Shown in pieces: positions 1 to 64,000 of a stretch of 64,000 bases of DNA; the stretch's first letter is position 1; each line of letters opens with the position of its first letter. The position numbers were made by a program, and so were the translations under genes. The stretch covers positions 1 to 64,000 of the forward strand of contig JAFQIY010000043.1 in the NCBI GenBank assembly GCA_017415165.1. The letters are read 5' to 3'. The notes below the pieces were generated by a model. It saw only the letters and a program-made list of their open reading frames with translations. It was not told the origin of the DNA and did no database searches. The DNA comes from Oscillospiraceae bacterium (GTDB taxonomy: Bacteria; Bacillota; Clostridia; Oscillospirales; Ruminococcaceae).

Positions 1-120
1 AAAGGGCTTTGCCCTTTGGAAACCCACCACCTTTGAAAAGGTGGACGAAACTTTTAATGTCTTATTATTATCATCGCAACAAATCGTGTAAATTATAATT
101 TATCTTTGAAATGATAACAA
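1..120. other. Intergenic with two small hairpins
   Basis: Two short perfect hairpins lie at the left edge: AAAGGGC/GCCCTTT with a TTT loop near 1-17, and CCACCTTT/AAAGGTGG near 28-45. The rest is AT-rich and shows no ORF. The upstream gene is outside the window, so it is unclear whether these are terminators or part of a dispersed repeat. Confidence 0.4.
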
Positions 121-153
121 AATCCAGAGAAGAACTTACATCTTCTCTGGATT
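121..153 (-). terminator. Terminator of the MATE/amidohydrolase pair
   Basis: Perfect 13-bp stem AATCCAGAGAAGA/TCTTCTCTGGATT with a 7-base loop. It is followed on the minus strand by a T-rich tract (TTTTGTTATC), and it lies just past the stop of the amidohydrolase. A T-run on the plus side means it may work both ways. Confidence 0.8.
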
Positions 154-174
154 TTCTTCTATATAAATGCTCTT

Positions 175-963
175 TTATAATCCCAGCAATTTCTCCGCAT
201 TTTCGTGTAAAATCATTTCACGTTCTTCCTCGGTAAGCGGAATACGGTTGAAGCGTTCAAGCTCCTCAGCAGCCTCCCACATAGGATAGTCCGTGCCGAA
301 AAGCACCTTGTCCGCGCCGAATTTGTCAATAAGCTCCTTTGCACGTTCAGGCTCCATTGCGTAGAGAGAGCTTGACGTGTCAACCCACAGATTGTCACGT
401 CCTGCAAGACAATCCTCAGCGTCCTCCCATTCGGACCAACCGCCGAAATGTGCACCGATTACCCTGAGGTTAGGAAACCTGTCCATAACCTTAGCAAGAC
501 GCTTCGGCTTGGAAAATTCGTAGCGGTAATCACCCATATGGATAAGCACCGCAAGCTTGCCCTCAATCATTTTGAAAAGCTCCATAGCCTTGTCGCAGTC
601 AAGGTTGAAGCGTTGGAAATCAGGGTGAAGCTTGATGCCCTTCAGACTCATATTTACCGCACGGGCAATCTCGTCCCCAAGGTCGGGACAATCAGGGTGA
701 AGCGTAGCAAAGCCAACCAATTCGTCAGGGTGCTCCTTGACGCTTTCTGCAATAAAATCATTGATGCTGTGAACCTGTGAGGGAGTTGTAGCAACTGACT
801 GCACCACGAATTTTTCTATTCCGTTTTTCTTTCCGTTTTCAATAAGTGTGTCAACCGTTCCGTCCATCTGCATTGTCAGCTCGCTGTAGAATTTTCCAAT
901 TCCCGCAACTGCCTTTTCAGCAATTTTCTTTGGAAAAATGTGAGCGTGAGCGTCAATAATCAT
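175..963 (-). CDS. Metal-dependent amidohydrolase (TIM-barrel)
   Basis: A 262-residue cytoplasmic protein of the amidohydrolase_2 (COG2159) superfamily. The N-terminal DAHAHIF supplies the HxH metal ligands, a middle His occurs in LIHMGD (about residue 140), another in IGAHFGGW (about 172), and the late Asp is in FGTDYPMW (about 222). Family members include decarboxylases of aromatic acids and C-N hydrolases; the substrate cannot be read from sequence. The ATG at 963 is chosen because AAGGAGT lies 8 bases upstream. It follows the MATE exporter gene by 19 bases on the same strand, so the two are probably co-transcribed. Confidence 0.8.
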   Translation of the reverse strand: MIIDAHAHIFPKKIAEKAVAGIGKFYSELTMQMDGTVDTLIENGKKNGIEKFVVQSVATTPSQVHSINDFIAESVKEHPDELVGFATLHPDCPDLGDEIARAVNMSLKGIKLHPDFQRFNLDCDKAMELFKMIEGKLAVLIHMGDYRYEFSKPKRLAKVMDRFPNLRVIGAHFGGWSEWEDAEDCLAGRDNLWVDTSSSLYAMEPERAKELIDKFGADKVLFGTDYPMWEAAEELERFNRIPLTEEEREMILHENAEKLLGL

Positions 964-982
964 TACAAGGACTCCTTTGAAT

Positions 983-2350
983 TTATTTGTTCAGAGCACC
1001 CGAAAAGGCAGTGTCCTTCCAGTTGCCCTTGAAGTAAAAGCAGAATGACATAACTGCGGCAAGTGACCAGCCGATTGGCCAAGCCCATAAGAAACCGTCA
1101 AATCCCATTTTCGGCACTAAAATATACGACAGCGCAACTCTCAGCAGCAAATCGCTGAAGGTTGCCGCCATAAACGAGCGCATTGCCCCCGCACCTTTCA
1201 GTACGCCGTCCGCAAGAAGCTTTACTCCGAGTACAATGTAAAACGGAGCAGCAGCACGGAGGAACGATGTGCCGATTTTAAGCGCCTCCTCCGACGGCTC
1301 GGAGAAGAACAGCTCAATCATAAAATCACTGAACCCGATGTAGCAAACAAGGAACGGAACAACGCATATTGCTGTAAAAACAAAGCCTGCCCTGAATCCC
1401 TGCGGAATACGCTCGTGCTTGCCTGCACCGATGTTCTGCGCTGTGTAGGAGCTTATTCCGTTTGAAACGCACGCCATAGCGTTTACCGCAAATGTGTTCA
1501 GCTTGATTGCCGAGGAGTACCCCGCAATAACCGCCGCACCCATATCGTTGATAAGACTCTGAATAAACAGGTTACCCACGGAAACGAAGCTTTGCTGACA
1601 GATAGTCGGAATAGCAATTCTGCTGATAGTTTTCAGCATATTCGGTGAGAAAAGGGGACTGCGGTGAGGTGTCTGAATTCTGCGTAACCGTCTGAAAAGC
1701 GTTATCGCCGCAAGCATAGCCGAAGCACCCTGAGCAATAAAGGTTGCCCACGCAACACCTGCAACTCCCATATTAAGCGGGATAACCATAATCAGGTCGA
1801 GAATGATGTTTGCCACAGATGAGATAATGAGGAAAATAAGAGGAGTTTTCGAGTCGCCCAGTGCAGTAAAAATGCCCGTGCAGACGTTGTAAAGAAACAG
1901 GAAAACAAGTCCCCCTATGTAAATGCGGAGGTACAGTACCGAGTCTGCAAAAATGTCCGACTGAGTGTTAAGCAAATTCATAATCGGCTCACAGAAAATG
2001 AAACCTGCAATCGTGAGAATTACCGCAAGGGCAAGTGTAGTAATCAGCGAGGTCGAAACCGCCGTTTTCATACGGACAAATTCCTTTGCACCGAAAAGCT
2101 GCGAAATAACAACAGCACAGCCGCCGTTAATTCCGTTTGCAATCTGAATAAAAAGCATTGTCACAGGGTAGGAAGCACCTACCGCCGCAAGCGCAAGCTC
2201 ACCGTCAAGAGGTGTCGTGCCGACAAAATTTCCTGCAATAATGCTGTCACAGATGTTGTACATCTGCTGAAAGGCAATACTTATCAGCATCGGCAGAGTA
2301 AACCGCCATATAAGTGATGAAGGCTTGCCTTTTGTCAAATCGGTAATCAT
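983..2350 (-). CDS. MATE family multidrug/Na+ antiporter
   Basis: A 455-residue polytopic membrane protein with about 12 hydrophobic segments in two homologous halves, as in the MATE (MatE/NorM-DinF) family. The opening (TDLTKGKPSSLIWRF) and the LPMLISIAFQQMYNICDSIIAG stretch are typical of clostridial MATE transporters. Such proteins export cationic drugs or metabolites using Na+ or H+ gradients; the substrate here is unknown. The start at 2350 has AAAGGA 7-8 bases upstream. It leads a two-gene unit with the amidohydrolase. Confidence 0.88.
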   Translation of the reverse strand: MITDLTKGKPSSLIWRFTLPMLISIAFQQMYNICDSIIAGNFVGTTPLDGELALAAVGASYPVTMLFIQIANGINGGCAVVISQLFGAKEFVRMKTAVSTSLITTLALAVILTIAGFIFCEPIMNLLNTQSDIFADSVLYLRIYIGGLVFLFLYNVCTGIFTALGDSKTPLIFLIISSVANIILDLIMVIPLNMGVAGVAWATFIAQGASAMLAAITLFRRLRRIQTPHRSPLFSPNMLKTISRIAIPTICQQSFVSVGNLFIQSLINDMGAAVIAGYSSAIKLNTFAVNAMACVSNGISSYTAQNIGAGKHERIPQGFRAGFVFTAICVVPFLVCYIGFSDFMIELFFSEPSEEALKIGTSFLRAAAPFYIVLGVKLLADGVLKGAGAMRSFMAATFSDLLLRVALSYILVPKMGFDGFLWAWPIGWSLAAVMSFCFYFKGNWKDTAFSGALNK

Positions 2351-2393
2351 TTTAAATCCTTTCTAACAAACTGTAAAAATCTGTTATGGTTAT

Positions 2394-2422
2394 ATTATAC
2401 AACTTTAATTTTAAATTATCAA
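2394..2422 (-). promoter_or_regulatory. Sigma-A promoter of MATE gene
   Basis: On the minus strand TTGATA (2417-2422) and TATAAT (2394-2399) are separated by exactly 17 bases, about 45 bases before the MATE start codon. Confidence 0.75.
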
Positions 2423-2557
2423 ATAAAAACAGCACAAACTTACAAAAGAATTTGCGGAAAAGATTGTGCGTTTTTGGCTATGAAAAAAAGGAAAGGGTCA
2501 GGTTATATCTGATGAAACAAATGCTTTGCTTTAATCAGCTTTTTCCTGAATTAAGAA
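2423..2557. other. Gene-free spacer
   Basis: Between the MATE promoter and the galT terminator I see only AT-rich DNA with short ORFs that have no ribosome site. No recognisable RNA or repeat. Confidence 0.4.
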
Positions 2558-2579
2558 GTCCCCGCCATAAGACGGGGAC
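2558..2579 (-). terminator. galT terminator
   Basis: GTCCCCG/CGGGGAC 7-bp GC stem with an 8-base loop, 8 bases past the galT stop, followed on the minus strand by TTCTTAATT. Confidence 0.65.
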
Positions 2580-2587
2580 ATTTAAAA

Positions 2588-4093
2588 TCATATTGTTGAA
2601 ACGAAACGTCCGAAAGCGGCAATGCCCTTTGCGGTACGCTTGTAAACGCCTGCGTGTTCAAGCACCTTTGAGAAAACAAGACCGATTTCATTCTGAATGA
2701 TTTCGTTCACGTTTTCAGCAGTAATTGTGTTTCGTGCGGAAAATTCCTCAACCCAGTCAGCGTGCTTTTCAAGCTCAGGAACAAGACGAACTGCCTCAGC
2801 GCCCTTGTTTACAAGAACATCAGCAAGCTGTTCCATCTCAGTCTTGAGACGTGCAGGAAGTACAGCAAGACCCATAACCTCGATAAGACCGATATTTTCC
2901 TTCTTGATGTGGTGAAGCTCGCTGTGCGGGTGGTAAACTCCGAGAGGATGCTCCTCGGTGGTAATGTTGTTGCGGAGCACAAGGTCAAGCTCGTAGTAGT
3001 TGCCGTTCTTTCGTGCGATCGGTGTAATAGTGTTGTGCGGCACGCCGTCAGTTTCCGCAAAAATGAATGCGCTCTCATCGGAGTAGCTTCTCCACTTTGT
3101 AAGAATTCTGTCGCCCAGCTCAACCAGTCTTTCGTAATCATAGCTGCGCAGACGGAGCACGGACATAGGCCACTTTACACGACCAACCTCAACGTCCTCA
3201 AAGTTAGGAATTGTGTATGTTTCTTCAATCGGAGCAGAAGCCATTGCAAATGTGTAGCGACCGCCCTGGAAGTGCTCGTGAGCAAGAATTGAACCGCCTA
3301 CAATCGGAAGGTCAGCATTTGAGCCGACAAAATAGTGCGGGAACTGTTCAACGAAATCAAACAGTTTGCTGAACGCAAGACGGTCAATTTTCATCGGAGT
3401 GTGCACGCTGTTGAGAAGAATACAGTGCTCGTTGTAGTAAACATAAGGAGAGTACTGCAAGCACCAGCGCTCATCATTGATTTTAACAGGAATAATTCTG
3501 TGGTTCTGACGTGCAGGGTGATTTACACGACCTGCGTAGCCTACGTTTTCCTCGCAGAGAAGGCATTTCGGGTAACCGCTCTGCTTTGCATTGAGTGCCG
3601 CCGCAATAGCCTTAGGGTCTTTCTCAGGCTTGGAGAGATTGATTGTAACATCAAGTGTGCCGTATTCGGTTTCAGCAGTCCACTTCATATCCTTTTTGAT
3701 GCGGTAACGACGGATATAATCCGTGTCACAGCTCAGCTTGTAGTAATAATCCGTAGCAGCCTCAGGCGACTTTTCACGATAAAGCTTTCTGAACTTTTCA
3801 ATAACCTCAGACGGGCGCGGGGTAAGACAGCCCATAATCTTTGTATCAAGCAGGTCGCGGTAAACAATGCTGTCCTCGATAATGCCCTTTTCAACAGCAT
3901 AATCGAGAAGCTCCGAAAGTACAGGCTCCAGCTCAATGTTTGTGAAGTTGTCCTCAGGCGGATTGTAGTCCTCAATTCCCAGAACATCACAGATAAGATT
4001 TGCAGAATAAATTCTGTCCTCAGCGGAAATAAGATTGTTTTCAAGACCGTAGCACACAAGCTTACGGACAGCGTTATGTATGTTGTTGGACAC
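2588..4093 (-). CDS. galT: UDP-glucose--hexose-1-phosphate uridylyltransferase, class II
   Basis: 501 residues, the length of the Gram-positive class II GalT family rather than the ~350-residue E. coli type. The catalytic HxH appears as GGSILAHEHFQGG near residue 270, and the PRPSEV and NPARQNHRII-like segments are family landmarks. It exchanges UMP between UDP-glucose and galactose-1-phosphate in the Leloir pathway. The start is GTG at 4093, with AAGGAG 9 bases upstream; no in-frame ATG fits better. galK and galE are not adjacent, so the other steps must be encoded elsewhere. Confidence 0.92.
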   Translation of the reverse strand: MSNNIHNAVRKLVCYGLENNLISAEDRIYSANLICDVLGIEDYNPPEDNFTNIELEPVLSELLDYAVEKGIIEDSIVYRDLLDTKIMGCLTPRPSEVIEKFRKLYREKSPEAATDYYYKLSCDTDYIRRYRIKKDMKWTAETEYGTLDVTINLSKPEKDPKAIAAALNAKQSGYPKCLLCEENVGYAGRVNHPARQNHRIIPVKINDERWCLQYSPYVYYNEHCILLNSVHTPMKIDRLAFSKLFDFVEQFPHYFVGSNADLPIVGGSILAHEHFQGGRYTFAMASAPIEETYTIPNFEDVEVGRVKWPMSVLRLRSYDYERLVELGDRILTKWRSYSDESAFIFAETDGVPHNTITPIARKNGNYYELDLVLRNNITTEEHPLGVYHPHSELHHIKKENIGLIEVMGLAVLPARLKTEMEQLADVLVNKGAEAVRLVPELEKHADWVEEFSARNTITAENVNEIIQNEIGLVFSKVLEHAGVYKRTAKGIAAFGRFVSTI

Positions 4094-4133
4094 TTAAAAC
4101 AGCTCCTTAAAATATATTTGAAAATACATATTC

Positions 4134-4162
4134 ATTATACCACATAAAAACGTAATTTTCAA
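4134..4162 (-). promoter_or_regulatory. galT promoter
   Basis: Minus-strand TTGAAA (4157-4162), 17-base spacer, TATAAT (4134-4139). It lies back to back with the promoter of the DUF1294 gene. Confidence 0.78.
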
Positions 4163-4172
4163 GAGTAATATG

Positions 4173-4201
4173 TTGATTTTCAGTGTACAGTGTGATATAA
4201 T
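4173..4201 (+). promoter_or_regulatory. DUF1294 gene promoter
   Basis: TTGATT (4173-4178), 17-base spacer, TATAAT (4196-4201). It is divergent from the galT promoter; the two -35 boxes are only about 10 bases apart, so one regulator could affect both. Confidence 0.75.
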
Positions 4202-4237
4202 CTGCAAAAAGGAAAAAGAATAAACGGAGTGAATTTT

Positions 4238-4531
4238 ATGGAAATGTGGCAGATTGCAGTTATCGTGTATGCGGCAGTAATCAGCATAGCTTCGGTGATT
4301 ATGACAATCAAGGACAAGTCCTGCGCAAAGAGAGGAAAATGGCGTGTTCCCGAAAAAACGCTTTTCATTCTTTCGGCACTGGGAGGTTCAGCGGCAATGT
4401 ACATAACAATGAAAACAATACGCCATAAAACCCAGCACAAGCGCTTTATGATTGGCATACCTGCAATAATGGTCGTGCAGGCGCTGCTGATTATCGGAGC
4501 AATTCTGCTTAAAACTGGAGTAATTGCGTAA
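4238..4531 (+). CDS. DUF1294 small membrane protein
   Basis: 97 residues with three hydrophobic segments: residues 4-22, a central FILSALGGSAAMYITM, and a C-terminal IPAIMVVQALLIIGAILL. The basic connecting loop holds KRGKWRVPEKTL and MKTIRHKTQHKRF, the RxPE-L and RHKTxKxxF signatures of the DUF1294 family, whose function is unknown. I prefer ATG 4238 over the in-frame GTG at 4229 because CGGAG (4225-4229) sits 8 bases before it, and overlaps the GTG. Confidence 0.82.
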   Translation: MEMWQIAVIVYAAVISIASVIMTIKDKSCAKRGKWRVPEKTLFILSALGGSAAMYITMKTIRHKTQHKRFMIGIPAIMVVQALLIIGAILLKTGVIA

Positions 4532-4536
4532 AACTC

Positions 4537-4566
4537 AAGGGTATCAGGAACAAGCCTGATACCCTT
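4537..4566. terminator. Bidirectional terminator
   Basis: Perfect 12-bp stem AAGGGTATCAGG/CCTGATACCCTT with a 6-base loop between two convergent genes, followed by GCTTTTATTT on plus and by GAGTTTTACGC on minus. Confidence 0.85.
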
Positions 4567-4570
4567 GCTT

Positions 4571-6457
4571 TTATTTGTTTCTGTTCTGTTCACGGAGCCG
4601 CTTCTTTGCCTGTTTTTCCTCATACATAAGCTTGTCAGAGGTCTTTATCAGTTCTTCAAAGTCAAGCTCACCGGGGTTCTGAGAAGCATAGATGCCGACA
4701 CTTGCCGAGATTTCATATGGCTTTTCGTATTCAGCATTTCTTGCCGCAAGGAAACTGTCAAGTTTGTTTCTTATTTCAGCCTCATCGCAGTCTCCTGCAA
4801 TAACAGCCAGCATTTCATCGCCGCCGAAGCGTACACAGAGAGCCTGCGGCGGACAAGCGTGCCTTAACGCAGCCGCAACCGTTGAAATGGCAACGTCACC
4901 CTCGCCGTGACCATAGCAGTCGTTGATGAATTTCAGACCGTCAAGGTCAGCAAGTACAACCGTAACAAGTGAGTCTTCGTGCTGAATAAGGTGCTTATAA
5001 GCCTTAGCAAAGCTGCCTCGGTTGTAAAGCCCCGTCAGGGAGTCAAACTTGTACATCTCCTCAATCTGCTCACGGAGATAATGCTGATAACGCATATTGC
5101 GGAAGCCGCCTATTGCATTGTTGAGCGCCGTTACCGTCTGCGGAATTTTATTATAATGCTGAATATCATAGTTGTGATAATGGAAGCAGGCATATCCGAG
5201 CGGCACGTCAAGGAAGTTGAGTGCCGTGAAAATTACAGCGCATCCATTGTCGAGCAATTCCCTTAAATTAGGCACAATGTCCTTGGAAGGAAACTTGTAC
5301 GGAGTAAAATTATCAATGTAGTCCGTGTCCATAATTACAAACATCGAGTCGCCGAATTTCTGCGTTGTCTGTGCAACAAGCGGATTGATTGTCCTGTCAA
5401 TACATTCCATATTCAGCATAAAGCACATATCATAAATTACTGAGCGTTTAAGAATTTCGGACATTTCCTCAACAGTGTCGCAGCTTTGAATTTTTGCTGA
5501 AATCTCAGCAAGAACACGTTCCTCGCCAAGATATCGGTTGAGAGCATTTCCCCACATATTGATATTTTTTGTAAGATTAAAGCTTACCTCATCTGAACAG
5601 CCGCAGGACTGCATAAGCTGAAGCTTCGGAATCACATAAAAGCTTCCTTCCTTCAGATTGCCTGACATAATATCATCAATCAGACTTGTGGTTTTCTCAG
5701 CAAGTTCAGCATAACTGCACTTTGACGAGGATATTCTCGGTTCAGCATAGTGAATTTCCTCAATGCCGTCAAAACCTGTAACGATTACATCGTCGGGGAC
5801 AGAAAAGCCGTAATCCTTGAAAGCGTTGCATACAGCAATAGCCATAGTGTCGTTAGCGCAAATCATTGCATCTGGAATATTTCCGCTTTCTATGAGCTTT
5901 ATTGTAGCTTCACGGGCAGGAAGCGACCAGAAATCGCCATAGCTGACCATATCATCGCTGAAAGGAATATTGTATTCATCAAGAACGGATTTGAATACAT
6001 TAAGACGGTTTTCGGAGAATTCATTATCCTTCATACCGCTCATATAGTGGATTTTTTCAGGCTTATGCACAGTAATGACGTGACGTACCATCTCCGCAAA
6101 TCCTGCTTCATAGTCGAACGTAACATTGACGTAACCATCGTGCTTCTCGCCGATTATAACAACAGGTACGCCGTCCTCTTTTGCATTTTCAATAATAGAC
6201 CTGAAAATTTCGTCGTGCTTGAGCTGTTCCTCATAAATGATAATTATATCAATTATATCGTTGCGCAGAAGCTCAAAAATAGAAGCTTCACCCTTTGAAA
6301 CAGCATTTTTCTGAAAAAGGTCGGAGCAGGTATTCATAACGAGGAGACCGTAATTCATCTTTTTCAGGTTTTCGTTGAGAGCTTCGATTAACTGATTGCA
6401 TACATTGATATGAACCTTTGACAGACAAAGCGCAGCAATTTTACGATTTCCAAGCAT
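4571..6457 (-). CDS. Cytosolic diguanylate cyclase with LacI-type sugar-binding sensor
   Basis: 628 residues with no signal peptide or membrane helix. Residues ~5-290 are a periplasmic-binding-protein-like fold of the LacI/PurR type (LCLSKVHINVCNQLIEAL, ICANDTMAIAVCNAFKDYGF, DVIVTGFDGIE) but lack the LacI DNA-binding helix. A middle region follows, then a GGDEF domain from about 455: ADLDGLKFINDCYGHGEGD and the catalytic loop RFGGDEM, with M replacing the final F. No RxxD inhibitory site precedes the loop. It probably makes c-di-GMP in response to an intracellular sugar. The start is at ATG 6457, where AGGAGGA lies 6 bases upstream; upstream in-frame ATGs lack a site and overlap the promoter. 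Confidence 0.85.
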   Translation of the reverse strand: MLGNRKIAALCLSKVHINVCNQLIEALNENLKKMNYGLLVMNTCSDLFQKNAVSKGEASIFELLRNDIIDIIIIYEEQLKHDEIFRSIIENAKEDGVPVVIIGEKHDGYVNVTFDYEAGFAEMVRHVITVHKPEKIHYMSGMKDNEFSENRLNVFKSVLDEYNIPFSDDMVSYGDFWSLPAREATIKLIESGNIPDAMICANDTMAIAVCNAFKDYGFSVPDDVIVTGFDGIEEIHYAEPRISSSKCSYAELAEKTTSLIDDIMSGNLKEGSFYVIPKLQLMQSCGCSDEVSFNLTKNINMWGNALNRYLGEERVLAEISAKIQSCDTVEEMSEILKRSVIYDMCFMLNMECIDRTINPLVAQTTQKFGDSMFVIMDTDYIDNFTPYKFPSKDIVPNLRELLDNGCAVIFTALNFLDVPLGYACFHYHNYDIQHYNKIPQTVTALNNAIGGFRNMRYQHYLREQIEEMYKFDSLTGLYNRGSFAKAYKHLIQHEDSLVTVVLADLDGLKFINDCYGHGEGDVAISTVAAALRHACPPQALCVRFGGDEMLAVIAGDCDEAEIRNKLDSFLAARNAEYEKPYEISASVGIYASQNPGELDFEELIKTSDKLMYEEKQAKKRLREQNRNK

Positions 6458-6494
6458 AATACATCCTCCTTTCAAACATAGCGAAACTACAATA

Positions 6495-6523
6495 ATTATA
6501 TCACCTTTGCATATTTTTTTCAA
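6495..6523 (-). promoter_or_regulatory. Promoter of the LacI-like/GGDEF gene
   Basis: Minus-strand TTGAAA (6518-6523), 17-base spacer, TATAAT (6495-6500), 38 bases before the chosen start. Confidence 0.78.
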
Positions 6524-6560
6524 TAACAATTCAAATGTTTATTTAATATGCACAAAAAAT

Positions 6561-6596
6561 AAACAGACGTCTGTCAATAATGATAGACGTCTGTTT
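6561..6596 (-). terminator. Glucosidase operon terminator
   Basis: Perfect 12-bp stem AAACAGACGTCT/AGACGTCTGTTT with a 12-base loop, followed on minus by ATTTTTTG. It lies 13 bases past the glucosidase stop. Confidence 0.85.
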
Positions 6597-6608
6597 GGAT
6601 ATTTATGG

Positions 6609-8159
6609 TTATATCCTGAAATAGCCCGCAGATTGCGGTGAAACTGTTATTTTTCCGTCAGCAAAGGACATCGTGCCGCCAAATCCGTAGATGCTTTCCT
6701 TTGGAATAATATTACAATCAAAGCTTACTTCCCTCGCAGCAGGATTTATCACCACAAGAATTTTTTCATCGCCCGCACTTCTTACATAAGCAAGCGGGTA
6801 AGCGTCCTTTTCTGCGTAAATAAACTCGATTTCGCCCTTGCTTTGCAAAGCCTTGTAAGACTGACGAATTGCAATAAGCTTCTTTACCTCGTTGTACAGC
6901 GAATTCTTGTCAGCAATCTGTGCCTCAGCAGTCGGACGGTCAGCGCTTTCATCCTGCGGAATATAAAGCTTTTCCTTTGCCGCTGAGCTGAAACCTGCGT
7001 TTGTTGAGCTGTCCCACTGCATAGGGGAGCGTGAGCCTGTACGTCCGTAGCCACCCTCCACGGAAACAAGATTTTCAACGTAGCGCATACCTATTTCGTC
7101 GCCGTAATAAATAAACGGTGCACCGGGCATAGAAAGCAGAAACGCAAAAGCAATTTTCAGGTTGTCACCGTGAATTGAGCGTGCAAGTCTGTCCATATCG
7201 TGGTTGCCTGACGGAATACATATCAGACCCTTGCGCTCGGATTTTTCGTAATTTTCCTTGTACTTTGCAATAAATTCCGAAACGTCACCCTTGCCCCTGT
7301 CTGAGAAAAACGGCTCTGCACAGCGGAACAAATCGTTGTAGTGTGACGGTCCGAAGTGAAGCAGGAAATCCATATGAAAGCCGCCCTGCAATGACTTGTC
7401 AGGCTCGCCCCATTCGGAAACCATTGCCGCAGACGGGAATTCCCTGTCGAGAAATTCACGGACATTCTGCCACAGCGCGATCGTGCCCTTGCCGTCCTCA
7501 TCGTGCTTGACAAGTGAGCCTGCCATATCCACACGGAAACCGTCACAGCCCATTCCAAGCCAGAAACGCATTATATTTTTCAGTTCCTCAAGCGTAGCCT
7601 TAGGACCTTCATCATCCATAGACTGCTGCCACGGTCTGTCAGGCTTGTAGAAACCATAATTCAGCGCAGGCTGATGCGAGAAAAAATTCACCGCACAGCT
7701 TCCGTCACGGTCGGAAATACCACGGATACAGCCCATTCCCTGAGGTTCTTCCCAGATGGAGTCCGTCCACACATAACGGTCTGTGAACTCGTTTCTTTCA
7801 GCTTTCATTGATTCCCTGAACCATTTGTGTTCAACAGAAGTGTGCCCCGGAACAAGGTCAAGAAGAACGTGCATATCACGTCTGTGTGCCTCAGCGAAAA
7901 GACGTTTCAAATCTTCATTTGTGCCATAACGCGGAGCAGCAGAGTAGTAATCGGAAACATCATATCCCGCATCACCGAACGGGGACTCAAAACAAGGGTT
8001 GAGCCATATTGCATTGCAGCCAAGCTCTTTTATGTAGTCAAGCTTGCTGATGATGCCGTTGAAATCACCAATGCCATCACCATTTGTGTCACAGAAGGAC
8101 TGAGGATAAATTTCGTAGAAAACAGCGTTGTCAAGCCACTTTGGCTGATTTGTACCCAT
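6609..8159 (-). CDS. GH13 alpha-glucosidase/alpha-amylase
   Basis: 516 residues, no signal peptide, hence cytoplasmic. GH13 signatures: Ca-type loop DTNGDGIGD near residue 24, LDLVPGHTS (region I), catalytic nucleophile Asp211 in GFRVDMA, acid/base Glu249 in VSEWGEP, and His320-Asp321 in SGNHDMDR. The length and the region resemble oligo-1,6-glucosidase/trehalose-6-phosphate hydrolase/alpha-glucosidase of subfamilies acting on imported malto- or isomalto-oligosaccharides. The start at 8159 has AAGGAG upstream. It follows the 227-residue unknown gene by 11 bases and is next to the sugar-sensor GGDEF gene, which may respond to its substrate. Confidence 0.9.
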   Translation of the reverse strand: MGTNQPKWLDNAVFYEIYPQSFCDTNGDGIGDFNGIISKLDYIKELGCNAIWLNPCFESPFGDAGYDVSDYYSAAPRYGTNEDLKRLFAEAHRRDMHVLLDLVPGHTSVEHKWFRESMKAERNEFTDRYVWTDSIWEEPQGMGCIRGISDRDGSCAVNFFSHQPALNYGFYKPDRPWQQSMDDEGPKATLEELKNIMRFWLGMGCDGFRVDMAGSLVKHDEDGKGTIALWQNVREFLDREFPSAAMVSEWGEPDKSLQGGFHMDFLLHFGPSHYNDLFRCAEPFFSDRGKGDVSEFIAKYKENYEKSERKGLICIPSGNHDMDRLARSIHGDNLKIAFAFLLSMPGAPFIYYGDEIGMRYVENLVSVEGGYGRTGSRSPMQWDSSTNAGFSSAAKEKLYIPQDESADRPTAEAQIADKNSLYNEVKKLIAIRQSYKALQSKGEIEFIYAEKDAYPLAYVRSAGDEKILVVINPAAREVSFDCNIIPKESIYGFGGTMSFADGKITVSPQSAGYFRI

Positions 8160-8170
8160 AGTAATTCTCC

Positions 8171-8854
8171 TTACGACCTTAAAAGGTTAAGTGTACTGAA
8201 TCGAAAAAGTTCATTTTCTTTTCCAAAAGCATAATCGTGAATACCTTCCATATCGGGATAAGGTATATTTAAATTATCAAGGATTTTCAGAGTATCCCAA
8301 AGATACACGACCCTTCCTTCTTCAAAAAACTCATAGCTCAAATCGCTGTCAATGCTGAGAGCATTATTTACCGCCCTGAGCAAATTAAAATCGGTGCGCA
8401 TATACAATTTATGAACTCTTTTTTTGAACTCCTCATCTATGGTACTGCTTTTTAATCGGGGCAATTCATATTTTCTTCTTACATATTCACAGCTATGGGA
8501 GTTAAGACACAATCCATAGGTAGCTCCGTACTCGGAAAACTGATATTTCAAACGATTGCAGTTTTTGCAAACCCAAATATTTCGTTTGGAATTAGGAACA
8601 GGCATAACAAATGGACATAAAATATTTTCAGGAAGCCATCTGCTGCTTTCATAAGCCCATTTTCCGCAAGAAGTAGCTCTGATTCCAGGTTCATTTTCAG
8701 AAACACCTGTAAGCCACGTGTAATCTGTCAGATATTCCAGAATTTCACGCCATTCCTCATAGTTATATCCAAAATGTTCTATTAAAGCAATAATACATTT
8801 TATCTGATATGCCATCAGACCTTGGTTATTTAAATTATCAAGCGTCTTTTTCAT
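8171..8854 (-). CDS. Unknown protein with zinc-ribbon-like cysteines
   Basis: 227 residues; no family recognised. The middle has CPFVMPVP, then WVCKNCNRLKYQ and GLCLNSHSCEY, a CxxC plus CxxxxxC arrangement that could hold a zinc ion. The N-terminal half has ALIEHFGYNYEEWREIL and GIRATSCGKWAYESSRWLPENI; the C-terminal part has RVVYLWDTLKILDNL and an acidic tail. No signal or membrane segment. I take ATG 8854 as start because AAAGGAGAT precedes it; an upstream ATG at 8884 lacks a site. It is first of two genes with the GH13 glucosidase, 11 bases apart. Confidence 0.65.
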   Translation of the reverse strand: MKKTLDNLNNQGLMAYQIKCIIALIEHFGYNYEEWREILEYLTDYTWLTGVSENEPGIRATSCGKWAYESSRWLPENILCPFVMPVPNSKRNIWVCKNCNRLKYQFSEYGATYGLCLNSHSCEYVRRKYELPRLKSSTIDEEFKKRVHKLYMRTDFNLLRAVNNALSIDSDLSYEFFEEGRVVYLWDTLKILDNLNIPYPDMEGIHDYAFGKENELFRFSTLNLLRS

Positions 8855-8946
8855 TATATCTCCTTTGTGGTTTGTTGAATTCATAATATCAGATGCATTT
8901 TAACTAATAAAGTACAAATTCTGAACAATATTATTCTGTTTTTCAC

Positions 8947-8975
8947 TTGCAATCTGCGCAGAAATATGCTATAAT
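8947..8975 (+). promoter_or_regulatory. pnuC promoter
   Basis: TTGCAA (8947-8952), 17-base spacer, perfect TATAAT (8970-8975). Transcription should begin near 8982, giving a leader of about 115 nucleotides. Confidence 0.82.
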
Positions 8976-8981
8976 AAACGC

Positions 8982-9082
8982 AATACAATACTGCCACCGG
9001 GTAGAAAAGTGATGAATTGAAATTCAGCACTTGCCCCACATCGTTAGGTCTTTGAAGATGTGGGGCAGGTGCTTTTGTTTTT
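8982..9082 (+). promoter_or_regulatory. Terminator/antiterminator leader of pnuC
   Basis: A perfect 17-bp hairpin, AGCACTTGCCCCACATC (9026-9042) with GATGTGGGGCAGGTGCT (9057-9073), is followed by TTTTGTTTTT: an intrinsic terminator ending just before the ribosome site GAAGGAGA. Upstream, AAGTG-a-TGAAT (from 9007) can pair with ATTCA-g-CACTT (to 9032), using the 5' arm of the terminator, so the two structures exclude each other. A GCCACCGGGTAG segment precedes them. This is the layout of a riboswitch or attenuator. I do not recognise the class; a ligand related to the PnuC cargo (nicotinamide riboside or NAD+) is inference. Confidence 0.7.
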
Positions 9083-9096
9083 GAAGGAGAATGTCT

Positions 9097-9798
9097 ATGC
9101 TTCATAATCCATTTTCAGGACTTAAAAAACGTGAGAGGTGCCTGTGGATAATTTCGCTTATTGTTGTTGCAGTGTCAAATATACTTGCAGGCAAAGCAGA
9201 CCCCGTAACCCTTTCCGCAACACTCATAGGTGTAACAGCTTTGATTTTTGTGGCAAGGGGGGACGTGTGGGGACAAATTCTCACCGTTGTTTTCAGTGTA
9301 CTGTATGCAATCACGTCCTATAGCTTCCGATATTACGGAGAAATGATTACCTATATGGGAATGACAGCACCGATTGCCGTTTTTTCTATCATAACCTGGC
9401 TGAAAAACCCAAGCGCCGAGGAAAAGAATACCGTGCACATAAGCAGACTCAACCGCAGGACAGCCGTGATAATGGTATTTTCCTGTGCGGCAGTCACAGC
9501 CGTTTTCGGATATGTACTGAAAATTCTGGATACACCTAATCTTATAATAAGTATAATTTCAATCGTCACAAGCTACCTTGCTTCGTATCTTATGATGTAC
9601 CGCAACTCATATTACGCCCTTGCTTACGCCGCAAATGACGTGGTGCTGATTATACTCTGGGTGCTTGCATCAATGGACAATATCTCATATCTGCCTATGA
9701 TAGCCTGCTTTGCAATGTTTCTCGCAAATGATATCTACGGATTTGTAAGCTGGAAAAAGCGTGAAAAGAGACAGCGTAAAGCTTATTGTGAAAATTGA
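9097..9798 (+). CDS. pnuC: PnuC-type vitamin (nicotinamide riboside) transporter
   Basis: 233 residues, seven or so membrane helices. The C-terminal NDIYGFVSWKKREKRQ and the YLMMYRN...YALAYAANDVVLIILW stretch match the PnuC family of facilitative vitamin transporters. The family includes nicotinamide riboside (PnuC), thiamine (PnuT) and riboflavin (PnuX) carriers; the leader has no thiamine or flavin riboswitch motif I know, so nicotinamide riboside is the default guess. ATG 9097 is preferred to ATG 9091 because GGAGA ends at 9090, leaving a proper 6-base spacing only for 9097. Confidence 0.85.
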   Translation: MLHNPFSGLKKRERCLWIISLIVVAVSNILAGKADPVTLSATLIGVTALIFVARGDVWGQILTVVFSVLYAITSYSFRYYGEMITYMGMTAPIAVFSIITWLKNPSAEEKNTVHISRLNRRTAVIMVFSCAAVTAVFGYVLKILDTPNLIISIISIVTSYLASYLMMYRNSYYALAYAANDVVLIILWVLASMDNISYLPMIACFAMFLANDIYGFVSWKKREKRQRKAYCEN

Positions 9799-9853
9799 CG
9801 ATAAAGCGGCGCGAAATTTTACAGCTTATTGTGCAAGTAATTCAATAACACCC

Positions 9854-9882
9854 TTGACAAAATGAAAAAAATAGAGTAAAAT
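9854..9882 (+). promoter_or_regulatory. Chemoreceptor gene promoter
   Basis: Consensus TTGACA (9854-9859), 17-base spacer, TAAAAT (9877-9882), 43 bases before the start at 9926. Confidence 0.82.
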
Positions 9883-9925
9883 GAATAAAATACATTGTGA
9901 TGAGGCTCTTGAAAGGACTGTTTTT

Positions 9926-11863
9926 ATGAAATTGTCGAAATTAGGTAAATCAATTCTTATGGTTATCAATCCATTGATGATGGTGCTTGCTTTAGCAATA
10001 ACGGTATCATTCAGCGTTTTGTTTACCCACATCGAAACAAAGAATCTGAAGGAAACAGCATTGGTTGCTACCAACGTGCTCCAGCATAACCTGCAGTTTA
10101 TGGGTGAAGAATCTTCAATGATTGCTAAAATCCTTGCGGACGATATGAGCTTTGTTGAAGCTATTGATGCTAAGGATGAGACTAAAATGCTTGAAACCTG
10201 GAACAGCATTGAAAAGCCTGTGGGTATGTTTGGTGTATTCGTAAACAGTGACGGTATCATCTCGATGAAAACCGAAAACTGCAACCTCTCACCTGAGGGT
10301 ATTATGAATGCAATCGGTGCAAATAAAAACGGTCTTACCTCCGACAGTGAGCTTTATCTCTATTACAGAAGCGTTGAAAAGGTTGGCAAGGTTTCCATTA
10401 TTGTTGGTTATTCCTACAGCGACTTTGAAGCTGTTGACAACGTTAGGGAACAGACAGGAAGCCACGCTACTATTTTCTATGACGACAACAGTGCTGCTAC
10501 CCGTATTTCATCAACACTTATTGATGACGCAGGCGAAAGAGTTGTTGGTACAACTATGCTTGGCAATATTCGTGAAACTGTTATCACAAACGGCGAAGTT
10601 TATCAGGCTGAAACAGAGCTTTTCGGCGAAGAATATATGGCTACATATACCCCTCTCTATGACGAAAACGGCGTAATCAGAGGTGCATATTTCACAGGTA
10701 CTCCTACAGCAACAATGGTTCGTAACCGTAACTCTGCTGTAACTCTTGGAATAATTGTTGCAGCAGTTTGTCTTGTTGCTTCTGCAGTATTTGTTCTTAT
10801 TTATGTTCAGAAAAATATCGCTGCTCCTGTTGTAATGGTCAAGGATATGGCTGTTGAAATGGAACACGGCAACCTCCGCGATAACCCGGGAATTACACGC
10901 AAGCTCAGAAACGATGAAATCGGCGAACTTGCTTACGCTCTTGAATCTGCCATTGCAAAGCTTAACAGCTATGTAGGCGATATTTCCGAGCGTATGGACC
11001 ATATGTCACAGGGTAACTTCGGCTACGAGTCAGATGTCAACTACGCAGGTGACTTCATAAGAATCGGCGAGTCTGCTCAGGCTCTCCGCGAAAAGATGGG
11101 CGATGTAATCGAAAGCATCAACATTTCTGCCGATGAGGTTTACAGCGGTTCCGAACAGATTTCCAGCGGTGCGGAAACACTTGCCGAGGGTACAACCCGT
11201 CAGGCTGCCGCTTCCGAAGAGCTTTCAGCTTCTATTGCAGAAATCACTGAACAGATTACCCGTAACGCACAGAATACCGAGAAGGCAAAGGAACTTTCCG
11301 AAACTTCTCTCCGTATGGTAAATGACCAGAATGAACAGATTGCCGAAATGATTCAGGCAATGAACAATATTGAAACAAGCGCTTCCGAAATCAACAATAT
11401 TATCCAGACTATCGAGGATATCGCATTCCAGACCAATATTCTCGCCCTCAATGCAGCTGTTGAAGCAGCTCGTGCAGGCGAAGCAGGTAAGGGCTTTGCA
11501 GTTGTTGCTGATGAGGTAAGAAGCCTTGCAACAATGTCTGCAGAGGCTGCTCAGACAACCTCTAACCTTATTTCCACTTGTATCGAAGCAGTTAACAACG
11601 GTTCTGAAATTGCCCATACAACTGCTGAAACAATGACAAAGGTTATCGACATTACAAATGAAACCAACGAGCTTATTGATGGTATCGCCCAGCAGACCGT
11701 AAGACAGTCTGAGGCTGTCCAGCAGGTTAAGTCGGGTATCGATGAGATTTCCGAGGTCGTTCAGGAAAACAGTGCAACTGCCGAAGAAAGCGCAGCAAGC
11801 TGCGAGCAGCTCAACGCTCAGGCAATTACACTCAGAGACAAGATTTCTGTTTTCCATACATAA
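9926..11863 (+). CDS. Methyl-accepting chemotaxis protein
   Basis: 645 residues. Membrane helix 1 spans about 11-33, an extracellular Cache-like sensor follows to about 265 ([39 protein letters not shown]), and helix 2 covers about 272-295. A HAMP domain and a long coiled coil come next, with the invariant hairpin tip [23 protein letters not shown] and [10 protein letters not shown]. It signals to CheA/CheW at the membrane, so the organism is probably motile; the ligand is unknown. ATG 9926 is preferred, since GAAAGGA lies 8 bases before it, while the ORF's first ATG at 9881 overlaps the -10 box. Confidence 0.92.
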
Positions 11864-11875
11864 TCATAGAATTCA

Positions 11876-11903
11876 AGGGTACCGAAATAAAATTCGGTGC
11901 CCT
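11876..11903 (+). terminator. Chemoreceptor terminator
   Basis: 11-bp stem AGGGTACCGAA/TTCGGTGCCCT (one G-T pair), 6-base loop, then GTTTTTGTT. Confidence 0.85.
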
Positions 11904-11941
11904 GTTTTTGTTGCTCAGAAAAATAAAAACGGAGGATTTTA

Positions 11942-13267
11942 ATGGAACACATAAAATTACAGGTAGGCGCATTAATAGTGCTGCTTTATATCGCCTTTAT
12001 CTATCTGCGTGAATGTAAAAAATATCACCGTTCGCTCACGGAAACACTCTTTGACGAACTGCTTGGACTTGGAGTTATCAGCGTAATCCTTGACGGCGCA
12101 ACAGCCTATACCGTCAATAATCCTACAATCGTGCACCCTGTTATAAATATGATTTTGCACGCCCTTTTCCTTGTAAGCCTGGACGCTGTAATTTTTGTGC
12201 TTTTCCTTTATATGCTCCACATTACTGAAATCTATCCGAAAAGCAGGAAAAATCAGGTTCTGCTGTTCCTGCCGTTTGTGCTGAACGTTATCGTTGTTAT
12301 CAGCTTTATCGGCGAGCTTGAATATGTCAAGGGCTCATACACGAACTATTCAATGGGCGTTTCAGCGTATACCTGTTATATAATGTCAGCTGTCTATATT
12401 ATTCTGACTGTAGCAACCTTTTTCAAAAGCTGGAGAAAAATCGAAAGTCACCGAAGAACAAGTATCCTCACATACCTTATAATCCTTGTTTTTGTGGCAA
12501 CAATTCAGATGATTTTCCCCGAATTCCTTATTACAAGTATTGCAGTAACAATTTTCATTCTCGGTATCTATATGAATCAGGAGGACCCCGCCCTCCGCGA
12601 ATTGTCGAAGTATCATAACGAAACGGTAATGAGCTTTGCCAACATCATAGAAAACCGTGACAATAACACGGGAGGACATATCAAGCGTACCGTGAGATAT
12701 GTGCGTCTGATAACCGAGGAGCTTCGCAGAAGGGACTACTACAGCGATATCCTTACAGACGAGTATGTGGCAAATCTTCTCAAAGCTGCTCCAATGCACG
12801 ATATCGGCAAAATTTCCGTGCCCGATGCAGTCCTGTGTAAGCCGGGCAGACTGACCGACGAGGAATTTGAACAGATGAAGCTTCACGCCGAAAAAGGCGG
12901 AGATATTATCCGTGAAACCTTCCGTAACCTTGGTAATGAGGAGTACCGTAAGGTTGCCTTTGAAGTAGCACGTTACCACCACGAAAAATGGAATGGCAAG
13001 GGCTACCCCGACGGACTTACCCGCAAGGAAATTCCGCTGTGCGCAAGAATTATGGCAGTAGCCGACGTGTTTGATGCAATTTCCGAGGACCGCTGCTACA
13101 GAGCAGCAATGCCAATGGATAAGTGCTTTGAAATCATCGCTCAGGGAAGCGGACAGGACTTTGACCCGCTTATTGCAGAGCTGTTTGTGGAAATCCGTGA
13201 CAAGGTCGAAGCAGCCCACGCAGACCTCGCAGGCAGCAGCGACGACGACGTGCACAAGCTGTTCTGA
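11942..13267 (+). CDS. Membrane HD-GYP c-di-GMP phosphodiesterase
   Basis: 441 residues. Six or so hydrophobic helices fill residues 1-215. A C-terminal HD-GYP domain follows: a helical ENRDNNTGGHIKRTVRY segment, the metal-binding HDIGKISVPDAVL, ARYHHEKWNGKGYPDGL with the GYP triad, and VADVFDAISEDRCYR. HD-GYP enzymes hydrolyse c-di-GMP to GMP, opposing the GGDEF protein at 4571. A GGAGG ribosome site lies 6 bases before the ATG. It follows the chemoreceptor gene behind a terminator, so co-expression would need read-through or its own promoter. Confidence 0.9.
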   Translation: MEHIKLQVGALIVLLYIAFIYLRECKKYHRSLTETLFDELLGLGVISVILDGATAYTVNNPTIVHPVINMILHALFLVSLDAVIFVLFLYMLHITEIYPKSRKNQVLLFLPFVLNVIVVISFIGELEYVKGSYTNYSMGVSAYTCYIMSAVYIILTVATFFKSWRKIESHRRTSILTYLIILVFVATIQMIFPEFLITSIAVTIFILGIYMNQEDPALRELSKYHNETVMSFANIIENRDNNTGGHIKRTVRYVRLITEELRRRDYYSDILTDEYVANLLKAAPMHDIGKISVPDAVLCKPGRLTDEEFEQMKLHAEKGGDIIRETFRNLGNEEYRKVAFEVARYHHEKWNGKGYPDGLTRKEIPLCARIMAVADVFDAISEDRCYRAAMPMDKCFEIIAQGSGQDFDPLIAELFVEIRDKVEAAHADLAGSSDDDVHKLF

Positions 13268-13384
13268 TTATACCAGTACAAATGTGTATTTGTTTTTGAA
13301 AGCAAACATATTATGACAACAACAGGAAATAATAATTATGTCTGAGACAGACTTCGAAATCAGAATATTTCAGGGGGAATAACT

Positions 13385-14317
13385 ATGTCAAATATTTATA
13401 TGTCAGTAGACCAGCTTATCGGCAGAACACCATTGCTTGAGCTTGCACACATCGAAAAAAATCTTGAACTGAACGCAAGAATTCTTGCAAAGCTTGAATA
13501 CCTGAACCCCGCAGGCTCAGTCAAGGACAGAGTCGGAAAGGCAATGATTGACGATGCGGAGGCAAGCGGAAGGCTTACTCCCGATTCGGTTATAATTGAG
13601 CCAACCTCAGGTAATACAGGTATCGGACTTGCCGCTGTAGCAGCTGCAAGAGGCTACAGAATAATAATTGTAATGCCCGAAACAATGTCCGTCGAGCGCA
13701 GACAGCTTATGAAAGCATACGGCGCAGAGCTTGTCCTCACAGACGGCTCAAAGGGGATGACAGGCGCAATTGCCAAAGCAGGGGAGCTTGCAAAGGAAAT
13801 CCCCAACAGCTTTATCCCGTCACAGTTTACAAACCCCGCAAACGCAAAAGCTCACGCTGAAACAACAGGTCCCGAAATATGGGAGGATACAGACGGAAAG
13901 GTCGATATTTTTGTCGCAGGCGTTGGTACAGGCGGTACAATAACAGGTACAGGTGAGTACCTCAAATCCAAAAATCCTGACGTGAAGATTGTTGCAGTCG
14001 AACCTGCATCTTCAGCTGTGCTTTCAACAGGCATCGCAGGTGCACATATGATACAGGGAATAGGTGCAGGCTTTGTGCCCGAGGTGCTGAATACGCAGAT
14101 TTACGATGAAATTATCGCTGTTTCAAATGAGGACGCCTTTGCAACAGGCAGACTTATTGGCAGAACCGAGGGCGTACTTGTGGGAATTTCCTCAGGTGCA
14201 GCAGCCTGGGCAGCAATTGAACTGGCAAAGCGCCCTGAAAATGAGGGCAAGAATATTGTAGTGCTTCTTCCTGATACGGGCGACAGATACCTGTCAACTC
14301 AGTTGTTTGCCGAATAA
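13385..14317 (+). CDS. cysK: Cysteine synthase (O-acetylserine sulfhydrylase)
   Basis: 310 residues, normal for CysK. The PLP lysine is in [14 protein letters not shown] near residue 46, the substrate loop is [12 protein letters not shown], and the phosphate-binding glycines are [16 protein letters not shown]. It makes cysteine from O-acetylserine and sulfide in the cytoplasm. AGGGGG sits 9 bases before the ATG. No partner cysE is adjacent. The 117-base upstream spacer shows no T-box or SAM box that I can recognise. Confidence 0.93.
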
Positions 14318-14332
14318 AGTATGGATTTTAGT

Positions 14333-14356
14333 TTGTCGAAAAAGACTTTTCGACAA
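14333..14356 (+). terminator. Hairpin after cysK
   Basis: Perfect 10-bp stem TTGTCGAAAA/TTTTCGACAA with a 4-base loop, 15 bases past the cysK stop. No T-run follows, so it may be an RNA-stabilising hairpin rather than the terminator. The stem arms also match a Spo0A-box core (TGTCGAA). Confidence 0.5.
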
Positions 14357-14364
14357 TGAATATT

Positions 14365-14460
14365 GAATAATGAAGAATGAATAATTAAGGAATTGCCTTC
14401 GGCAATAATATAAAAAATGTCCGCAAAGCGGACACCTTAATTATTCACTATTCATTATTC
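14365..14460. repeat. 96-bp palindromic (MITE-like) element
   Basis: Terminal inverted arms of 26 bases (14365-14390 and 14435-14460) match at 24 of 26 positions. The centre holds two more hairpins, TGCC-TTC-GGCA and GTCCGC-AAA-GCGGAC. There is no ORF. The layout is that of a short non-coding dispersed palindrome; only one copy is visible in this window. Confidence 0.65.
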
Positions 14461-14496
14461 TTTTTTCATTAGCCTGTCGAGTTTATCGATAGGCTC

Positions 14497-14523
14497 AAAT
14501 CCCCTCTGATACAGAGGGGATTT
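14497..14523 (+). terminator. Terminator, convergent side of cysK
   Basis: Perfect 11-bp stem AAATCCCCTCT/AGAGGGGATTT with a 5-base loop, followed by ATTTATG. A second hairpin, AGCCTGTCGA/TCGATAGGCT, precedes it at 14471-14495. Confidence 0.7.
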
Positions 14524-14623
14524 ATTTATGCAGAAATAAACAATATCTGATGCGTATAGAACACCGTCAATTCGTTTTAGTACTATAAATTGAAATGTCT
14601 ATGTGCTCCATAAGCATTTCAGT

Positions 14624-15055
14624 TTATTCAAGTATTTTTAGTCCCTGGTCGTACAAAGCACAGTTTGTTTCGTTGAAGCTAAAGCCCTTTTTCACAGAAA
14701 AAATAATTGCCGCATCTCTCAGGTCGCGAGCATAAAGAGGACGCAAGCCTGCATATTTAAGCAGTTTTTGCAGCTGCTCAAAATCAAGTCCCATTCCTAT
14801 TGCAATTGAAATCAGCTTGTCACGGGATGGTATTTTCCTGCCTTCGAATATCTGATAAACATAGGCACGGTTTAAATTAGTGTGCTTGATTATGTCAGCT
14901 TTCCTGCAACCTGTTTCCTCGATAAGCTTTTGGAGATGTTCTGAAAGCTTTGTATCAGAAATAAGAATATCGTCATTTTTTTCTATGTAGTCACTGAATT
15001 TGTCAATATCTGAAAGCTGATTTTCAAGTTCAGATGTTTTTATTTGTTTAACCAT
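14624..15055 (-). CDS. XRE-family regulator of a kinase cassette
   Basis: 143 residues. A helix-turn-helix of XRE type lies at about 50-100 (EETGCRKADIIKHTNLNRAYVYQIFEGRKIPS), flanked by an N-terminal acidic arm and a C-terminal segment, KYAGLRPLYARDLRDAAIIFSVKKG. This longer layout is common for clostridial regulators encoded next to membrane Ser/Thr kinases. Here the divergent neighbour on the plus side is only a kinase relic (15100-15195), so this protein may have lost its partner. Ribosome site GAGGA before ATG 15055. Confidence 0.75.
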   Translation of the reverse strand: MVKQIKTSELENQLSDIDKFSDYIEKNDDILISDTKLSEHLQKLIEETGCRKADIIKHTNLNRAYVYQIFEGRKIPSRDKLISIAIGMGLDFEQLQKLLKYAGLRPLYARDLRDAAIIFSVKKGFSFNETNCALYDQGLKILE

Positions 15056-15087
15056 AAATATATCCTCATTTGCATTTTTTGACGGTT

Positions 15088-15215
15088 TATGTTAATATAA
15101 TACCATCAAGAAAATAAAAAATCAACTGTTTAAAGAATTAAAATTATGGAATATCAGGTTATTGACGTGTTTGATACAGGTTCAAAAGTATAGCTGACAG
15201 CTAACCAAAAATATT
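15088..15215 (+). pseudogene. Relic of a second kinase gene
   Basis: The DNA matches both ends of the intact kinase gene at 15796 with the middle missing. 15090-15150 resembles 15740-15800, including ATCAACTGTTT and the start codon: ATG at 15146 gives MEYQVIDVFDTG against MTYQIIKELDVD. After 12 codons it joins TTCAAAAGTATAGCTGACAG-CTAACCAAAAA, which matches the 3' end and flank of the intact gene (17453-17495). It appears to be a paralogue reduced by a deletion of about 1.6 kb. Confidence 0.7.
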
Positions 15216-15257
15216 TGAAATCGGATATAATAAAGTTTGGCTCTTTTAAGTAAGTTG

Positions 15258-15608
15258 TCATTTTTTATATATTTCGGCAATACCCTCGACGATTTCTGCA
15301 ATCTTCACAGCAGACTCATCGTCAATTCCTGCAAGAGCGTTTTCAATACGGTGGAGCGCTTCTCCCGAGGTCGGCTTTACTTCAATTTCGAAATTCAGCA
15401 ATTCATAAACAGGTATTTTCAGACCGCCGCAGATTTTGCTGAGAGTGTCAATTGTGGGACACTTCTCACCTCTTTCGATTTTACCAAGATATGCAGGGTG
15501 CATACCCGAATTCAGGGCAAGACTTTCCTGACTTAATCCTCGCTCTGCACGAAAATCACGAATTCTTGCACCAACCTTTATTGCCAGTTCTTCACGTTCA
15601 ATACTCAT
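15258..15608 (-). CDS. XRE-family transcriptional regulator
   Basis: 116 residues. The N-terminal XRE helix-turn-helix spans about 10-65 (VGARIRDFRAERGLSQESLALNSGMHPAYLGKIERGEKCPT), followed by a helical tail. It is divergent from the kinase gene at 15796, with 187 bases between, and very probably controls it; no operator could be singled out. Starts further downstream are less likely, as the methionine at 15608 begins MSIEREELAIK just before the first helix. Confidence 0.8.
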   Translation of the reverse strand: MSIEREELAIKVGARIRDFRAERGLSQESLALNSGMHPAYLGKIERGEKCPTIDTLSKICGGLKIPVYELLNFEIEVKPTSGEALHRIENALAGIDDESAVKIAEIVEGIAEIYKK

Positions 15609-15795
15609 ATTACACCGCCAATCCGTTCTTTAGATATTATTACTTTATACCCTATCGGTTATTTATTCAAATATCTTTATGGTAGATAATTGAATATCTT
15701 TAAGGATTGTGACAGCGTAAATATAAAGTAAGGAAAATTATGCTATCATAATAACATCACAAAAGAAAAAATCAACTGTTTTAAGGATTTTAAGT

Positions 15796-17466
15796 ATGAC
15801 ATACCAAATTATCAAAGAGCTTGACGTTGATGAAAACAGCATTGTTGAGCTTGTCAAAGACACGAGGGGACAACGCTTTGTACGGCGTATTATGCGTGGC
15901 AAGGTTGATGTTTATCTTGCTTTGCATAAACATTCACATCGTTTCCTCCCTGAAATTGAAGCCGCAGAATTTGACGGCGACAATACTGTTATAGTTGAAG
16001 AATATATTGAAAACATCGGAGATTTATCCTGCCTTGACGGTGAAGATGAAATTATCTGTGCTTTCTGTGAGCTATGTGAGGCGTTGGAATTTATTCACAG
16101 CCAAGGTATTATTCACCGTGACATAAAGCCGTCGAATGTACTTGTCGCAAATGACGGGCATATTCGCCTTATTGACTTTGATGCGGCAAGACTGTATAAG
16201 GCTGATGTCTCAAACGATACTCGATATCTTGGCACGAAAGGCTATGCCGCACCTGAGCAGTTCGGGTTCAGCCAGACAGACTGTACTGCGGATATTTATG
16301 CTCTTGGTGTAACAATGAAAACTGTTATGGGCAATCTTGCGCAAAGCAGGAAATATCGTGAAATAATACGGAAATGTACGGAGTTTGACCCTGTAAACAG
16401 GTATCAGAGAGCGGCGGCAGTAAGACGAAGCCTGCGGTTCGGCAAAGTGCGGACAGCTGTTGAAATTGCAGTTGCGGCAGTGGTTCTGATTGGCGCGGTA
16501 ATATTTGCTTCAGCACTGAACAAGTCTGTGGACACTGACGAAAATATTTCTGTTGATACAACAGCTTCTGTAGCTGTTACAGAAGCTGTGCCTGAGGGTG
16601 CGTACAAATTTGTTTCTCCGGGTGAAGAAAACAAAACGGAAGCTGCTGCAAATGGTCATATCAGAGATATTGATTTGGAGGGACGCTGGATTACGGTAAA
16701 GGAGCTTGACGACTTCGGACAGGCAGCCATTGAGCAATGGATTGACGAAGAAAGTGACACTTTTCTGTATGACGATACCCTTGACCTCCAATATATTGAC
16801 TTTTATTACGGTGGTACATATTATGCGTATTATTTGCTGCACTCAGAAACAAACAAGTGGAATTACGGCGAAATCAAATACAGTATTTCTCCTGATACTG
16901 AAAAAACGTTGTCCTACTATATCTACCGAATTGACGGACAAGATTGTTTATTCCTTGAAAAGAAAGACGGTAATGGCTGTTATGTGCTGAAAAAGGACGT
17001 CAGAGAATATGTTTCGCCTCAGGACTCCTCAAGGATTGCAGATGTTATGTATGATATTCCCGAAACAGATGAGTACGGAAATATTAAATATCACAGCAGT
17101 CTTACCAAGGAATACGAATTCGTCAATGACCCTGACCTGATTGGTGAATGGGTCGGAGTGGACTATATTGATACATATGATGTGACGTGGATTTATAACG
17201 AAAATATGGATACCACTGATTTATGGTACAAAAAAATTGATTTCAGAGACGACGGCAGCTGTACATATTATCTCGGTGAGGATATGAAGCAGGCTGCCCA
17301 TAAGTGGACTTACGGGCTGGTGATTCCTGAAGATGGCACAGATATAAAGAGTTATATGATTTATAATATCAATGGTGAGGATTACCTTTATATTGAAAAC
17401 AGAGTCAGCAATCCTTCATCCCTCAATGGCTTTGACAGCGGATACTATATTTTCAAAAGGGGATAA
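15796..17466 (+). CDS. Transmembrane Ser/Thr protein kinase with duplicated outer domain
   Basis: 556 residues. The cytoplasmic kinase domain (1-210) has the catalytic loop HRDIKPSNVLV near 110, LIDFDAAR with DFD in place of DFG, and GTKGYAAPEQFG. The beta-3 position reads FVRRIM, with Arg where the ATP-contacting Lys is expected, and the Gly-rich loop is poor. One membrane helix lies at about 222-240. The outer part has two homologous ~110-residue modules: LEGRWITVKELDDFG... and LIGEWVGVDYIDTYD..., each with a W-x-YG and a closing YY/CYxxK(K/R) segment, looking like small beta-barrels. It probably senses an outer ligand. Signalling partners are unknown. Confidence 0.8.
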   Translation: MTYQIIKELDVDENSIVELVKDTRGQRFVRRIMRGKVDVYLALHKHSHRFLPEIEAAEFDGDNTVIVEEYIENIGDLSCLDGEDEIICAFCELCEALEFIHSQGIIHRDIKPSNVLVANDGHIRLIDFDAARLYKADVSNDTRYLGTKGYAAPEQFGFSQTDCTADIYALGVTMKTVMGNLAQSRKYREIIRKCTEFDPVNRYQRAAAVRRSLRFGKVRTAVEIAVAAVVLIGAVIFASALNKSVDTDENISVDTTASVAVTEAVPEGAYKFVSPGEENKTEAAANGHIRDIDLEGRWITVKELDDFGQAAIEQWIDEESDTFLYDDTLDLQYIDFYYGGTYYAYYLLHSETNKWNYGEIKYSISPDTEKTLSYYIYRIDGQDCLFLEKKDGNGCYVLKKDVREYVSPQDSSRIADVMYDIPETDEYGNIKYHSSLTKEYEFVNDPDLIGEWVGVDYIDTYDVTWIYNENMDTTDLWYKKIDFRDDGSCTYYLGEDMKQAAHKWTYGLVIPEDGTDIKSYMIYNINGEDYLYIENRVSNPSSLNGFDSGYYIFKRG

Positions 17467-17500
17467 AAGTATAGCTGACAGCTAACCAAAAAACATTTAA

Positions 17501-17539
17501 AATCGTGTATGCTATGTAGTAAGCATACACGATTTTTTT
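17501..17539 (+). terminator. Kinase gene terminator
   Basis: Perfect 13-bp stem AATCGTGTATGCT/AGCATACACGATT with an 8-base loop and a T7 run. The next gene's ribosome site follows at once. Confidence 0.9.
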
Positions 17540-17552
17540 ATGGAGTGATGTT

Positions 17553-17711
17553 ATGAAGGATGAAATGCAGATAAACAAGTTCTTTGACAATCTCAGCTCA
17601 ATTGCACAACAGCTTGAATTGATGGTGGAGAACGGTACACCGCTTCCTAAGGGGGCGGCAGAGAAGGTTGCGGAGTTTAATGATGTTATACAGAGGTTGA
17701 ATGGAAAATGA
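17553..17711 (+). CDS. Small 52-residue protein, unknown
   Basis: Begins MKDEMQINKFFDNLSSIAQQ and ends NDVIQRLNGK. It is predicted helical, with an amphipathic first half and a PLPKGAAEKVAEF turn and helix. GGAGTG lies 7 bases before the ATG. It comes straight after the kinase terminator. Function not recognised. Confidence 0.55.
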   Translation: MKDEMQINKFFDNLSSIAQQLELMVENGTPLPKGAAEKVAEFNDVIQRLNGK

Positions 17712-17764
17712 GATACTAAGGAATTATAATCCATAAAAAGTTTATTTTGTATACCCTAAAAGTC

Positions 17765-17793
17765 TTGACGCGCAACTTAATTTGTGGTATAAT
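17765..17793 (+). promoter_or_regulatory. Promoter of the lipoprotein region
   Basis: TTGACG (17765-17770), 17-base spacer, TATAAT (17788-17793). Confidence 0.78.
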
Positions 17794-17851
17794 AACAAAA
17801 AATATTTAATTCAATAAAATGTTTTAGGCGAAATGACGAAGGGACACTGCT

Positions 17852-17959
17852 ATGGAAGATAATAAAAATTATTCAGAAGGTAAAAGATTATTTCAGTTAA
17901 GTAAAGAGACAGATGAAAAACAAGATTTGAAAAGTTCTATTATATGTGTGTTTAATTAG
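17852..17959 (+). CDS. Possible 35-residue peptide
   Basis: ATG 17852 opens MEDNKNYSEGKRLFQLSKET and closes at TAG 17957-17959. It is the first ORF after the promoter at 17765, with GAAGGG 9 bases or so upstream. It could equally be the remnant of a longer gene. No family recognised. Confidence 0.3.
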   Translation: MEDNKNYSEGKRLFQLSKETDEKQDLKSSIICVFN

Positions 17960-17978
17960 TATTTGAAGGGAAGATATT

Positions 17979-18697
17979 ATGAAAAGGATTTTTATTACGC
18001 TTCTAGCGGCAGTTATGCTTATGCTATCTTTTACGGCTTGCTCAGAGGAAGCCATAGATGATATTATTAAATCAGGAGAACAAGCAGTATCAAATATTTA
18101 TCTTGGGTCAAACGAACAGATTGCAGAGATATCTAAAAATTTAAAATCTGATGATATAAAGGAAAGTATGAAACAATCAAATCTATATGATTTATTGATA
18201 CAAGTAGTAGCAAACGATTCGTTTGAATTTACGATGAATGATCTTACGTTAAGTTATTCTGGAACAAAATGCTATCTCGGAAACGCGAATGAATATGCTT
18301 ATATCAAGGATTTTTTAACGGTATACGCTATTGACTATAAAAAACAAACGTATGGGTACATTTTTGTGGATTATGATGGATTTATAGATGAGATATATGA
18401 AATTTCACCAATAGATATTTTTTTGCTTATCTTTATAACGGTGAATTTATTGAAAGCGGGACAGAAGTAATAGACGGTGTGGAATATGAATATGATATTT
18501 TTACAACGTCAATCCCGCATGTATTTTTATACAAAGACGGAGCGTTGGTGGGACAAGGTGAAGGTGTATTGCCACGTCCTTTTGATCAGAGTGGATGTTA
18601 CTTTAGTCCAGTAAGCAGTGTCGATTTTGAAATTCCCGAGGAATATACAAAAATATCTCAAGAGGATATACTAGAGGAGCTTTCTAATCGGTATTAA
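17979..18697 (+). pseudogene. Secreted lipoprotein gene split by a T7 frameshift
   Basis: The first frame (17979-18470) encodes a lipoprotein signal, MKRIFITLLAAVMLMLSFTAC, with lipobox SFTAC, and runs to YEISPIDIF. At the T7 run 18418-18424 the frame changes: reading as though there were eight Ts gives IFFAYLYNGEFIESGTEV and then joins the second frame, which continues to the stop at 18697 (PHVFLYKDGALVGQGEG, EEYTKISQEDILEEL). The joined protein would be about 239 residues. Either the gene is broken, or the tract is phase-variable, slippery (A TTT TTT G), or a sequencing error. Function unknown. Confidence 0.75.
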
Positions 18698-18734
18698 GAA
18701 CAACAAATGATTTATTGCTTTTGGAGGTAATATT

Positions 18735-19565
18735 ATGGAATTATATGATAGAATCAGATTAAACTCAATTTCGGGGGGATATAATCATTCTCTTGCAGTG
18801 AAGAATAATGGACGAGTAGTTGCCGCAGGAGATAATAATTGGAAACAATGCAATGTTTTATTCTGGAATGATATAATTTCTGTTGCAGCAGGAGACGAGC
18901 ATAGCGTTGGATTGAAATCAAATGGAACAGTTGTTGCTACAGGAGAAAATGATGATGGAGAATGTAATGTGTCACAATGGACAGATATAGTTTCTGTAGC
19001 CGTAGGAATGGGATATACTTTGGGCTTGAAGAATAACGGAACAGTAATATCGACAGGCTATAATGATTGCGGACAACGAAGTGTGCGCAAATGGAACAAT
19101 ATTATTTCAATAAAAGCAGGCAATTCACATTCTCTTGGATTGAAATCAGATGGTACTGTTGTTGCAGTTGGCGATAACGATTTCGGACAGCGAAATGTAT
19201 CATCCTGGAAAAATATCATTTCAATTGAATGTGGTGCATTTACTTCGTTAGGTATTACGTCAGATAATACTGTCATAGCCGCAGGTTCCGATTATGATGA
19301 TGTTACAAGCAGTTGGACAGATATTGTTCAGGTTACGGCAGGTACCGATTTTATAGCGGGGCTAAGAAAAGATGGTACAGTAGTAGCAGTTGGTGAAAAT
19401 AAACATAAACAGTGCAATGTATCCGCATGGAAAAATATAGTTGCGATTTCTGCAGGTGCAAATCATATACTCGGGCTTCGTTCGGATGGTAAAGTAGTTG
19501 CCGCTGGTTATGATGGAGAAGGACAATGCATACTTTGGGGATTTAAGAATATCAAGATATATTAA
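18735..19565 (+). CDS. RCC1-like beta-propeller repeat protein
   Basis: 276 residues made of about seven ~40-residue RCC1-type repeats, each with the pattern W-x-x-I-(I/V)-x-(V/I)-x-A-G-x-x-H-(S/T)-L-G-L-K-x-(N/D)-G-T-V-V-A-x-G-x-N. It should fold as a seven-bladed propeller, and has no signal peptide. Bacterial RCC1 proteins are mostly of unknown role, probably protein binding. GGAGG sits 7 bases before the ATG. It follows the broken lipoprotein gene by 37 bases, so it may belong to the same transcript. Confidence 0.82.
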   Translation: MELYDRIRLNSISGGYNHSLAVKNNGRVVAAGDNNWKQCNVLFWNDIISVAAGDEHSVGLKSNGTVVATGENDDGECNVSQWTDIVSVAVGMGYTLGLKNNGTVISTGYNDCGQRSVRKWNNIISIKAGNSHSLGLKSDGTVVAVGDNDFGQRNVSSWKNIISIECGAFTSLGITSDNTVIAAGSDYDDVTSSWTDIVQVTAGTDFIAGLRKDGTVVAVGENKHKQCNVSAWKNIVAISAGANHILGLRSDGKVVAAGYDGEGQCILWGFKNIKIY

Positions 19566-19603
19566 GCGATTACATAAATTACTTTTAAATAATCGGATCG
19601 AAA

Positions 19604-19630
19604 TTAGCACTCTTAAATTAAGAGTGCTAA
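19604..19630. promoter_or_regulatory. CIRCE-type palindrome (HrcA box) or terminator
   Basis: TTAGCACTC-N9-GAGTGCTAA, a perfect match to the CIRCE consensus, extended to 11-bp arms with loop AAATT. TTTTT follows, so it could also serve as the terminator of the RCC1-like gene. No chaperone gene lies next to it. Confidence 0.6.
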
Positions 19631-19722
19631 TTTTTACTATCTATCCATAAAAATATCACAATTTATACACAATACATAGCTATACTATAATTGCAGAGAA
19701 AAGAAAAAAGAGCCTTGGAAAG
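19604..19722 (+). repeat. Left copy of ~120-bp direct repeat
   Basis: Matches 42359-42478 in the same orientation. After the palindrome loop, which differs, the copies agree over about 95 bases except one C/T change and one extra A. The shared part runs from TTAGCACTC to GCCTTGGAAAG. It lies just past the 3' end of the recombinase gene. Confidence 0.88.
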
Positions 19723-19774
19723 GCGTGTCCGTCACAAAGAAGTTTTTAAACCCTAAGACAAAGGTTGCCTAAAA

Positions 19775-21483
<1,709 letters not shown>

Positions 21484-21499
21484 GGTGGTAAAGTACAAA

Positions 21500-21516
21500 A
21501 GCGGAAATAATCCGCT
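21500..21516 (-). terminator. Terminator after tnpW
   Basis: AGCGGA/TCCGCT stem with a 5-base loop, then TTTTGTAC on the minus strand; 8 bases past the tnpW stop. Confidence 0.5.
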
Positions 21517-21524
21517 GTATTTTA

Positions 21525-21725
21525 CTACGCTACAAATTGCAGACTGTCAACATCTCTCGAAATCAGCCGCTTGATAATGTCATCAAAGGTCTCCTTACAC
21601 CCGAGGTTGAAGTGCGTTTCAACTATGTAAGTGGTATGTCCGATTTTGTATTCGGAGATGTTTGTGGCAAGTGAGGGGTTATTCTCATTTGCTACGGCGG
21701 TATTCCTGCATACATTTCTAATCAT
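21525..21725 (-). CDS. tnpW: TnpW-like transposon-encoded protein
   Basis: 66 residues. The core IGHTTYIVETHFN...KETFDDIIKRLI is characteristic of the small TnpW proteins found beside serine recombinases in clostridial mobilisable transposons. Their role is not established; a recombination-directionality or regulatory function has been suggested by position. GAAAGGA precedes the ATG. It lies 115 bases upstream of the recombinase on the same strand. Confidence 0.72.
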   Translation of the reverse strand: MIRNVCRNTAVANENNPSLATNISEYKIGHTTYIVETHFNLGCKETFDDIIKRLISRDVDSLQFVA

Positions 21726-21776
21726 TTAGCTCCTTTCTGCCTTATGGCGGTTGAATTGTTTGCAACTAATGCGTTA

Positions 21777-21804
21777 TTGAAAATCCAATAGTGTGTGGTA
21801 TAAT
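21777..21804 (+). promoter_or_regulatory. Promoter of XRE/TPR regulator
   Basis: TTGAAA (21777-21782), 16-base spacer, TATAAT (21799-21804). Confidence 0.72.
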
Positions 21805-21835
21805 ATAAACAAATCAAACTTAAAGGAGATTTGCT

Positions 21836-22468
21836 ATGTTATACCTGTCTGAAAATCTTAAAAAGTATCGTTCTCTTAAAAATCTTACACAAGAAGATGT
21901 TGCCGAATATCTTGGTATTACTCCCCAGAGTGTTTCGAAATGGGAGCGAGGTGAAAGTTATCCCGACATAACTTTTCTGCCTGCACTTGCAAATATTTTT
22001 GAAACCAGTATTGATTTACTGATAGGTATGGATACAATCCGTGCCGAACAGACACGCTACAACATACATAAAACCGCCGTTGAACTTCAGCGAAACGGTG
22101 ATTATGCCTCTGCTGAAAAGGTGTACCGTGACGCATTGCTGATTTATCCCAACAATCCGGGAATGATTTTAGGACTTGCAGGGGTGCTTGCATTGCAGGG
22201 TAAATCTGAGGAAGCGATTGAGCTTATGGAACGTGGGCTCCCCATATCCATAAACGAAAAGCAAAAGTCAACGACCCGTGCAGCATTGTGTTTTCTATAT
22301 CTGAAATGCGGCAGAAAAGATAAGGCAGAAGCACTTGCTTCTGAACTACCACACACCAGAGAAAGCCGTGAGGTTATTCAGCCGTTGATTTCAAAAGGGC
22401 TTGATGACAGTGAAATAGATGCAAACATTAAAAATATACTTCTTGGTGATGGAAAAGGAATAAGGTGA
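21836..22468 (+). CDS. XRE regulator with TPR tail
   Basis: 210 residues. An N-terminal helix-turn-helix (LSENLKKYRSLKNLTQEDVAEYLGITPQSVSKWERGES) is joined to tetratricopeptide-like helices: DYASAEKVYRDALLIYPNNP, and KSEEAIELMERGLPIS. AAAGGAGA lies 7 bases before the ATG. This architecture fits a peptide- or protein-responsive repressor. It is divergent from tnpW and may regulate the element. Confidence 0.85.
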   Translation: MLYLSENLKKYRSLKNLTQEDVAEYLGITPQSVSKWERGESYPDITFLPALANIFETSIDLLIGMDTIRAEQTRYNIHKTAVELQRNGDYASAEKVYRDALLIYPNNPGMILGLAGVLALQGKSEEAIELMERGLPISINEKQKSTTRAALCFLYLKCGRKDKAEALASELPHTRESREVIQPLISKGLDDSEIDANIKNILLGDGKGIR

Positions 22469-22477
22469 TACACTTCC

Positions 22478-22508
22478 GAGCGTGAGCGAAAACCTCACGC
22501 TCTTTTTT
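22478..22508 (+). terminator. Terminator of XRE/TPR regulator
   Basis: GAGCGTGAG/CTCACGCTC 9-bp stem with T6. Confidence 0.9.
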
Positions 22509-22509
22509 C

Positions 22510-22925
22510 ATAACCCATAATTTTTCTGTAAATAATTTTTCTCTACTATTTCATCACCCTCCTTAAAATTCAGCGGTCTCAGGTGCAACCTGAAATGTGG
22601 GGGTATGCTATCAGCACAGCGGCGGACGGCTGATACTTTTTGAGGGGGTAGCAACTCAAAAAGCCGCTTACCCCGAAAGTATACGGTACTTTCTCTGCTT
22701 GCTACGCATACAAAAAACAAAAGAATACGTATTCCTACTTTTCTTGTTCCGCCCGAATGGGCATTACCCCTCAAAAAAATCTGCAGCGGCTAAGGGCAAA
22801 AAAATACCCCCTTCATAAGTACCTACAAATTCGAACGAATTTTTAAGTCTGATGGAGGGGGATTATGAAATTTTGGAGGATTGTATAAAAAGAAAGGGGA
22901 ATAAATATTGTGGATTACAAAATTC
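22510..22925. other. Non-coding remnant of a mobile element
   Basis: About 400 bases with no convincing gene but much structure: TTTTTGAG-10-CTCAAAAA hairpin at about 22637-22662, CCGCTTACCCCGAAAG near 22668, runs of C/G-rich words (ATTACCCCTC, ATACCCCC), the palindrome AAATTCGAACGAATTT near 22825, and GGAGGGGG at 22853. GC and word use differ from the neighbours. The position beside recombinase and tnpW suggests a decayed mobilisation (oriT-like) region, but no nic site can be shown. Confidence 0.4.
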
Positions 22926-22954
22926 CCGATAACTCAATAAAGAATTATCGGGAT
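22922..22954. terminator. AT-rich hairpin
   Basis: ATTCCCGATAA/TTATCGGGAT stem with a 12-base loop and ATATATTATA after it. Probably a terminator of a lost gene. The ~200 bases that follow, to 23151, hold nothing I recognise. Confidence 0.5.
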
Positions 22955-23151
22955 ATATTATAATGCTTTATATCAGCGGTTTGTTTAGTACAATAATTGT
23001 ATAATCTCTCAATAATGCCAGTTTTTATTTTATAAATACACTGACAAATATACTGATTTGAGTAGTTAAATTGTGAGGAGATTGCAGTGATTAGCAAGTT
23101 TTGGCTAATAATCGACCAAATTGAATTAAAAACATCAAAAGTTGTCGGATA

Positions 23152-23180
23152 TTGAAATCTGACAGCTTTTATGTTATAAT
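23152..23180 (+). promoter_or_regulatory. Lipid operon promoter with possible operator
   Basis: TTGAAA (23152-23157), 17-base spacer, TATAAT (23175-23180). The imperfect inverted repeat GTCGGATattgaaATCTGAC spans the -35 box (about 23143-23163) and could bind a repressor. Confidence 0.72.
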
Positions 23181-23217
23181 ACAATAGATTATTATATTAT
23201 ATAGAAAGGATATTTTT

Positions 23218-23811
23218 ATGGTAAAGCTTGCAGAAATGTATGTAACACTGCTACCCGTTATTCTTGCAGGTATTATGAATATGGTATGGTGCAAGGTAAA
23301 TGTATGTGGTTTTCTGAAAAAGCCTGTTGATTTCGGAAAGAATTTTTCTGACGGAAGAAGAATATTCGGCGATAACAAGACCTTCAAGGGCTTTATCGGA
23401 ATGATTATTTTCGGAGCTGTGTTCTCAGTCCTGTGGGGAATTATTTCCCTGAACAGCGATTCTCTTACAGCCTATAACTATTTTTACAGAAATTATAACA
23501 ATTCTTTTTTGTATAATATTATGATTGGAACACTTATGGGCTTTGCCTACGCTTTATTTGAGCTTCCAAACAGCTTTTTGAAAAGAAGGCTTGATATTAC
23601 TCCTGGTAAAAATGATATAAGCGGTATAAAAAAAGTTTTTTTCATCTTCCTTGACCAGGCCGATTCAATTTTCGGCTGTGTTCTCGTTGTATGCATTTTT
23701 TATCCGTTGCCAATATGGTATTATTTTATATATGTACTGCTTGGTGCAGTAACACATATCATACTGAATATGCTTTTATATTTCTGTCATTTAAGAAAAA
23801 ATATGTTTTGA
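23218..23811 (+). CDS. CarS-like (CDP-archaeol synthase family) CTP:lipid-phosphate cytidylyltransferase
   Basis: 197 residues with five or so membrane segments. Family landmarks of PF01864 (CarS) are clear: DGRRIFGDNKTFKGFIG (about 46-62), ELPNSFLKRRLDITPG (about 117-132), and FFIFLDQADSIFG, where the paired acidic residues bind metal and CTP. Archaeal CarS makes CDP-archaeol from CTP and a dialkyl-glycerol phosphate; bacterial CdsA does the same for phosphatidic acid, and is related but longer. First gene of a seven-gene operon. AGAAAGGA lies 9 bases before the ATG. The lipid substrate is not known. Confidence 0.75.
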   Translation: MVKLAEMYVTLLPVILAGIMNMVWCKVNVCGFLKKPVDFGKNFSDGRRIFGDNKTFKGFIGMIIFGAVFSVLWGIISLNSDSLTAYNYFYRNYNNSFLYNIMIGTLMGFAYALFELPNSFLKRRLDITPGKNDISGIKKVFFIFLDQADSIFGCVLVVCIFYPLPIWYYFIYVLLGAVTHIILNMLLYFCHLRKNMF

Positions 23812-23829
23812 CCGAAAGGATATGTTTGA

Positions 23830-26337
23830 ATGAATATGTATTGTCTTGAAGAAAAGCTTAACGCAGGAGAGGTCGGCAACAAAGCAGCTTTTCTTTCCTT
23901 AATGAAACGTAACGGCTTCAATGTTCCGACAGGTATTGTTCTCGGGAACGATATTTTCACGAAAACTATTTCCGCAAATGATAACAAGCACGAGGTTGAT
24001 ATGCTTTTGGAGGTGCTTTCAAAAAGCAATGCAAAAGAAACCTCCGATAAAATTTCAGAGCTTTATTCCTCGCTTAAATTACATGATGAAGTAAAATCAG
24101 AAATAGAAGAAAAAATAAACATGCAAAAGAAATATGCCGTAAGAAGCAGCGGAATAAAAGAAGATTTAAGCGGATTTTCTTTTGCGGGTCAGTACGATAC
24201 AGTAATCAACGCAAAAGGTATTGACGAAATTTCAGCAGCTATTATAAAATGCTATCTTTCGGCATATTCGGAAACAGTTCTTTCTTATATTGCGGCAAAT
24301 GAATTGTCTGTCGATGAAATCGGAATGTCAGTTATTATTCAGGAAATGATTGATTCCGAGGTAAGCGGAGTCGCATTTACGGTAAATCCTACAAGCGGTT
24401 GTGATAAAGAAATCTTTATTGAGGCAGCAAAAGGTCAGGGCGAAAATCTTGTAAGCGGAAAGGTTGCAGCCGAAAGATATTCCTATAATTGGTGGAATAA
24501 AGAAATTACACTTTCATCAGGAAAGCTTATTTCTGACGACAAAATAAAAGAAATTGCAGATACAGCGCTTCGTATTCAGCAGTTTTTCGGTTACCCATGC
24601 GATATTGAATTTGCATATGAAAATGAAATTCTTTATATCCTTCAGGCAAGAGCAATAACAAAAATTCTTTACGGTGAAATAAAAGACCAATGGACTACCG
24701 CAGACTTTAAGGACGGCGGAGTTTCAGCAACCGTTTGTACCCCGTATATGTGGAGTCTTTATGAATATATCTGGGAAAGCGAATTGCGTAAATTCCTTAT
24801 TGAATCTAAAATCTTGAAGCCTGCCGAGCTTGAAAAAAAGCTTGGAGATATGTTCTACGGAAGACCTTATTGGAATTTAAGCGTTGTAAAATCGGCAATG
24901 GCTAAAGTTCCTGGATACAAGGAAAGAGATTTTGACAGTGAATTGGGTGTTAAAATAACGTATGATGGAGATGGCGTTACTACATCAGTTACTCCTAAAA
25001 CTCTTGTGGATATTGCCATAATGGCATTGGCGCAGAAAAAGATTGTCAAGGAACGCAAGGATAATGCCGAAAAATTCAAATCAGAACTCTTAAACATTTA
25101 TTCCGATTATTTTGCAGATAAGGACAAACCTTTTTCGGCTGACGAAATAAAAGCAAAATGGAAAAAGCTTGTTTTCACTGATTACCTTAACAGCGAAAGC
25201 ACATATTTCCGACAGATTTTTATCAACACAATTCATCAGTCATTGTATAAAGATAAAATCCTGAAGCACACCACAAAGGGCGGTTATTTTACCCTTATAG
25301 GCGGTCTTGATAATATTTCACATCTACTCCCTTTTTATGATATGTGGGAAATAAGCAGAAGTATCAGAAGCGACAAAGCTGCATTTGCTTTCTGGAGCGA
25401 CACGCCTGCTTCTGAAATAGCCGGAAAAACCAACTCTGTTCCTTGTGGCGAAAAGGTTCTGGAGTATATAGAAAAATTCGGGTATCACTCCAAGAAGGAA
25501 CTTGATGTTACATATCCGTCTTTTTATGAGGATATAATCACGGTAATAGATGATGTAAAAAGAACTTGTGCTTTAGGTGATGAATGTTCACCTGAAACCG
25601 ATTCTTTGCGTCTGCGTGAAGATTTCAGCAAAGAGATGGAAAAGGTAAAGAAAAAACTTTCTGCATCAGCTTACAGAAAGTTTGAAAAGAATGTAGCTGA
25701 AATGCGAAAGCTTCTTTGGTGGAGAGAAGAATTCAGAGATGTTTCAACAAGATTTTACTGCATAATCAGAGCGTATACGTTAAGGCTCGCTGAAATACTG
25801 TTCAATGAAAATTATATTTCAGATAAAAATGACATCTGGTTTGCAAAAATTGAAGATATACGAAACTTGCTTGATAATAACATCAAAAAGGAAGAATTCG
25901 CCAGAATAATAGAAAAAAACAAGGTATACTATTCCTCTTTCAGAAATTTTACAAGTGAAAACGAAATCGGCTCAAAATTTGCAAATACATCAAGCAGTGT
26001 TGCAGGTAAGGCGTTATGCGGAATAGGCTGTTCCTGTTTCAAGGCAACAGGAACAGCAAGAGTAATTCACTCTCTTGACGAAACAGACAGATTATGCGAG
26101 GGCGACATCCTTATAACTAAGTTCACCGATACAGGCTGGACAAGTAAATTTGCTATGCTGGGCGGAATTGTTACGGAGTACGGCGGAATACTATGTCACG
26201 CAGCAATAGTTTCAAGAGAATACGGCATTCCCTGCGTTGTCTGCACCGAAAATGCAACAAAGCTTATCAAGGATGGCGAAACTATTACAATAAACGGCGA
26301 AACGGGCGAAATAATAATTGGCGGTGAAAAGAATTGA
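23830..26337 (+). CDS. ATP-grasp/phosphohistidine dikinase of Rph-type layout (copy 1)
   Basis: 835 residues. The N-terminal PEP/pyruvate-dikinase-type ATP-grasp domain has YAVRSSGIKEDLSGFSFAGQ near 105 and VIIQEMIDSEVSGVAFTVNP near 170. A ~450-residue middle region follows with no family match that I can name. The C-terminal swivelling domain carries the phosphohistidine, His790, in GGILCHAAIVSREYGIP. There is no TIM-barrel after it, so this is not a PEP synthase; the order ATP-grasp, acceptor domain, His domain is that of rifampin phosphotransferase. Such enzymes pass the ATP beta-phosphate to an acceptor. The operon suggests a lipid alcohol, which is inference. It starts 18 bases after the CarS-like gene. 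Confidence 0.78.
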   Translation: MNMYCLEEKLNAGEVGNKAAFLSLMKRNGFNVPTGIVLGNDIFTKTISANDNKHEVDMLLEVLSKSNAKETSDKISELYSSLKLHDEVKSEIEEKINMQKKYAVRSSGIKEDLSGFSFAGQYDTVINAKGIDEISAAIIKCYLSAYSETVLSYIAANELSVDEIGMSVIIQEMIDSEVSGVAFTVNPTSGCDKEIFIEAAKGQGENLVSGKVAAERYSYNWWNKEITLSSGKLISDDKIKEIADTALRIQQFFGYPCDIEFAYENEILYILQARAITKILYGEIKDQWTTADFKDGGVSATVCTPYMWSLYEYIWESELRKFLIESKILKPAELEKKLGDMFYGRPYWNLSVVKSAMAKVPGYKERDFDSELGVKITYDGDGVTTSVTPKTLVDIAIMALAQKKIVKERKDNAEKFKSELLNIYSDYFADKDKPFSADEIKAKWKKLVFTDYLNSESTYFRQIFINTIHQSLYKDKILKHTTKGGYFTLIGGLDNISHLLPFYDMWEISRSIRSDKAAFAFWSDTPASEIAGKTNSVPCGEKVLEYIEKFGYHSKKELDVTYPSFYEDIITVIDDVKRTCALGDECSPETDSLRLREDFSKEMEKVKKKLSASAYRKFEKNVAEMRKLLWWREEFRDVSTRFYCIIRAYTLRLAEILFNENYISDKNDIWFAKIEDIRNLLDNNIKKEEFARIIEKNKVYYSSFRNFTSENEIGSKFANTSSSVAGKALCGIGCSCFKATGTARVIHSLDETDRLCEGDILITKFTDTGWTSKFAMLGGIVTEYGGILCHAAIVSREYGIPCVVCTENATKLIKDGETITINGETGEIIIGGEKN

Positions 26338-26339
26338 AA

Positions 26340-26942
26340 ATGTTTCTCGGATACTATAACAAATCGGTAATACTTACATATATAGGTGCAGCAGCTGCAG
26401 TCCTCGGAATGGCATTGGCACTTTCGGGAAAAATGAAATATGCTGTCTTATGCCTTATTGTATGCGGCGTCGCAGACCTCTTTGACGGAATGATAGCAAG
26501 ACGCTGTAAAAGAACGGAAGAAGAAAAAGAATTCGGAATACAGATAGACTCCCTTACCGATATGGTAAGCTTTGCTGTTTTTCCTGTTGTAATTTCCTTT
26601 GCTATGGGAAACACAAGTTGGTATCATATCGCAATCAGTGTGTTTTATGTGCTTGCAGCTATAACAAGGCTGGGCTTTTTCAATGTTTCTGCTTCCATTT
26701 CATCGGAAACAAAATTCTATACAGGATTACCTGTAACCTTTGCGTCTCTGATAGTTGTATCTGCTTTTATTGCAGACAGCATTTTAAGCATCACCGAAAT
26801 AATAATGCCTGTATGTCTTTTTGTCACAGCTGTTCTGTTTATACTTAAAATAAAAATAGCAAAACCGAAGGGAATTGCATATCTGCTGCTCGGACTTCTT
26901 GCAATAGCCCTTGCCGTTGCAGTAATTTTTGTTGGTGGATAA
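26340..26942 (+). CDS. pssA: CDP-alcohol phosphatidyltransferase (PssA-like)
   Basis: 200 residues, mostly membrane helices. The CDP-alcohol signature is present as DLFDGMIAR, an 11-residue spacer, then FGIQIDSLTDMV: DG-x2-AR and G-x3-D-x3-D with a spacer three residues longer than the textbook pattern, as in many clostridial PssA proteins. Known relatives transfer the lipid phosphate of CDP-diacylglycerol (or, in archaea, CDP-archaeol) to serine. The decarboxylase next to it supports serine as acceptor. I choose ATG 26340, since MFLGYYNKSVILTY is the usual family start; an in-frame TTG at 26334 overlaps the previous stop. Confidence 0.85.
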   Translation: MFLGYYNKSVILTYIGAAAAVLGMALALSGKMKYAVLCLIVCGVADLFDGMIARRCKRTEEEKEFGIQIDSLTDMVSFAVFPVVISFAMGNTSWYHIAISVFYVLAAITRLGFFNVSASISSETKFYTGLPVTFASLIVVSAFIADSILSITEIIMPVCLFVTAVLFILKIKIAKPKGIAYLLLGLLAIALAVAVIFVGG

Positions 26943-26943
26943 T

Positions 26944-27822
26944 ATGGCAAGGATTTACGACAGAAAAAGCAAAACCTTTTATGAGGATAAACAGTATGGT
27001 GGCAAAGCTCTTAATTTTCTGTACGGCAATATATTGGGAAGAATTATTCTAAGACTTTTTATTGCAGGAAAAGGCTATTCAAGACTCAATGCAAAAAGAA
27101 ATTCCACAAGAAAATCCACAGAGAAAATTGCCCCCTTTGTCAAAGAATACGGAATTGTTATGAGTGATTTTGAGGACAGGGAGTACAGTTCCTTTTCCGA
27201 TTTTTTCACAAGAAAGCTTGCTGACGGAAAAAGAGTCTTTTCAGCCGAAAAAAATGATTTGATATCCGTAGCAGACAGCAAGCTTCTTTGCTACAGAATT
27301 ACAGATGACGGAAAAATTCCCATAAAAAACAGTATCTATACTGCAAGGGAAATCATAGACGAAGATTTGACAACGGACTTTTATGGTGGATATTGTCTTG
27401 TTTTCAGATTAACGGTTGACGATTACCACAGATATTGCTTTTTCGACGACGGAAAGCTTATCCGAAGCAAATATATAAATGGTAAGCTTCATACCGTGAG
27501 TCCGATTTCTTCGAAAAAATATAAGGTGTTTTCAGAAAACTTCCGTAGTGTTTCGTATATCGAAACGGAAAACTTCGGCACTTGCTATCAAATTGAAATC
27601 GGTGCCTTGCTTGTAGGCAAAATAATAAATTACTCCGCAGAAAGTTTCTTCAAGGGTGAAGAAAAGGGATACTTTGAAATGGGAGGCTCAACCTGCGTTG
27701 TTATGGTAAAAAAAGGCACCGTGACTATTGATGCCGATATACTTGAAAATTCTGAAAAAGGAATTGAAACCAAAGTCCTTATCGGAGAAAGGATAGGAAA
27801 GAAAAATGCTCAGGCGACTTAA
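26944..27822 (+). CDS. psd: Phosphatidylserine decarboxylase proenzyme
   Basis: 292 residues. The self-cleavage site that creates the pyruvoyl group is GGST in YFEMGGSTCVVM near residue 250. The catalytic histidine motif is VDDYHRYCF near 160, and FSDFFTRKL at about 85 is a further family landmark. It decarboxylates phosphatidylserine, or archaetidylserine in archaeal homologues, to the ethanolamine lipid at the membrane. The start ATG at 26944 is one base past the pssA stop. The 3' end overlaps the UbiA-like gene by 17 bases, implying translational coupling. Confidence 0.9.
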   Translation: MARIYDRKSKTFYEDKQYGGKALNFLYGNILGRIILRLFIAGKGYSRLNAKRNSTRKSTEKIAPFVKEYGIVMSDFEDREYSSFSDFFTRKLADGKRVFSAEKNDLISVADSKLLCYRITDDGKIPIKNSIYTAREIIDEDLTTDFYGGYCLVFRLTVDDYHRYCFFDDGKLIRSKYINGKLHTVSPISSKKYKVFSENFRSVSYIETENFGTCYQIEIGALLVGKIINYSAESFFKGEEKGYFEMGGSTCVVMVKKGTVTIDADILENSEKGIETKVLIGERIGKKNAQAT

Positions 27823-28705
27823 TATTTATTTCAAGGAAATGTATCCGCTTATTCCGAGACTTCTGCTTGGCTTTATAGTCTTTGGCGAGATATATTTTAT
27901 TTTGCTTCTCAATTATGGTGTTACGGATTTTTCTTTAGGCATACAGGAAATTGTTGGCGGTATAACGATTTTCGGGTTTCTGATGTTTCTGCGTATTGCT
28001 GATGATTTCAAGGATTACGAATCAGATAAACGACTTTTCCCTGACAGAGCATTCCCAAGCGGAAAGGTTTATAAAAAAGACTTGAACACTGTTGTTGCCA
28101 TAGACCTTGCCGTTATGACAATTCTGAATGTTATTTTTATGAATAACATTTTATTCTATCTGTTTCTTATGACTTATGGAATTCTTATGTCATTGTGGTT
28201 TTTCCAGAAGCATAAAATCAGCAAAAGTCTGCCGCTTGCACTGGTTACGCACAACCCTGTGCAGATGGTACTGAATTTGTATATCATTTCATTCTGCTGC
28301 ATAAAGTACGAGCTTCAGCCATTTACATTAACATCCTTTCTTGTTCTTATGACGCTTTATTTTCCTGCGCTTATATGGGAGATTGCAAGAAAAATCCGTG
28401 CGCCGAAGGATGAAACGGAATACACAACATATTCAAAGCTTTTTGGACATAAAAAATCTACGCTGTTTATCCTTATCCTCACGCTTGTGGATATAGTTAC
28501 AAATCTTCTCCTTGTTATAAATCTTAATATAATCGGTTTCTTTATCCTCATAATCAATGTTACAATAATGACCGCAGAGTTTATTATGTTTATAAAGAAT
28601 CCCGAAAGATTCAAGCTTGTAACAAGAGTTGAAATTTACACATACATTACAGAGGCTACAATGCTTCTGATAATTCCCGCCTATATGATATTTGGAAAGA
28701 TATGA
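27806..28705 (+). CDS. UbiA-superfamily prenyltransferase
   Basis: 299 residues with eight or nine membrane helices. The first metal-prenyl-diphosphate motif is RIADDFKDYESDKRLFPDR (Asp67, Asp70 and Asp74), and the second region is RKIRAPKDETEYTTYSKLFG. UbiA enzymes transfer prenyl chains to aromatic or, in archaea (DGGGP synthase), glycerol acceptors. With a CarS-like gene in the same operon, a prenyl-glycerol acceptor is attractive but unproven. The ATG overlaps psd, and GGATAGGAAAG precedes it. Confidence 0.78.
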   Translation: MLRRLNIYFKEMYPLIPRLLLGFIVFGEIYFILLLNYGVTDFSLGIQEIVGGITIFGFLMFLRIADDFKDYESDKRLFPDRAFPSGKVYKKDLNTVVAIDLAVMTILNVIFMNNILFYLFLMTYGILMSLWFFQKHKISKSLPLALVTHNPVQMVLNLYIISFCCIKYELQPFTLTSFLVLMTLYFPALIWEIARKIRAPKDETEYTTYSKLFGHKKSTLFILILTLVDIVTNLLLVINLNIIGFFILIINVTIMTAEFIMFIKNPERFKLVTRVEIYTYITEATMLLIIPAYMIFGKI

Positions 28706-31089
28706 ATACATTTATTACAACAGATAATTACAAGGAATATACAATCGGAAAAAAAGCAGAACGTCTTTTTATTATGAAAGAGAATGGATTTAATGTTCCG
28801 TCGCTTTTTTGCATAAATGAAATCCCTGAAAAAGAAAAGCTCCTTTCATTCTTGAATGACGGAAGGGAGTTTTCGGTGCGTTCATCTGCACTTTGTGAGG
28901 ATTCCTCTGATAACTCTTTCGCAGGGCAGTTTGACAGCTTTCTTTTTGTAAAAAAAGAAAATGTATACGATAAAATAAAGGATTGCTTTTTGTCTGCCGA
29001 AAAGGAAAATGTTATTTCTTACTGTAAGGAAAACAATATAAATCCTGACACCATAAAAATGTCTGTAATTGTTCAGGAAATGATTGACTCTGATTATTCA
29101 GGCGTTATATTTTCTTCCAATCCGCAGGGCGTTTTAAACGAAAGCGTTATTGTTATGGGAAGCGGAACAGGAGACAATGTTGTTGAAGAAAAAACAGACG
29201 TTACAACCTGTTATTACAACAGAACAGATAAAAAATATTATACCGAAAAAAGCTGTGAAAAATCTCCGTCTATGACAGAGAATTTGATAGAAGAGCTTAT
29301 TTCGTTATGCGAAAAAACAGAAGAAATCTTTGGGAAGCTTATTGATATTGAATTTGCTGTAAAGAACGATGAAGTTTTTATCCTTCAGGTCAGACCAATA
29401 ACGACAATAAATAATAAAACTCCACTTATTCTTGATAACAGCAACATAGTGGAAAGCTATCCCGGAATATCGCTGCCGTTAACAATTTCTTTTGTGAAAG
29501 AAGCGTACAGCGGTGTCTTCAAGGGGCTTGCCAACAGAGTTCTTCGTGATGAAAAAATTGTAAACAGATATAACGAAACTTATTATAATATGACAGGCTC
29601 AGCAAACGGCAGAGTATATTATAAAATCAGTAATTGGTATACTGTATTGTCATTTCTTCCAATGTCAAAAAAGATAATTCCCATGTGGCAGGATATGATG
29701 GGTGTTACGGAAAAATCTGTTGACAGCGATGAAGTAAAGCTTTCATTTTTTAAAAGACTTTCTACATATGTAAATGTTATCTCCGAAGCCTTTTCTGTAA
29801 GAAAAAATATGGAAAAGCTCAACGCTTCATTTCCTGCAACAGAAAAATATTTCAGGGAGAATTTCACCGCAGATATCACTCTCAAAGATGTAAAATCACT
29901 CTATGATGAGATATCAGAAAAGGTTCTTTCCGTATGGGATATAACGCTTCTCAATGATCTTTACGCATTTGTTTTCACGGGACTGCTTAAAGCTGAAATC
30001 AAAAAATCAGGTGTAACAGACTATGAAAAAACAGTTAACGAATTTATAAGCGGTATTTCAAATATAGAAAGTATGAAGCCAATAAGGGCAATGATAAAGC
30101 TTGCTGACTATGATAGAAAAATGCTTGATGAACTGAACGGCTCACAGAAGGAAAAAGAACTTGAAGAAAAGCTTGACGCTTACCCTGAATTTAAAGAAAA
30201 GTTCTATGAATATATTTTACTTTACGGTGACCGTTCGCCTGAGGAATTGAAAATGGAAACTGTTACGTTCAGGGAAAGTCCGTTGCTGCTTATGAAAAAA
30301 ATCAGCGAACTTTCTTCTGATAAGGATATATTTGAAAAAACAAAAAATTCTCTGCTCGATGAAACAGAGAAATCAACAGAAAGCATAACAGCTGATATAA
30401 AAAAGAGAAAAAAACGAATTATGTATTTTGCTGAAAAGGCTTCTGTGGGAATAATGAACAGAGAAATTTCGCGCCTTAACAGAACAAGAATTTACGGAAT
30501 GGTGCGTTCAATGTTCTTGAGAGCAGGAGAAATCTTTTGTTCAGATGGGAAAATATGTGATAAAAGAGATGTTTTCTATCTTACAAAAGATGAGATTTTT
30601 AACGGCAATCCTGATACCTTTGCTGACATAATAGAGAAAAGAAAAAGTGATTACAAAGGATTTTATGAGCTTCCCGCATTTTCAAGAATAATCTTTTCCG
30701 GTAAGGAATTCGATAAAAATATCATCCGCACAGACACTGTTTCAGGCGTTGCTTCAGATGAAAAAACGCTTTACGGAACGCCATCTTCTGCAGGAATAAC
30801 AAAAGGAACAGCAGTTGTTGTTAAAGATGCCTGCAATCCTCCTGATACCAAGGGTAAAATAATTGTTGCAAAAATGACAGACCCGGGCTGGGTGTTTCTT
30901 TTGTCAAATTCAAAGGGAATTATCAGCGAAAAAGGTTCTCTTTTATCGCACACTGCTATTATTTCAAGGGAGCTGAAAATCCCTGCTGTTGTCGGAGTAA
31001 AAAACGCTTCTGAACTGATAAAAGACGGCGATATAATAGAGCTTGACGGCAATAGCGGAATAATAAAAATATGCGGAAAGGAGAAATAG
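28702..31089 (+). CDS. ATP-grasp/phosphohistidine dikinase of Rph-type layout (copy 2)
   Basis: 795 residues, paralogous to the product of 23830 and clearly diverged. ATP-grasp domain: EFSVRSSALCEDSSDNSFAG near 65 and VIVQEMIDSDYSGVIFSSNP near 120. The long middle region (about 250-690) is rich in Lys and Glu. The C-terminal swivelling domain has His750 in SLLSHTAIISRELKIP. No PEP-binding barrel is present. The middle domains of the two copies differ, so they may phosphorylate different acceptors or successive intermediates. It starts with a 4-base ATGA overlap on the UbiA-like gene. Confidence 0.78.
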   Translation: MNTFITTDNYKEYTIGKKAERLFIMKENGFNVPSLFCINEIPEKEKLLSFLNDGREFSVRSSALCEDSSDNSFAGQFDSFLFVKKENVYDKIKDCFLSAEKENVISYCKENNINPDTIKMSVIVQEMIDSDYSGVIFSSNPQGVLNESVIVMGSGTGDNVVEEKTDVTTCYYNRTDKKYYTEKSCEKSPSMTENLIEELISLCEKTEEIFGKLIDIEFAVKNDEVFILQVRPITTINNKTPLILDNSNIVESYPGISLPLTISFVKEAYSGVFKGLANRVLRDEKIVNRYNETYYNMTGSANGRVYYKISNWYTVLSFLPMSKKIIPMWQDMMGVTEKSVDSDEVKLSFFKRLSTYVNVISEAFSVRKNMEKLNASFPATEKYFRENFTADITLKDVKSLYDEISEKVLSVWDITLLNDLYAFVFTGLLKAEIKKSGVTDYEKTVNEFISGISNIESMKPIRAMIKLADYDRKMLDELNGSQKEKELEEKLDAYPEFKEKFYEYILLYGDRSPEELKMETVTFRESPLLLMKKISELSSDKDIFEKTKNSLLDETEKSTESITADIKKRKKRIMYFAEKASVGIMNREISRLNRTRIYGMVRSMFLRAGEIFCSDGKICDKRDVFYLTKDEIFNGNPDTFADIIEKRKSDYKGFYELPAFSRIIFSGKEFDKNIIRTDTVSGVASDEKTLYGTPSSAGITKGTAVVVKDACNPPDTKGKIIVAKMTDPGWVFLLSNSKGIISEKGSLLSHTAIISRELKIPAVVGVKNASELIKDGDIIELDGNSGIIKICGKEK

Positions 31090-31090
31090 A

Positions 31091-32155
31091 ATGTATCTTG
31101 TAAAAAAAGTGACCGAAAATGATTATGAAGATTTTTTAGATTTTCCCTCACGCATACATATAAAAAAAGAGCTTATGCAGAAGCGTTCCGATGAAATTGC
31201 ATTGCTCAAAGGTACACATACGTTGAGCAATTATTTCACATTTACAGCTTTTCTATGTTACTGTGACAGCAAGGTTGTTGCAAGATGTGCTGTAACAATA
31301 TATACCGATAAAGATGAAGCTTATCTCGGCTTTTTTGACAGCGAGGATAATATTGAAGCAGTAAAAGCTATTATGGAAGCAGCCGAAAACTTTGCAAGAG
31401 AAAACGGAATAGTAAAACTTACAGGTCCTGTAGACGCAAGCTTTTGGATTGGATACAGAATGAAATCTAACAAATTTGATGAAAAGCGATTCTTTTCCGA
31501 ACCCTATGGCAAGGACTATTACCCGAAGCTATGGAAGGAAAATGGCTATAAAATTTCCCAGGTGTATGTATCAAACATCTATAAAAAGCTTTCAAAGAAC
31601 GAGGAAGATGACGAAAACTATATAAAAAGATATAACTTTTTTACCAAAAGAGGTTACAGCATTGTTTCTCCGTCAAGAAAAGACTGGGACAAGGTTATCG
31701 GTGAGGTTTACACTCTGCTTGTTAAGCTATACAGTGATTTCCCTGTTTTCTCGCATATTACCGAAAAAGAGTTTAGAGAGATGTATAAGGACCTCAAAAC
31801 AGTTCTTGATTTTTCTATGGTCAAACTTGGATATAAAAATAATAAGCTGGCAGGATTTTTTATTAGCGTTCCCGATTACGGAAATAGACTTTGCGGAAAT
31901 ATAGGACTTCCTGAGATTTTATTTATGCTTAAAAACAGAAGAAGATGTGATAATTACATTCTTCTGTATATTGGCGTTGACGAAAAGCATCTGGGACTTG
32001 GATCTGCTTTGTCACAAGCTATGTTTGAAGAGCTTCGCAGAAAAAGATCTTCATCAATAGGTGCTCTTATTAAAAAGGGCAAGGTGTCCGAAAAATATAT
32101 TGACAATAAAATCCTTTACCAAAGGGAATATCTGCTGTTTGAAAAGCATTTATAA
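31091..32155 (+). CDS. GNAT-like acyltransferase
   Basis: 354 residues, no membrane segment. The N-terminal half (YFTFTAFLCYCDSKVVARCAVTIYTD, AENFARENGIVKLTGPVD) and the C-terminal half (YNNKLAGFFISVPDYGN, LLYIGVDEKHLGLGSALSQAMFEELRRK) look like two GNAT folds. The second holds the acetyl/acyl-CoA pyrophosphate loop HLGLGSALS. The family resembles large bacterial GNAT proteins of unknown substrate. As last gene of the operon, one base after copy 2 of the dikinase, it may acylate the head group or chain; this is inference. Confidence 0.65.
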   Translation: MYLVKKVTENDYEDFLDFPSRIHIKKELMQKRSDEIALLKGTHTLSNYFTFTAFLCYCDSKVVARCAVTIYTDKDEAYLGFFDSEDNIEAVKAIMEAAENFARENGIVKLTGPVDASFWIGYRMKSNKFDEKRFFSEPYGKDYYPKLWKENGYKISQVYVSNIYKKLSKNEEDDENYIKRYNFFTKRGYSIVSPSRKDWDKVIGEVYTLLVKLYSDFPVFSHITEKEFREMYKDLKTVLDFSMVKLGYKNNKLAGFFISVPDYGNRLCGNIGLPEILFMLKNRRRCDNYILLYIGVDEKHLGLGSALSQAMFEELRRKRSSSIGALIKKGKVSEKYIDNKILYQREYLLFEKHL

Positions 32156-32204
32156 CTTGCTCAATTGAGAAATAGTATTCTTATTTTTTATTATTATTCA
32201 ATAA

Positions 32205-32234
32205 ACAGGCACACGGTCGATTCCGTGTGCCTGT
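32205..32234 (+). terminator. Lipid operon terminator
   Basis: Perfect 12-bp GC stem ACAGGCACACGG/CCGTGTGCCTGT with a 6-base loop, 49 bases past the last stop. No clear T-run follows. Confidence 0.65.
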
Positions 32235-32255
32235 CTGCATAACCCGCTGTATTAA

Positions 32256-32444
32256 GTTTTATACGATATTTGTGAAAACTTCTTTATCGCTGTCCAACTA
32301 AACCAAGACTCTTTTTATCCAAACTGTCCTGATCGTACAATGGAGTATGTTGAAGAAAATGACCGTTATGTTATTTTCTCCGATGGAAAAGCTGTTGAAG
32401 AATATTCAGTTACAGTAGAAAGCAAACAGAATGATTTGAATTGA
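32256..32444 (+). pseudogene. 3' fragment of a lost gene
   Basis: An open frame without a proper start reads VLYDICENFFIAVQLNQDSF, then YPNCPDRTMEYVEENDRYVI and FSDGKAVEEYSV to TGA at 32442. An internal ATG at 32340 has no ribosome site. It resembles a truncated C-terminal coding end next to a terminator. Family not recognised. Confidence 0.4.
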
Positions 32445-32482
32445 AAAATCCCCATCTGCCATTACTGACAGATGGGGATTTT
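32445..32482. terminator. Bidirectional terminator
   Basis: Perfect 14-bp stem AAAATCCCCATCTG/CAGATGGGGATTTT with a 10-base loop. It ends the minus-strand yeh-like operon and the relic from the left. Confidence 0.88.
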
Positions 32483-32486
32483 GAAT

Positions 32487-32741
32487 TTAATCCTGAAGCC
32501 CTGAAAGGCATTCTGTATAACAGCATAAACGGCATAATACTGTAGCCGCCTCTTCCGAATTGTGCTCAGAAGCACATCCAGTCAGTCTTGAACATAACTT
32601 TTCTCCCGCTGACATATTAAACTCATTACAAAGCTTTTCCGCAGTATTAAGTCTGCGTAATACATCCGTGCGTATTTCGTTTGTACCGCTGAATGCGATA
32701 TCTGCTATTATTTCTTCAAGCAGTGAAATAAGCTTATCCAT
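32487..32741 (-). CDS. Small protein at the end of the yeh-like operon
   Basis: 84 residues, helical, with five cysteines in the C-terminal half (KLCSRLTGC...VLCRLCCYTEC). Family not recognised. It overlaps the SWIM gene stop by one base, so it is part of the operon, though the other operon members are known without it. Confidence 0.6.
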   Translation of the reverse strand: MDKLISLLEEIIADIAFSGTNEIRTDVLRRLNTAEKLCNEFNMSAGEKLCSRLTGCASEHNSEEAATVLCRLCCYTECLSGLQD

Positions 32742-34138
32742 CAGATTGTCAGCTCCTTTCCATTGCCGAAATAAATGTTAACTATACCTTCTGAATTAAT
32801 TTCAGCAATCGCTTCTGTAATGCCGCCCATTCTTTTTAACAGAAAATATCTGTCAGCGGCAGGCTTATCGGCATATGCTTCAATACTCTTTACAGCCAGT
32901 GAAGTGAGTTCGCTGTAAGCTGTTTCACAATTGAATTTGCCATCCTTTCCAATTATGGAATAATAAAGAATTTGTTCACCTTTATCAAAATAAGCATCAA
33001 TGTTTTCTGCACTTACAACAGCATAACGTGGCTTTTTTTGATATGAAAAGTAATCATATTCTTCCTCAGGAGCAAATTCAAAAGCTTCTTCAGGTAAATC
33101 ATTACATCCGATTTTATTTGATGTTACGCAGGTTGTCTGTGAAGATGATGATATTTTATCATTAGAATCAGCTTTACATCCGATAAGCGATAACTTTCGT
33201 CCGCTTATATTTTCGATGGACATCTTATTCTGCCAGTGAGAGTGTGCACGCATAAGCTTATATAGTGATTTCAGACTTCCTGAGTCAGAGGTTTTGCTGT
33301 AAATATCCGATATGGCTGAATTATAGGTGTAAAACTTATTCTGTTCTGTCTCAAACATTACTGCTGTGAGACCCGCAAAACCTGATTTGCTTCTGTACGG
33401 GTAAACACCAAGGCAGATAAATTCTCGTTTGCCGATATTTTCGTATTCATTACCCGAAAAGAGCAAAGCCTTCCCCTGCTCTTTGAGAGAAGCCTCCGCA
33501 GTATTGTATATCCTGCAAATTCTCATTGCCGCTGTAAGCTGATTAAAGCCTGCTTTCTTTTCGAGCATAAGCTCAATATCTTCTGCCGCACTTCTGCAAA
33601 GCCGCCCTATTTTTCTGTGTACGGTTGGTGCTGTAAGAGAAAGCCGTGACAAAATTTCCGAGTCATTTTTTGTACAGCTGATAATTCCTTTTGCTAGGAT
33701 ACCCGTCATTGTTTTCATAACTTCATCAAGATATTTTTCATCAGCTTTAATTTCTTCGGAAGTCTGTTTATCTTGTGCAGATGGCTTTTGAATATCAGCT
33801 TTTGCATTTTCTTCAACACAGTCCTCATTACCATCAGAAAAGACAGATACCGCAATAGCCGCAGCAATAATATGTCTGCATATGGTTTTGGAAGGACAGC
33901 TGCATTTACAGCTTGCCAATTCTCCGCACATCGAAACTTCAGCGTCGGGAAGCTTAACTTTCAGATATTCTTCTGTCACTTCAAGCCTTGTTTCACACGC
34001 TTCAATATCCTTCAGCGCACGCTTGTAGGTGCCCTTGTTGGAAGCGGCAACAAGCTTTTCTTCGGTAAATTGTCCGCCTATTCTGCGCGCATAAGCCTCA
34101 GCGGCGTTATCGGCTATGATATTATATTTCCTATCCAT
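32741..34138 (-). CDS. SWIM zinc-finger protein (YehQ-like)
   Basis: 465 residues. The SWIM motif CKCSCPSKTICRH (CxC...CxH) is at about 98-110, preceded by LEVTEEYLKVKLPDAEVSMC, a typical lead-in. The rest is helical and poorly conserved. SWIM fingers bind DNA or proteins. E. coli YehQ holds the same place in an otherwise matching operon. It overlaps the VWA gene by 25 bases. Confidence 0.82.
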   Translation of the reverse strand: MDRKYNIIADNAAEAYARRIGGQFTEEKLVAASNKGTYKRALKDIEACETRLEVTEEYLKVKLPDAEVSMCGELASCKCSCPSKTICRHIIAAAIAVSVFSDGNEDCVEENAKADIQKPSAQDKQTSEEIKADEKYLDEVMKTMTGILAKGIISCTKNDSEILSRLSLTAPTVHRKIGRLCRSAAEDIELMLEKKAGFNQLTAAMRICRIYNTAEASLKEQGKALLFSGNEYENIGKREFICLGVYPYRSKSGFAGLTAVMFETEQNKFYTYNSAISDIYSKTSDSGSLKSLYKLMRAHSHWQNKMSIENISGRKLSLIGCKADSNDKISSSSQTTCVTSNKIGCNDLPEEAFEFAPEEEYDYFSYQKKPRYAVVSAENIDAYFDKGEQILYYSIIGKDGKFNCETAYSELTSLAVKSIEAYADKPAADRYFLLKRMGGITEAIAEINSEGIVNIYFGNGKELTI

Positions 34139-35214
34139 TCAGCCAGCTCCTCAGGGGTTATTGCCGCAACGTCTGCACCCATCCCTGCAATATATTTAGC
34201 CGCAGGACGGTTGTAGCACGGCTCACTTTCATAATCAAGCGCGGGCAGAACAATAAGTTTTGCGCCGCTTTCAAGTATATCCTTGCATTTTCTGTATACT
34301 CTGCGAATGTCGCCGCCCTCGTAAAGGTCGGTAATCAGAATAACAATTGTCTTTGCAGGTGCAGTCATAAGACTTTCACCGTAACAAAGCGCCCTGTAAA
34401 TGTCCGTGCCTCCTCCAAGCTGAACCCTCATCAAAATGTCTGTCGCACTTGATGTATGTTCACTCAAATCAGCGATAGCTGTGTCAAAAACAGCAAGTTT
34501 CGTGCGCAGGAATGGCAGCTTTGCGAAAATGCTTGCCATTACCGATGTGTAAATAACCGAATTGCACATGCTTCCGCTCTGGTCGGCAAGTATGATAATA
34601 TCCCACGGATTATAACGTTTGACCGTGTTGCTGAAATACAGTCTGCGTGGGATAATTGTGCCATACTCCTTGCTGTAGTTTTTAAGATTTCTTTCAATAG
34701 TTTTTTTGAAATCAAAGTTTCTGTAAACCTTGTAGTATGACTGCGTGCTTGAAAGCTTCTTACCGTAAAAGCTTCTGCGTATCGCAACCTCAAGCTTCTT
34801 TGAAATTTCTTCTGCCGCACGTCTGATAACATCATCAGCCTGCTTCCGTACATTCTGAGGAATTATATTTCTGAACGAAAGCAATTTTCCAAGCAAGGTA
34901 ATATCAGGTTCAAGGTTTTTGAGAATTTCTGAATTAGTCAGCATCTCATCAATTCCGTATTTATTAAGAGCGTCCTTCTGCATTATTTCTGCCGCACTTT
35001 TCGGGAACAGCTTCTTGACCTTTCCAAGCCATTCGGGTACAGAGAAAACAGATGCACCACGTCCTCCGCTGCCATCGCTTCTTATACCTCGTCCGCCTGA
35101 ATATTCTCTGTCATAGAGAAAAGCGAGTGCATCCTCGGTTTCTGCGTAACTTCCGTCAAGAGGGAGCTTTTCTTCCGCAAACTGACCCAGTATAAGCCGC
35201 CATCGTGACAGCAT
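34114..35214 (-). CDS. VWA-domain protein (CoxE/YehP-like)
   Basis: 366 residues. The C-terminal von Willebrand A domain has the metal site (MIDAS) DQSGSM near residue 215, then the downstream Thr/Asp in GGTDIYRAL and ITDLYEGG. The N-terminal helical half contains GGRGIRSDGSGGRGAS. VWA proteins of this kind work with MoxR ATPases in assembling or remodelling targets. I choose ATG 35214: GAGG sits 8 bases upstream, while earlier in-frame ATGs run into the DUF5682 gene. Confidence 0.85.
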   Translation of the reverse strand: MLSRWRLILGQFAEEKLPLDGSYAETEDALAFLYDREYSGGRGIRSDGSGGRGASVFSVPEWLGKVKKLFPKSAAEIMQKDALNKYGIDEMLTNSEILKNLEPDITLLGKLLSFRNIIPQNVRKQADDVIRRAAEEISKKLEVAIRRSFYGKKLSSTQSYYKVYRNFDFKKTIERNLKNYSKEYGTIIPRRLYFSNTVKRYNPWDIIILADQSGSMCNSVIYTSVMASIFAKLPFLRTKLAVFDTAIADLSEHTSSATDILMRVQLGGGTDIYRALCYGESLMTAPAKTIVILITDLYEGGDIRRVYRKCKDILESGAKLIVLPALDYESEPCYNRPAAKYIAGMGADVAAITPEELAEWIGNIIS

Positions 35215-35224
35215 TTCCATATCC

Positions 35225-37558
35225 TCAGTCAATGAACAGCCCCCATTTCTCCATAATTTTTCTTGCTTTGCTGTCACACTCTGCCGCACGGATTATTTCT
35301 TCCGCACTGAAAACGTCACTTCCTGTAAGCACTTCCTCGCGTGTGCCGTAAAGTTCAGCAACGTTCTTGCTTATGCGGGCAGTTTCTGACGGAAGGAAGG
35401 CTGTAAATGCACCCCTGAAACGAGGGAGCACCGCTTTGAATTTATCATCATCCATACGTCTTATTGCCTTATCAATGCTTTCAAGTACAGAATGGCTTGT
35501 CATAATAATGTCACGTCCCGCAGAAATAACTCCTGCAAGAAATTCAGCACTGTCAGCAGATTCAGCCGAAAGCAGATAAACACATATCGCTTCACCGTAT
35601 TCGTCTTCGGAAATACGCCCCTCTTTTCCGCAAAGTGCAACACATACACCGTATATCTGAGGTGACGTGCCTGTGTCGGCAGCTGCTTCTTCAATGCACT
35701 TAATAAGAAGCTCCTTGTCGCAAAATAACGGATATTCCGACGCTATCGAGTACATCTGACGTATTCCCTCGCAGATATCATTGCATATATCACCTTTAGC
35801 AACTCGTATATCTTCAAATCTGCAAAGTGCTGTTTCAAAGGAAATTTTCATCAGTTCAGAAACCGTGTTATCAGCCTGACCGAGAGTGTGCTTCTGTAAA
35901 ATAATCAACCTATTCAGATTATACATAAATCTGCATTGCGAAACAAAATCCATATCGTCCCGCACGATATCGTAAATCTGTCCGATGAATTTGTCAGCTG
36001 CTTCGGAAAAACCGAGTGTGAAAAGGTGAAGCAGGAAAATGCCGCTATCTTCTGCCGACTGTGTCTTTTCAAAGCTATCCTTGAGCAAATTTCTACATAT
36101 AGTTTCAATACTTCCGCCATAAACCGAAAGGTCAATAAGACGTGTTTCTACGGCTGTGCTGTAACGGTAGCTCCAATGTTCTCTTATAAGAGCTGTGTCA
36201 ATGTTTCTTGTATAATCAGGACCGCTCTCACGCTTGCAGAAGCTTGTTTCCAAATAAGCCATACGATGAAAAAAACAGCTTTTTTCATAATGGCTTTTCT
36301 TTTTTACTATCTCAAGCACCGTGCTTTGACGTGCAACCGTGCCGATATTAAGGCGGTGCTTTTTGCACAAAGCCCTGAAATCCGCAACACAAGGCGGAAT
36401 AATGTTTTCTCTGTCTTCAGATGAAAGATTTATTTCACCTGCACCCAGGCCTGTCATTCTTCTGTAAAGGTAGTCAAGCTCAAATGCCGCAGTTGAATTG
36501 ACGTCACCCTTTACAAATGCCGAGCGTACTCCGTCAATTAGCTCAAACGCACCGGGCTCAACCTTACCTCTCAACGCAGTAAGGTTGTTTGCAAGATAAA
36601 GAGCCTCTGTTTCATCAGGAAGTGAAACAGGCTGTTTAGACCGTGCATATCTTGCCGTGCTCACAATAAACTCCTCAACCGAAGCGAGATACGGCTTTTC
36701 CTTTCCGTCACAAAGTTTTTTCCATACATCGCTATAAAAAGCCGGAAATGGAATACCTGCACCGTAACCGCTCCTGCTGTCTGCCTCCGCAAAGCTGTAG
36801 GGCATAATATACAATCCGCTGTCAGATACGGAGTATTTACCAAACTTTATTTTTTTATCTTCCTCTGCAAGACCGTGAATGTGGTAAGCACCTGCTATGA
36901 CCATTATCCGTTTGTATTCATTTTTAAATTCGTTGATTTTGTCACGCATAAATGCTTCACGGCAATCGTTCCGTTCATCGGACGGTGACAGCTCACGCAT
37001 ATGTCTGCCCAGCATATATACGCTTTTGGCAAATTCATAGCTTGATTTATTAAAACTCAGTTCAAAGCTTCGTTCCCAGAATTCAGAAAAGCTTCTGCAA
37101 CCGCTTTTTTCTGCTGTAAGCTTATAATATTCCGCAGTTTCATCCTGAATATATTCACGGCGGCTTTCACGAGTACCAAACATTGTGAGCTGCAAAGCAT
37201 ACGGCATATCAATAAAATGCACCGCTGTTCCATTTTTTACAGCCGTCTTTAAACCGCAGTATTCAGGAGAATATTCCAGAAAAGGGTAGTATGCACGATA
37301 CTTGTCTTTATCTTCCGATATCTGTCCCAGCCTGTCATCGTAGCTGCTGTAAATGCATACAGGAGGAACTGTACCTTCATCTGCAAGATATTCAATCAGA
37401 AAATCTGCATCAGAGGGACCCTCTATAAGCACACAGTCAGGCTTGCATTCATTAATTACCTTCTGTATGTGATAACCGCAGGCAGGGGAGTGATGCCGTA
37501 CAGGAAAAAAGATAAGTTCCGATGAAAAATCAAAGTATTTTTCAAAATCATTAATCAT
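35225..37558 (-). CDS. DUF5682 protein (YehM-like)
   Basis: 777 residues. It begins with the strongly conserved start of the family: FFPVRHHSPACGYHI, LIEGPSDADFL, and a later MVIAGAYHIHGL. The His/Asp/Glu pattern of the N-terminal 270 residues looks enzymatic (a TraB/EreA-like fold has been proposed for relatives; I cannot confirm it). The long C-terminal part is helical. The gene overlaps the MoxR gene stop by 4 bases. Function unknown. Confidence 0.8.
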   Translation of the reverse strand: MINDFEKYFDFSSELIFFPVRHHSPACGYHIQKVINECKPDCVLIEGPSDADFLIEYLADEGTVPPVCIYSSYDDRLGQISEDKDKYRAYYPFLEYSPEYCGLKTAVKNGTAVHFIDMPYALQLTMFGTRESRREYIQDETAEYYKLTAEKSGCRSFSEFWERSFELSFNKSSYEFAKSVYMLGRHMRELSPSDERNDCREAFMRDKINEFKNEYKRIMVIAGAYHIHGLAEEDKKIKFGKYSVSDSGLYIMPYSFAEADSRSGYGAGIPFPAFYSDVWKKLCDGKEKPYLASVEEFIVSTARYARSKQPVSLPDETEALYLANNLTALRGKVEPGAFELIDGVRSAFVKGDVNSTAAFELDYLYRRMTGLGAGEINLSSEDRENIIPPCVADFRALCKKHRLNIGTVARQSTVLEIVKKKSHYEKSCFFHRMAYLETSFCKRESGPDYTRNIDTALIREHWSYRYSTAVETRLIDLSVYGGSIETICRNLLKDSFEKTQSAEDSGIFLLHLFTLGFSEAADKFIGQIYDIVRDDMDFVSQCRFMYNLNRLIILQKHTLGQADNTVSELMKISFETALCRFEDIRVAKGDICNDICEGIRQMYSIASEYPLFCDKELLIKCIEEAAADTGTSPQIYGVCVALCGKEGRISEDEYGEAICVYLLSAESADSAEFLAGVISAGRDIIMTSHSVLESIDKAIRRMDDDKFKAVLPRFRGAFTAFLPSETARISKNVAELYGTREEVLTGSDVFSAEEIIRAAECDSKARKIMEKWGLFID

Positions 37559-38658
37559 CTCAAGCAGCTCCTGCTGTCGTAAAATTCCTGCCAGATTCCT
37601 CCGAATTTTTCCGCACGGAGTTTTACAGCACCCTGATAATATTCTCTTAGTTTGGAAAGGTCATCCTTGCTTTCCTTCATTACAGCACCCAGAAGATTTT
37701 CAGTAAGCTTGTTCATTGAAATCTTTCCGTCACCGTAATATTCCGCAGTAAGCGCCGATTGGAAATATACTGAAACGGCTTCAGCCGTACTCATAACACA
37801 GGACATTTTCGGTACGCTTGCTTTCAAAGACGAAACACCGCTTCGAAGCTCGTTGAAGACACAAGCCAGTACGTCAGCAGCTTCATTGTCGGCGTGCATT
37901 TCTATACCTGATTCCGCAAGCAGCTTTGCGCATTGTTCACGGATAATTTTTGCTTCAAGTGCCGCACTTTTTACAGGCTCAACCGTTTCAAAGTTGAAAC
38001 GTCTTTTCAGCGCCGAAGACATCTCGTTAACACCCTTGTCCCTTGTATTTGCCGTGCCGATAATGTTGAAGCCGCCTGCCGCAAACAGTAACCCCTCATC
38101 ACCTGAAAGCTCGGGAATGTTCATAACCTTGTCGCTCATAATTGAAATAAGGGTATCCTGAACTTCAAGCGGACAACGGGTGATTTCCTCAAATCTCGTA
38201 ATCATTCCCTTGCTCATGCCTGTGTAAACAGGCGCGGGAATAAGCGCTTCCTTTACAGGTCCTTTTGCAAGCAGCATTGCATAGTTCCAGGAATATTTGA
38301 TGTTGTCCTCTGTAGTACCTGCCGAGCCTTGAACAGTATTTGTGGAACAGCCGCAAACCGCCGCCGAAAGGAGCTCGGAAAGCATAGTTTTAGCCGTACC
38401 GGGTTCTCCAACCAGCATAAGTCCTCTGTTGCCTGCAAGAGTAACAACCGCACGCTCAACCAACGCATCATCGCCATAAAACTTTTTTGTTATCTCAACA
38501 CCGCTCACAGGCTTTTCCGTACCTATAATAAAATCTCGTACAGCTTTCGGGGAAAGCCGCCAGCCTTCAGGCTTTCTGCTGTTTCTGTCAGCTTCAGCAA
38601 GTGCTGCAAGTTCGTCTTTGTATCTATCTTCCGCAAGAGGTTTCTGTATTTTCATCAA
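37555..38658 (-). CDS. MoxR-family AAA+ ATPase (YehL-like)
   Basis: 367 residues. Walker A is GEPGTAKTM near 87, with the ITRCPLEVQDTLISIMSD region of MoxR proteins and sensor NIIGTANTRDKGVNEMSSALKRRF near 210. The start MMKIQKPL leaves two equivalent ATGs (38658, 38655). MoxR ATPases act as chaperones together with VWA partners, here encoded two genes downstream. It lies 12 bases after the DUF4132 gene. Confidence 0.88.
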   Translation of the reverse strand: MMKIQKPLAEDRYKDELAALAEADRNSRKPEGWRLSPKAVRDFIIGTEKPVSGVEITKKFYGDDALVERAVVTLAGNRGLMLVGEPGTAKTMLSELLSAAVCGCSTNTVQGSAGTTEDNIKYSWNYAMLLAKGPVKEALIPAPVYTGMSKGMITRFEEITRCPLEVQDTLISIMSDKVMNIPELSGDEGLLFAAGGFNIIGTANTRDKGVNEMSSALKRRFNFETVEPVKSAALEAKIIREQCAKLLAESGIEMHADNEAADVLACVFNELRSGVSSLKASVPKMSCVMSTAEAVSVYFQSALTAEYYGDGKISMNKLTENLLGAVMKESKDDLSKLREYYQGAVKLRAEKFGGIWQEFYDSRSCLR

Positions 38659-38670
38659 TGTCCCTCCAAA

Positions 38671-41600
38671 TCAATCAAGAATAGTTTCAAGTGTATTCAG
38701 ACAACAGCTGATAAAACGATTGCTTATTTCCATAGGTGAAACAGCGTCATATTCACTGTAGGAGCCAGGCTGTTCGTCCTCTTCAGGAAGATTGTAAATA
38801 TAAATATTTGTAAGCTCAACGGTTTCAGCATAATCCTGTCCCATATACATTCCTTCAAAACCGAATTTTATGCCGATTCCGAGAACTCTGTCCTGAATGT
38901 GATAGCCAGTAAATCCGCCGCCGTCCTCAACAGTGCTTCTGATAAAGTTGTGTTTTTTAGCCGCATTGTTCATCGACGAAACAGTAAAGGTTCTGCCATT
39001 GTATTTGCTGATATAATTTTTCTCATCAACATCCTCTGTACCAAGAGTAATAACATTTGCCGAAATCTGTGCAAAAGGCTGTACGATTTCATAGTCGGAC
39101 AACTGTTCAAGCCACGCGTCAATTATGTCCTGTTCAAGTTCAATGGGATGAACAAGTGAAATTACAGCGTTTTCGGGAAGCTCAAAGATATCATCATTTT
39201 CATCACAGAAGCTTCCATCATCGCTGTATCGGAAAGTTGCCCCAAGCTTGCCATCATTGTATACACCCCATACAAGAGTGCAGGCAAAACGCTGCATAAC
39301 AGGGTTGTCAACAAACAGTCTGCTCCAGGATTCTGTATCCCAGGTTCTGCCGTTTCTGAATACTGCTTCAAGACGTGTTTTCTGTGCCGCAGTAACGGCC
39401 TTGAGCTGTTTTTTCAGCTCGGAAACATATTTCTTTGCTTCCTCCGCCTTAACTGCATCGTCAGCCGCCGCAGGCTTAGGGAGAGACTTTACAGACTTCT
39501 GTTTTTCATTGTCAAAGAATGAAATTGAAAAATCAGGCATAAGTGACAAAGTGAATGTACGTGCACCGTAATCAATAACAGCCTCTCCGTTTTTGTCAAG
39601 ACCAAGAGTCGGAACAATTTTGTCAGCAAGTACATCTTCTGGAAGGTCAAGTGCCTTTGCTGCATATGTAAACGCTGCCTTTGCCGCTTTCTTGACCTGA
39701 TTGTGTGGGAACTTTGCTGAAATGTCATTTACCATCATAAGTGCTGTACTTCCACCATTTATAGCAACAGCATTGATTACAAATGCACCAAGCGCACCTC
39801 TCTGTGCCTCTGCCCAAGACGCAATCTGCTTTTTCAGCGCAAGTATCTGCGTGTCGGAAGCGTAAATGCAGTAAGGCACCATAATCATCTTAGTCTTGTT
39901 ATCAGCGCCCTTTTCAAGCCAGTCCTGATAAATATTTTCAATACAGGTGTGCAGGTCAGGAGCATAAAGCTTCGCCGCAAGCTTGTCGCATACGGAAATT
40001 CTGTACGGCTCGGAAAGACAGAAGTATTCGCTGATGATGTAGCGTACCAATTCCTTTGAAGCTGTGCCGTTAAGGTCTGCATAGCGTACATCTGCAAAAT
40101 ATTCCTCAGGAATAAATGCAGCCTTTTTTACAGCTGCAGGATTAGGATTTTCAGCAACATATTCCTCAGCAAGCTCGTTTGTGGAGAAAGTGAAATCCTT
40201 GCCGTATTTCTTATTGTTGTCCCACTTCTTTATAATAGCTTCAGCCTGTACAAGTGCGTCACCCTTAAGCTTCGGAAGCGTAGACTCAAGATGTTCACGG
40301 AAATCATCTTCACCTGCCGAAATTATATCGGAAGCAACCTTGCGGACATTCTTCGATTTGCTCTTCATCATCAGCATAAGAGTGTCAATATCCTTGCAGC
40401 CCGATTTCTTATAAAGCATATCAGCCCAGTATGCTGCTGACTTTGCGTCATCCTTGATTTTACTGTAAAAAGCAATTGCTTCAGGCATATTTTCTTTTAT
40501 AACTTCGCTCATCATGTTATAAGCAAATTTACATTCACTTTGATAAAAGTCATTGCTTAATGTGCCGCAAAGAAAATATGTGTTAAGGCTGATACCTCTT
40601 TCAAATAAAAGCTTCAGACTATCCTTTGCTGAACAGCCAAGTACCTCATTTCTTGCGGAGCAGAAAATGCTGATGATTACAGCAGCACTGCTGTAATTTG
40701 CAACATTGCCGTGATACTCGGCAGATTTTATGAAAGTGTATATAATATCAGCTGCTTTCCGACTGTAATCATAAAGTGCAGAAAATGCTTTTATAACCGT
40801 ATTTGCATCATATCTTGCAAAGCTTTTGTCTTCAAAACGCAGCATTTCTGCCGCTTTTTCACAATCCCTGTTAATTTCATGTGCAAGAACACGTCCCGAT
40901 TTAAAATTATTAGCTGAGCTTTCTTTTTCAACTGAAACGCTGAAATATTCGCTTATATATACAAGCATTTCCGTGAAATACTGCTCATATAAATCAAGAA
41001 GATCTTTTCCGTTTCCGTCTTTCAGCGCCATACCAAGAGGATATGCCAGCATACAAAGCTCATCAATTCTTTTTTCCGTGTTGTGCTTTACAATCTCATC
41101 CGCAGCTGCCTTGTTTCCTGCAAACAGCTTCATAATCCTTGCAATCGGGTTGTCATTTTCCTCGCTTTTATTTCCTCCGTTTACTTTTGCAGCGGCAACG
41201 CTCATCATCCACGGCAAAAGTTTGTCATAGCTTTCCGCTGCACGTGCCGAGTATTCGGCGCATTCCTCCGAACCAAGCTTTTTCGTTACGCCTGCATACA
41301 TATAATAATCCAGAACGCCAAGTTCTTCCGCAAGTTCTTCAAGTCCGTTAGCATTTACCCTCCAAAGGTTCATTATGTTTGAAGAATGCTTCATAAGTTC
41401 GCGAAGCCTGTCTTCAAAACGTTTGTCAAGCTTGTAAATCATTCTGAAAAGAATAGCTGCCTTGCTTCCGCCTACCTTATGTGAGTAATTCAGAATTTCT
41501 TCTGACAATCCTTTTATATTTCCTTTTCCATCAAGAATCATATATCCTGCAATGTAAAAAGCCATGTGCATAGTGTGTGAAGTTTCTTGAGGTCGCACAA

Positions 41601-42042
41601 TTATGCTTTTCAGATATTCAGGGGTAATAAACTTTTCCGCATCTTCCGTCATAGCTTCATAAATATCGCGGGAAATATTCATATAATTTTCTCCCGCTAA
41701 TACATTGCCAATATTAGTCAGACCATCATTCAATATATCTTTAAGTGTAAAGCCAATACGTTTCAGAAGTTTCGGGTCACGTCCGGAAAAAAGACCGCCC
41801 TTATTAAGTCTTGCAAAGGTACGCAAACATCTCTTTGCCATCTCTGCGCCATCTCCGCCTAACTCCTCAACCAATACCTTCGGATACTCCCACAGCCACA
41901 GTATATGTTCAGGAATCTTATCAAATTTTGAGTCGTCTCCAAGAACGTATTCCTCAGCTTCAGTAGGGAAAACCGATACCCTGCCTACAATATTATTCTG
42001 AACTATTTTCTTCCATATCTCATAAATCATCTGTGCGTTCAT
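38671..42042 (-). CDS. DUF4132 (YehI-like) giant protein
   Basis: 1123 residues, cytoplasmic. The N-terminal 700 residues are helical, HEAT-like repeats (KNVRKVASDIISAGEDDFREH). The C-terminal DUF4132 domain lies from about 880 (FARTLVWGVY-like LVWGVYNDG, ISLVHPIEL, QPFAQI, YHIQDRVLGIGIKFGFEG). E. coli YehI and MolR have the same domain. First and largest gene of the operon. Start: ATG 42042 with GGGAGG upstream; the earlier ATG 42087 is upstream of the transcription start. Confidence 0.83.
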   Translation of the reverse strand: MNAQMIYEIWKKIVQNNIVGRVSVFPTEAEEYVLGDDSKFDKIPEHILWLWEYPKVLVEELGGDGAEMAKRCLRTFARLNKGGLFSGRDPKLLKRIGFTLKDILNDGLTNIGNVLAGENYMNISRDIYEAMTEDAEKFITPEYLKSIIVRPQETSHTMHMAFYIAGYMILDGKGNIKGLSEEILNYSHKVGGSKAAILFRMIYKLDKRFEDRLRELMKHSSNIMNLWRVNANGLEELAEELGVLDYYMYAGVTKKLGSEECAEYSARAAESYDKLLPWMMSVAAAKVNGGNKSEENDNPIARIMKLFAGNKAAADEIVKHNTEKRIDELCMLAYPLGMALKDGNGKDLLDLYEQYFTEMLVYISEYFSVSVEKESSANNFKSGRVLAHEINRDCEKAAEMLRFEDKSFARYDANTVIKAFSALYDYSRKAADIIYTFIKSAEYHGNVANYSSAAVIISIFCSARNEVLGCSAKDSLKLLFERGISLNTYFLCGTLSNDFYQSECKFAYNMMSEVIKENMPEAIAFYSKIKDDAKSAAYWADMLYKKSGCKDIDTLMLMMKSKSKNVRKVASDIISAGEDDFREHLESTLPKLKGDALVQAEAIIKKWDNNKKYGKDFTFSTNELAEEYVAENPNPAAVKKAAFIPEEYFADVRYADLNGTASKELVRYIISEYFCLSEPYRISVCDKLAAKLYAPDLHTCIENIYQDWLEKGADNKTKMIMVPYCIYASDTQILALKKQIASWAEAQRGALGAFVINAVAINGGSTALMMVNDISAKFPHNQVKKAAKAAFTYAAKALDLPEDVLADKIVPTLGLDKNGEAVIDYGARTFTLSLMPDFSISFFDNEKQKSVKSLPKPAAADDAVKAEEAKKYVSELKKQLKAVTAAQKTRLEAVFRNGRTWDTESWSRLFVDNPVMQRFACTLVWGVYNDGKLGATFRYSDDGSFCDENDDIFELPENAVISLVHPIELEQDIIDAWLEQLSDYEIVQPFAQISANVITLGTEDVDEKNYISKYNGRTFTVSSMNNAAKKHNFIRSTVEDGGGFTGYHIQDRVLGIGIKFGFEGMYMGQDYAETVELTNIYIYNLPEEDEQPGSYSEYDAVSPMEISNRFISCCLNTLETILD

Positions 42043-42078
42043 TTTTCTCTGCCTCCCGAACAAATATACAATACTTAT

Positions 42079-42107
42079 ATTATACAATTCATAGTATACT
42101 TTGTCAA
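42079..42107 (-). promoter_or_regulatory. Promoter of the DUF4132-MoxR-VWA operon
   Basis: Perfect consensus on minus: TTGACA (42102-42107), 17-base spacer, TATAAT (42079-42084). A strong sigma-A promoter about 30 bases before the ribosome site. Confidence 0.88.
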
Positions 42108-42358
42108 TGTTCTTATAAAATCTTTTATTTATCTATAATTTAATCATAAATGATTTGGACAGAGAACTGTTTTCTGAAGAAATAATTGATATTACAGATA
42201 CATAGTATTAAAAGCAACATTCATGTACATTTTAATATAGAACTATTAGCAACTATATATGCGTTACTTATATTATAACATATGGGGTGGGAAAAAATTT
42301 GTACAGGCATTATTTGGAAGTTGATTATATGGCAAACAAATGCAAATATCAAAAGCGG
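42108..42358. other. Gene-free spacer
   Basis: AT-rich DNA between the operon promoter and the right-hand direct repeat. I see no ORF with a ribosome site, no RNA motif and no repeat in it. Confidence 0.4.
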
Positions 42359-42385
42359 TTAGCACTCTTTCCTCAAGAGTGCTAA
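42359..42385. promoter_or_regulatory. CIRCE-type palindrome (HrcA box) or terminator
   Basis: TTAGCACTC-N9-GAGTGCTAA, perfect arms, followed by TTTTT. It faces no chaperone gene directly: the DUF4132 operon promoter is 250 bases away on the minus strand, and clpB is 1.7 kb to the right. Confidence 0.6.
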
Positions 42386-42478
42386 TTTTTACTATCTATC
42401 CATAAAAATATCACAATTTATACACAATATATAGCTATACTATAATTGCAGAGAAAAGAAAAAAAGAGCCTTGGAAAG
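42359..42478 (+). repeat. Right copy of ~120-bp direct repeat
   Basis: Second copy of the repeat at 19604-19722, same orientation, 125 bases from the 3' end of ssrA. Compared with the left copy it has a different palindrome loop (TCCTC for AAATT), one T for C and one extra A. Confidence 0.88.
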
Positions 42479-42490
42479 CCAAGACTCTTT
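42463..42490 (-). terminator. Second terminator downstream of ssrA
   Basis: On minus AAAGAGTCTTGG/CCAAGGCTCTTT with a 4-base loop and TTTTTTTC. It spans the right boundary of the direct repeat, so half the stem is shared with the left copy and half is not. Confidence 0.75.
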
Positions 42491-42553
42491 GCCACATTTG
42501 CATATAGGCAAAATAGTTGAGTGCGTGATAAGGTGTGTTACCGAGCAAAAAAT

Positions 42554-42582
42554 ATCCGTCTCCCACAAAGTGAGAAACGGAT
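42554..42582 (-). terminator. ssrA terminator
   Basis: Minus-strand ATCCGTTTCTC/GAGACGGAT stem followed by ATTTTTTGC, about 20 bases beyond the mature tmRNA 3' end. Confidence 0.85.
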
Positions 42583-42602
42583 TGGCTGCACGGGTGCCGT
42601 GC

Positions 42603-42952
42603 TGGTGGAGATGACGGGAATCGAACCCGTGTCCGAAAACCCATCCGCACAACTTTCTACGAGCGTAGTTTGTCATTGACATTCCCTCGCATAGCCGTGG
42701 ACAAACACACCGCTATGCTCAGTAGCCTGCAATACATTACACGGACGCAGGCACTTCCGTGTAACGTTCACCACTAGTCGGCGCCTGATCCGAAGCCGTG
42801 GTACTCAACGGTCAGACGAGCAGCAATTAAGCAGCTGCTAATTCAAAATTATTGTTGTCGTCTAATTTTAAAACGTGCGCCTTTTTAAGAGATTTGCGCT
42901 TCTCTGCTCGCTTATCGTGTTTCAGAATCCCCGTCGAAACCTTTACATCCCC
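42603..42952 (-). ncRNA. ssrA: Transfer-messenger RNA (tmRNA)
   Basis: One-piece tmRNA of about 350 nucleotides. The 5' end GGGGATGTAAAGGTTTCGAC and the 3' tRNA-like end, with TTCGATTCCC T-loop and encoded CCACCA, are unmistakable. The tag frame (42827-42862) ends DDNNNFELAAA then TAA; the exact resume codon is not certain. It rescues stalled ribosomes together with SmpB, whose gene is 24 bases upstream on the same strand. ssrA 3' regions are common integration sites for genomic islands, which is relevant to the nearby direct repeat. Confidence 0.95.
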
Positions 42953-42957
42953 ATATT

Positions 42958-42975
42958 ACGGAGCAAAAGCTCCGT
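42958..42975 (-). terminator. Hairpin between smpB and ssrA
   Basis: ACGGAGC/GCTCCGT with a TTTT loop. It may be a processing or partial termination signal, as ssrA has no obvious separate promoter here. Confidence 0.45.
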
Positions 42976-42976
42976 G

Positions 42977-43441
42977 TTATCTGTTCTGCTCCTTGATAGT
43001 GCGCTCAATATCACGCTTGGCAGCTCTTGCCGCCATATCGTCACGCTTGTCGTGGAGCTTTTTACCCTTGCAAAGACCGACCTGTACCTTAACCATTGAG
43101 CCCTTGAAGTAAATCGAAATAGGAATAAGCGTCAGCCCCTCCTGTTTCACCTTGCCAAGCAGCTGCATAATCTGCTTTTTGTGGAGCAGCAGCTTGCGTA
43201 CTCTCATCGGGTCACGGTTGAAGATGTTGCCGTGGTCGTAGGGAGAAACGTGCATACCCTTAATCCAGAGCTCGCCGTCATCAATCGAGCACCAGCTGTC
43301 CTTGAGATTGACGCCGCCTCTGCGGATAGACTTGACTTCCGTGCCCACAAGCTCAATGCCTGCCTCATAGCTGTCAAGGATAAAATATTCGTGCCTTGCC
43401 TTGCGGTTTTCAGCAATGGTTTTGAAAGAAGTCTTATCCAT
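42977..43441 (-). CDS. smpB: SsrA-binding protein
   Basis: 154 residues, normal length. [21 protein letters not shown] near 20-40, the [12 protein letters not shown] and [15 protein letters not shown] segments, and a basic tail ([11 protein letters not shown]) are those of SmpB. It binds tmRNA and brings it to stalled ribosomes. AAGGAGG precedes the ATG. It is directly followed by ssrA. Confidence 0.96.
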
Positions 43442-43467
43442 AGCAATTCCTCCTTGAGTAATAATTA

Positions 43468-43496
43468 ATTGTACTATATTTTCACGTCTTTGTCAA
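43468..43496 (-). promoter_or_regulatory. smpB promoter
   Basis: Minus-strand TTGACA (43491-43496), 17-base spacer, TACAAT (43468-43473). It probably also drives ssrA. Confidence 0.82.
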
Positions 43497-43507
43497 GGGC
43501 AAAAAAA

Positions 43508-43768
43508 TCAAACCGTCATAGCCGCAGCAACATACTCCTCCACAACCTCTTTAAAAGTAGAGGGCAGCACCATATTGTCCGCAAGCATCAGCATAAGCTT
43601 CTGCGTAAAGAATTCGTCAGTGCTTATCTCGGACAAGGTTGCGGTTTCGTCACCGAAAAGAGTAGAGTTGACAGTTATTCCGTAATGTGTAAATCCGTCT
43701 GAATTTGTGCTGAAAAGTATGTAGCGAAGCTTTCCTTTTGCAGTTTCAACTGTAGCGATGGTGTTCAT
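43508..43768 (-). CDS. DUF6514-like small protein
   Basis: 86 residues, no membrane segment. The pattern YGITVNSTLFGDETATLSEIS...FFTQKLMLMLADNMVLPSTFKEVVEEYV resembles a clostridial family of unknown function (DUF6514). GAAGGAGA precedes the ATG. Its upstream region carries a promoter and four Spo0A-box-like sites, so it may be under sporulation or stationary-phase control. Confidence 0.6.
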   Translation of the reverse strand: MNTIATVETAKGKLRYILFSTNSDGFTHYGITVNSTLFGDETATLSEISTDEFFTQKLMLMLADNMVLPSTFKEVVEEYVAAAMTV

Positions 43769-43812
43769 TGTTTATCTCCTTCAATCTTTTTATCTGTTGA
43801 CCAACAAATTAA

Positions 43813-43841
43813 ATTATATTGCAAATAATTCCGTTAATCAA
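43813..43841 (-). promoter_or_regulatory. Promoter of DUF6514-like gene
   Basis: Minus-strand TTGATT (43836-43841), 17-base spacer, TATAAT (43813-43818). Confidence 0.75.
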
Positions 43842-43850
43842 CAGTAAACT

Positions 43851-43887
43851 TTCGACACCATCCGACATTTTACGACAAAATTCGACA
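43851..43887 (-). promoter_or_regulatory. Four tandem Spo0A-box-like sites
   Basis: On the minus strand TGTCGAA, TGTCGTA, TGTCGGA and TGTCGAA occur at exactly 10-base steps (plus-strand starts 43851, 43861, 43871 and 43881). Two match the 0A-box core TGNCGAA. The nearest ends about 10 bases upstream of the -35 box of the DUF6514-like gene, the usual place for activation. Confidence 0.65.
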
Positions 43888-44064
43888 AATGTATGTATAG
43901 CTTTAACAAGTGCAGCAATGCTTTTTACAGCATAACAGCCAAAAATTACGTTTTGTAGGAATAAACGAAAAAAATTGTCGATTTTAAGCACTATTATGTG
44001 TTAAAATAAAATATTAATGCAACGCATCCGTTTCACGGACAAAACAGAAAGGTGGTTAAACATT

Positions 44065-46683
44065 ATGAACGCACAGAAATTCACCAAGAAATCACTTGAC
44101 GCAATCAATGAAGCACAGAGCATTGCTGTTGAATACAGCAATATGAATGTTGAACAGGAGCATCTTCTGCTGTCACTTTTAAGGCAGGAAAACGGACTTA
44201 TCCCTCAGCTTATAACCAAAATGGGTACGGACTCTTCCGCTTTTGAAAGCGTAATCGAAAAGCGTATCGGAGAAATTCCCAAGGTAACGGGAAGCGGACG
44301 TGAAGCAGGTACGGTATACATCACCCGTGATGTTGACAACACCCTTAACACCGCCGAAAATACAGCAAAAACAATGCACGACGAGTTTGTTTCTGTCGAG
44401 CATATTATGCTTGCACTTTTTGACACTGCAAACGACAAGCTGCAGAAGCTTTTTAAAGCCTTTGTTATTACGAAACCGAAATTTCTTGAAGTGTTAAAGG
44501 ACGTAAGAGGTAACCAGCGTGTTACAAGCGATAATCCGGAGGAAACATATGATGTGCTTAAAAAGTACGGTCAGGATTTGGTTGAGCTTGCACGTCAGAA
44601 CAAGCTTGACCCTGTAATCGGTCGTGACAGCGAAATCAGAAACGTAATCCGTATCCTCTCCCGAAAAACCAAGAACAACCCTGTTATCATCGGCGAGCCG
44701 GGTGTAGGTAAAACAGCAATCGTTGAGGGACTTGCCCTGCGTATCGTAAGGGGAGACGTGCCCGATAATCTTAAAGAGCGCAAGCTGTTCAGCCTTGATA
44801 TGGGCAGCCTGATTTCAGGTGCAAAGTTCAGAGGTGAGTTCGAGGAACGTCTGAAAGCCGTGCTGAACGAGGTCAAGAAGTCCGACGGACGAATTATTCT
44901 TTTTATTGACGAACTGCACACAATTGTCGGTGCAGGCAAATCTGACGGCGCAATGGATGCAGGCAACCTGCTTAAACCAATGCTTGCAAGAGGTGAGCTG
45001 CATTGTATCGGTGCAACAACCCTCGGCGAGTACAGCAAGTATATCGAAAAAGACCCTGCACTCGAAAGACGTTTCCAGCCTGTTATGGCTGACGAGCCAA
45101 CTGTTGAGGACACAATTTCAATCCTCCGTGGCTTAAAGGAGCGTTACGAGGTTTACCACGGCGTAAAAATTCAGGACTCCGCCCTTATCACAGCCGCAGT
45201 CCTCTCCAACAGATATATTACCGACCGTTTCCTTCCTGATAAGGCAATCGACCTTGTGGACGAAGCCTGCGCACTTATCAAAACGGAAATGGACTCTATG
45301 CCAGCGGAAATGGACGACCTTGCAAGAAAAATTATGCAGGACGAAATTGCGGAAACGGCACTGAAAAAAGAGGAAAGCAAGCTTGCCGCAGAGGAACTGG
45401 CGGAAATTCAGAGGGAACTGGCGGAAATGCGTGCGGAATTTGCGGAAATGAAAGCACGCTGGGAAAACGAAAAGACAACCATTTCCCGTTTGCAGAAGCT
45501 TCGTGAGGAAATTGAGAAAACCAATGCGGAAATTGCCGATGCTGAAAGAACTCACGATTTGAACAAGGCTGCCGAGCTGAAATACGGCAAGCTGCCGACA
45601 CTTAAAAAGGAACTTGAAGAAGCGGAAGCCGCTGCCGAAAAGCAGAAGGAGCAGGCTGACAACCTCCTCCGTGACAAGGTTACTGAGGAAGAAATCGCAC
45701 GAATTGTCGGCAGGTGGACAGGCATCCCTGTTTCCAAGCTTATGGAGGGCGAGCGTGAAAAGCTGCTCAACCTTGATAAAATTCTGCATCAGCGTGTAAT
45801 CGGTCAGGAAGAAGCCGTGCAGAAGGTAAGCGAAGCAATTCTCCGTTCCCGTGCAGGTATTCAGGACCCAGACCGCCCGATTGGCTCATTCCTCTTTATG
45901 GGACCGACTGGCGTCGGTAAAACCGAGCTTGCAAAGGCACTTGCCCAGTCACTTTTTGACGACGAGCACAATATCGTCCGTATGGATATGACCGAGTATA
46001 TGGAGAAGCACAGCGTCAGCCGCCTTATCGGAGCGCCTCCGGGTTACGTCGGCTATGACGAGGGCGGTCAGCTTACCGAAGCGGTACGCCGTAAGCCTTA
46101 TGCGGTAGTGCTTTTCGACGAGGTTGAAAAGGCACACCCTGACGTGTTCAACGTGCTGCTGCAAATTCTCGACGACGGACGTGTTACAGACTCACAGGGC
46201 AGAACAATCGACTTCAAGAACACAATCATCATTCTCACCTCAAACCTCGGCTCCGACTATATCCTTGACGGTATCGACGAAAACGGAGTAATCTCCGACG
46301 AGGCAAGAGAGCAGGTCAACCGCGTGCTGAAGGGACATTTCCGTCCCGAATTCCTGAACAGACTTGATGAAATCGTGTTCTACAAGCCGCTGACAAAAAC
46401 GGAAATTTACCCGATTATCGACCTTATGCTGAACGACCTCCGTGACCGTCTGAAGAGCAAACAGCTTGATATTTCGGTTACCGACGAGGCAAAGGAATAC
46501 ATCGTAAAGAACGGCTACGACCCGATTTACGGTGCACGTCCGCTCAAGAGATTTATCCAGCGTAAGCTTGAAACAATGATTGCAAGAACAATTATCGCCG
46601 ACGATATCGAGCCGTACTCCGTGCTGAAGGTTGACTCGGACGGAAATGACTTGACGCTTACAGCTGAAAAGAAAGCGGAATAA
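44065..46683 (+). CDS. clpB: ClpB disaggregase
   Basis: 872 residues. A double-Clp N domain is followed by AAA-1 with Walker [10 protein letters not shown] near 192, the M-domain coiled coil (about 400-510, rich in [19 protein letters not shown]), and AAA-2 with [14 protein letters not shown] near 615 and TSNLGS. It rescues aggregated proteins with DnaK. ATG 44065 fits AAAGGTGG 9 bases upstream; the first in-frame ATG at 44017 has none. No CtsR or CIRCE site is visible in the 250 bases upstream, which contain the Spo0A-like cluster and an AT-rich TTTTAAGCAC...TGTGTTAAAA near-palindrome. Confidence 0.95.
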
Positions 46684-46687
46684 AACG

Positions 46688-46716
46688 AAAGACCGAGGGT
46701 TTCCTCGGTCTTTTTT
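46688..46716 (+). terminator. clpB terminator
   Basis: GACCGAGG/CCTCGGTC stem extended by AAA/TTT, GTTT loop, T6 run. Confidence 0.9.
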
Positions 46717-47080
46717 ATCCCGCAATAATACATTCAATAATATAGTTAAATGTAATGCAATGTATAACGAGAGCAAATAACGAAATGATTGTGTAAGTTA
46801 AATATCCAACAGTTTGTTTATAATTAGGACTTTGAGATTTATACGTTGAATGTAAACACATAATTGAATAAATAACATTTGCAATAGAAATTGGAAAAGG
46901 TATTAAAAATCCGCCGTTCCAATAGGCATTTTCTATCGTATCCAGTATTGGATTAGAATGGATAAATCTTGAAAAATCAGCATTTACAGAAGGAAGCTTA
47001 AATATTAAAGTCCATATTAAACTTATAAACAATAAAACGTTCAAGATTATCATAGTGGTTCTATGCTTCTTGTTTTTCAT
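46715..47080 (-). CDS. Small four-helix membrane protein
   Basis: 121 residues: helices at about 10-28 (MIILNVLLFISLIWTLIF), 55-75, and 92-115. No family recognised. ATG 47080 has AAGGAG 7 bases upstream; the longer frame upstream overlaps the phosphatase gene. Last gene of a minus-strand run. Confidence 0.6.
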   Translation of the reverse strand: MKNKKHRTTMIILNVLLFISLIWTLIFKLPSVNADFSRFIHSNPILDTIENAYWNGGFLIPFPISIANVIYSIMCLHSTYKSQSPNYKQTVGYLTYTIISLFALVIHCITFNYIIECIIAG

Positions 47081-47111
47081 TTTGTCACTCCTTATAATTA
47101 CGCATTGCGAA

Positions 47112-47576
47112 TTAAGAATTGCGAATTGCTTCAAGCAACGCCGTACACCCCTCATAAATATCCCGATAAGTAACCTGAAAATTGCCGCTGTACCACGGGT
47201 CAGCAACATCACCGCCGCCCACATAATCCATAAGCTTGCGGATTTTTCCCTCAGGGTCGCCGCCAAGCATTCGGGTCATATTGCGGATGTTAGCGCTGTC
47301 CATTCCGATAAACAGGTCATACTTGCCGTAATCGCTTGCCTGTAACTGTACCGCACGCTTGCCCTCGCAGGATATACCGTGCTTTGCAAGCTCCTCACGG
47401 GCAGGGGGATATACAGGATTACCCACACCACGGAAAATTTCCTCCGTGCTTGTGGCACTCGACGAAATCACGAATTCATCAGCAATTCCAAGCCGTGAAA
47501 CCATATCTTTCAGTATAAATTCAGCCATCGGCGAACGGCAGATGTTGCCGTGGCATACGAACATTATTCTATGCAT
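47112..47576 (-). CDS. Low-molecular-weight protein-tyrosine phosphatase
   Basis: 154 residues. The P-loop VCHGNICRSPMAEF at 7-20 carries the nucleophile Cys and Arg, and the general acid is in DYVGGGDVADPWYSG near 115-128. It removes phosphate from tyrosine (or arginine) in the cytoplasm. GAGGAATT precedes the ATG. It follows the VOC gene by 14 bases. Confidence 0.92.
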   Translation of the reverse strand: MHRIMFVCHGNICRSPMAEFILKDMVSRLGIADEFVISSSATSTEEIFRGVGNPVYPPAREELAKHGISCEGKRAVQLQASDYGKYDLFIGMDSANIRNMTRMLGGDPEGKIRKLMDYVGGGDVADPWYSGNFQVTYRDIYEGCTALLEAIRNS

Positions 47577-47590
47577 TTCAATTCCTCACT

Positions 47591-47974
47591 TTATTCCGTA
47601 ATCTCAATCCTGTTTCCGTCATTGTCAAGAATGACGCTTTCATAGTAACCGTCACCTGTCACACGAGGCTGACCTGTAACAACATATCCGTCAGCTTCAA
47701 GCTGTGCCGTAAGCTTGTCAACCTCATCACGGCTTCCCACGCTGAAAGCAAGGTGCGTAAACCCAAGCCTAAATTCATTTCCGTTAGCTTTTTCACATTC
47801 ATCACGGCTCATTATTTCAATCCGTACATCACCGTCAAAGCTTAAAAAGTAGGTTTTCAACCCTGTTCTAGAATTGTGGTACATCGTATTTGACTTTGCA
47901 CCAAAGTATTGTTCATAAAAGCTTTTGCTTGCTTCAAGGTCAGAAACGTAAATAGCGATATGATTTATTTTCAT
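47591..47974 (-). CDS. VOC-superfamily (glyoxalase-like) protein
   Basis: 127 residues with the beta-alpha-beta-beta-beta repeats of the VOC fold: INHIAIYVSDLEASKSFYEQYFGA, FTHLAFSVGSRDEVDKL, ESVILDNDGNRIEI. Metal ligands may be His4, Glu and His/Glu in those strands. Substrate unknown; relatives are called lactoylglutathione lyase or YaeR-like. ATG 47974 has GTGAGG 6-8 bases upstream. Confidence 0.82.
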   Translation of the reverse strand: MKINHIAIYVSDLEASKSFYEQYFGAKSNTMYHNSRTGLKTYFLSFDGDVRIEIMSRDECEKANGNEFRLGFTHLAFSVGSRDEVDKLTAQLEADGYVVTGQPRVTGDGYYESVILDNDGNRIEITE

Positions 47975-47982
47975 TGTATTCC

Positions 47983-48441
47983 TCACTTCTTCAAATCCAG
48001 CACCATAAATACGTCCGAGCGTTCATTTTCGTTGTATCTCTCCGTGTCAGAAAAACCAAATCTGCGGTACAGCCCGATTGCCTTTGTGCTTGTGGAAAGG
48101 GAGTCAAGATACATCCTTCCATACCCCGCCTCTTTTGCGTAATCAATCGCCTTACCCAGCAAGCATTTGCCGTAACCCTTGCCGTGATATCTTTCCAATA
48201 GATACAGCGATTTCAGCTCACAGCTTGCATTATCAAGCTCCTTAACACCAACCGCACCGATGATTTTGCCACTGTCAAACATACACCAGAATGCCTTGAA
48301 GCTGTGCTCAATGTCAAGATAAAAGCCGTGTCGTGTCTGCAAATCAAGAGCACGCCCCGACTCAGGCAGACATTGCTCCAGAAATTCAATCAGAAGCGGC
48401 TCGAATTCTTTTTGGTATTCTATAGGCTCAAAGCTTTGCAT
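47983..48441 (-). CDS. GNAT N-acetyltransferase
   Basis: 152 residues. The acetyl-CoA loop is ERYHGKGYGKCLLGKAIDYAK, followed by LYRRFGF near the end. Substrate unknown. I choose ATG 48441; the GTG at 48450 is one base from the AAAGGA site. Confidence 0.85.
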   Translation of the reverse strand: MQSFEPIEYQKEFEPLLIEFLEQCLPESGRALDLQTRHGFYLDIEHSFKAFWCMFDSGKIIGAVGVKELDNASCELKSLYLLERYHGKGYGKCLLGKAIDYAKEAGYGRMYLDSLSTSTKAIGLYRRFGFSDTERYNENERSDVFMVLDLKK

Positions 48442-48455
48442 TTTTATCACGTCCT

Positions 48456-48734
48456 TTATTTTTCAAATTCATAAGTTCTGTGTCCCTTTCCCATATAATC
48501 AGAGCATAAAAAAGGTGCGTGTCCATTGTAATATTTATAAGTAAGCATTTCTGCATTTTCAGGATAAGCGTTAAATTCAGCCTCGGTAATTTCAAAATAT
48601 TCGTTGTGATAGCTGTTATGACCGTCGGCAATAATACATCTTACCGCAAAAATACAGCTATCAAATTTTCCAACAGTGCATTTGCTGCCTTGTGCAGATT
48701 TGTATTCCGTGAAATTATCGCATACGTATTTCAT
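48456..48734 (-). CDS. Small unknown protein
   Basis: 92 residues. It is rich in Tyr, His and Cys (NSYHNEYFEITEAEFNAYPENAEM, YYNGHAPFLCSDYMGKGHR). TTGGAG lies 6 bases before ATG 48734. It leads the minus-strand run of small genes. Family not recognised. Confidence 0.6.
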   Translation of the reverse strand: MKYVCDNFTEYKSAQGSKCTVGKFDSCIFAVRCIIADGHNSYHNEYFEITEAEFNAYPENAEMLTYKYYNGHAPFLCSDYMGKGHRTYEFEK

Positions 48735-48795
48735 ATTGTTCTCCAAAACAATTTTTTTTATTATAACAACAATGGCGAAAAATGTCAATCCGCTG

Positions 48796-48824
48796 TTGAT
48801 TTGATAGTGGCACTATGCTATAAT
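48796..48824 (+). promoter_or_regulatory. Promoter of membrane protein gene
   Basis: TTGATT (48796-48801), 17-base spacer, TATAAT (48819-48824). Confidence 0.78.
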
Positions 48825-48843
48825 AATATAAAGAGGTGACATA

Positions 48844-49809
48844 ATGAGCAAAAAAATATATGTCAGTCAGGAAACAAAACCGATTGTAGATAAGCTTCAG
48901 TTGTACAGCGGTATCGCTTTGCTTGGTTCGCTTATTTTTCTTGTCCTGCAATGGCTGTTTCCAAATGAGCTTATGGGGGAAAGCGGTCTGAAAAGTGCGG
49001 CGGCTTATCTTGCACGGCAGTGCGTGATTGCTTTGGTTGTGTACGGCTTTTCAGCAGCTGCTGTAATCAAGCTTGTTCGGCTTTTAAAAAATGTGGGCAG
49101 GGAGTGGCGAAACCGTGAAGAAACAATACCTGCCGTGTGGGCGATAATGATGATTTCAGCCGCAGTCGGCACCTGCATATGCAACGATACAGCTGTGCTG
49201 ACATATTCGGTAAGTGAAAGCGTGCACGGTGCATATTCGGTGCACGAATTCAGACAGCTTGCACTTGTGCTTTCCGACCTTGATAATGGAGAAACAGAGC
49301 AAACCGAGTGGAGCGGCTTTGACGTGCACAGATACCAGTCAATTTCTATGAGCGGCGGTACGGCAGTTATCAGCAACTGGAGGGCAGAACGTTATTTTCC
49401 GATTTCCTACGGTGAGTTTTCAGCACTGAAAGCTGATTATGACAATGCGAAGAAATTCAGCAGATATGAAACTGTTGTAAAGCTTGAATATTACAAAAAG
49501 TCAGGGTATCTGAAAGGTGCTGAGGTGTGGCTGAAAAACAACACGAAGGAATGGAAAGTGCCTGAAAAAGTTACGGAATTCAGTGTACTGGATTATGTAA
49601 GAGCAGTTGACGGGGAAGCTGTATTCACGGAAAATTGTCCGCAGATTATAAAAGAAGCGTTCAGTATAAGACTTTTTGAGATTGAACAGCTTGATAAGGA
49701 GTTTATCGTGGTGCACATAAATGACGGCGCAGAAGAATTGCTTGAAGAAGCAGGATATATCGTTGCCGACAAATTCAATGAAAACGGAGGCTTGTCCGTG
49801 GAGATATAA
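48844..49809 (+). CDS. Membrane protein of unknown function
   Basis: 321 residues. Three helices lie at about 20-40, 57-80 and 97-116, followed by a ~200-residue soluble domain that starts LTYSVSESVHGAYSVHEF and includes EWSGFDVHRYQSISM. No family recognised. AGAGGTG precedes the ATG. Confidence 0.7.
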   Translation: MSKKIYVSQETKPIVDKLQLYSGIALLGSLIFLVLQWLFPNELMGESGLKSAAAYLARQCVIALVVYGFSAAAVIKLVRLLKNVGREWRNREETIPAVWAIMMISAAVGTCICNDTAVLTYSVSESVHGAYSVHEFRQLALVLSDLDNGETEQTEWSGFDVHRYQSISMSGGTAVISNWRAERYFPISYGEFSALKADYDNAKKFSRYETVVKLEYYKKSGYLKGAEVWLKNNTKEWKVPEKVTEFSVLDYVRAVDGEAVFTENCPQIIKEAFSIRLFEIEQLDKEFIVVHINDGAEELLEEAGYIVADKFNENGGLSVEI

Positions 49810-49810
49810 A

Positions 49811-49844
49811 ATCGGCGTAACCGCAGAAAAACGGTTGCGCCGAT
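49811..49844. terminator. Bidirectional terminator
   Basis: ATCGGCGTAACCG/CGGTTGCGCCGAT stem (one G-T pair), 8-base loop, then AATTTTAT. It lies between convergent genes; the spoIIID stop follows. Confidence 0.82.
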
Positions 49845-49848
49845 AATT

Positions 49849-50121
49849 TTATCTGTCCCTGTGTTTTTCCTCATACTTGTGCTTTGTCGCCATACCGCCG
49901 CGGATGTGACGCTCCTGCTTGTTGATTTCAAGAATTTCCTTGACAGCAGGATACATCTGCGGATTGATTATGGGGAGTTTTTCTGTTATATCTTTATGCA
50001 CTGTAGACTTGGAGACCCCGAAGTGTTTAGCTGCCGCACGAACAGTAGCCTTGTTCTCCAGTATGTATCTTCCAAGAATCACAGCACGTTCCTCAATGTC
50101 CTGAACGGGTTTTGTTTTCAA
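49849..50121 (-). CDS. spoIIID: Stage III sporulation transcription regulator
   Basis: 90 residues, the usual size. The helix-turn-helix KATVRAAAKHFGVSKSTVHKDITEKLP matches SpoIIID, the mother-cell regulator made under sigma-E, and is followed by HIRGGMATKHKY, the conserved tail. The start codon is TTG at 50121, with GGGGGTAG 6 bases upstream. Its presence places the organism in a sporulation-capable lineage. A sigma-E promoter could not be fixed with confidence. Confidence 0.93.
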   Translation of the reverse strand: MKTKPVQDIEERAVILGRYILENKATVRAAAKHFGVSKSTVHKDITEKLPIINPQMYPAVKEILEINKQERHIRGGMATKHKYEEKHRDR

Positions 50122-50309
50122 TACGATCTACCCCCAAAATTTACTATGTAAATTTCATAGTTATTCTTTCTATGTATATGCGGGGTGATTTAGGTCAATG
50201 CGAGATAAACGCAAGTTTTTTACTTAAATATTGTCATATAAGATTTAGTATATTGTTTTTATGCAGGTGGTATAATAAATCTGAAAGATTTTAATGTGAG
50301 GCTGATAGA

Positions 50310-50648
50310 ATGGATAAGTACGAATTTCTGAAATTATGCGGCGACTACGGTGGAGTAACAAGAGAAATGTATGTCGATTGTGGGCAAGATATTATCGATA
50401 CATATAACCGTTTGATTGACAATGAAGAAATAACTCTGTTCCACGGTTTTTATTGTCTTGTTTCAAGCAGATATAGTGGTGAAACTTATGCATTGGTTCC
50501 ATACACGGGAACGCAACAGGAACTACAGAATGACCCAGCCTTTAAGGAATACCACTCCTGGAGGGCGCTGGCAGAGAGAAAAGAATGCGGTGTTTGTTGT
50601 AAAGTGTATTTTTCAGCAGGTGATGATGGATGTCCGTATTGTAAATGA
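50310..50648 (+). CDS. Unknown protein with C-terminal zinc ribbon
   Basis: 112 residues. The N-terminal helix LKLCGDYGGVTREMYVDCGQD is followed by a beta segment and a closing CGVCCKVYFSAGDDGCPYCK, a CxxC...CxxC ribbon. GTGAGG precedes the ATG. Family not recognised. Confidence 0.65.
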   Translation: MDKYEFLKLCGDYGGVTREMYVDCGQDIIDTYNRLIDNEEITLFHGFYCLVSSRYSGETYALVPYTGTQQELQNDPAFKEYHSWRALAERKECGVCCKVYFSAGDDGCPYCK

Positions 50649-50658
50649 TGGTAGTAGA

Positions 50659-50691
50659 AATAACGGCAAGGAGTAGTTCCTTGCCGTTATT
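50659..50691 (+). terminator. Terminator of zinc-ribbon gene
   Basis: Perfect 14-bp stem AATAACGGCAAGGA/TCCTTGCCGTTATT with a 5-base loop, then TTAAAAC. Confidence 0.85.
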
Positions 50692-50741
50692 TTAAAACAT
50701 TTTACAGATAATGGCAAAATGGCAATTTGTTGTACAAATTT

Positions 50742-50769
50742 TTGGACAAGTTGTTTGATATAATATAAT
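50742..50769 (+). promoter_or_regulatory. Possible promoter of exonuclease gene
   Basis: TTGGAC (50742-50747), 16-base spacer, TATAAT (50764-50769). Confidence 0.5.
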
Positions 50770-50828
50770 TAATGAATATATATTTATTGTATGAGGTGTA
50801 AGGTGTTTCAGAAAAAGTAAAGGAATGA

Positions 50829-51623
50829 ATGAAAATGATTTGTGCCGTAGTTGATGTGGAATGGATGACTAATCCCGAACGTGACATAGTTCAGCTTGGC
50901 GGAATAATGATTGATACTGATGCGGATTTCAGGGAAAAGGATGTATTTTACAGAAATATAAGAAGGATACATACGCCTGATAATTATGAAGATTTGTTTG
51001 AGCTTATGTTCAAGAATGCCGCTACCGGTCCGGAGGTTGATATGTCAGATGCTGCACGGGATTTTGCAGAATGGATCAGGTCATGTGAAGTAATAATGGT
51101 ATGGGGTGAGCAAAGCAAACGTAATCTTGAGAATATATTTGCAGAGCATTGCATTGAAAAAAAGGAAATAATTGATTTTCAGGAAAAGCTGATTGACAAA
51201 GAGCGTATTTCATTTAAAAAAATATGCAGATGCAACGGTATTGCCATAACCAAAGCACTTCATCATTCAATGAATGACTGCGAATATCTGGTGCAGGTTA
51301 TCAAGGCAGAGGCTGAAAAAGATCCGACGATTCTGTATGGAGAAGAAATAAATCAGGACGTTGTGATTGCCAGACTTTGCAGTAAGCTTGGTATGAAGCT
51401 GCGGATAAAATTCGGGTTTTATTTTGTATATACGAATATATCGTCCTGGTATTTCAATAATGACGGAAAGAAAATCGTGCTGCACCACGAGAATTTCAAC
51501 AAGCGCAACAACGGACACAGTTGGGCAAACGATTATCACATCCAGAATAAAAAGTTTCAGAACGCAGAGGAGGTTATAAAGTATATTTATTGTCATGATA
51601 AGGGTAGGTATAAGTATTTTTGA
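50829..51623 (+). CDS. DnaQ-like 3'-5' exonuclease next to the cas operon
   Basis: 264 residues. Exo I is VVDVEWMTNP with the D-x-E pair, exo II has Asp in the VDMSDAARDFAEW segment, and exo III is HHSMNDCEYL, the H-x4-D of the DEDDh class (about 145-152). The C-terminal 90 residues (SSWYFNNDGKKIVLHHENFNKR) are a separate unknown domain. Starts at 50829 and 50835 are both possible with AAAGGA. It ends 126 bases before cas3 and is separated by the cas promoter. DnaQ-family nucleases trim prespacers in some CRISPR systems; a role here is inference. Confidence 0.72.
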   Translation: MKMICAVVDVEWMTNPERDIVQLGGIMIDTDADFREKDVFYRNIRRIHTPDNYEDLFELMFKNAATGPEVDMSDAARDFAEWIRSCEVIMVWGEQSKRNLENIFAEHCIEKKEIIDFQEKLIDKERISFKKICRCNGIAITKALHHSMNDCEYLVQVIKAEAEKDPTILYGEEINQDVVIARLCSKLGMKLRIKFGFYFVYTNISSWYFNNDGKKIVLHHENFNKRNNGHSWANDYHIQNKKFQNAEEVIKYIYCHDKGRYKYF

Positions 51624-51646
51624 ATAAATACAATTAATAGATAATA

Positions 51647-51675
51647 TTGACACTTAATAAATGGCATGTTAAAAT
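51647..51675 (+). promoter_or_regulatory. cas operon promoter
   Basis: TTGACA (51647-51652), 17-base spacer, TAAAAT (51670-51675). Confidence 0.8.
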
Positions 51676-51749
51676 TTATATATAAATTTCTCGTGTTACC
51701 GTAAAAAATTGTTTATATGTAACAACCCCAAAGCGGAGAAAGGCGAATT

Positions 51750-54098
51750 ATGGTTTTTTGTGCTCATATTCGTGATAAAGACAAGACCATTCAATCTGTT
51801 TCGGAACATTGTGTGAATGTAGCTAAGTTATCTCGGAATTATGCACATTCTGTATACTTGGATAATTGCGCAGAAATACAGGGTATAATTCATGATATTG
51901 GTAAATTATGCTTGGATTTTAACGATTACATAAATGGGTCTGATGAATTCAGTAGAGGCTCTATTGATCATAGTTTTGCGGGTGCAAAATATATATGTGA
52001 ATTTGCGGACACGCTTGATAAGGAAAAATTGCATAGCGTTTCACGTCTTATAGCACGCACAGTTATATCGCATCACGGACTTAATGATTGGATTGACGAT
52101 GTTGGTACAGATTGTTTTGAAAAGAGAATTTTGAAAACAGATCGTTACGATGAAATCAAAGCAAATATTACTGCTATGATTGATGAGAAAAAACTTGAAA
52201 AGTTGATGTGGTCGGCTTTAGAAGAATATGAAACGATAAGAAAGAAAATCAAACAAATATGTGATGGTGACGGAGAAAAATATGCTTTCTATATGGGGAT
52301 GCTTGAAAGGTTACTCCAATCCATACTGATTGATGCAGACAGAACTGATACAGCTGATTTTATGTCTGATTGCAAAACAGAAAAGTTTTTTGATACTCAG
52401 GCGTTATGGAAAGATATGAAAATAAGAATGTCAAACAAGCTCGATAGTTTTGCAGATAAAAAGGACAGGATTTCATTGCAAAGAAAAAGCATTTCTGACA
52501 GGTGTGCAGAATTCGCAAAACATAAAGTGGGAATATGTAAAATGCTTGTTCCTACAGGTGGTGGGAAAACGCTTTCTTCTTTGCGTTTTGCTATAGATTA
52601 TTGCAGTAATTACAATATGGAAAAAATAATCTATATTGCTCCGTTTATGTCAATCCTTGAACAGAACAGTGATGTAATTCGTGGGGTTGCAGGAAATGAA
52701 AATTTTCTTGAACATCATTCGGATATTGTTGCTGGAATAGAGAGTGAAAATGAGTTTTCTGAATATGAACTGCGTACAGAAAAGTGGGATAGCCCTGTGA
52801 TTGCAACAACAATGGTTCAGTTTCTTAATACGCTTTTCTCAGGCAAAAGTTCATCAGTCAGACGAATGCATAGGTTAAGCAGGGCTGTGATAATTATTGA
52901 TGAGGTGCAGTCAATACCGCTCAAATGCGTCAAAATGTTTACCTTGGCTATGAATTTCCTTTCTGCAATTTGTGGCTGTACAATTGTTTTCAGTTCTGCT
53001 ACTCAGCCTGATTTCAGCAGTACGGGATGTAATGTGAATTTTGATGAGCTCGATAGTATGACCGGTGACTATACTCAGGATTTTGAAACCTTTAAGCGTA
53101 CTGATATAGTACCGCGGATTGATAAATATGGTTATACATACGAAAAGGCAGCAGAATTTGGTTACAATAAATTTCAGGAAAACGGGAACATCTTAATCGT
53201 GGTAAATACAAAAGCTGCTGCACATTCGTTATATGAACTCATTAAAAAAATATGCATTGACAATAATGACGATGTTGAAATAATTCATCTCAGTACAAAT
53301 ATGTGCCCTCAGCACAGACGTGATAAAATATCGGAAATAAAATCATTGCTGAATGCGGAAAAAGCAGTTATATGTGTCACAACACAGCTTATTGAAGCGG
53401 GTGTTGATATATCGTTCAAATGTGTGGTACGTTCTTTGGCAGGAATGGATAGTATTGCCCAGGCAGCAGGACGGTGTAATCGTAATGGTGAAGCTGATGA
53501 AATATGTTCAGTATATGTAATAAATCTGCGTGATGAAAAGCTTGGAAGTTTACAGAAAATAAAAGATGCTCAAGGCATAGCAAATCGTATTTTTGATAGC
53601 AGTAGCTGTACTGATTATCTTTCGGCAGATACTATCGGAACATATTTCAGATGTCTGTATTCTGAGGACAAAGATATTTCATATAATGTTCGCGAAATTG
53701 ATGACACACTTTTCAATTTGATTTCTCGCAATAAAAAACGGTTTGAAATATGTAATAATAAGCAAATCAAATATTGTGGTCAGGCATTCAAAACAGCAGG
53801 TAAACTTTTTAATGTTATTGACAGCAATACAACTGATGTGATTGTTCCATATAATGAGGAAGCAAATGAAATAATCAGTAAGCTGAATTCTGACATTACT
53901 CCCAATGAAGCAATTGCAATTCTTCGCAAGGCACAGAAATATATTGTAGGATTATATAGCTCAACAAGCAAGAAGCTTGCTGACCGCAATGGTATGTATG
54001 CATTAAAATGTGGTGCGATGGCACTGAATAAGGAATATTACAATGGTGAATATGGTCTTGATATTGATGGCGGAACAATGGAAACATTAATAATGTAA
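51750..54098 (+). CDS. cas3: Cas3 helicase-nuclease, type I-C
   Basis: 782 residues. The HD nuclease has His20, His48-Asp49 in IIHDIGK and SHHGLNDW near 107. The SF2 helicase has Walker A PTGGGKT (Lys273), DEVQ box IIDEVQSIP, motif III FSSATQP and motif VI QAAGRCNRNGE. It unwinds and degrades the target strand after Cascade binding. First gene of a tightly packed seven-gene operon. GGAGAAAGG precedes the ATG. Confidence 0.96.
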   Translation: MVFCAHIRDKDKTIQSVSEHCVNVAKLSRNYAHSVYLDNCAEIQGIIHDIGKLCLDFNDYINGSDEFSRGSIDHSFAGAKYICEFADTLDKEKLHSVSRLIARTVISHHGLNDWIDDVGTDCFEKRILKTDRYDEIKANITAMIDEKKLEKLMWSALEEYETIRKKIKQICDGDGEKYAFYMGMLERLLQSILIDADRTDTADFMSDCKTEKFFDTQALWKDMKIRMSNKLDSFADKKDRISLQRKSISDRCAEFAKHKVGICKMLVPTGGGKTLSSLRFAIDYCSNYNMEKIIYIAPFMSILEQNSDVIRGVAGNENFLEHHSDIVAGIESENEFSEYELRTEKWDSPVIATTMVQFLNTLFSGKSSSVRRMHRLSRAVIIIDEVQSIPLKCVKMFTLAMNFLSAICGCTIVFSSATQPDFSSTGCNVNFDELDSMTGDYTQDFETFKRTDIVPRIDKYGYTYEKAAEFGYNKFQENGNILIVVNTKAAAHSLYELIKKICIDNNDDVEIIHLSTNMCPQHRRDKISEIKSLLNAEKAVICVTTQLIEAGVDISFKCVVRSLAGMDSIAQAAGRCNRNGEADEICSVYVINLRDEKLGSLQKIKDAQGIANRIFDSSSCTDYLSADTIGTYFRCLYSEDKDISYNVREIDDTLFNLISRNKKRFEICNNKQIKYCGQAFKTAGKLFNVIDSNTTDVIVPYNEEANEIISKLNSDITPNEAIAILRKAQKYIVGLYSSTSKKLADRNGMYALKCGAMALNKEYYNGEYGLDIDGGTMETLIM

Positions 54099-54112
54099 AA
54101 GGAGGTATAAAG

Positions 54113-54862
54113 ATGGCTAAATCAACACACAGGAATTCTGTAGAATTTTCGGTACGGGGCAGATATGCACTTTTTACCGATGTTCTGACAAGAGCAGGCG
54201 GAGAAAAATCTACCTATATGATTCCAACGTATGAAGCTTTGAAGGGCATACTTCAAAGCGTGTACTGGAAGCCAACGATCATTTGGTACATTGATTCGGT
54301 ACGGATAATGAATCCAATCAGGACGGTTAGAAAAGGCATACGTCCGATTAAGTATGGCGGAGGTAATGACCTTGCCTATTATACATATCTTGAAGATGTG
54401 CATTATCAGGTGAGAGCACATTTTGAATGGAATGAAAACCGTCCTGAGCTGGTACATGACCGTAATGAACACAAGCATCACAATATCGCGAAGCGTATGA
54501 TTGAACGTGGAGGAAGGCGGGATATCTTTCTCGGGACCAGAGAATGTCAGGGATACGTTGAGCCGTGTGTGTTCGGAGAGGGCGAGGGTGCGTATGATAA
54601 CTGCGGTGAAATTCCGTACAGTCTTATGTACCACGGAATAACCTATGCTGATGAGGCGAAAAAATCAGATGATAAAGGAATGATGACGGTCAGATTCTGG
54701 AATCCCGTTATGAAAAACGGAGTAATTGATTTTGTTACGCCTGAGGAATGTACTGTTAAGCGTCACATAAAGGAAATGAACATCAAGTCTTTCGGCAAAG
54801 AACATAACAACTTTATAGGACTTGAAGAATTTACAGGAGGTGAAGCAGATGGGCTGGACTGA
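54113..54862 (+). CDS. cas5c: Cas5c (Cas5d) crRNA-processing endonuclease
   Basis: 249 residues. Cas5 start VRGRYALFTDVLTRAGGEKSTYM; candidate catalytic Lys/His pair in NEHKHHNIAKR at about 123-133, and a C-terminal YHGITYADEA segment. In type I-C systems lacking Cas6 this protein cuts the repeat RNA. AGGAGG precedes the ATG; the 3' end overlaps cas8c by 14 bases. Confidence 0.93.
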   Translation: MAKSTHRNSVEFSVRGRYALFTDVLTRAGGEKSTYMIPTYEALKGILQSVYWKPTIIWYIDSVRIMNPIRTVRKGIRPIKYGGGNDLAYYTYLEDVHYQVRAHFEWNENRPELVHDRNEHKHHNIAKRMIERGGRRDIFLGTRECQGYVEPCVFGEGEGAYDNCGEIPYSLMYHGITYADEAKKSDDKGMMTVRFWNPVMKNGVIDFVTPEECTVKRHIKEMNIKSFGKEHNNFIGLEEFTGGEADGLD

Positions 54863-56669
54863 TGAGCTATATAAGATATATGAAAATAATTGCGGTGAGC
54901 CTGATTTGCTTCCTGTTTCACATTCTACAGCAAATGCACAAATAGAAATTATTATCGATGAAGAAGGTAATTTCAAGGGTGCAAGGACTGTTGACAAGTC
55001 GGAAGCGGAAACGGTTATTCCCGTAACCGAGGATTCCGGTGCACGAAGCAGCGGAATATGTCCTATGCCTTTTGCAGACAAGCTTGTGTATATTGCGGGA
55101 GATTATAGTGCTTTTACAGAGGGAAAGCGGTCTGATAATTCAGAGTATTATACCAAGTATATGGAGCAGCTTTACAAATGGTGCAACAGCGAATTTACAC
55201 ATAAAGCTGTTAGTGCTCTGTATTCGTACCTTGAAAAGAGGACATTGATGTATGACCTTGTCAAAAGCGGTGTCCTTATTGTTGATGAAAACAGCGGCAA
55301 GCTTGCTGAAAAAGTTAAAATTGCGGGTATTGACCAGGAGGATTCTTTTGTAAGGATTGTTGTGAATTATTCTGATATAATGCACGAAGCAAAAACGTGG
55401 AAAGACATAACCTTGCATAAAAGCTTTGTGAATTTTAATGGCAGTATTATGAGTAATAACGCACTTTGTTATGCAACGGGCGAAATTTTGCCGACTACAT
55501 ATAAGCATCCTTCAAAAATACGAAACAGCGGAGATAAAGCAAAGCTTATTTCATCAAATGATGAAAGCGGATTTACATATCGTGGAAGATTTTCGGGTAA
55601 GGAAGAAGCTATATCTGTCAGTTATGATTTCTCACAGAAAGTGCATAATGCTTTGAAATGGCTTATATCAAAGAAAGGTATGAATTTTGATAACCTGACT
55701 ATTGTGGTATGGGCAAGTCAGATGCAGGAGCTTCCTGATATACGAAAGAATTTTTATGATGATTTCGATGAGGAGTTTCCCGAATCGGATAACGTACCTT
55801 CAACGGGTGAGCAGTATAATGAAGTGCTGAAAAAATGTATTTTTGGTTATAAAAATAAATTTAATTCAGATACAAAGGTTATGCTGTTAGGTCTTGATGC
55901 AGCAACAACGGGACGTTTATCCATTGCAATGTATACTGAGCTTGTTGGTTCAGAGTATCTGAAAAATATTGAAACCTGGCATAAAAACAGTGCGTGGATG
56001 AGGTATAATGTCAAATTCGGGAAAAGCGTCATAAATTCATTCAGTATTTATGACATTGCCGAATGTGCTTTCGGTACAGAGCAGAATGGAAAGCTGGAAC
56101 GTCCTAAAATGTTCAATGATGTTGTTCTGCGTCTTATTCCTTGTATTACAGAAGGAAGAAAGATACCTGATGATATACTGAATAATCTGTATATAAAGGC
56201 ATCAAATCCGCTTGCTTATGATAAAGATTATAATCACCGCAGAATACTTGAAACTGCCTGCGGAATGATAAGATTCAATTCGAAAGGAGCAATATCTATG
56301 GCATACGATAAAAATGAAACCGACAGAAGTTATCTTTACGGTTGTCTGCTGGCAATCGCTGATAAGGCTGAAAGTGACACATTTGAAAAAGGTGAATCAA
56401 GACCTACGAATGCAAAACGTTATTGGAATGCTTTTTCTTCACGTCCATATCAGACATGGCAGATAATCGAGGAGCATTTACAGCCGTATCTTGATAAGCT
56501 GGGCAATTACAGAACAAGCTATGAAAAGAGAATTCAGGAAATTATGAATAAAATGGATCTGAAGGAGTTTGAGGATAACAGCAAGCTTAAACCATCATAC
56601 CTGCTTGGTTATCATCATTATCTTTCCTATATGTACGCAAAAACAACTGAAAACAATGAGGAGGTTTAA
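54849..56669 (+). CDS. cas8c: Cas8c (Csd1) large subunit
   Basis: 606 residues, of the Csd1 family: WTDELYKIYENN start, WKDITLHKSFVNFNG, and VVWASQMQELPD. It recognises the PAM and holds the target in the I-C Cascade. ATG 54849 is supported by AGGAGGTG 6 bases upstream; the earlier in-frame ATG lies inside cas5c. Confidence 0.93.
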   Translation: MGWTDELYKIYENNCGEPDLLPVSHSTANAQIEIIIDEEGNFKGARTVDKSEAETVIPVTEDSGARSSGICPMPFADKLVYIAGDYSAFTEGKRSDNSEYYTKYMEQLYKWCNSEFTHKAVSALYSYLEKRTLMYDLVKSGVLIVDENSGKLAEKVKIAGIDQEDSFVRIVVNYSDIMHEAKTWKDITLHKSFVNFNGSIMSNNALCYATGEILPTTYKHPSKIRNSGDKAKLISSNDESGFTYRGRFSGKEEAISVSYDFSQKVHNALKWLISKKGMNFDNLTIVVWASQMQELPDIRKNFYDDFDEEFPESDNVPSTGEQYNEVLKKCIFGYKNKFNSDTKVMLLGLDAATTGRLSIAMYTELVGSEYLKNIETWHKNSAWMRYNVKFGKSVINSFSIYDIAECAFGTEQNGKLERPKMFNDVVLRLIPCITEGRKIPDDILNNLYIKASNPLAYDKDYNHRRILETACGMIRFNSKGAISMAYDKNETDRSYLYGCLLAIADKAESDTFEKGESRPTNAKRYWNAFSSRPYQTWQIIEEHLQPYLDKLGNYRTSYEKRIQEIMNKMDLKEFEDNSKLKPSYLLGYHHYLSYMYAKTTENNEEV

Positions 56670-56671
56670 TT

Positions 56672-57532
56672 ATGAGCACATTACAGAACAAAATCGATTT
56701 TTCCGTCATTATTACTGCAACAAACGCAAATCCTAATGGTGACCCTCTTAACGGTAATCGTCCGAGAGAAAATTATGATGGCTTTGGTGAGATTTCCGAT
56801 GTATGTATAAAACGCAAAATCAGAAACCGCCTTCAGGATATGGGCGAAAAGATTTTTGTACAGTCAGATGATCGTTGTGATGATGGCTGCGATAGTTTGA
56901 GAAGTCGTGCTGAAAATAATGAAACACTTAAAAAGCTTGGCAAAGGAAAGAATACAAGCCGTGACGAATATGCAAAGGCTGCTTGTGAAGAATGGATTGA
57001 CGTAAGAAGTTTTGGACAGGTGTTTGCTTTCAAGGACTCTGAGGTTTCGGTCGGCGTAAGAGGTCCAGTAAGCATTCAGCAGGCAATAAGTGTTTCACCT
57101 GTTGATATTGTAAGTATGCAGATTACAAAGAGTGTTAACGGTGAAAGTGGCAAGAAGGGTAAGTCCTCTGATACAATGGGTAACAAGCATCGTGTAGAAT
57201 TCGGTATGTATGTAATCAACGGAAGCATAAATTGTCAGCTTGCTGAAAAGACTGGCTTTACGGATGAAGATGCTGAGAAAATCAAGGCAGCACTTGTTAC
57301 TCTTTTCGAGAATGATTGTTCCTCTGCTCGTCCTGAGGGCAGTATGGAAGTGTGTCGTTTATACTGGTGGAAGCATAATAGTAAAACACCGAAATATTCC
57401 TCTGCAAAAATTCATCGTCAGCTTGAAATAAAAATCAAGGATGGTATTGGACGTCCTAAGTCATTTAATGATTATGATATTACTCTTAATCAGATTGACG
57501 GTATAAATGCTGAAATTATTGACCTTGTATAA
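56672..57532 (+). CDS. cas7c: Cas7c (Csd2) backbone subunit
   Basis: 286 residues. Csd2 signature ATNANPNGDPLNGNRPREN near 15-33, and GQVFAFKDSEVSVGVRGPVS. It forms the filament along crRNA. Two bases after cas8c; its stop overlaps the cas4 start (TAATG). Confidence 0.96.
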   Translation: MSTLQNKIDFSVIITATNANPNGDPLNGNRPRENYDGFGEISDVCIKRKIRNRLQDMGEKIFVQSDDRCDDGCDSLRSRAENNETLKKLGKGKNTSRDEYAKAACEEWIDVRSFGQVFAFKDSEVSVGVRGPVSIQQAISVSPVDIVSMQITKSVNGESGKKGKSSDTMGNKHRVEFGMYVINGSINCQLAEKTGFTDEDAEKIKAALVTLFENDCSSARPEGSMEVCRLYWWKHNSKTPKYSSAKIHRQLEIKIKDGIGRPKSFNDYDITLNQIDGINAEIIDLV

Positions 57533-58194
57533 TGTATAACGAAGATGAATATTTGCTGCTTTCGGGAATACAGCATTTCGTATTCTGTCGTCGTCAATGG
57601 GCTTTAATTCATATTGAGCAGCAGTGGGAAGAAAACTACAGAACTGTTGACGGCAATATTATGCACAGAAATGTTCACGACAGCGGTTTTCGTGAAAAAA
57701 GGGGAGATGTTATCACAGCCAGAGCAATGGCTGTGTCATCATCCCGACTTGGTGTAAGCGGAGAATGTGACGTCGTTGAATTTCATAAAAGTAGTAATGG
57801 CACAGAAATATTTGGTCTGGATGGAAAATTCAATGTTATTCCCATAGAATATAAACGTGGTGAACCGAAGGAAGATGACTGTGACATAATGCAGCTTATG
57901 GTTCAAGCTATGTGTCTTGAAGATATGCTTTGTTGTGAGGTTCAGTATGGATATTTATACTACGGAGAAACACGCCACAGAATAAAAGTTAATTTTGATA
58001 CGGAATTACGTAAACGCACAGAAAAGGCAATTGATGAAATGCATAGCTTGTATAAAAGCAGATACACACCTAAAGTAAAGCGTACAAAAGCCTGCAATGC
58101 CTGTTCACTGAAGAATATATGTCTTCCGGTTATCTGTGGAAATTTAAGCGCATATGACTATATTATAAAAAGGCTGGGAGAAGATGAACTATGA
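57532..58194 (+). CDS. cas4: Cas4 exonuclease
   Basis: 220 residues, RecB-like. Iron-sulfur cysteines are in FVFCRRQWAL near 17 and CNACSLKNIC near 190; nuclease residues are in GECDVVEF and PIEYKRG. With Cas1 it selects PAM-bearing prespacers. The start overlaps the cas7c stop by one base. Confidence 0.95.
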   Translation: MYNEDEYLLLSGIQHFVFCRRQWALIHIEQQWEENYRTVDGNIMHRNVHDSGFREKRGDVITARAMAVSSSRLGVSGECDVVEFHKSSNGTEIFGLDGKFNVIPIEYKRGEPKEDDCDIMQLMVQAMCLEDMLCCEVQYGYLYYGETRHRIKVNFDTELRKRTEKAIDEMHSLYKSRYTPKVKRTKACNACSLKNICLPVICGNLSAYDYIIKRLGEDEL

Positions 58195-59222
58195 AGAAAT
58201 TGCTTAACACTTTATATGTGACTTCTCCCGACAGATACTTGTCGCTTGATGGAGAAAATGTTGTTGTAACTTGCTGCAATGATACAATCGGACGTGTACC
58301 GCTTCATAATATTGACGGAATAATGACTTTTGGTTATACAGGAGCAAGTCCTGCACTTATGGGAAAATGTGCAGAAAATGGTATAGAACTTGTATTTATG
58401 AGTGGTAGCGGACGTTTTCTTGCCCGTGTTGAAGGAAAAGTAAATGGTAATGTGCTGCTGCGAAGAGAACAGTACAGAATTGCTGATGATGAAAAAAGAA
58501 GTCTTGATATTGCTAAAAATATTATCACCGGAAAACTTTATAACAGCAGATGGGTGTTGGAAAGAATCATTCGAGACCACGGACTTAAAATTGATACAGA
58601 GAAATTCAGAAGTAAATCAATGTATCTGAAATCAGCATTATCTCAGGTACTCACTGTTGATAATATGGCAGAATTGCGAGGATATGAGGGAGAAGCAGCG
58701 TCAGTTTATTTTTCATTATTTGATGATATGATATTTCAGCAGAAGGAAGATTTTTATTTCCATTCGAGAAATAAACGGCCGCCTTTGGATAATGCAAATG
58801 CAATGTTGTCATTTGCTTATTCGCTTGCAACAGGAATGTGTACATCAGCCCTCGAAGCAGTCGGACTTGATCCATATGTAGGATTTATGCATACTGACCG
58901 TCCCGGAAGGTGTTCATTGGCACTTGATTTGGTCGAAGAATTCCGTGCAGTTTTATGTGACAGATTTGTTTTGTCTGTAATAAACAAGCGTATTATAAAT
59001 GGAGATGATTTTTATAAACGTGAAGATGGCGCAGTAATTCTGACTGATGATGGCAGACGAAAATTTATTACTGCGTGGCAGAATAAAAAACAGGAAGAAA
59101 TAAAACATCCATTTATAAATGAAAAAACAGAATGGGGAATGATTCCTTATGTTCAGGCTTTACTGATGGCAAGATTTATCCGTGGAGATTTGGATTGCTA
59201 TCCCCCTTTTATGTGGAAGTGA
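58191..59222 (+). CDS. cas1: Cas1 integrase, type I-C
   Basis: 343 residues. Metal ligands: Glu in ELRGYEGEAASVYF near 165, His in GFMHTDRPGR near 231 and Asp in LALDLVEEFRA near 243. It inserts new spacers next to the leader. ATGA overlap with cas4. Confidence 0.97.
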   Translation: MKKLLNTLYVTSPDRYLSLDGENVVVTCCNDTIGRVPLHNIDGIMTFGYTGASPALMGKCAENGIELVFMSGSGRFLARVEGKVNGNVLLRREQYRIADDEKRSLDIAKNIITGKLYNSRWVLERIIRDHGLKIDTEKFRSKSMYLKSALSQVLTVDNMAELRGYEGEAASVYFSLFDDMIFQQKEDFYFHSRNKRPPLDNANAMLSFAYSLATGMCTSALEAVGLDPYVGFMHTDRPGRCSLALDLVEEFRAVLCDRFVLSVINKRIINGDDFYKREDGAVILTDDGRRKFITAWQNKKQEEIKHPFINEKTEWGMIPYVQALLMARFIRGDLDCYPPFMWK

Positions 59223-59226
59223 TGAT

Positions 59227-59517
59227 ATGTTGGTGTTGATAACATATGATGTAAATACGCAGGATTCAAAAGGGAAAAGGCGGCTTCGTAAGGTTTCAAA
59301 AATATGTGTTGATTATGGAGTAAGAGTTCAGAATTCTGTGTTTGAATGTGTTGTTGATAGTGTACAGTACAGAGCACTAAAGCATAGACTTATCAATGAA
59401 ATTGACAAAGAAAAAGACAGCTTGCGTTTTTATAATCTTGGGAACAATAAGAACGCAAAGGTAGAGCATATTGGTGCAAAAGAAACAATAAAAGTAGATG
59501 ATATACTTATTATGTAG
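59227..59517 (+). CDS. cas2: Cas2, type I-C
   Basis: 96 residues. LVLITYDVNTQD start and VQNSVFEC strand are canonical. It bridges Cas1 dimers. ATG 59227 is chosen; the longer frame overlaps cas1. Confidence 0.96.
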   Translation: MLVLITYDVNTQDSKGKRRLRKVSKICVDYGVRVQNSVFECVVDSVQYRALKHRLINEIDKEKDSLRFYNLGNNKNAKVEHIGAKETIKVDDILIM

Positions 59518-59560
59518 TGCGAATATGAAGTGTACATAAAAGAGTTATAACATTCGCACT
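59516..59560 (+). terminator. Hairpin ending the cas operon
   Basis: Perfect 9-bp stem AGTGCGAAT/ATTCGCACT with a long 27-base loop, then TGATTTTTA. Confidence 0.55.
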
Positions 59561-59677
59561 TGATTTTTAATGGATTATTATTTTTATCAAAGTGAATATT
59601 TATTATTGCATTTGATAGTTTGTTAAAATTGTACAATGAATTAACGTTATAATTATGATTTATTGTTCGATTTTGCT
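59561..59677 (+). promoter_or_regulatory. CRISPR leader
   Basis: AT-rich, gene-free stretch between cas2 and the first perfect repeat. Candidate -10 boxes TACAAT and TATAAT occur near 59632 and 59650, without a well-spaced -35. The leader side is set by the degenerate repeat at the far end. Confidence 0.7.
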
Positions 59678-61363
59678 GTCACCCTCTTCGTGAGGGTGTG
59701 GATTGAAATATTAAAAGAGGATATGTTTCTGCAAATAAGATTGTCACCCTCTTCGTGAGGGTGTGGATTGAAATTATGACTTAATTTGCTAGTTTTAAAA
59801 AGCCCGAGGTCACCCTCTTCGTGAGGGTGTGGATTGAAATAAGCACACGCCGAGTCACTCGGAATGAGCCTGAACAGCGTCACCCTCTTCGTGAGGGTGT
59901 GGATTGAAATTGAAAAGAGTAGGTGCATTTTTTTGTGTGTACGGGTCACCCTCTTCGTGAGGGTGTGGATTGAAATATTACCGAACGATACTACATTTCG
60001 TTGGAAATGGTCACCCTCTTCGTGAGGGTGTGGATTGAAATATATCAATAGAATAATGTTTATCATCGAGAAGCAGTCACCCTCTTCGTGAGGGTGTGGA
60101 TTGAAATTTTGTAAATGTTTGGTATGACTGCGGATTGATAAGTCACCCTCTTCGTGAGGGTGTGGATTGAAATCTCAACATACTGAGAAGATAACGAACA
60201 AAATTCAGTCACCCTCTTCGTGAGGGTGTGGATTGAAATCTTTAAAGGGTGCAGGTTGTAAGGCACTTTACGTCACCCTCTTCGTGAGGGTGTGGATTGA
60301 AATTTGACGCTTATGATTACCTCGGTACTTCTGAAAGTCACCCTCTTCGTGAGGGTGTGGATTGAAATACCCTGTACCCACACAAGACCGTTGCTGTTAT
60401 TCGTCACCCTCTTCGTGAGGGTGTGGATTGAAATTCCCTTTGGGAGTTAGAGGGTTGCAAACAAAAATGTGTCACCCTCTTCGTGAGGGTGTGGATTGAA
60501 ATAGACGGTTCATCTGCTCCCACGGATGATGAATATGTCACCCTCTTCGTGAGGGTGTGGATTGAAATAACGTTTCAAGCCGTATCAATGCAAGTTGCAT
60601 TTGTCACCCTCTTCGTGAGGGTGTGGATTGAAATTGAACTGCATTAAGACCAATGCCGACGCCTCTCTGTCACCCTCTTCGTGAGGGTGTGGATTGAAAT
60701 ACAGCGTTAATTATTGCCACCTTGTAGCCGTTTTGTCACCCTCTTCGTGAGGGTGTGGATTGAAATTCGGAATGGAGAAAAAGGGAGAAACCTTCAAGGA
60801 TGTCACCCTCTTCGTGAGGGTGTGGATTGAAATTCAACCGTATAGGAATAGAGGTGAGATAAACGAATGTCACCCTCTTCGTGAGGGTGTGGATTGAAAT
60901 CGATAAAAGATACATCAATATGGACAGAGAAACTTGTCACCCTCTTCGTGAGGGTGTGGATTGAAATCAGCAACGTTTAGCCGAGCCTGTAGTCGTTTGC
61001 GTGTCACCCTCTTCGTGAGGGTGTGGATTGAAATCTTGCGGTTGGTGCTCTTAATGAGTGCTTGCCGGTCACCCTCTTCGTGAGGGTGTGGATTGAAATT
61101 ACTGTGACCCACCGTATCATACAACGGAAAAGCGTCACCCTCTTCGTGAGGGTGTGGATTGAAATTACTGTGACCCACCGTATCATACAACGGAAAAGCG
61201 TCACCCTCTTCGTGAGGGTGTGGATTGAAATTGAACTGCATTAAGACCAATGCCGACGCCTCTCTGTCACCCTCTTCGTGAGGGTGTGGATTGAAATGGG
61301 ACGTGCGTATCAGGAAGCTTGCCGCCCTTTGGTCACCCTCCTCGTGAAGGTGTGTATTATATT
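59678..61363 (+). CRISPR. Type I-C CRISPR array, 26 repeats and 25 spacers
   Basis: The 32-base repeat is GTCACCCTC-TTC-GTGAGGGTG followed by TGGATTGAAAT, with a CACCCTC/GAGGGTG stem. Repeats 1-25 are identical by eye; the last (61332-61363) is degenerate (CTCGTGAAGG, TGTATTATATT), marking the old end. Spacers are 32-38 bases. Spacers 22 and 23 (61100-61133 and 61166-61199) are identical, and spacer 24 (61232-61265) is identical to spacer 15 (60635-60668). Cas5c should leave an 11-base 5' handle from the repeat end. Confidence 0.98.
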
Positions 61364-61483
61364 CTTTGAATTCATATGATGCGACTATGTTAATAACATA
61401 TTTTAAAGTAATTCTCCCACTTTTCACTTACATATTATACCCCTGAAGGAACAAAAAGTTCCAAAACAAAAGGAGGTATAACT
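61364..61483. other. Spacer after the array
   Basis: AT-rich DNA with a short hairpin GGAAC-AAAAA-GTTCC near 61448-61462. The AAAGGAGG site at about 61471 belongs to the next small ORF. Nothing else seen. Confidence 0.4.
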
Positions 61484-61564
61484 ATGCTGAGAAAAATGCT
61501 TGAAGCGGTGAGAATGCTTCTTGAAACAATCGTCCGTACGTTCAGCAAGCGAGCTTACGGGTGA
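61484..61564 (+). CDS. 26-residue peptide
   Basis: Begins MLRKMLEAVRMLLETIVRTF and ends SKRAYG; an amphipathic, basic helix. It has a strong AAAGGAGG site 8 bases upstream, so it is likely translated. It overlaps the next possible frame by 44 bases. Function unknown; peptide, leader or truncated gene. Confidence 0.45.
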   Translation: MLRKMLEAVRMLLETIVRTFSKRAYG

Positions 61565-61673
61565 GCCAATTCCACAATCGGTTACCGAGAAAATCATCGA
61601 AGCAGCCGTAGTTTCAGTTGCCACAATCCTGTGTGCAATAATCGATTCAATACTCGAAGAAAAAGGGACATAG
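61521..61673 (+). CDS. Possible 50-residue hydrophobic protein (+1 frame)
   Basis: An open frame after an in-frame TGA reads from TTG 61521: KQSSVRSASELTGEPIPQSV, then TEKIIEAAVVSVATILCAII and DSILEEKGT, with one membrane-like helix. No clear ribosome site. It may be expressed by coupling to, or frameshift from, the 26-residue peptide, or be a broken gene. Confidence 0.35.
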   Translation: MKQSSVRSASELTGEPIPQSVTEKIIEAAVVSVATILCAIIDSILEEKGT

Positions 61674-61691
61674 CCACGATAGCTATGTCCC
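61665..61691 (+). terminator. Terminator of tiny ORFs
   Basis: Perfect 10-bp stem GGGACATAGC/GCTATGTCCC with a 7-base loop, then CGATTTCCATTT. Confidence 0.75.
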
Positions 61692-61713
61692 GATTTCCAT
61701 TTAAGGAGGCAAA

Positions 61714-61998
61714 ATGTTCAACTCAAATCGTTACCTGACCCGTGGAGTTCAGACGGAAATCCCGTCTGAACTCCAATTCTTTATGTGGGAATGTATAGAC
61801 CAACTTCCAGAACCCAAGGACAGATTTCAAATCTTCCGCCTTACAATCCAAGACGACAAGCAACACGTATCCCACGAATCGGAGCAACCTGAATACCACA
61901 AGGAGTACGACATTGACACAGCAAATCCGATTGAAGCAAAAATCTACGTCATTGATGACGAAACGCATTGCACTATGCTATTAGCGGAAGAATATTAA
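61714..61998 (+). CDS. DUF960 protein
   Basis: 94 residues. The opening MFNSNRYLTRGVQTEIPSEL and FFMWECIDQLPEPKDRFQIFRL, then the acidic ending, match DUF960, a family common on plasmids and conjugative elements of Firmicutes. Function unknown. AAGGAGG precedes the ATG. Each gene of this stretch is followed by its own hairpin. Confidence 0.72.
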   Translation: MFNSNRYLTRGVQTEIPSELQFFMWECIDQLPEPKDRFQIFRLTIQDDKQHVSHESEQPEYHKEYDIDTANPIEAKIYVIDDETHCTMLLAEEY

Positions 61999-62001
61999 AC
62001 C

Positions 62002-62031
62002 AATGGGACAAGCCACAAGGCTTGTCCCATT
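62002..62031 (+). terminator. DUF960 gene terminator
   Basis: Perfect 13-bp stem AATGGGACAAGCC/GGCTTGTCCCATT, 4-base loop, TTTTGTATTTT. It excludes the in-frame start at 62003 for the next gene. Confidence 0.88.
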
Positions 62032-62053
62032 TTGTATTTTAGGAGGAATTAAA

Positions 62054-63157
62054 ATGAGCGATACATTTGTATGCACCCACTGCGGAGAGCAATGGGATAT
62101 TGAGGACAGACACAACTTTGATGGAGCAGAACTTTGCCCCGATTGTTTCCACGAGGAAACTGTAGTCTGTGAGCACTGTGGTCGCAGACTTTGGGCAGAT
62201 AATGCCGTTGACAGTGACAGAGTTCTTTGCGAACGCTGCTATGACGATTATTATGTCAACTGCGAAGGCTGCGGACGAACACTACACAACGATGACGCAT
62301 ATTACTTTGATGATGGCAACGATTATCCATATTGCCACAACTGTTACGAACAGCGTTGCAGTGGAGAGTACATCCACGATTACAGCTTTAAGCCTGAGCC
62401 AATTTTCTATGGTGACGGTAACCGTTACTTCGGTGTAGAACTTGAAATCGACGAGGGCGGACACGATGATGGCAATGCGGAGAAGCTGACTGACATTGCC
62501 AACACCATAGACGAAAAGCGTATCTACATTAAGCAAGAGGGTAGCTTGAATGACGGTATGGAGATTGTCACACACCCAATGTCCCTCGACTATCATCTGA
62601 ATGAAATGCCTTGGTCTGATGTGATGTCCAAAGCAATACGCATGGGTTACTTGTCACACAAGACATACACTTGCGGACTACATGTTCACGTTAATAGAAG
62701 TACTTTTGGTAGTAATCACGAAGAACAGGAAGAACGAATTTCAAGAGTGCTGTTTTTCGTTGAACGCTTCTGGCAGGAACTTCTGAAATTCTCAAGACGA
62801 ACAGAGGCACAAATGGCACGATGGGCAGACCGTTACGGTATCAAGGAAAATCCAAAGGCTACCCTTGATAATGCAAAGAAGAATTACTCAGGACGATATA
62901 CCTGCGTGAATCTGAATAACTATCACACAATTGAGTTCCGTATTTTCCGTGGTACTCTGAAATACAACACTTTGGTTGCTACATTACAGTTGGTCAATAA
63001 AATCTGCGATATTGCAATCAAAATGACAGATGGAGAACTGACTTCGTTGAATTGGTGCGACTTCGTATCAAGTATTGATGAACCTGAGCTTATCAATTAC
63101 TTGAAGGAAAGACGTCTGTATGTGAACGAACCTATCGAATGTGAGGAGGATGTATAA
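62054..63157 (+). CDS. Zinc-ribbon amidoligase
   Basis: 367 residues. The N-terminal ~110 residues hold four CxxC knuckles in LIM-like order (CTHCGEQW, LCPDCF, CEHCGRRL, LCERCY, CEGCGR, YCHNCY). An amidoligase domain follows (COOH-NH2 ligase of the glutamine-synthetase-like superfamily): NRYFGVELEID near 135, EIVTHPMSL, CGLHVHVNRSTFG near 212, and YHTIEFRIFRGTL near 305. It is expected to form amide bonds with ATP; the substrate is unknown. AGGAGG lies 8 bases before ATG 62054. Its stop overlaps the amidotransferase start. Confidence 0.82.
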   Translation: MSDTFVCTHCGEQWDIEDRHNFDGAELCPDCFHEETVVCEHCGRRLWADNAVDSDRVLCERCYDDYYVNCEGCGRTLHNDDAYYFDDGNDYPYCHNCYEQRCSGEYIHDYSFKPEPIFYGDGNRYFGVELEIDEGGHDDGNAEKLTDIANTIDEKRIYIKQEGSLNDGMEIVTHPMSLDYHLNEMPWSDVMSKAIRMGYLSHKTYTCGLHVHVNRSTFGSNHEEQEERISRVLFFVERFWQELLKFSRRTEAQMARWADRYGIKENPKATLDNAKKNYSGRYTCVNLNNYHTIEFRIFRGTLKYNTLVATLQLVNKICDIAIKMTDGELTSLNWCDFVSSIDEPELINYLKERRLYVNEPIECEEDV

Positions 63158-64000
63158 TGTGTTGCTTATTTGGACTTATTGATTATGGAAATGTATTTTC
63201 AGCAAGGGAGAAGAATAAGATTATCAAGATACTTTCTACAGAATGTGAAGCTCGTGGTACTGATGCAACTGGTATCGCATTTAACACCAATACTGGTCTG
63301 CATATTTTCAAGCGACCAATTGCCGCACATAAGCTGTGGTACAGAATTCCTGACAATGCAAAAGTCATTATGGGACATGCCCGAATGACTACTCAGGGTA
63401 GTGAGAAGTTCAATTTCAACAATCATCCGTTTCCTGGACGAGTTGGAGTAACGAATTTTGCTCTTGCACATAACGGTGTTCTACATAATGACATCAGGCT
63501 TCAGAGAGAAGAACAGCTTCCCATTACCAATATTCAGACTGACAGCTATGTTGCAGTACAGCTGATAGAAAAACAGAACACCCTCAGTTTTGACAGCATC
63601 AGAAAGATGGCTGAAAAGACTGAGGGTTCTTTCTGTTATACGATACTTGATGAAAGAAACAACCTGTACTTTGTTAAGGGTGACAATCCTTTGGCAATCT
63701 ACAAGTTCAATGGGTTTTACATTTATGCAAGTACGGATGATATTCTGCAAAGAGTATTGCAGAAACTTGGACTTATGAAGTTCAGCAAGGTAAATGTCAG
63801 CTGTGGTGATATCCTCAAAATTGCATCAGATGGAGCGATTGAAATTCAGCGTTTTGATTTTCCTGACTATTTCAGCCACTACAGTTATTTTACTCCACCT
63901 GCATACGATGACGATACTGTTATGGATATGCTTACCGAGTATGCAGGATATTTCGGTATTGATGCGGAAGATGTGATAATGCTGTATGATTATGGCTATG
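63157..64000 (+). CDS. Class II glutamine amidotransferase (partial, runs off end)
   Basis: 281 codons are visible. After Met removal Cys2 (MCCLFGLI) would be the Ntn nucleophile. CEARGTDATGIAF, MGHARMTTQG and LAHNGVLHN are the GATase-II pocket segments; PSCYT-like GSFCYTILDE follows. It should release ammonia from glutamine and hand it to a partner, most likely the amidoligase, whose stop shares one base with this start (TAATG). GAGGAGGATG precedes it. The 3' end lies outside the window. Confidence 0.82.
   Translation, partial: MCCLFGLIDYGNVFSAREKNKIIKILSTECEARGTDATGIAFNTNTGLHIFKRPIAAHKLWYRIPDNAKVIMGHARMTTQGSEKFNFNNHPFPGRVGVTNFALAHNGVLHNDIRLQREEQLPITNIQTDSYVAVQLIEKQNTLSFDSIRKMAEKTEGSFCYTILDERNNLYFVKGDNPLAIYKFNGFYIYASTDDILQRVLQKLGLMKFSKVNVSCGDILKIASDGAIEIQRFDFPDYFSHYSYFTPPAYDDDTVMDMLTEYAGYFGIDAEDVIMLYDYGY

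Follow-up and report, generated by a model that had tools for sequence, protein, structure and literature searches.

A recurrent, modular and horizontally moving lipid operon of gut-type Clostridia

What kind of lipid would be made by an operon that places homologues of archaeal polar-lipid enzymes beside two dikinases? The locus lies in a 64,000-nucleotide stretch of contig JAFQIY010000043.1 from an Oscillospiraceae bacterium (hereafter, the window). As read from the sequence, seven plus-strand open reading frames run head to tail across 23218..32155, and with the junctions reread, both the seven-gene operon and its coordinates hold as first described. Judging by its sequences, the gene set seems to assemble an uncommon membrane lipid out of exchangeable parts, and full-text searches of the open-licence literature found no papers describing it. 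On balance, we read the operon as a transferable modular lipid-assembly line composed of a core and a head-group module.

Gene families and the archaeal comparison

The first gene, of the head-group module, encodes a CarS-like CTP:lipid-phosphate cytidylyltransferase (23218..23811) of a conserved family; it passes the cut-off of PF01864 (7.4e-21) and scores 82.4 bits against NF003114 (cut-off 148). A gap of 18 separates it from DikA (23830..26337; 835 aa), a dikinase of the rifampin-phosphotransferase (RPH) type that matches PPDK_N (3.5e-55) and PEP-utilizers (1.7e-23) and for which we propose the role of lipid-alcohol kinase. The next gap is 2 if the PssA/archaetidylserine-synthase-like CDP-alcohol phosphotransferase (26340..26942; PF01066, CDP-OH_P_transf, 1.2e-12) begins at its best start, ATG 26340; the alternative, TTG 26334, gives an overlap of 4. 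After a gap of 1 comes Psd, a phosphatidylserine-decarboxylase-like protein (26944..27822; start ATG 26944, alternative TTG 26929) that matches PF02666 (PS_Dcarbxylase, 1.1e-46, 159.5 bits) and scores 251.6 bits against NF001941, below the cut-off of 371. Psd overlaps by 17 with the gene for a UbiA-like membrane protein (27806..28705), which overlaps by 4 with DikB (28702..31089; 795 aa), a second RPH-type dikinase (NF004882, 3e-250, with PPDK_N and PEP-utilizers); a gap of 1 then precedes a GNAT-type acyltransferase (31091..32155; 354 aa).

The first reading of these genes as a lipid operon is borne out. The Asp, Gly, Ala and Arg residues of what we take to be the CDP-alcohol motif are invariant in 13 aligned PssA proteins. 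The GGS of Psd is invariant in 11 aligned, within a GGST that is presumably an LGST/GGST-type processing site. Because PssA and Psd are both present, and this Psd is the sole PF02666 match found in the window genome (93% complete), the ethanolamine lipid proposed in the preliminary description is likely for the window version, with ethanolamine as its head group.

The UbiA-like protein belongs to the NF010118/PRK13592 family (4e-126), with 420.5 bits against a cut-off of 443 that was passed by one of five strong matches in a class sample; no Pfam model, Pfam UbiA included, matched at E<=0.01. Among solved structures its profile is nearest to DGGGP synthase 6m31 (4e-6), presumably an archaeal enzyme, and next to chlorophyll a synthase (0.12). 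A quinone-type assignment, raised at the outset as an example of another function for this protein, thus found no support. The first Asp-rich motif is kept as ADDxKDxExD in 83/83 aligned proteins (a set that counts the L011/L015 contig twice and leaves out L013, L095, L096 and L117), and where the second would be expected all 83 carry ExxRKxx(A/S)PxxE. The comparison takes the canonical form of the second motif as given; the first was seen in the 6m31 alignment. In L095 and L096 motif 2 takes yet another form, and the L117 protein is just 167 aa long; these changes and this short protein argue against an ordinary prenyltransferase. An isoprenoid chain in the product is nevertheless possible, given the DGGGP synthase match and an HMG-CoA reductase in the operon of one distant relative. 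A scan of the phylum beyond the window genome added four weak UbiA matches (L101 and L108-L110), of which L108-L110 were dropped as operon relatives since family profiles found no operon partners there; scans of plasmids and of viral contigs gave no UbiA match.

Could this be an archaeal pathway after all? In an archaeal-type diether scheme, the UbiA-like protein would be a DGGGP synthase, and CarS, PssA and Psd would lead to archaetidylethanolamine. The 6m31 match fits, as do the Pfam CarS-like match, the archaetidylserine synthase model NF038087 as best match of PssA, and an HMG-CoA reductase within the operon of a distant relative, L096. However, PssA reaches 84.6 bits with NF038087 (cut-off 240) and 64.1 with TIGR04217 (cut-off 200), and the NCBIfam models with archaeal names for CarS, PssA and Psd all remained below cut-off. 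GGGP synthase (PF01884/PcrB), noted at first as missing from the window, is also unmatched in the whole window genome (93% complete), and 45 carrier genomes yielded one clear match and four weak ones (E 2e-4 to 6e-4). Motif 2 is replaced in every aligned UbiA-like protein, and the GNAT protein and an associated acyl ligase indicate an acyl chain. We regard the diether scheme as very improbable. On the near absence of GGGP synthase, the archaeal models and motif 2, the canonical archaeal pathway was rejected as it stands; the archaeal-type reading of the preliminary description holds only in part, with the Pfam CarS-like model passed. Glycerol-1-phosphate dehydrogenase was set aside as a test, because PF13685 is uninformative, with matches in 11/11 carriers and 13/14 controls. 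A G1PDH-like gene near the L012 operon we regard as incidental, lying behind fucosidase-like and MnmA-like genes (all three recognised by eye).

Core, kinase exchange and head groups among relatives

The arrangement is not due to chance because the same genes recur together in 80 loci (the best 80 of 191 relatives, to which all counts of loci below refer). L011 was dropped as sharing a contig with L015, and L106 and L107 as sharing contigs with L021 and L022; L009, L010, L012, L013, L095, L096, L105 and L117 stand outside the 80, and PssA counts take in two weak matches (L035 and L039).

The comparison led to several observations. First, UbiA-like, DikB and GNAT form the usual core, with DikB in 55/55 and GNAT in 53/55 long-flanked loci. 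A frequent core partner is an acyl-AMP ligase (PF00501, 2.8e-47), whose gene adjoins that of GNAT. Second, CarS occurs in 59/80 loci, and all 59 have exactly one kinase, DikA in 17 and a DgkA-type diacylglycerol kinase in the other 42; DikA and DgkA occur together in 0/80. Among cultured carriers, Pseudobacteroides cellulosolvens DSM 2933 (locus L031) has the order CarS-DikA-PssA-Psd-UbiA-DikB-GNAT-ligase, and Ruminococcus flavefaciens YRD2003 (locus L070) has the form with DgkA. Third, neither kinase, nor any head-group gene, occurs in the 13 well-flanked loci that lack CarS; these comprise UbiA, DikB, ligase and GNAT (11 loci) or UbiA and DikB (2 loci). Meanwhile, 14 well-flanked loci have DgkA and CarS but no PssA or Psd, so ethanolamine is not general. 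One locus outside the 80, L096 (DikB-UbiA-CarS-HMG-CoA reductase/APH-PssA), has CarS without an operon DikA or DgkA and carries a fused APH/EcKL kinase domain instead.

On a UbiA+DikB tree, better resolved than one of UbiA alone, a single change suffices for the DikA/DgkA exchange, which may therefore in effect be one evolutionary event. The CarS-less state takes two changes on that tree, one among DgkA loci and one among DikA loci, the latter at a point where the program warned of long branches meeting. The UbiA-alone tree has five changes among the three states.

A different head-group gene, BtaA (PF11899), is above cut-off in 3/291 class genomes, at loci L013, L095 and L117. All three BtaA genes adjoin a DikB-like gene (509, 587 and 576 bits) and a UbiA-like gene, broken in L095 and recognised by eye alone in L117; L117 has no GNAT match. 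By eye, a 445-aa membrane protein of L013 and L095 resembles the dolichol/phytol-kinase type, but neither Pfam (E<=1) nor NCBIfam (E<=0.1) yielded a matching model, and we give it no assignment. BtaA acts on diacylglycerol, to which it adds homoserine, according to the passages on this enzyme in PMC8752610.

These patterns bear on whether the core belongs to the lipid at all. The operon might instead yield an ordinary diacyl ethanolamine phospholipid, with UbiA, DikB and GNAT serving an unrelated co-transferred product such as a lipid-linked signal, an N-acyl amine or a phenolic lipid. This would suit the 13 core loci without head-group genes, in which CarS was unmatched in 11/11 genomes tested, and the many loci without PssA and Psd. 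Yet two unrelated head-group kinds, CarS/PssA/Psd and BtaA, both join DikB and UbiA-like genes, as would be unlikely for a non-lipid core product, and we rate this reading as rather unlikely. The tie of CarS to one of DikA or DgkA and the BtaA variants together argue for a diacylglycerol-like alcohol as the probable core product, and for DikA as a probable lipid-alcohol kinase related to rifampin phosphotransferase.

The GNAT protein of the window has no Pfam or NCBIfam match at E<=0.01 and, by profile, no solved relative at E<=0.1; Acetyltransf_1 (PF00583) is matched by 8/23 proteins in its alignment. Amines are the usual acylation targets of GNAT enzymes. Conceivably, GNAT and the adjoining ligase attach an acyl chain to the amine of the ethanolamine or homoserine head group to form an N-acyl phospholipid, with UbiA and DikB performing a separate modification; both Psd and BtaA would supply a free amine. 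GNAT is found, however, in loci without an amine-forming gene (14 with DgkA, CarS and the core; 11 with core and ligase), and we think N-acylation distinctly unlikely. Bacterial ceramide synthesis was considered as a parallel for GNAT plus ligase, and no literature for it was found.

Dikinases and a proposed assembly scheme

Both dikinases contain an ATP-grasp domain, a central domain and a C-terminal phosphohistidine domain. The DikA profile matches solved structures 5hv2/5fbs at 1e-107 and the DikB profile matches 5fbs at 4e-103; DikB scores 832.7 bits against NF004882, below its cut-off of 850. K18, R105 and H790 of DikA align with Lys22, Arg117 and His825 of RPH-Lm, and R60 and H750 of DikB with Arg117 and His825. 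DikB K18 is invariant in its own family alignment. With RPH-Lm as best solved match, DikA and DikB might be drug- or metabolite-inactivating phosphotransferases travelling with lipid genes. Against this, they score 274.6 and 200.6 bits with the rifamycin phosphotransferase model NF041857 (cut-off 999), residues 280 to 506 of DikA do not align with RPH, and DikA is strictly linked to CarS; drug inactivation seems scarcely credible to us.

The claim that the dikinases supply lipid phosphates is probably right for at least one of them, DikA, which excludes DgkA beside CarS. The operon DgkA was identified by PF01219 (1e-21, one copy checked), and all 12 DgkA-type carrier genomes tried (of 42) have a PF01219 match, a single copy in 8. 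The window genome (93% complete) has no DgkA match, an absence that is common (64/148 family genomes), and DgkA lies elsewhere in the genome in 7/16 DikA-type carriers tried (of 20).

From gene content, module exchange, family identity, the alignment of dikinase catalytic residues and a recently shared block, all observed here, we infer the following reactions. The core (UbiA-like, DikB, GNAT and often the acyl-AMP ligase) would make a lipid that is hydrophobic, resembles diacylglycerol and bears a free hydroxyl. DikA would phosphorylate this hydroxyl, converting ATP to AMP and Pi via a phosphohistidine, as in rifampin phosphotransferase. CarS would then form the CDP-lipid, PssA would add serine, and decarboxylation by Psd would give an ethanolamine phospholipid. 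For the core itself, the scheme that we judge likeliest, and hold tentatively, is that DikB phosphorylates an allylic or prenyl alcohol, the UbiA-like protein couples it by an ether bond to glycerol or an acylglycerol, and GNAT adds an acyl group. Such a scheme would leave a phosphate-free product in need of DgkA or DikA before CarS, and would explain the loss of the second Asp motif.

Transfer, significance and known systems

The whole operon lies inside a recently shared block (22548..32316, plus strand) that is 98.6% identical to DNA of L016 over 9770 columns. Beside it is a large serine recombinase (19775..21409, minus strand), whose homologue adjoins the operon in L016 (76.6% DNA identity, 75.4% protein identity) and which is the only other DNA of more than 300 bp common to the window and L016. 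Carried in such a block, with a recombinase next to it, a lipid operon would amount to a horizontally transferred membrane trait. The preliminary description mentions neither the core trio nor the DikA/DgkA exchange, and it does not cover the BtaA variants, the association with an acyl ligase or the recent transfer.

The boldest extension is a new class of mixed isoprenyl-acyl glycerolipids, built by a motif-2-less UbiA-like enzyme from a prenyl monophosphate donor made by DikB, with DikA the first member of the PEP-synthase/RPH fold to act as a lipid kinase and with exchangeable serine/ethanolamine or homoserine heads, spread horizontally among gut Clostridia; as a whole, we consider it rather unlikely. 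Should DikA prove to be a lipid kinase, a new class of substrate would be added to the PEP-synthase/RPH fold, a bacterial enzyme group that the abstract of PMC4844700 terms large and unexplored. Should the core product be an isoprenyl-acyl lipid, hybrid membranes would be made by many rumen and gut Clostridia that lack the first archaeal enzyme, a point of relevance to the lipid divide. In both cases, the operon offers a testable module code, with a constant core and an exchangeable kinase and head group.

Several known systems resemble parts of this operon. The heptaprenylglycerol pathway of Bacillales uses PcrB, and its O-acetyltransferase YvoF is not known to be a GNAT protein. If our reading holds, the two systems share a prenyl chain and an acyl group on glycerol, going by the account of YvoF in parts of PMC9179154; they differ in PcrB, unmatched in the window genome. 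The archaeal ether-lipid pathway and its bacterial form in Cloacimonetes, as outlined in sections of PMC7852524, have homologues here of UbiA, CarS, PssA and Psd, but the window genome has no GGGP synthase match, UbiA motif 2 is altered, and dikinases, GNAT and an acyl ligase are added. Betaine-lipid synthesis, in the passages of PMC8752610 noted above, shares the BtaA gene with distant loci L013, L095 and L117, whereas here BtaA stands beside UbiA-like and DikB-like genes. DgkA (PF01219), a prokaryotic diacylglycerol/undecaprenol kinase, takes the same module place beside CarS as DikA; the likeness is one of working, as DikA matches PPDK_N and PEP-utilizers only, has no homology to DgkA and belongs to an unrelated family. 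Finally, DikA shares with RPH-Lm, in the portion of PMC4844700 that treats its structure, the order of ATP-grasp, central substrate and C-terminal His domains and the counterparts of its catalytic residues, but differs in a diverged central domain, a score far below the rifamycin model's cut-off and its linkage to lipid genes.

Recurrence and transfer of the operon

The operon is real, recurrent, and mobile. Its seven plus-strand genes (23218-32155), with gaps of 1-18 or overlaps of 4-17 bases, lie in a genome of 2.62 Mb in 75 contigs. By family models and alignments, their products are a CarS-like protein, DikA, a PssA-like protein, Psd, a UbiA-like membrane protein, DikB, and a GNAT-type protein, DikA and DikB being dikinases of the rifampin phosphotransferase (RPH) type. 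The preliminary description of the operon was accurate. Among the papers found by full-text literature searches, none describes this gene set.

A block at 22548-32316 is 98.6% identical to locus L016 (Clostridiaceae bacterium isolate AS08sgBPME_309). The only other DNA longer than 300 bp common to the window and the 21 kb L016 locus is a serine recombinase gene (76.6%), which sits beside the block in both. Locus L015, on a contig of 9154 bp that stops at the operon, is 99.4% identical throughout. A chimera arising in the assembly of a single metagenome genome might account for the L016 match, but near-identical copies of the block occur in three records (window, L015, and L016). G+C content is 36.2% in the operon versus 41.5% in window positions 1-19774 plus 34139-64000. 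Of 81 loci searched, two hold a recombinase homologue (L016 and, with a weak match, L040), so the link between operon and recombinase is seen in the window and L016 only. An HTH + TPR regulator gene (21836-22468; HTH_3, 5.7e-16) sits between recombinase and block in the window; in L016 the two are ~150 bp apart and this gene is not between them. Just downstream, convergent with the operon, minus-strand genes occupy adjoining or overlapping frames at 32487-37558. Their products are an 84-residue protein, one of 465 residues that includes a stretch rich in Cys and His, a VWA-like protein, and one of 777 residues; by eye, the genes resemble what we take to be the SWIM/VWA/DUF5682 operon type. A tmRNA gene lies at 42603-42952 (minus strand).

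Searching named genomes with the UbiA-like protein as query yielded 191 relatives, the best 80 of which define loci L015-L094. Titles among these 80 include Ruminococcus, Lachnospiraceae, other Clostridia, Erysipelotrichaceae, and one Desemzia, the nearest named operon relatives of the window being titled Clostridia, Clostridiaceae, Ruminiclostridium, and Oscillospiraceae. In whole-genome samples, the family is rare and scattered: it occurs in 5 of 291 class genomes (E < 1e-100; three further weak matches) and 4 of 148 genomes from the family, both counts including the window's genome, and is absent from the sole other genome listed under the window's genus among those 148.

Gene sets and the kinase beside CarS

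Gene content was read with family profiles built in this analysis and run on all six frames. Fifty-five of the best 80 loci are well flanked (at least 4.5 kb before and at least 5 kb after the UbiA-like gene); DikB is present in all 55 and GNAT in 53, and these form a core with the UbiA-like gene. Around this core, well-flanked loci hold DgkA, CarS, PssA, and Psd (12 loci, plus 4 with an acyl-AMP ligase), DgkA and CarS (12, plus 2 with ligase), CarS, DikA, PssA, and Psd (8, plus 2 with ligase), CarS, DikA, Psd, and ligase (2), or ligase and nothing else (11); two loci have UbiA and DikB alone. Gene order varies, with PssA and Psd 3' of the ligase in L009, L046, and L050 and a reshuffled set in L105, and the genes nonetheless remain together. 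In L047, unlike the remaining loci, more than 3 kb (~10700-14180) separates the UbiA-like gene from DikB, possibly an inserted element.

CarS is found in 59 of the best 80 loci, and all 59 hold exactly one kinase: in 17 it is DikA and in 42 a small DgkA-type kinase. The two never occur together in the 80. In three more DikA loci (L023, L025, and L084), the sequence stops short of the expected CarS position. Neither kinase occurs in the 13 well-flanked loci without CarS. Thirteen genomes have a well-flanked locus devoid of head-group genes; in the 11 of them that we examined, CarS was found in none and DgkA had no match in 10, these being mostly metagenome assemblies that may be incomplete.

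Exact as it is in the 80, the DikA/DgkA exclusion may be a single evolutionary swap, because the exchange needs one change on a UbiA + DikB tree (78 rows). On that tree, which carries a long-branch warning in its DikA part, the CarS-less state takes two changes, one per kinase type; the three states take 5 changes on a tree of UbiA alone. The more independent line of evidence is the double loss of the kinase together with CarS. PF01219 matches one operon-borne DgkA copy at 1e-21 and finds a match in the genomes of all 12 DgkA-type carriers tried (out of 42), a single copy in 8. It has no match in the window's genome and is likewise missing from 64 of the 148 family genomes; 7 of 16 DikA carriers tried (of 20 named) have DgkA elsewhere. 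An RPH-type dikinase in the position of a lipid kinase is the most interesting and testable point.

The dikinases and the UbiA-like protein

The best solved-structure match of both dikinase profiles is Listeria rifampin phosphotransferase (5fbs, 5hv1, and 5hv2; DikA 1e-107, DikB 4e-103); entry 5FBS appears in PMC4844700. Scores against the rifamycin phosphotransferase model are far below cut-off for both. Single-sequence alignments with RPH cover DikA 16-279 and 507-828 and DikB 56-237 and 490-790; they equate RPH Lys22, Arg117, and His825 with DikA K18, R105, and H790, and Arg117 and His825 with DikB R60 and H750. R105 and H790 are invariant and K18 is present in at least 90% of 17 aligned DikA proteins, while 18 aligned DikB proteins never vary at K18, R60, or H750. 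DikA residues between 280 and 506 do not align with RPH, consistent with a different substrate.

The UbiA-like protein scores 420.5 bits against NF010118, slightly below the model's 443, and matches no Pfam model at E<=0.01. A profile of 13 relatives matches DGGGP synthase 6m31 (4e-6) across the half that holds the first motif, and the following solved sequences stand at 0.12. All 83 aligned proteins have the first motif, ADDxKDxExD, and ExxRKxx(A/S)PxxE at the position of what we take to be the canonical second Asp motif. Because this position is altered in 83 of 83, an ordinary diphosphate-using prenyltransferase seems doubtful, and we infer that the enzyme may use a monophosphate donor.

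Head-group routes and the archaeal comparison

Among distant loci, L013 (found with the UbiA model) encodes a UbiA-like protein that retains ExxRKxx(A/S)PxxE, a DikB-like protein, BtaA (PF11899), a membrane protein of 445 aa, GNAT, and an AMP ligase. The set recurs in L095 in a different order, with the UbiA-like gene split over two frames (8087-9080, one TGA reported inside), either because it is a pseudogene or perhaps through faulty assembly. L117 has a DikB-like gene (576 bits), then BtaA, then two ligases, and no GNAT match. The 167-residue product encoded before its DikB (6293-6796), a membrane protein with no profile match, has a first-motif-like stretch and was assigned as UbiA-like by eye only; directly preceding it is a WbuX-like N-acetyl sugar amidotransferase homologue (5232-6296; TIGR03573 2.8e-41, under cut-off). 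BtaA is over cut-off in these 3 of 291 class genomes and weakly matched in 3 more. According to PMC8752610, BtaA moves aminocarboxypropyl from SAM onto diacylglycerol.

L096, outside the 80, holds DikB, UbiA, CarS, an HMG-CoA reductase/APH/EcKL fusion, and PssA on one strand, neighboring genes overlapping by 4 bases or standing at most 44 apart, and has neither DikA nor DgkA in the operon. The fusion (6131-8902; PF00368, 343 bits) joins the reductase to an APH/EcKL-type domain, possibly a third type of kinase to accompany CarS. By eye, the L095 and L096 UbiA-like proteins lack ExxRKxx(A/S)PxxE. That two unrelated head-group routes attach to DikB and the UbiA-like gene suggests a diacylglycerol-like alcohol as the product of the core.

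In the pathway we propose, the core enzymes would make a lipid alcohol, DikA would phosphorylate it, and CarS would activate the product with CTP; PssA would then attach serine, Psd would give the ethanolamine form, and GNAT would add an acyl chain, with the ligase in many loci. DikB, the constant partner of UbiA, might activate an alkyl or prenyl donor, a tentative role that it may well not have and that we favor because, were the acceptor phosphorylated instead, the later DgkA/DikA step would be superfluous.

The archaeal label first given to the operon holds in part by homology and fails as a pathway claim. The window's genome has no match to GGGP synthase (PcrB). Among 45 carrier genomes, distant loci counted, one has a clear PcrB (1e-62) and four more have weak matches (2e-4 to 6e-4), one barely over cut-off with neighboring matches summed. 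In this, the window's genome differs from Cloacimonetes, proposed makers of archaeal lipids, which hold both GGGPS and DGGGPS according to PMC7852524.
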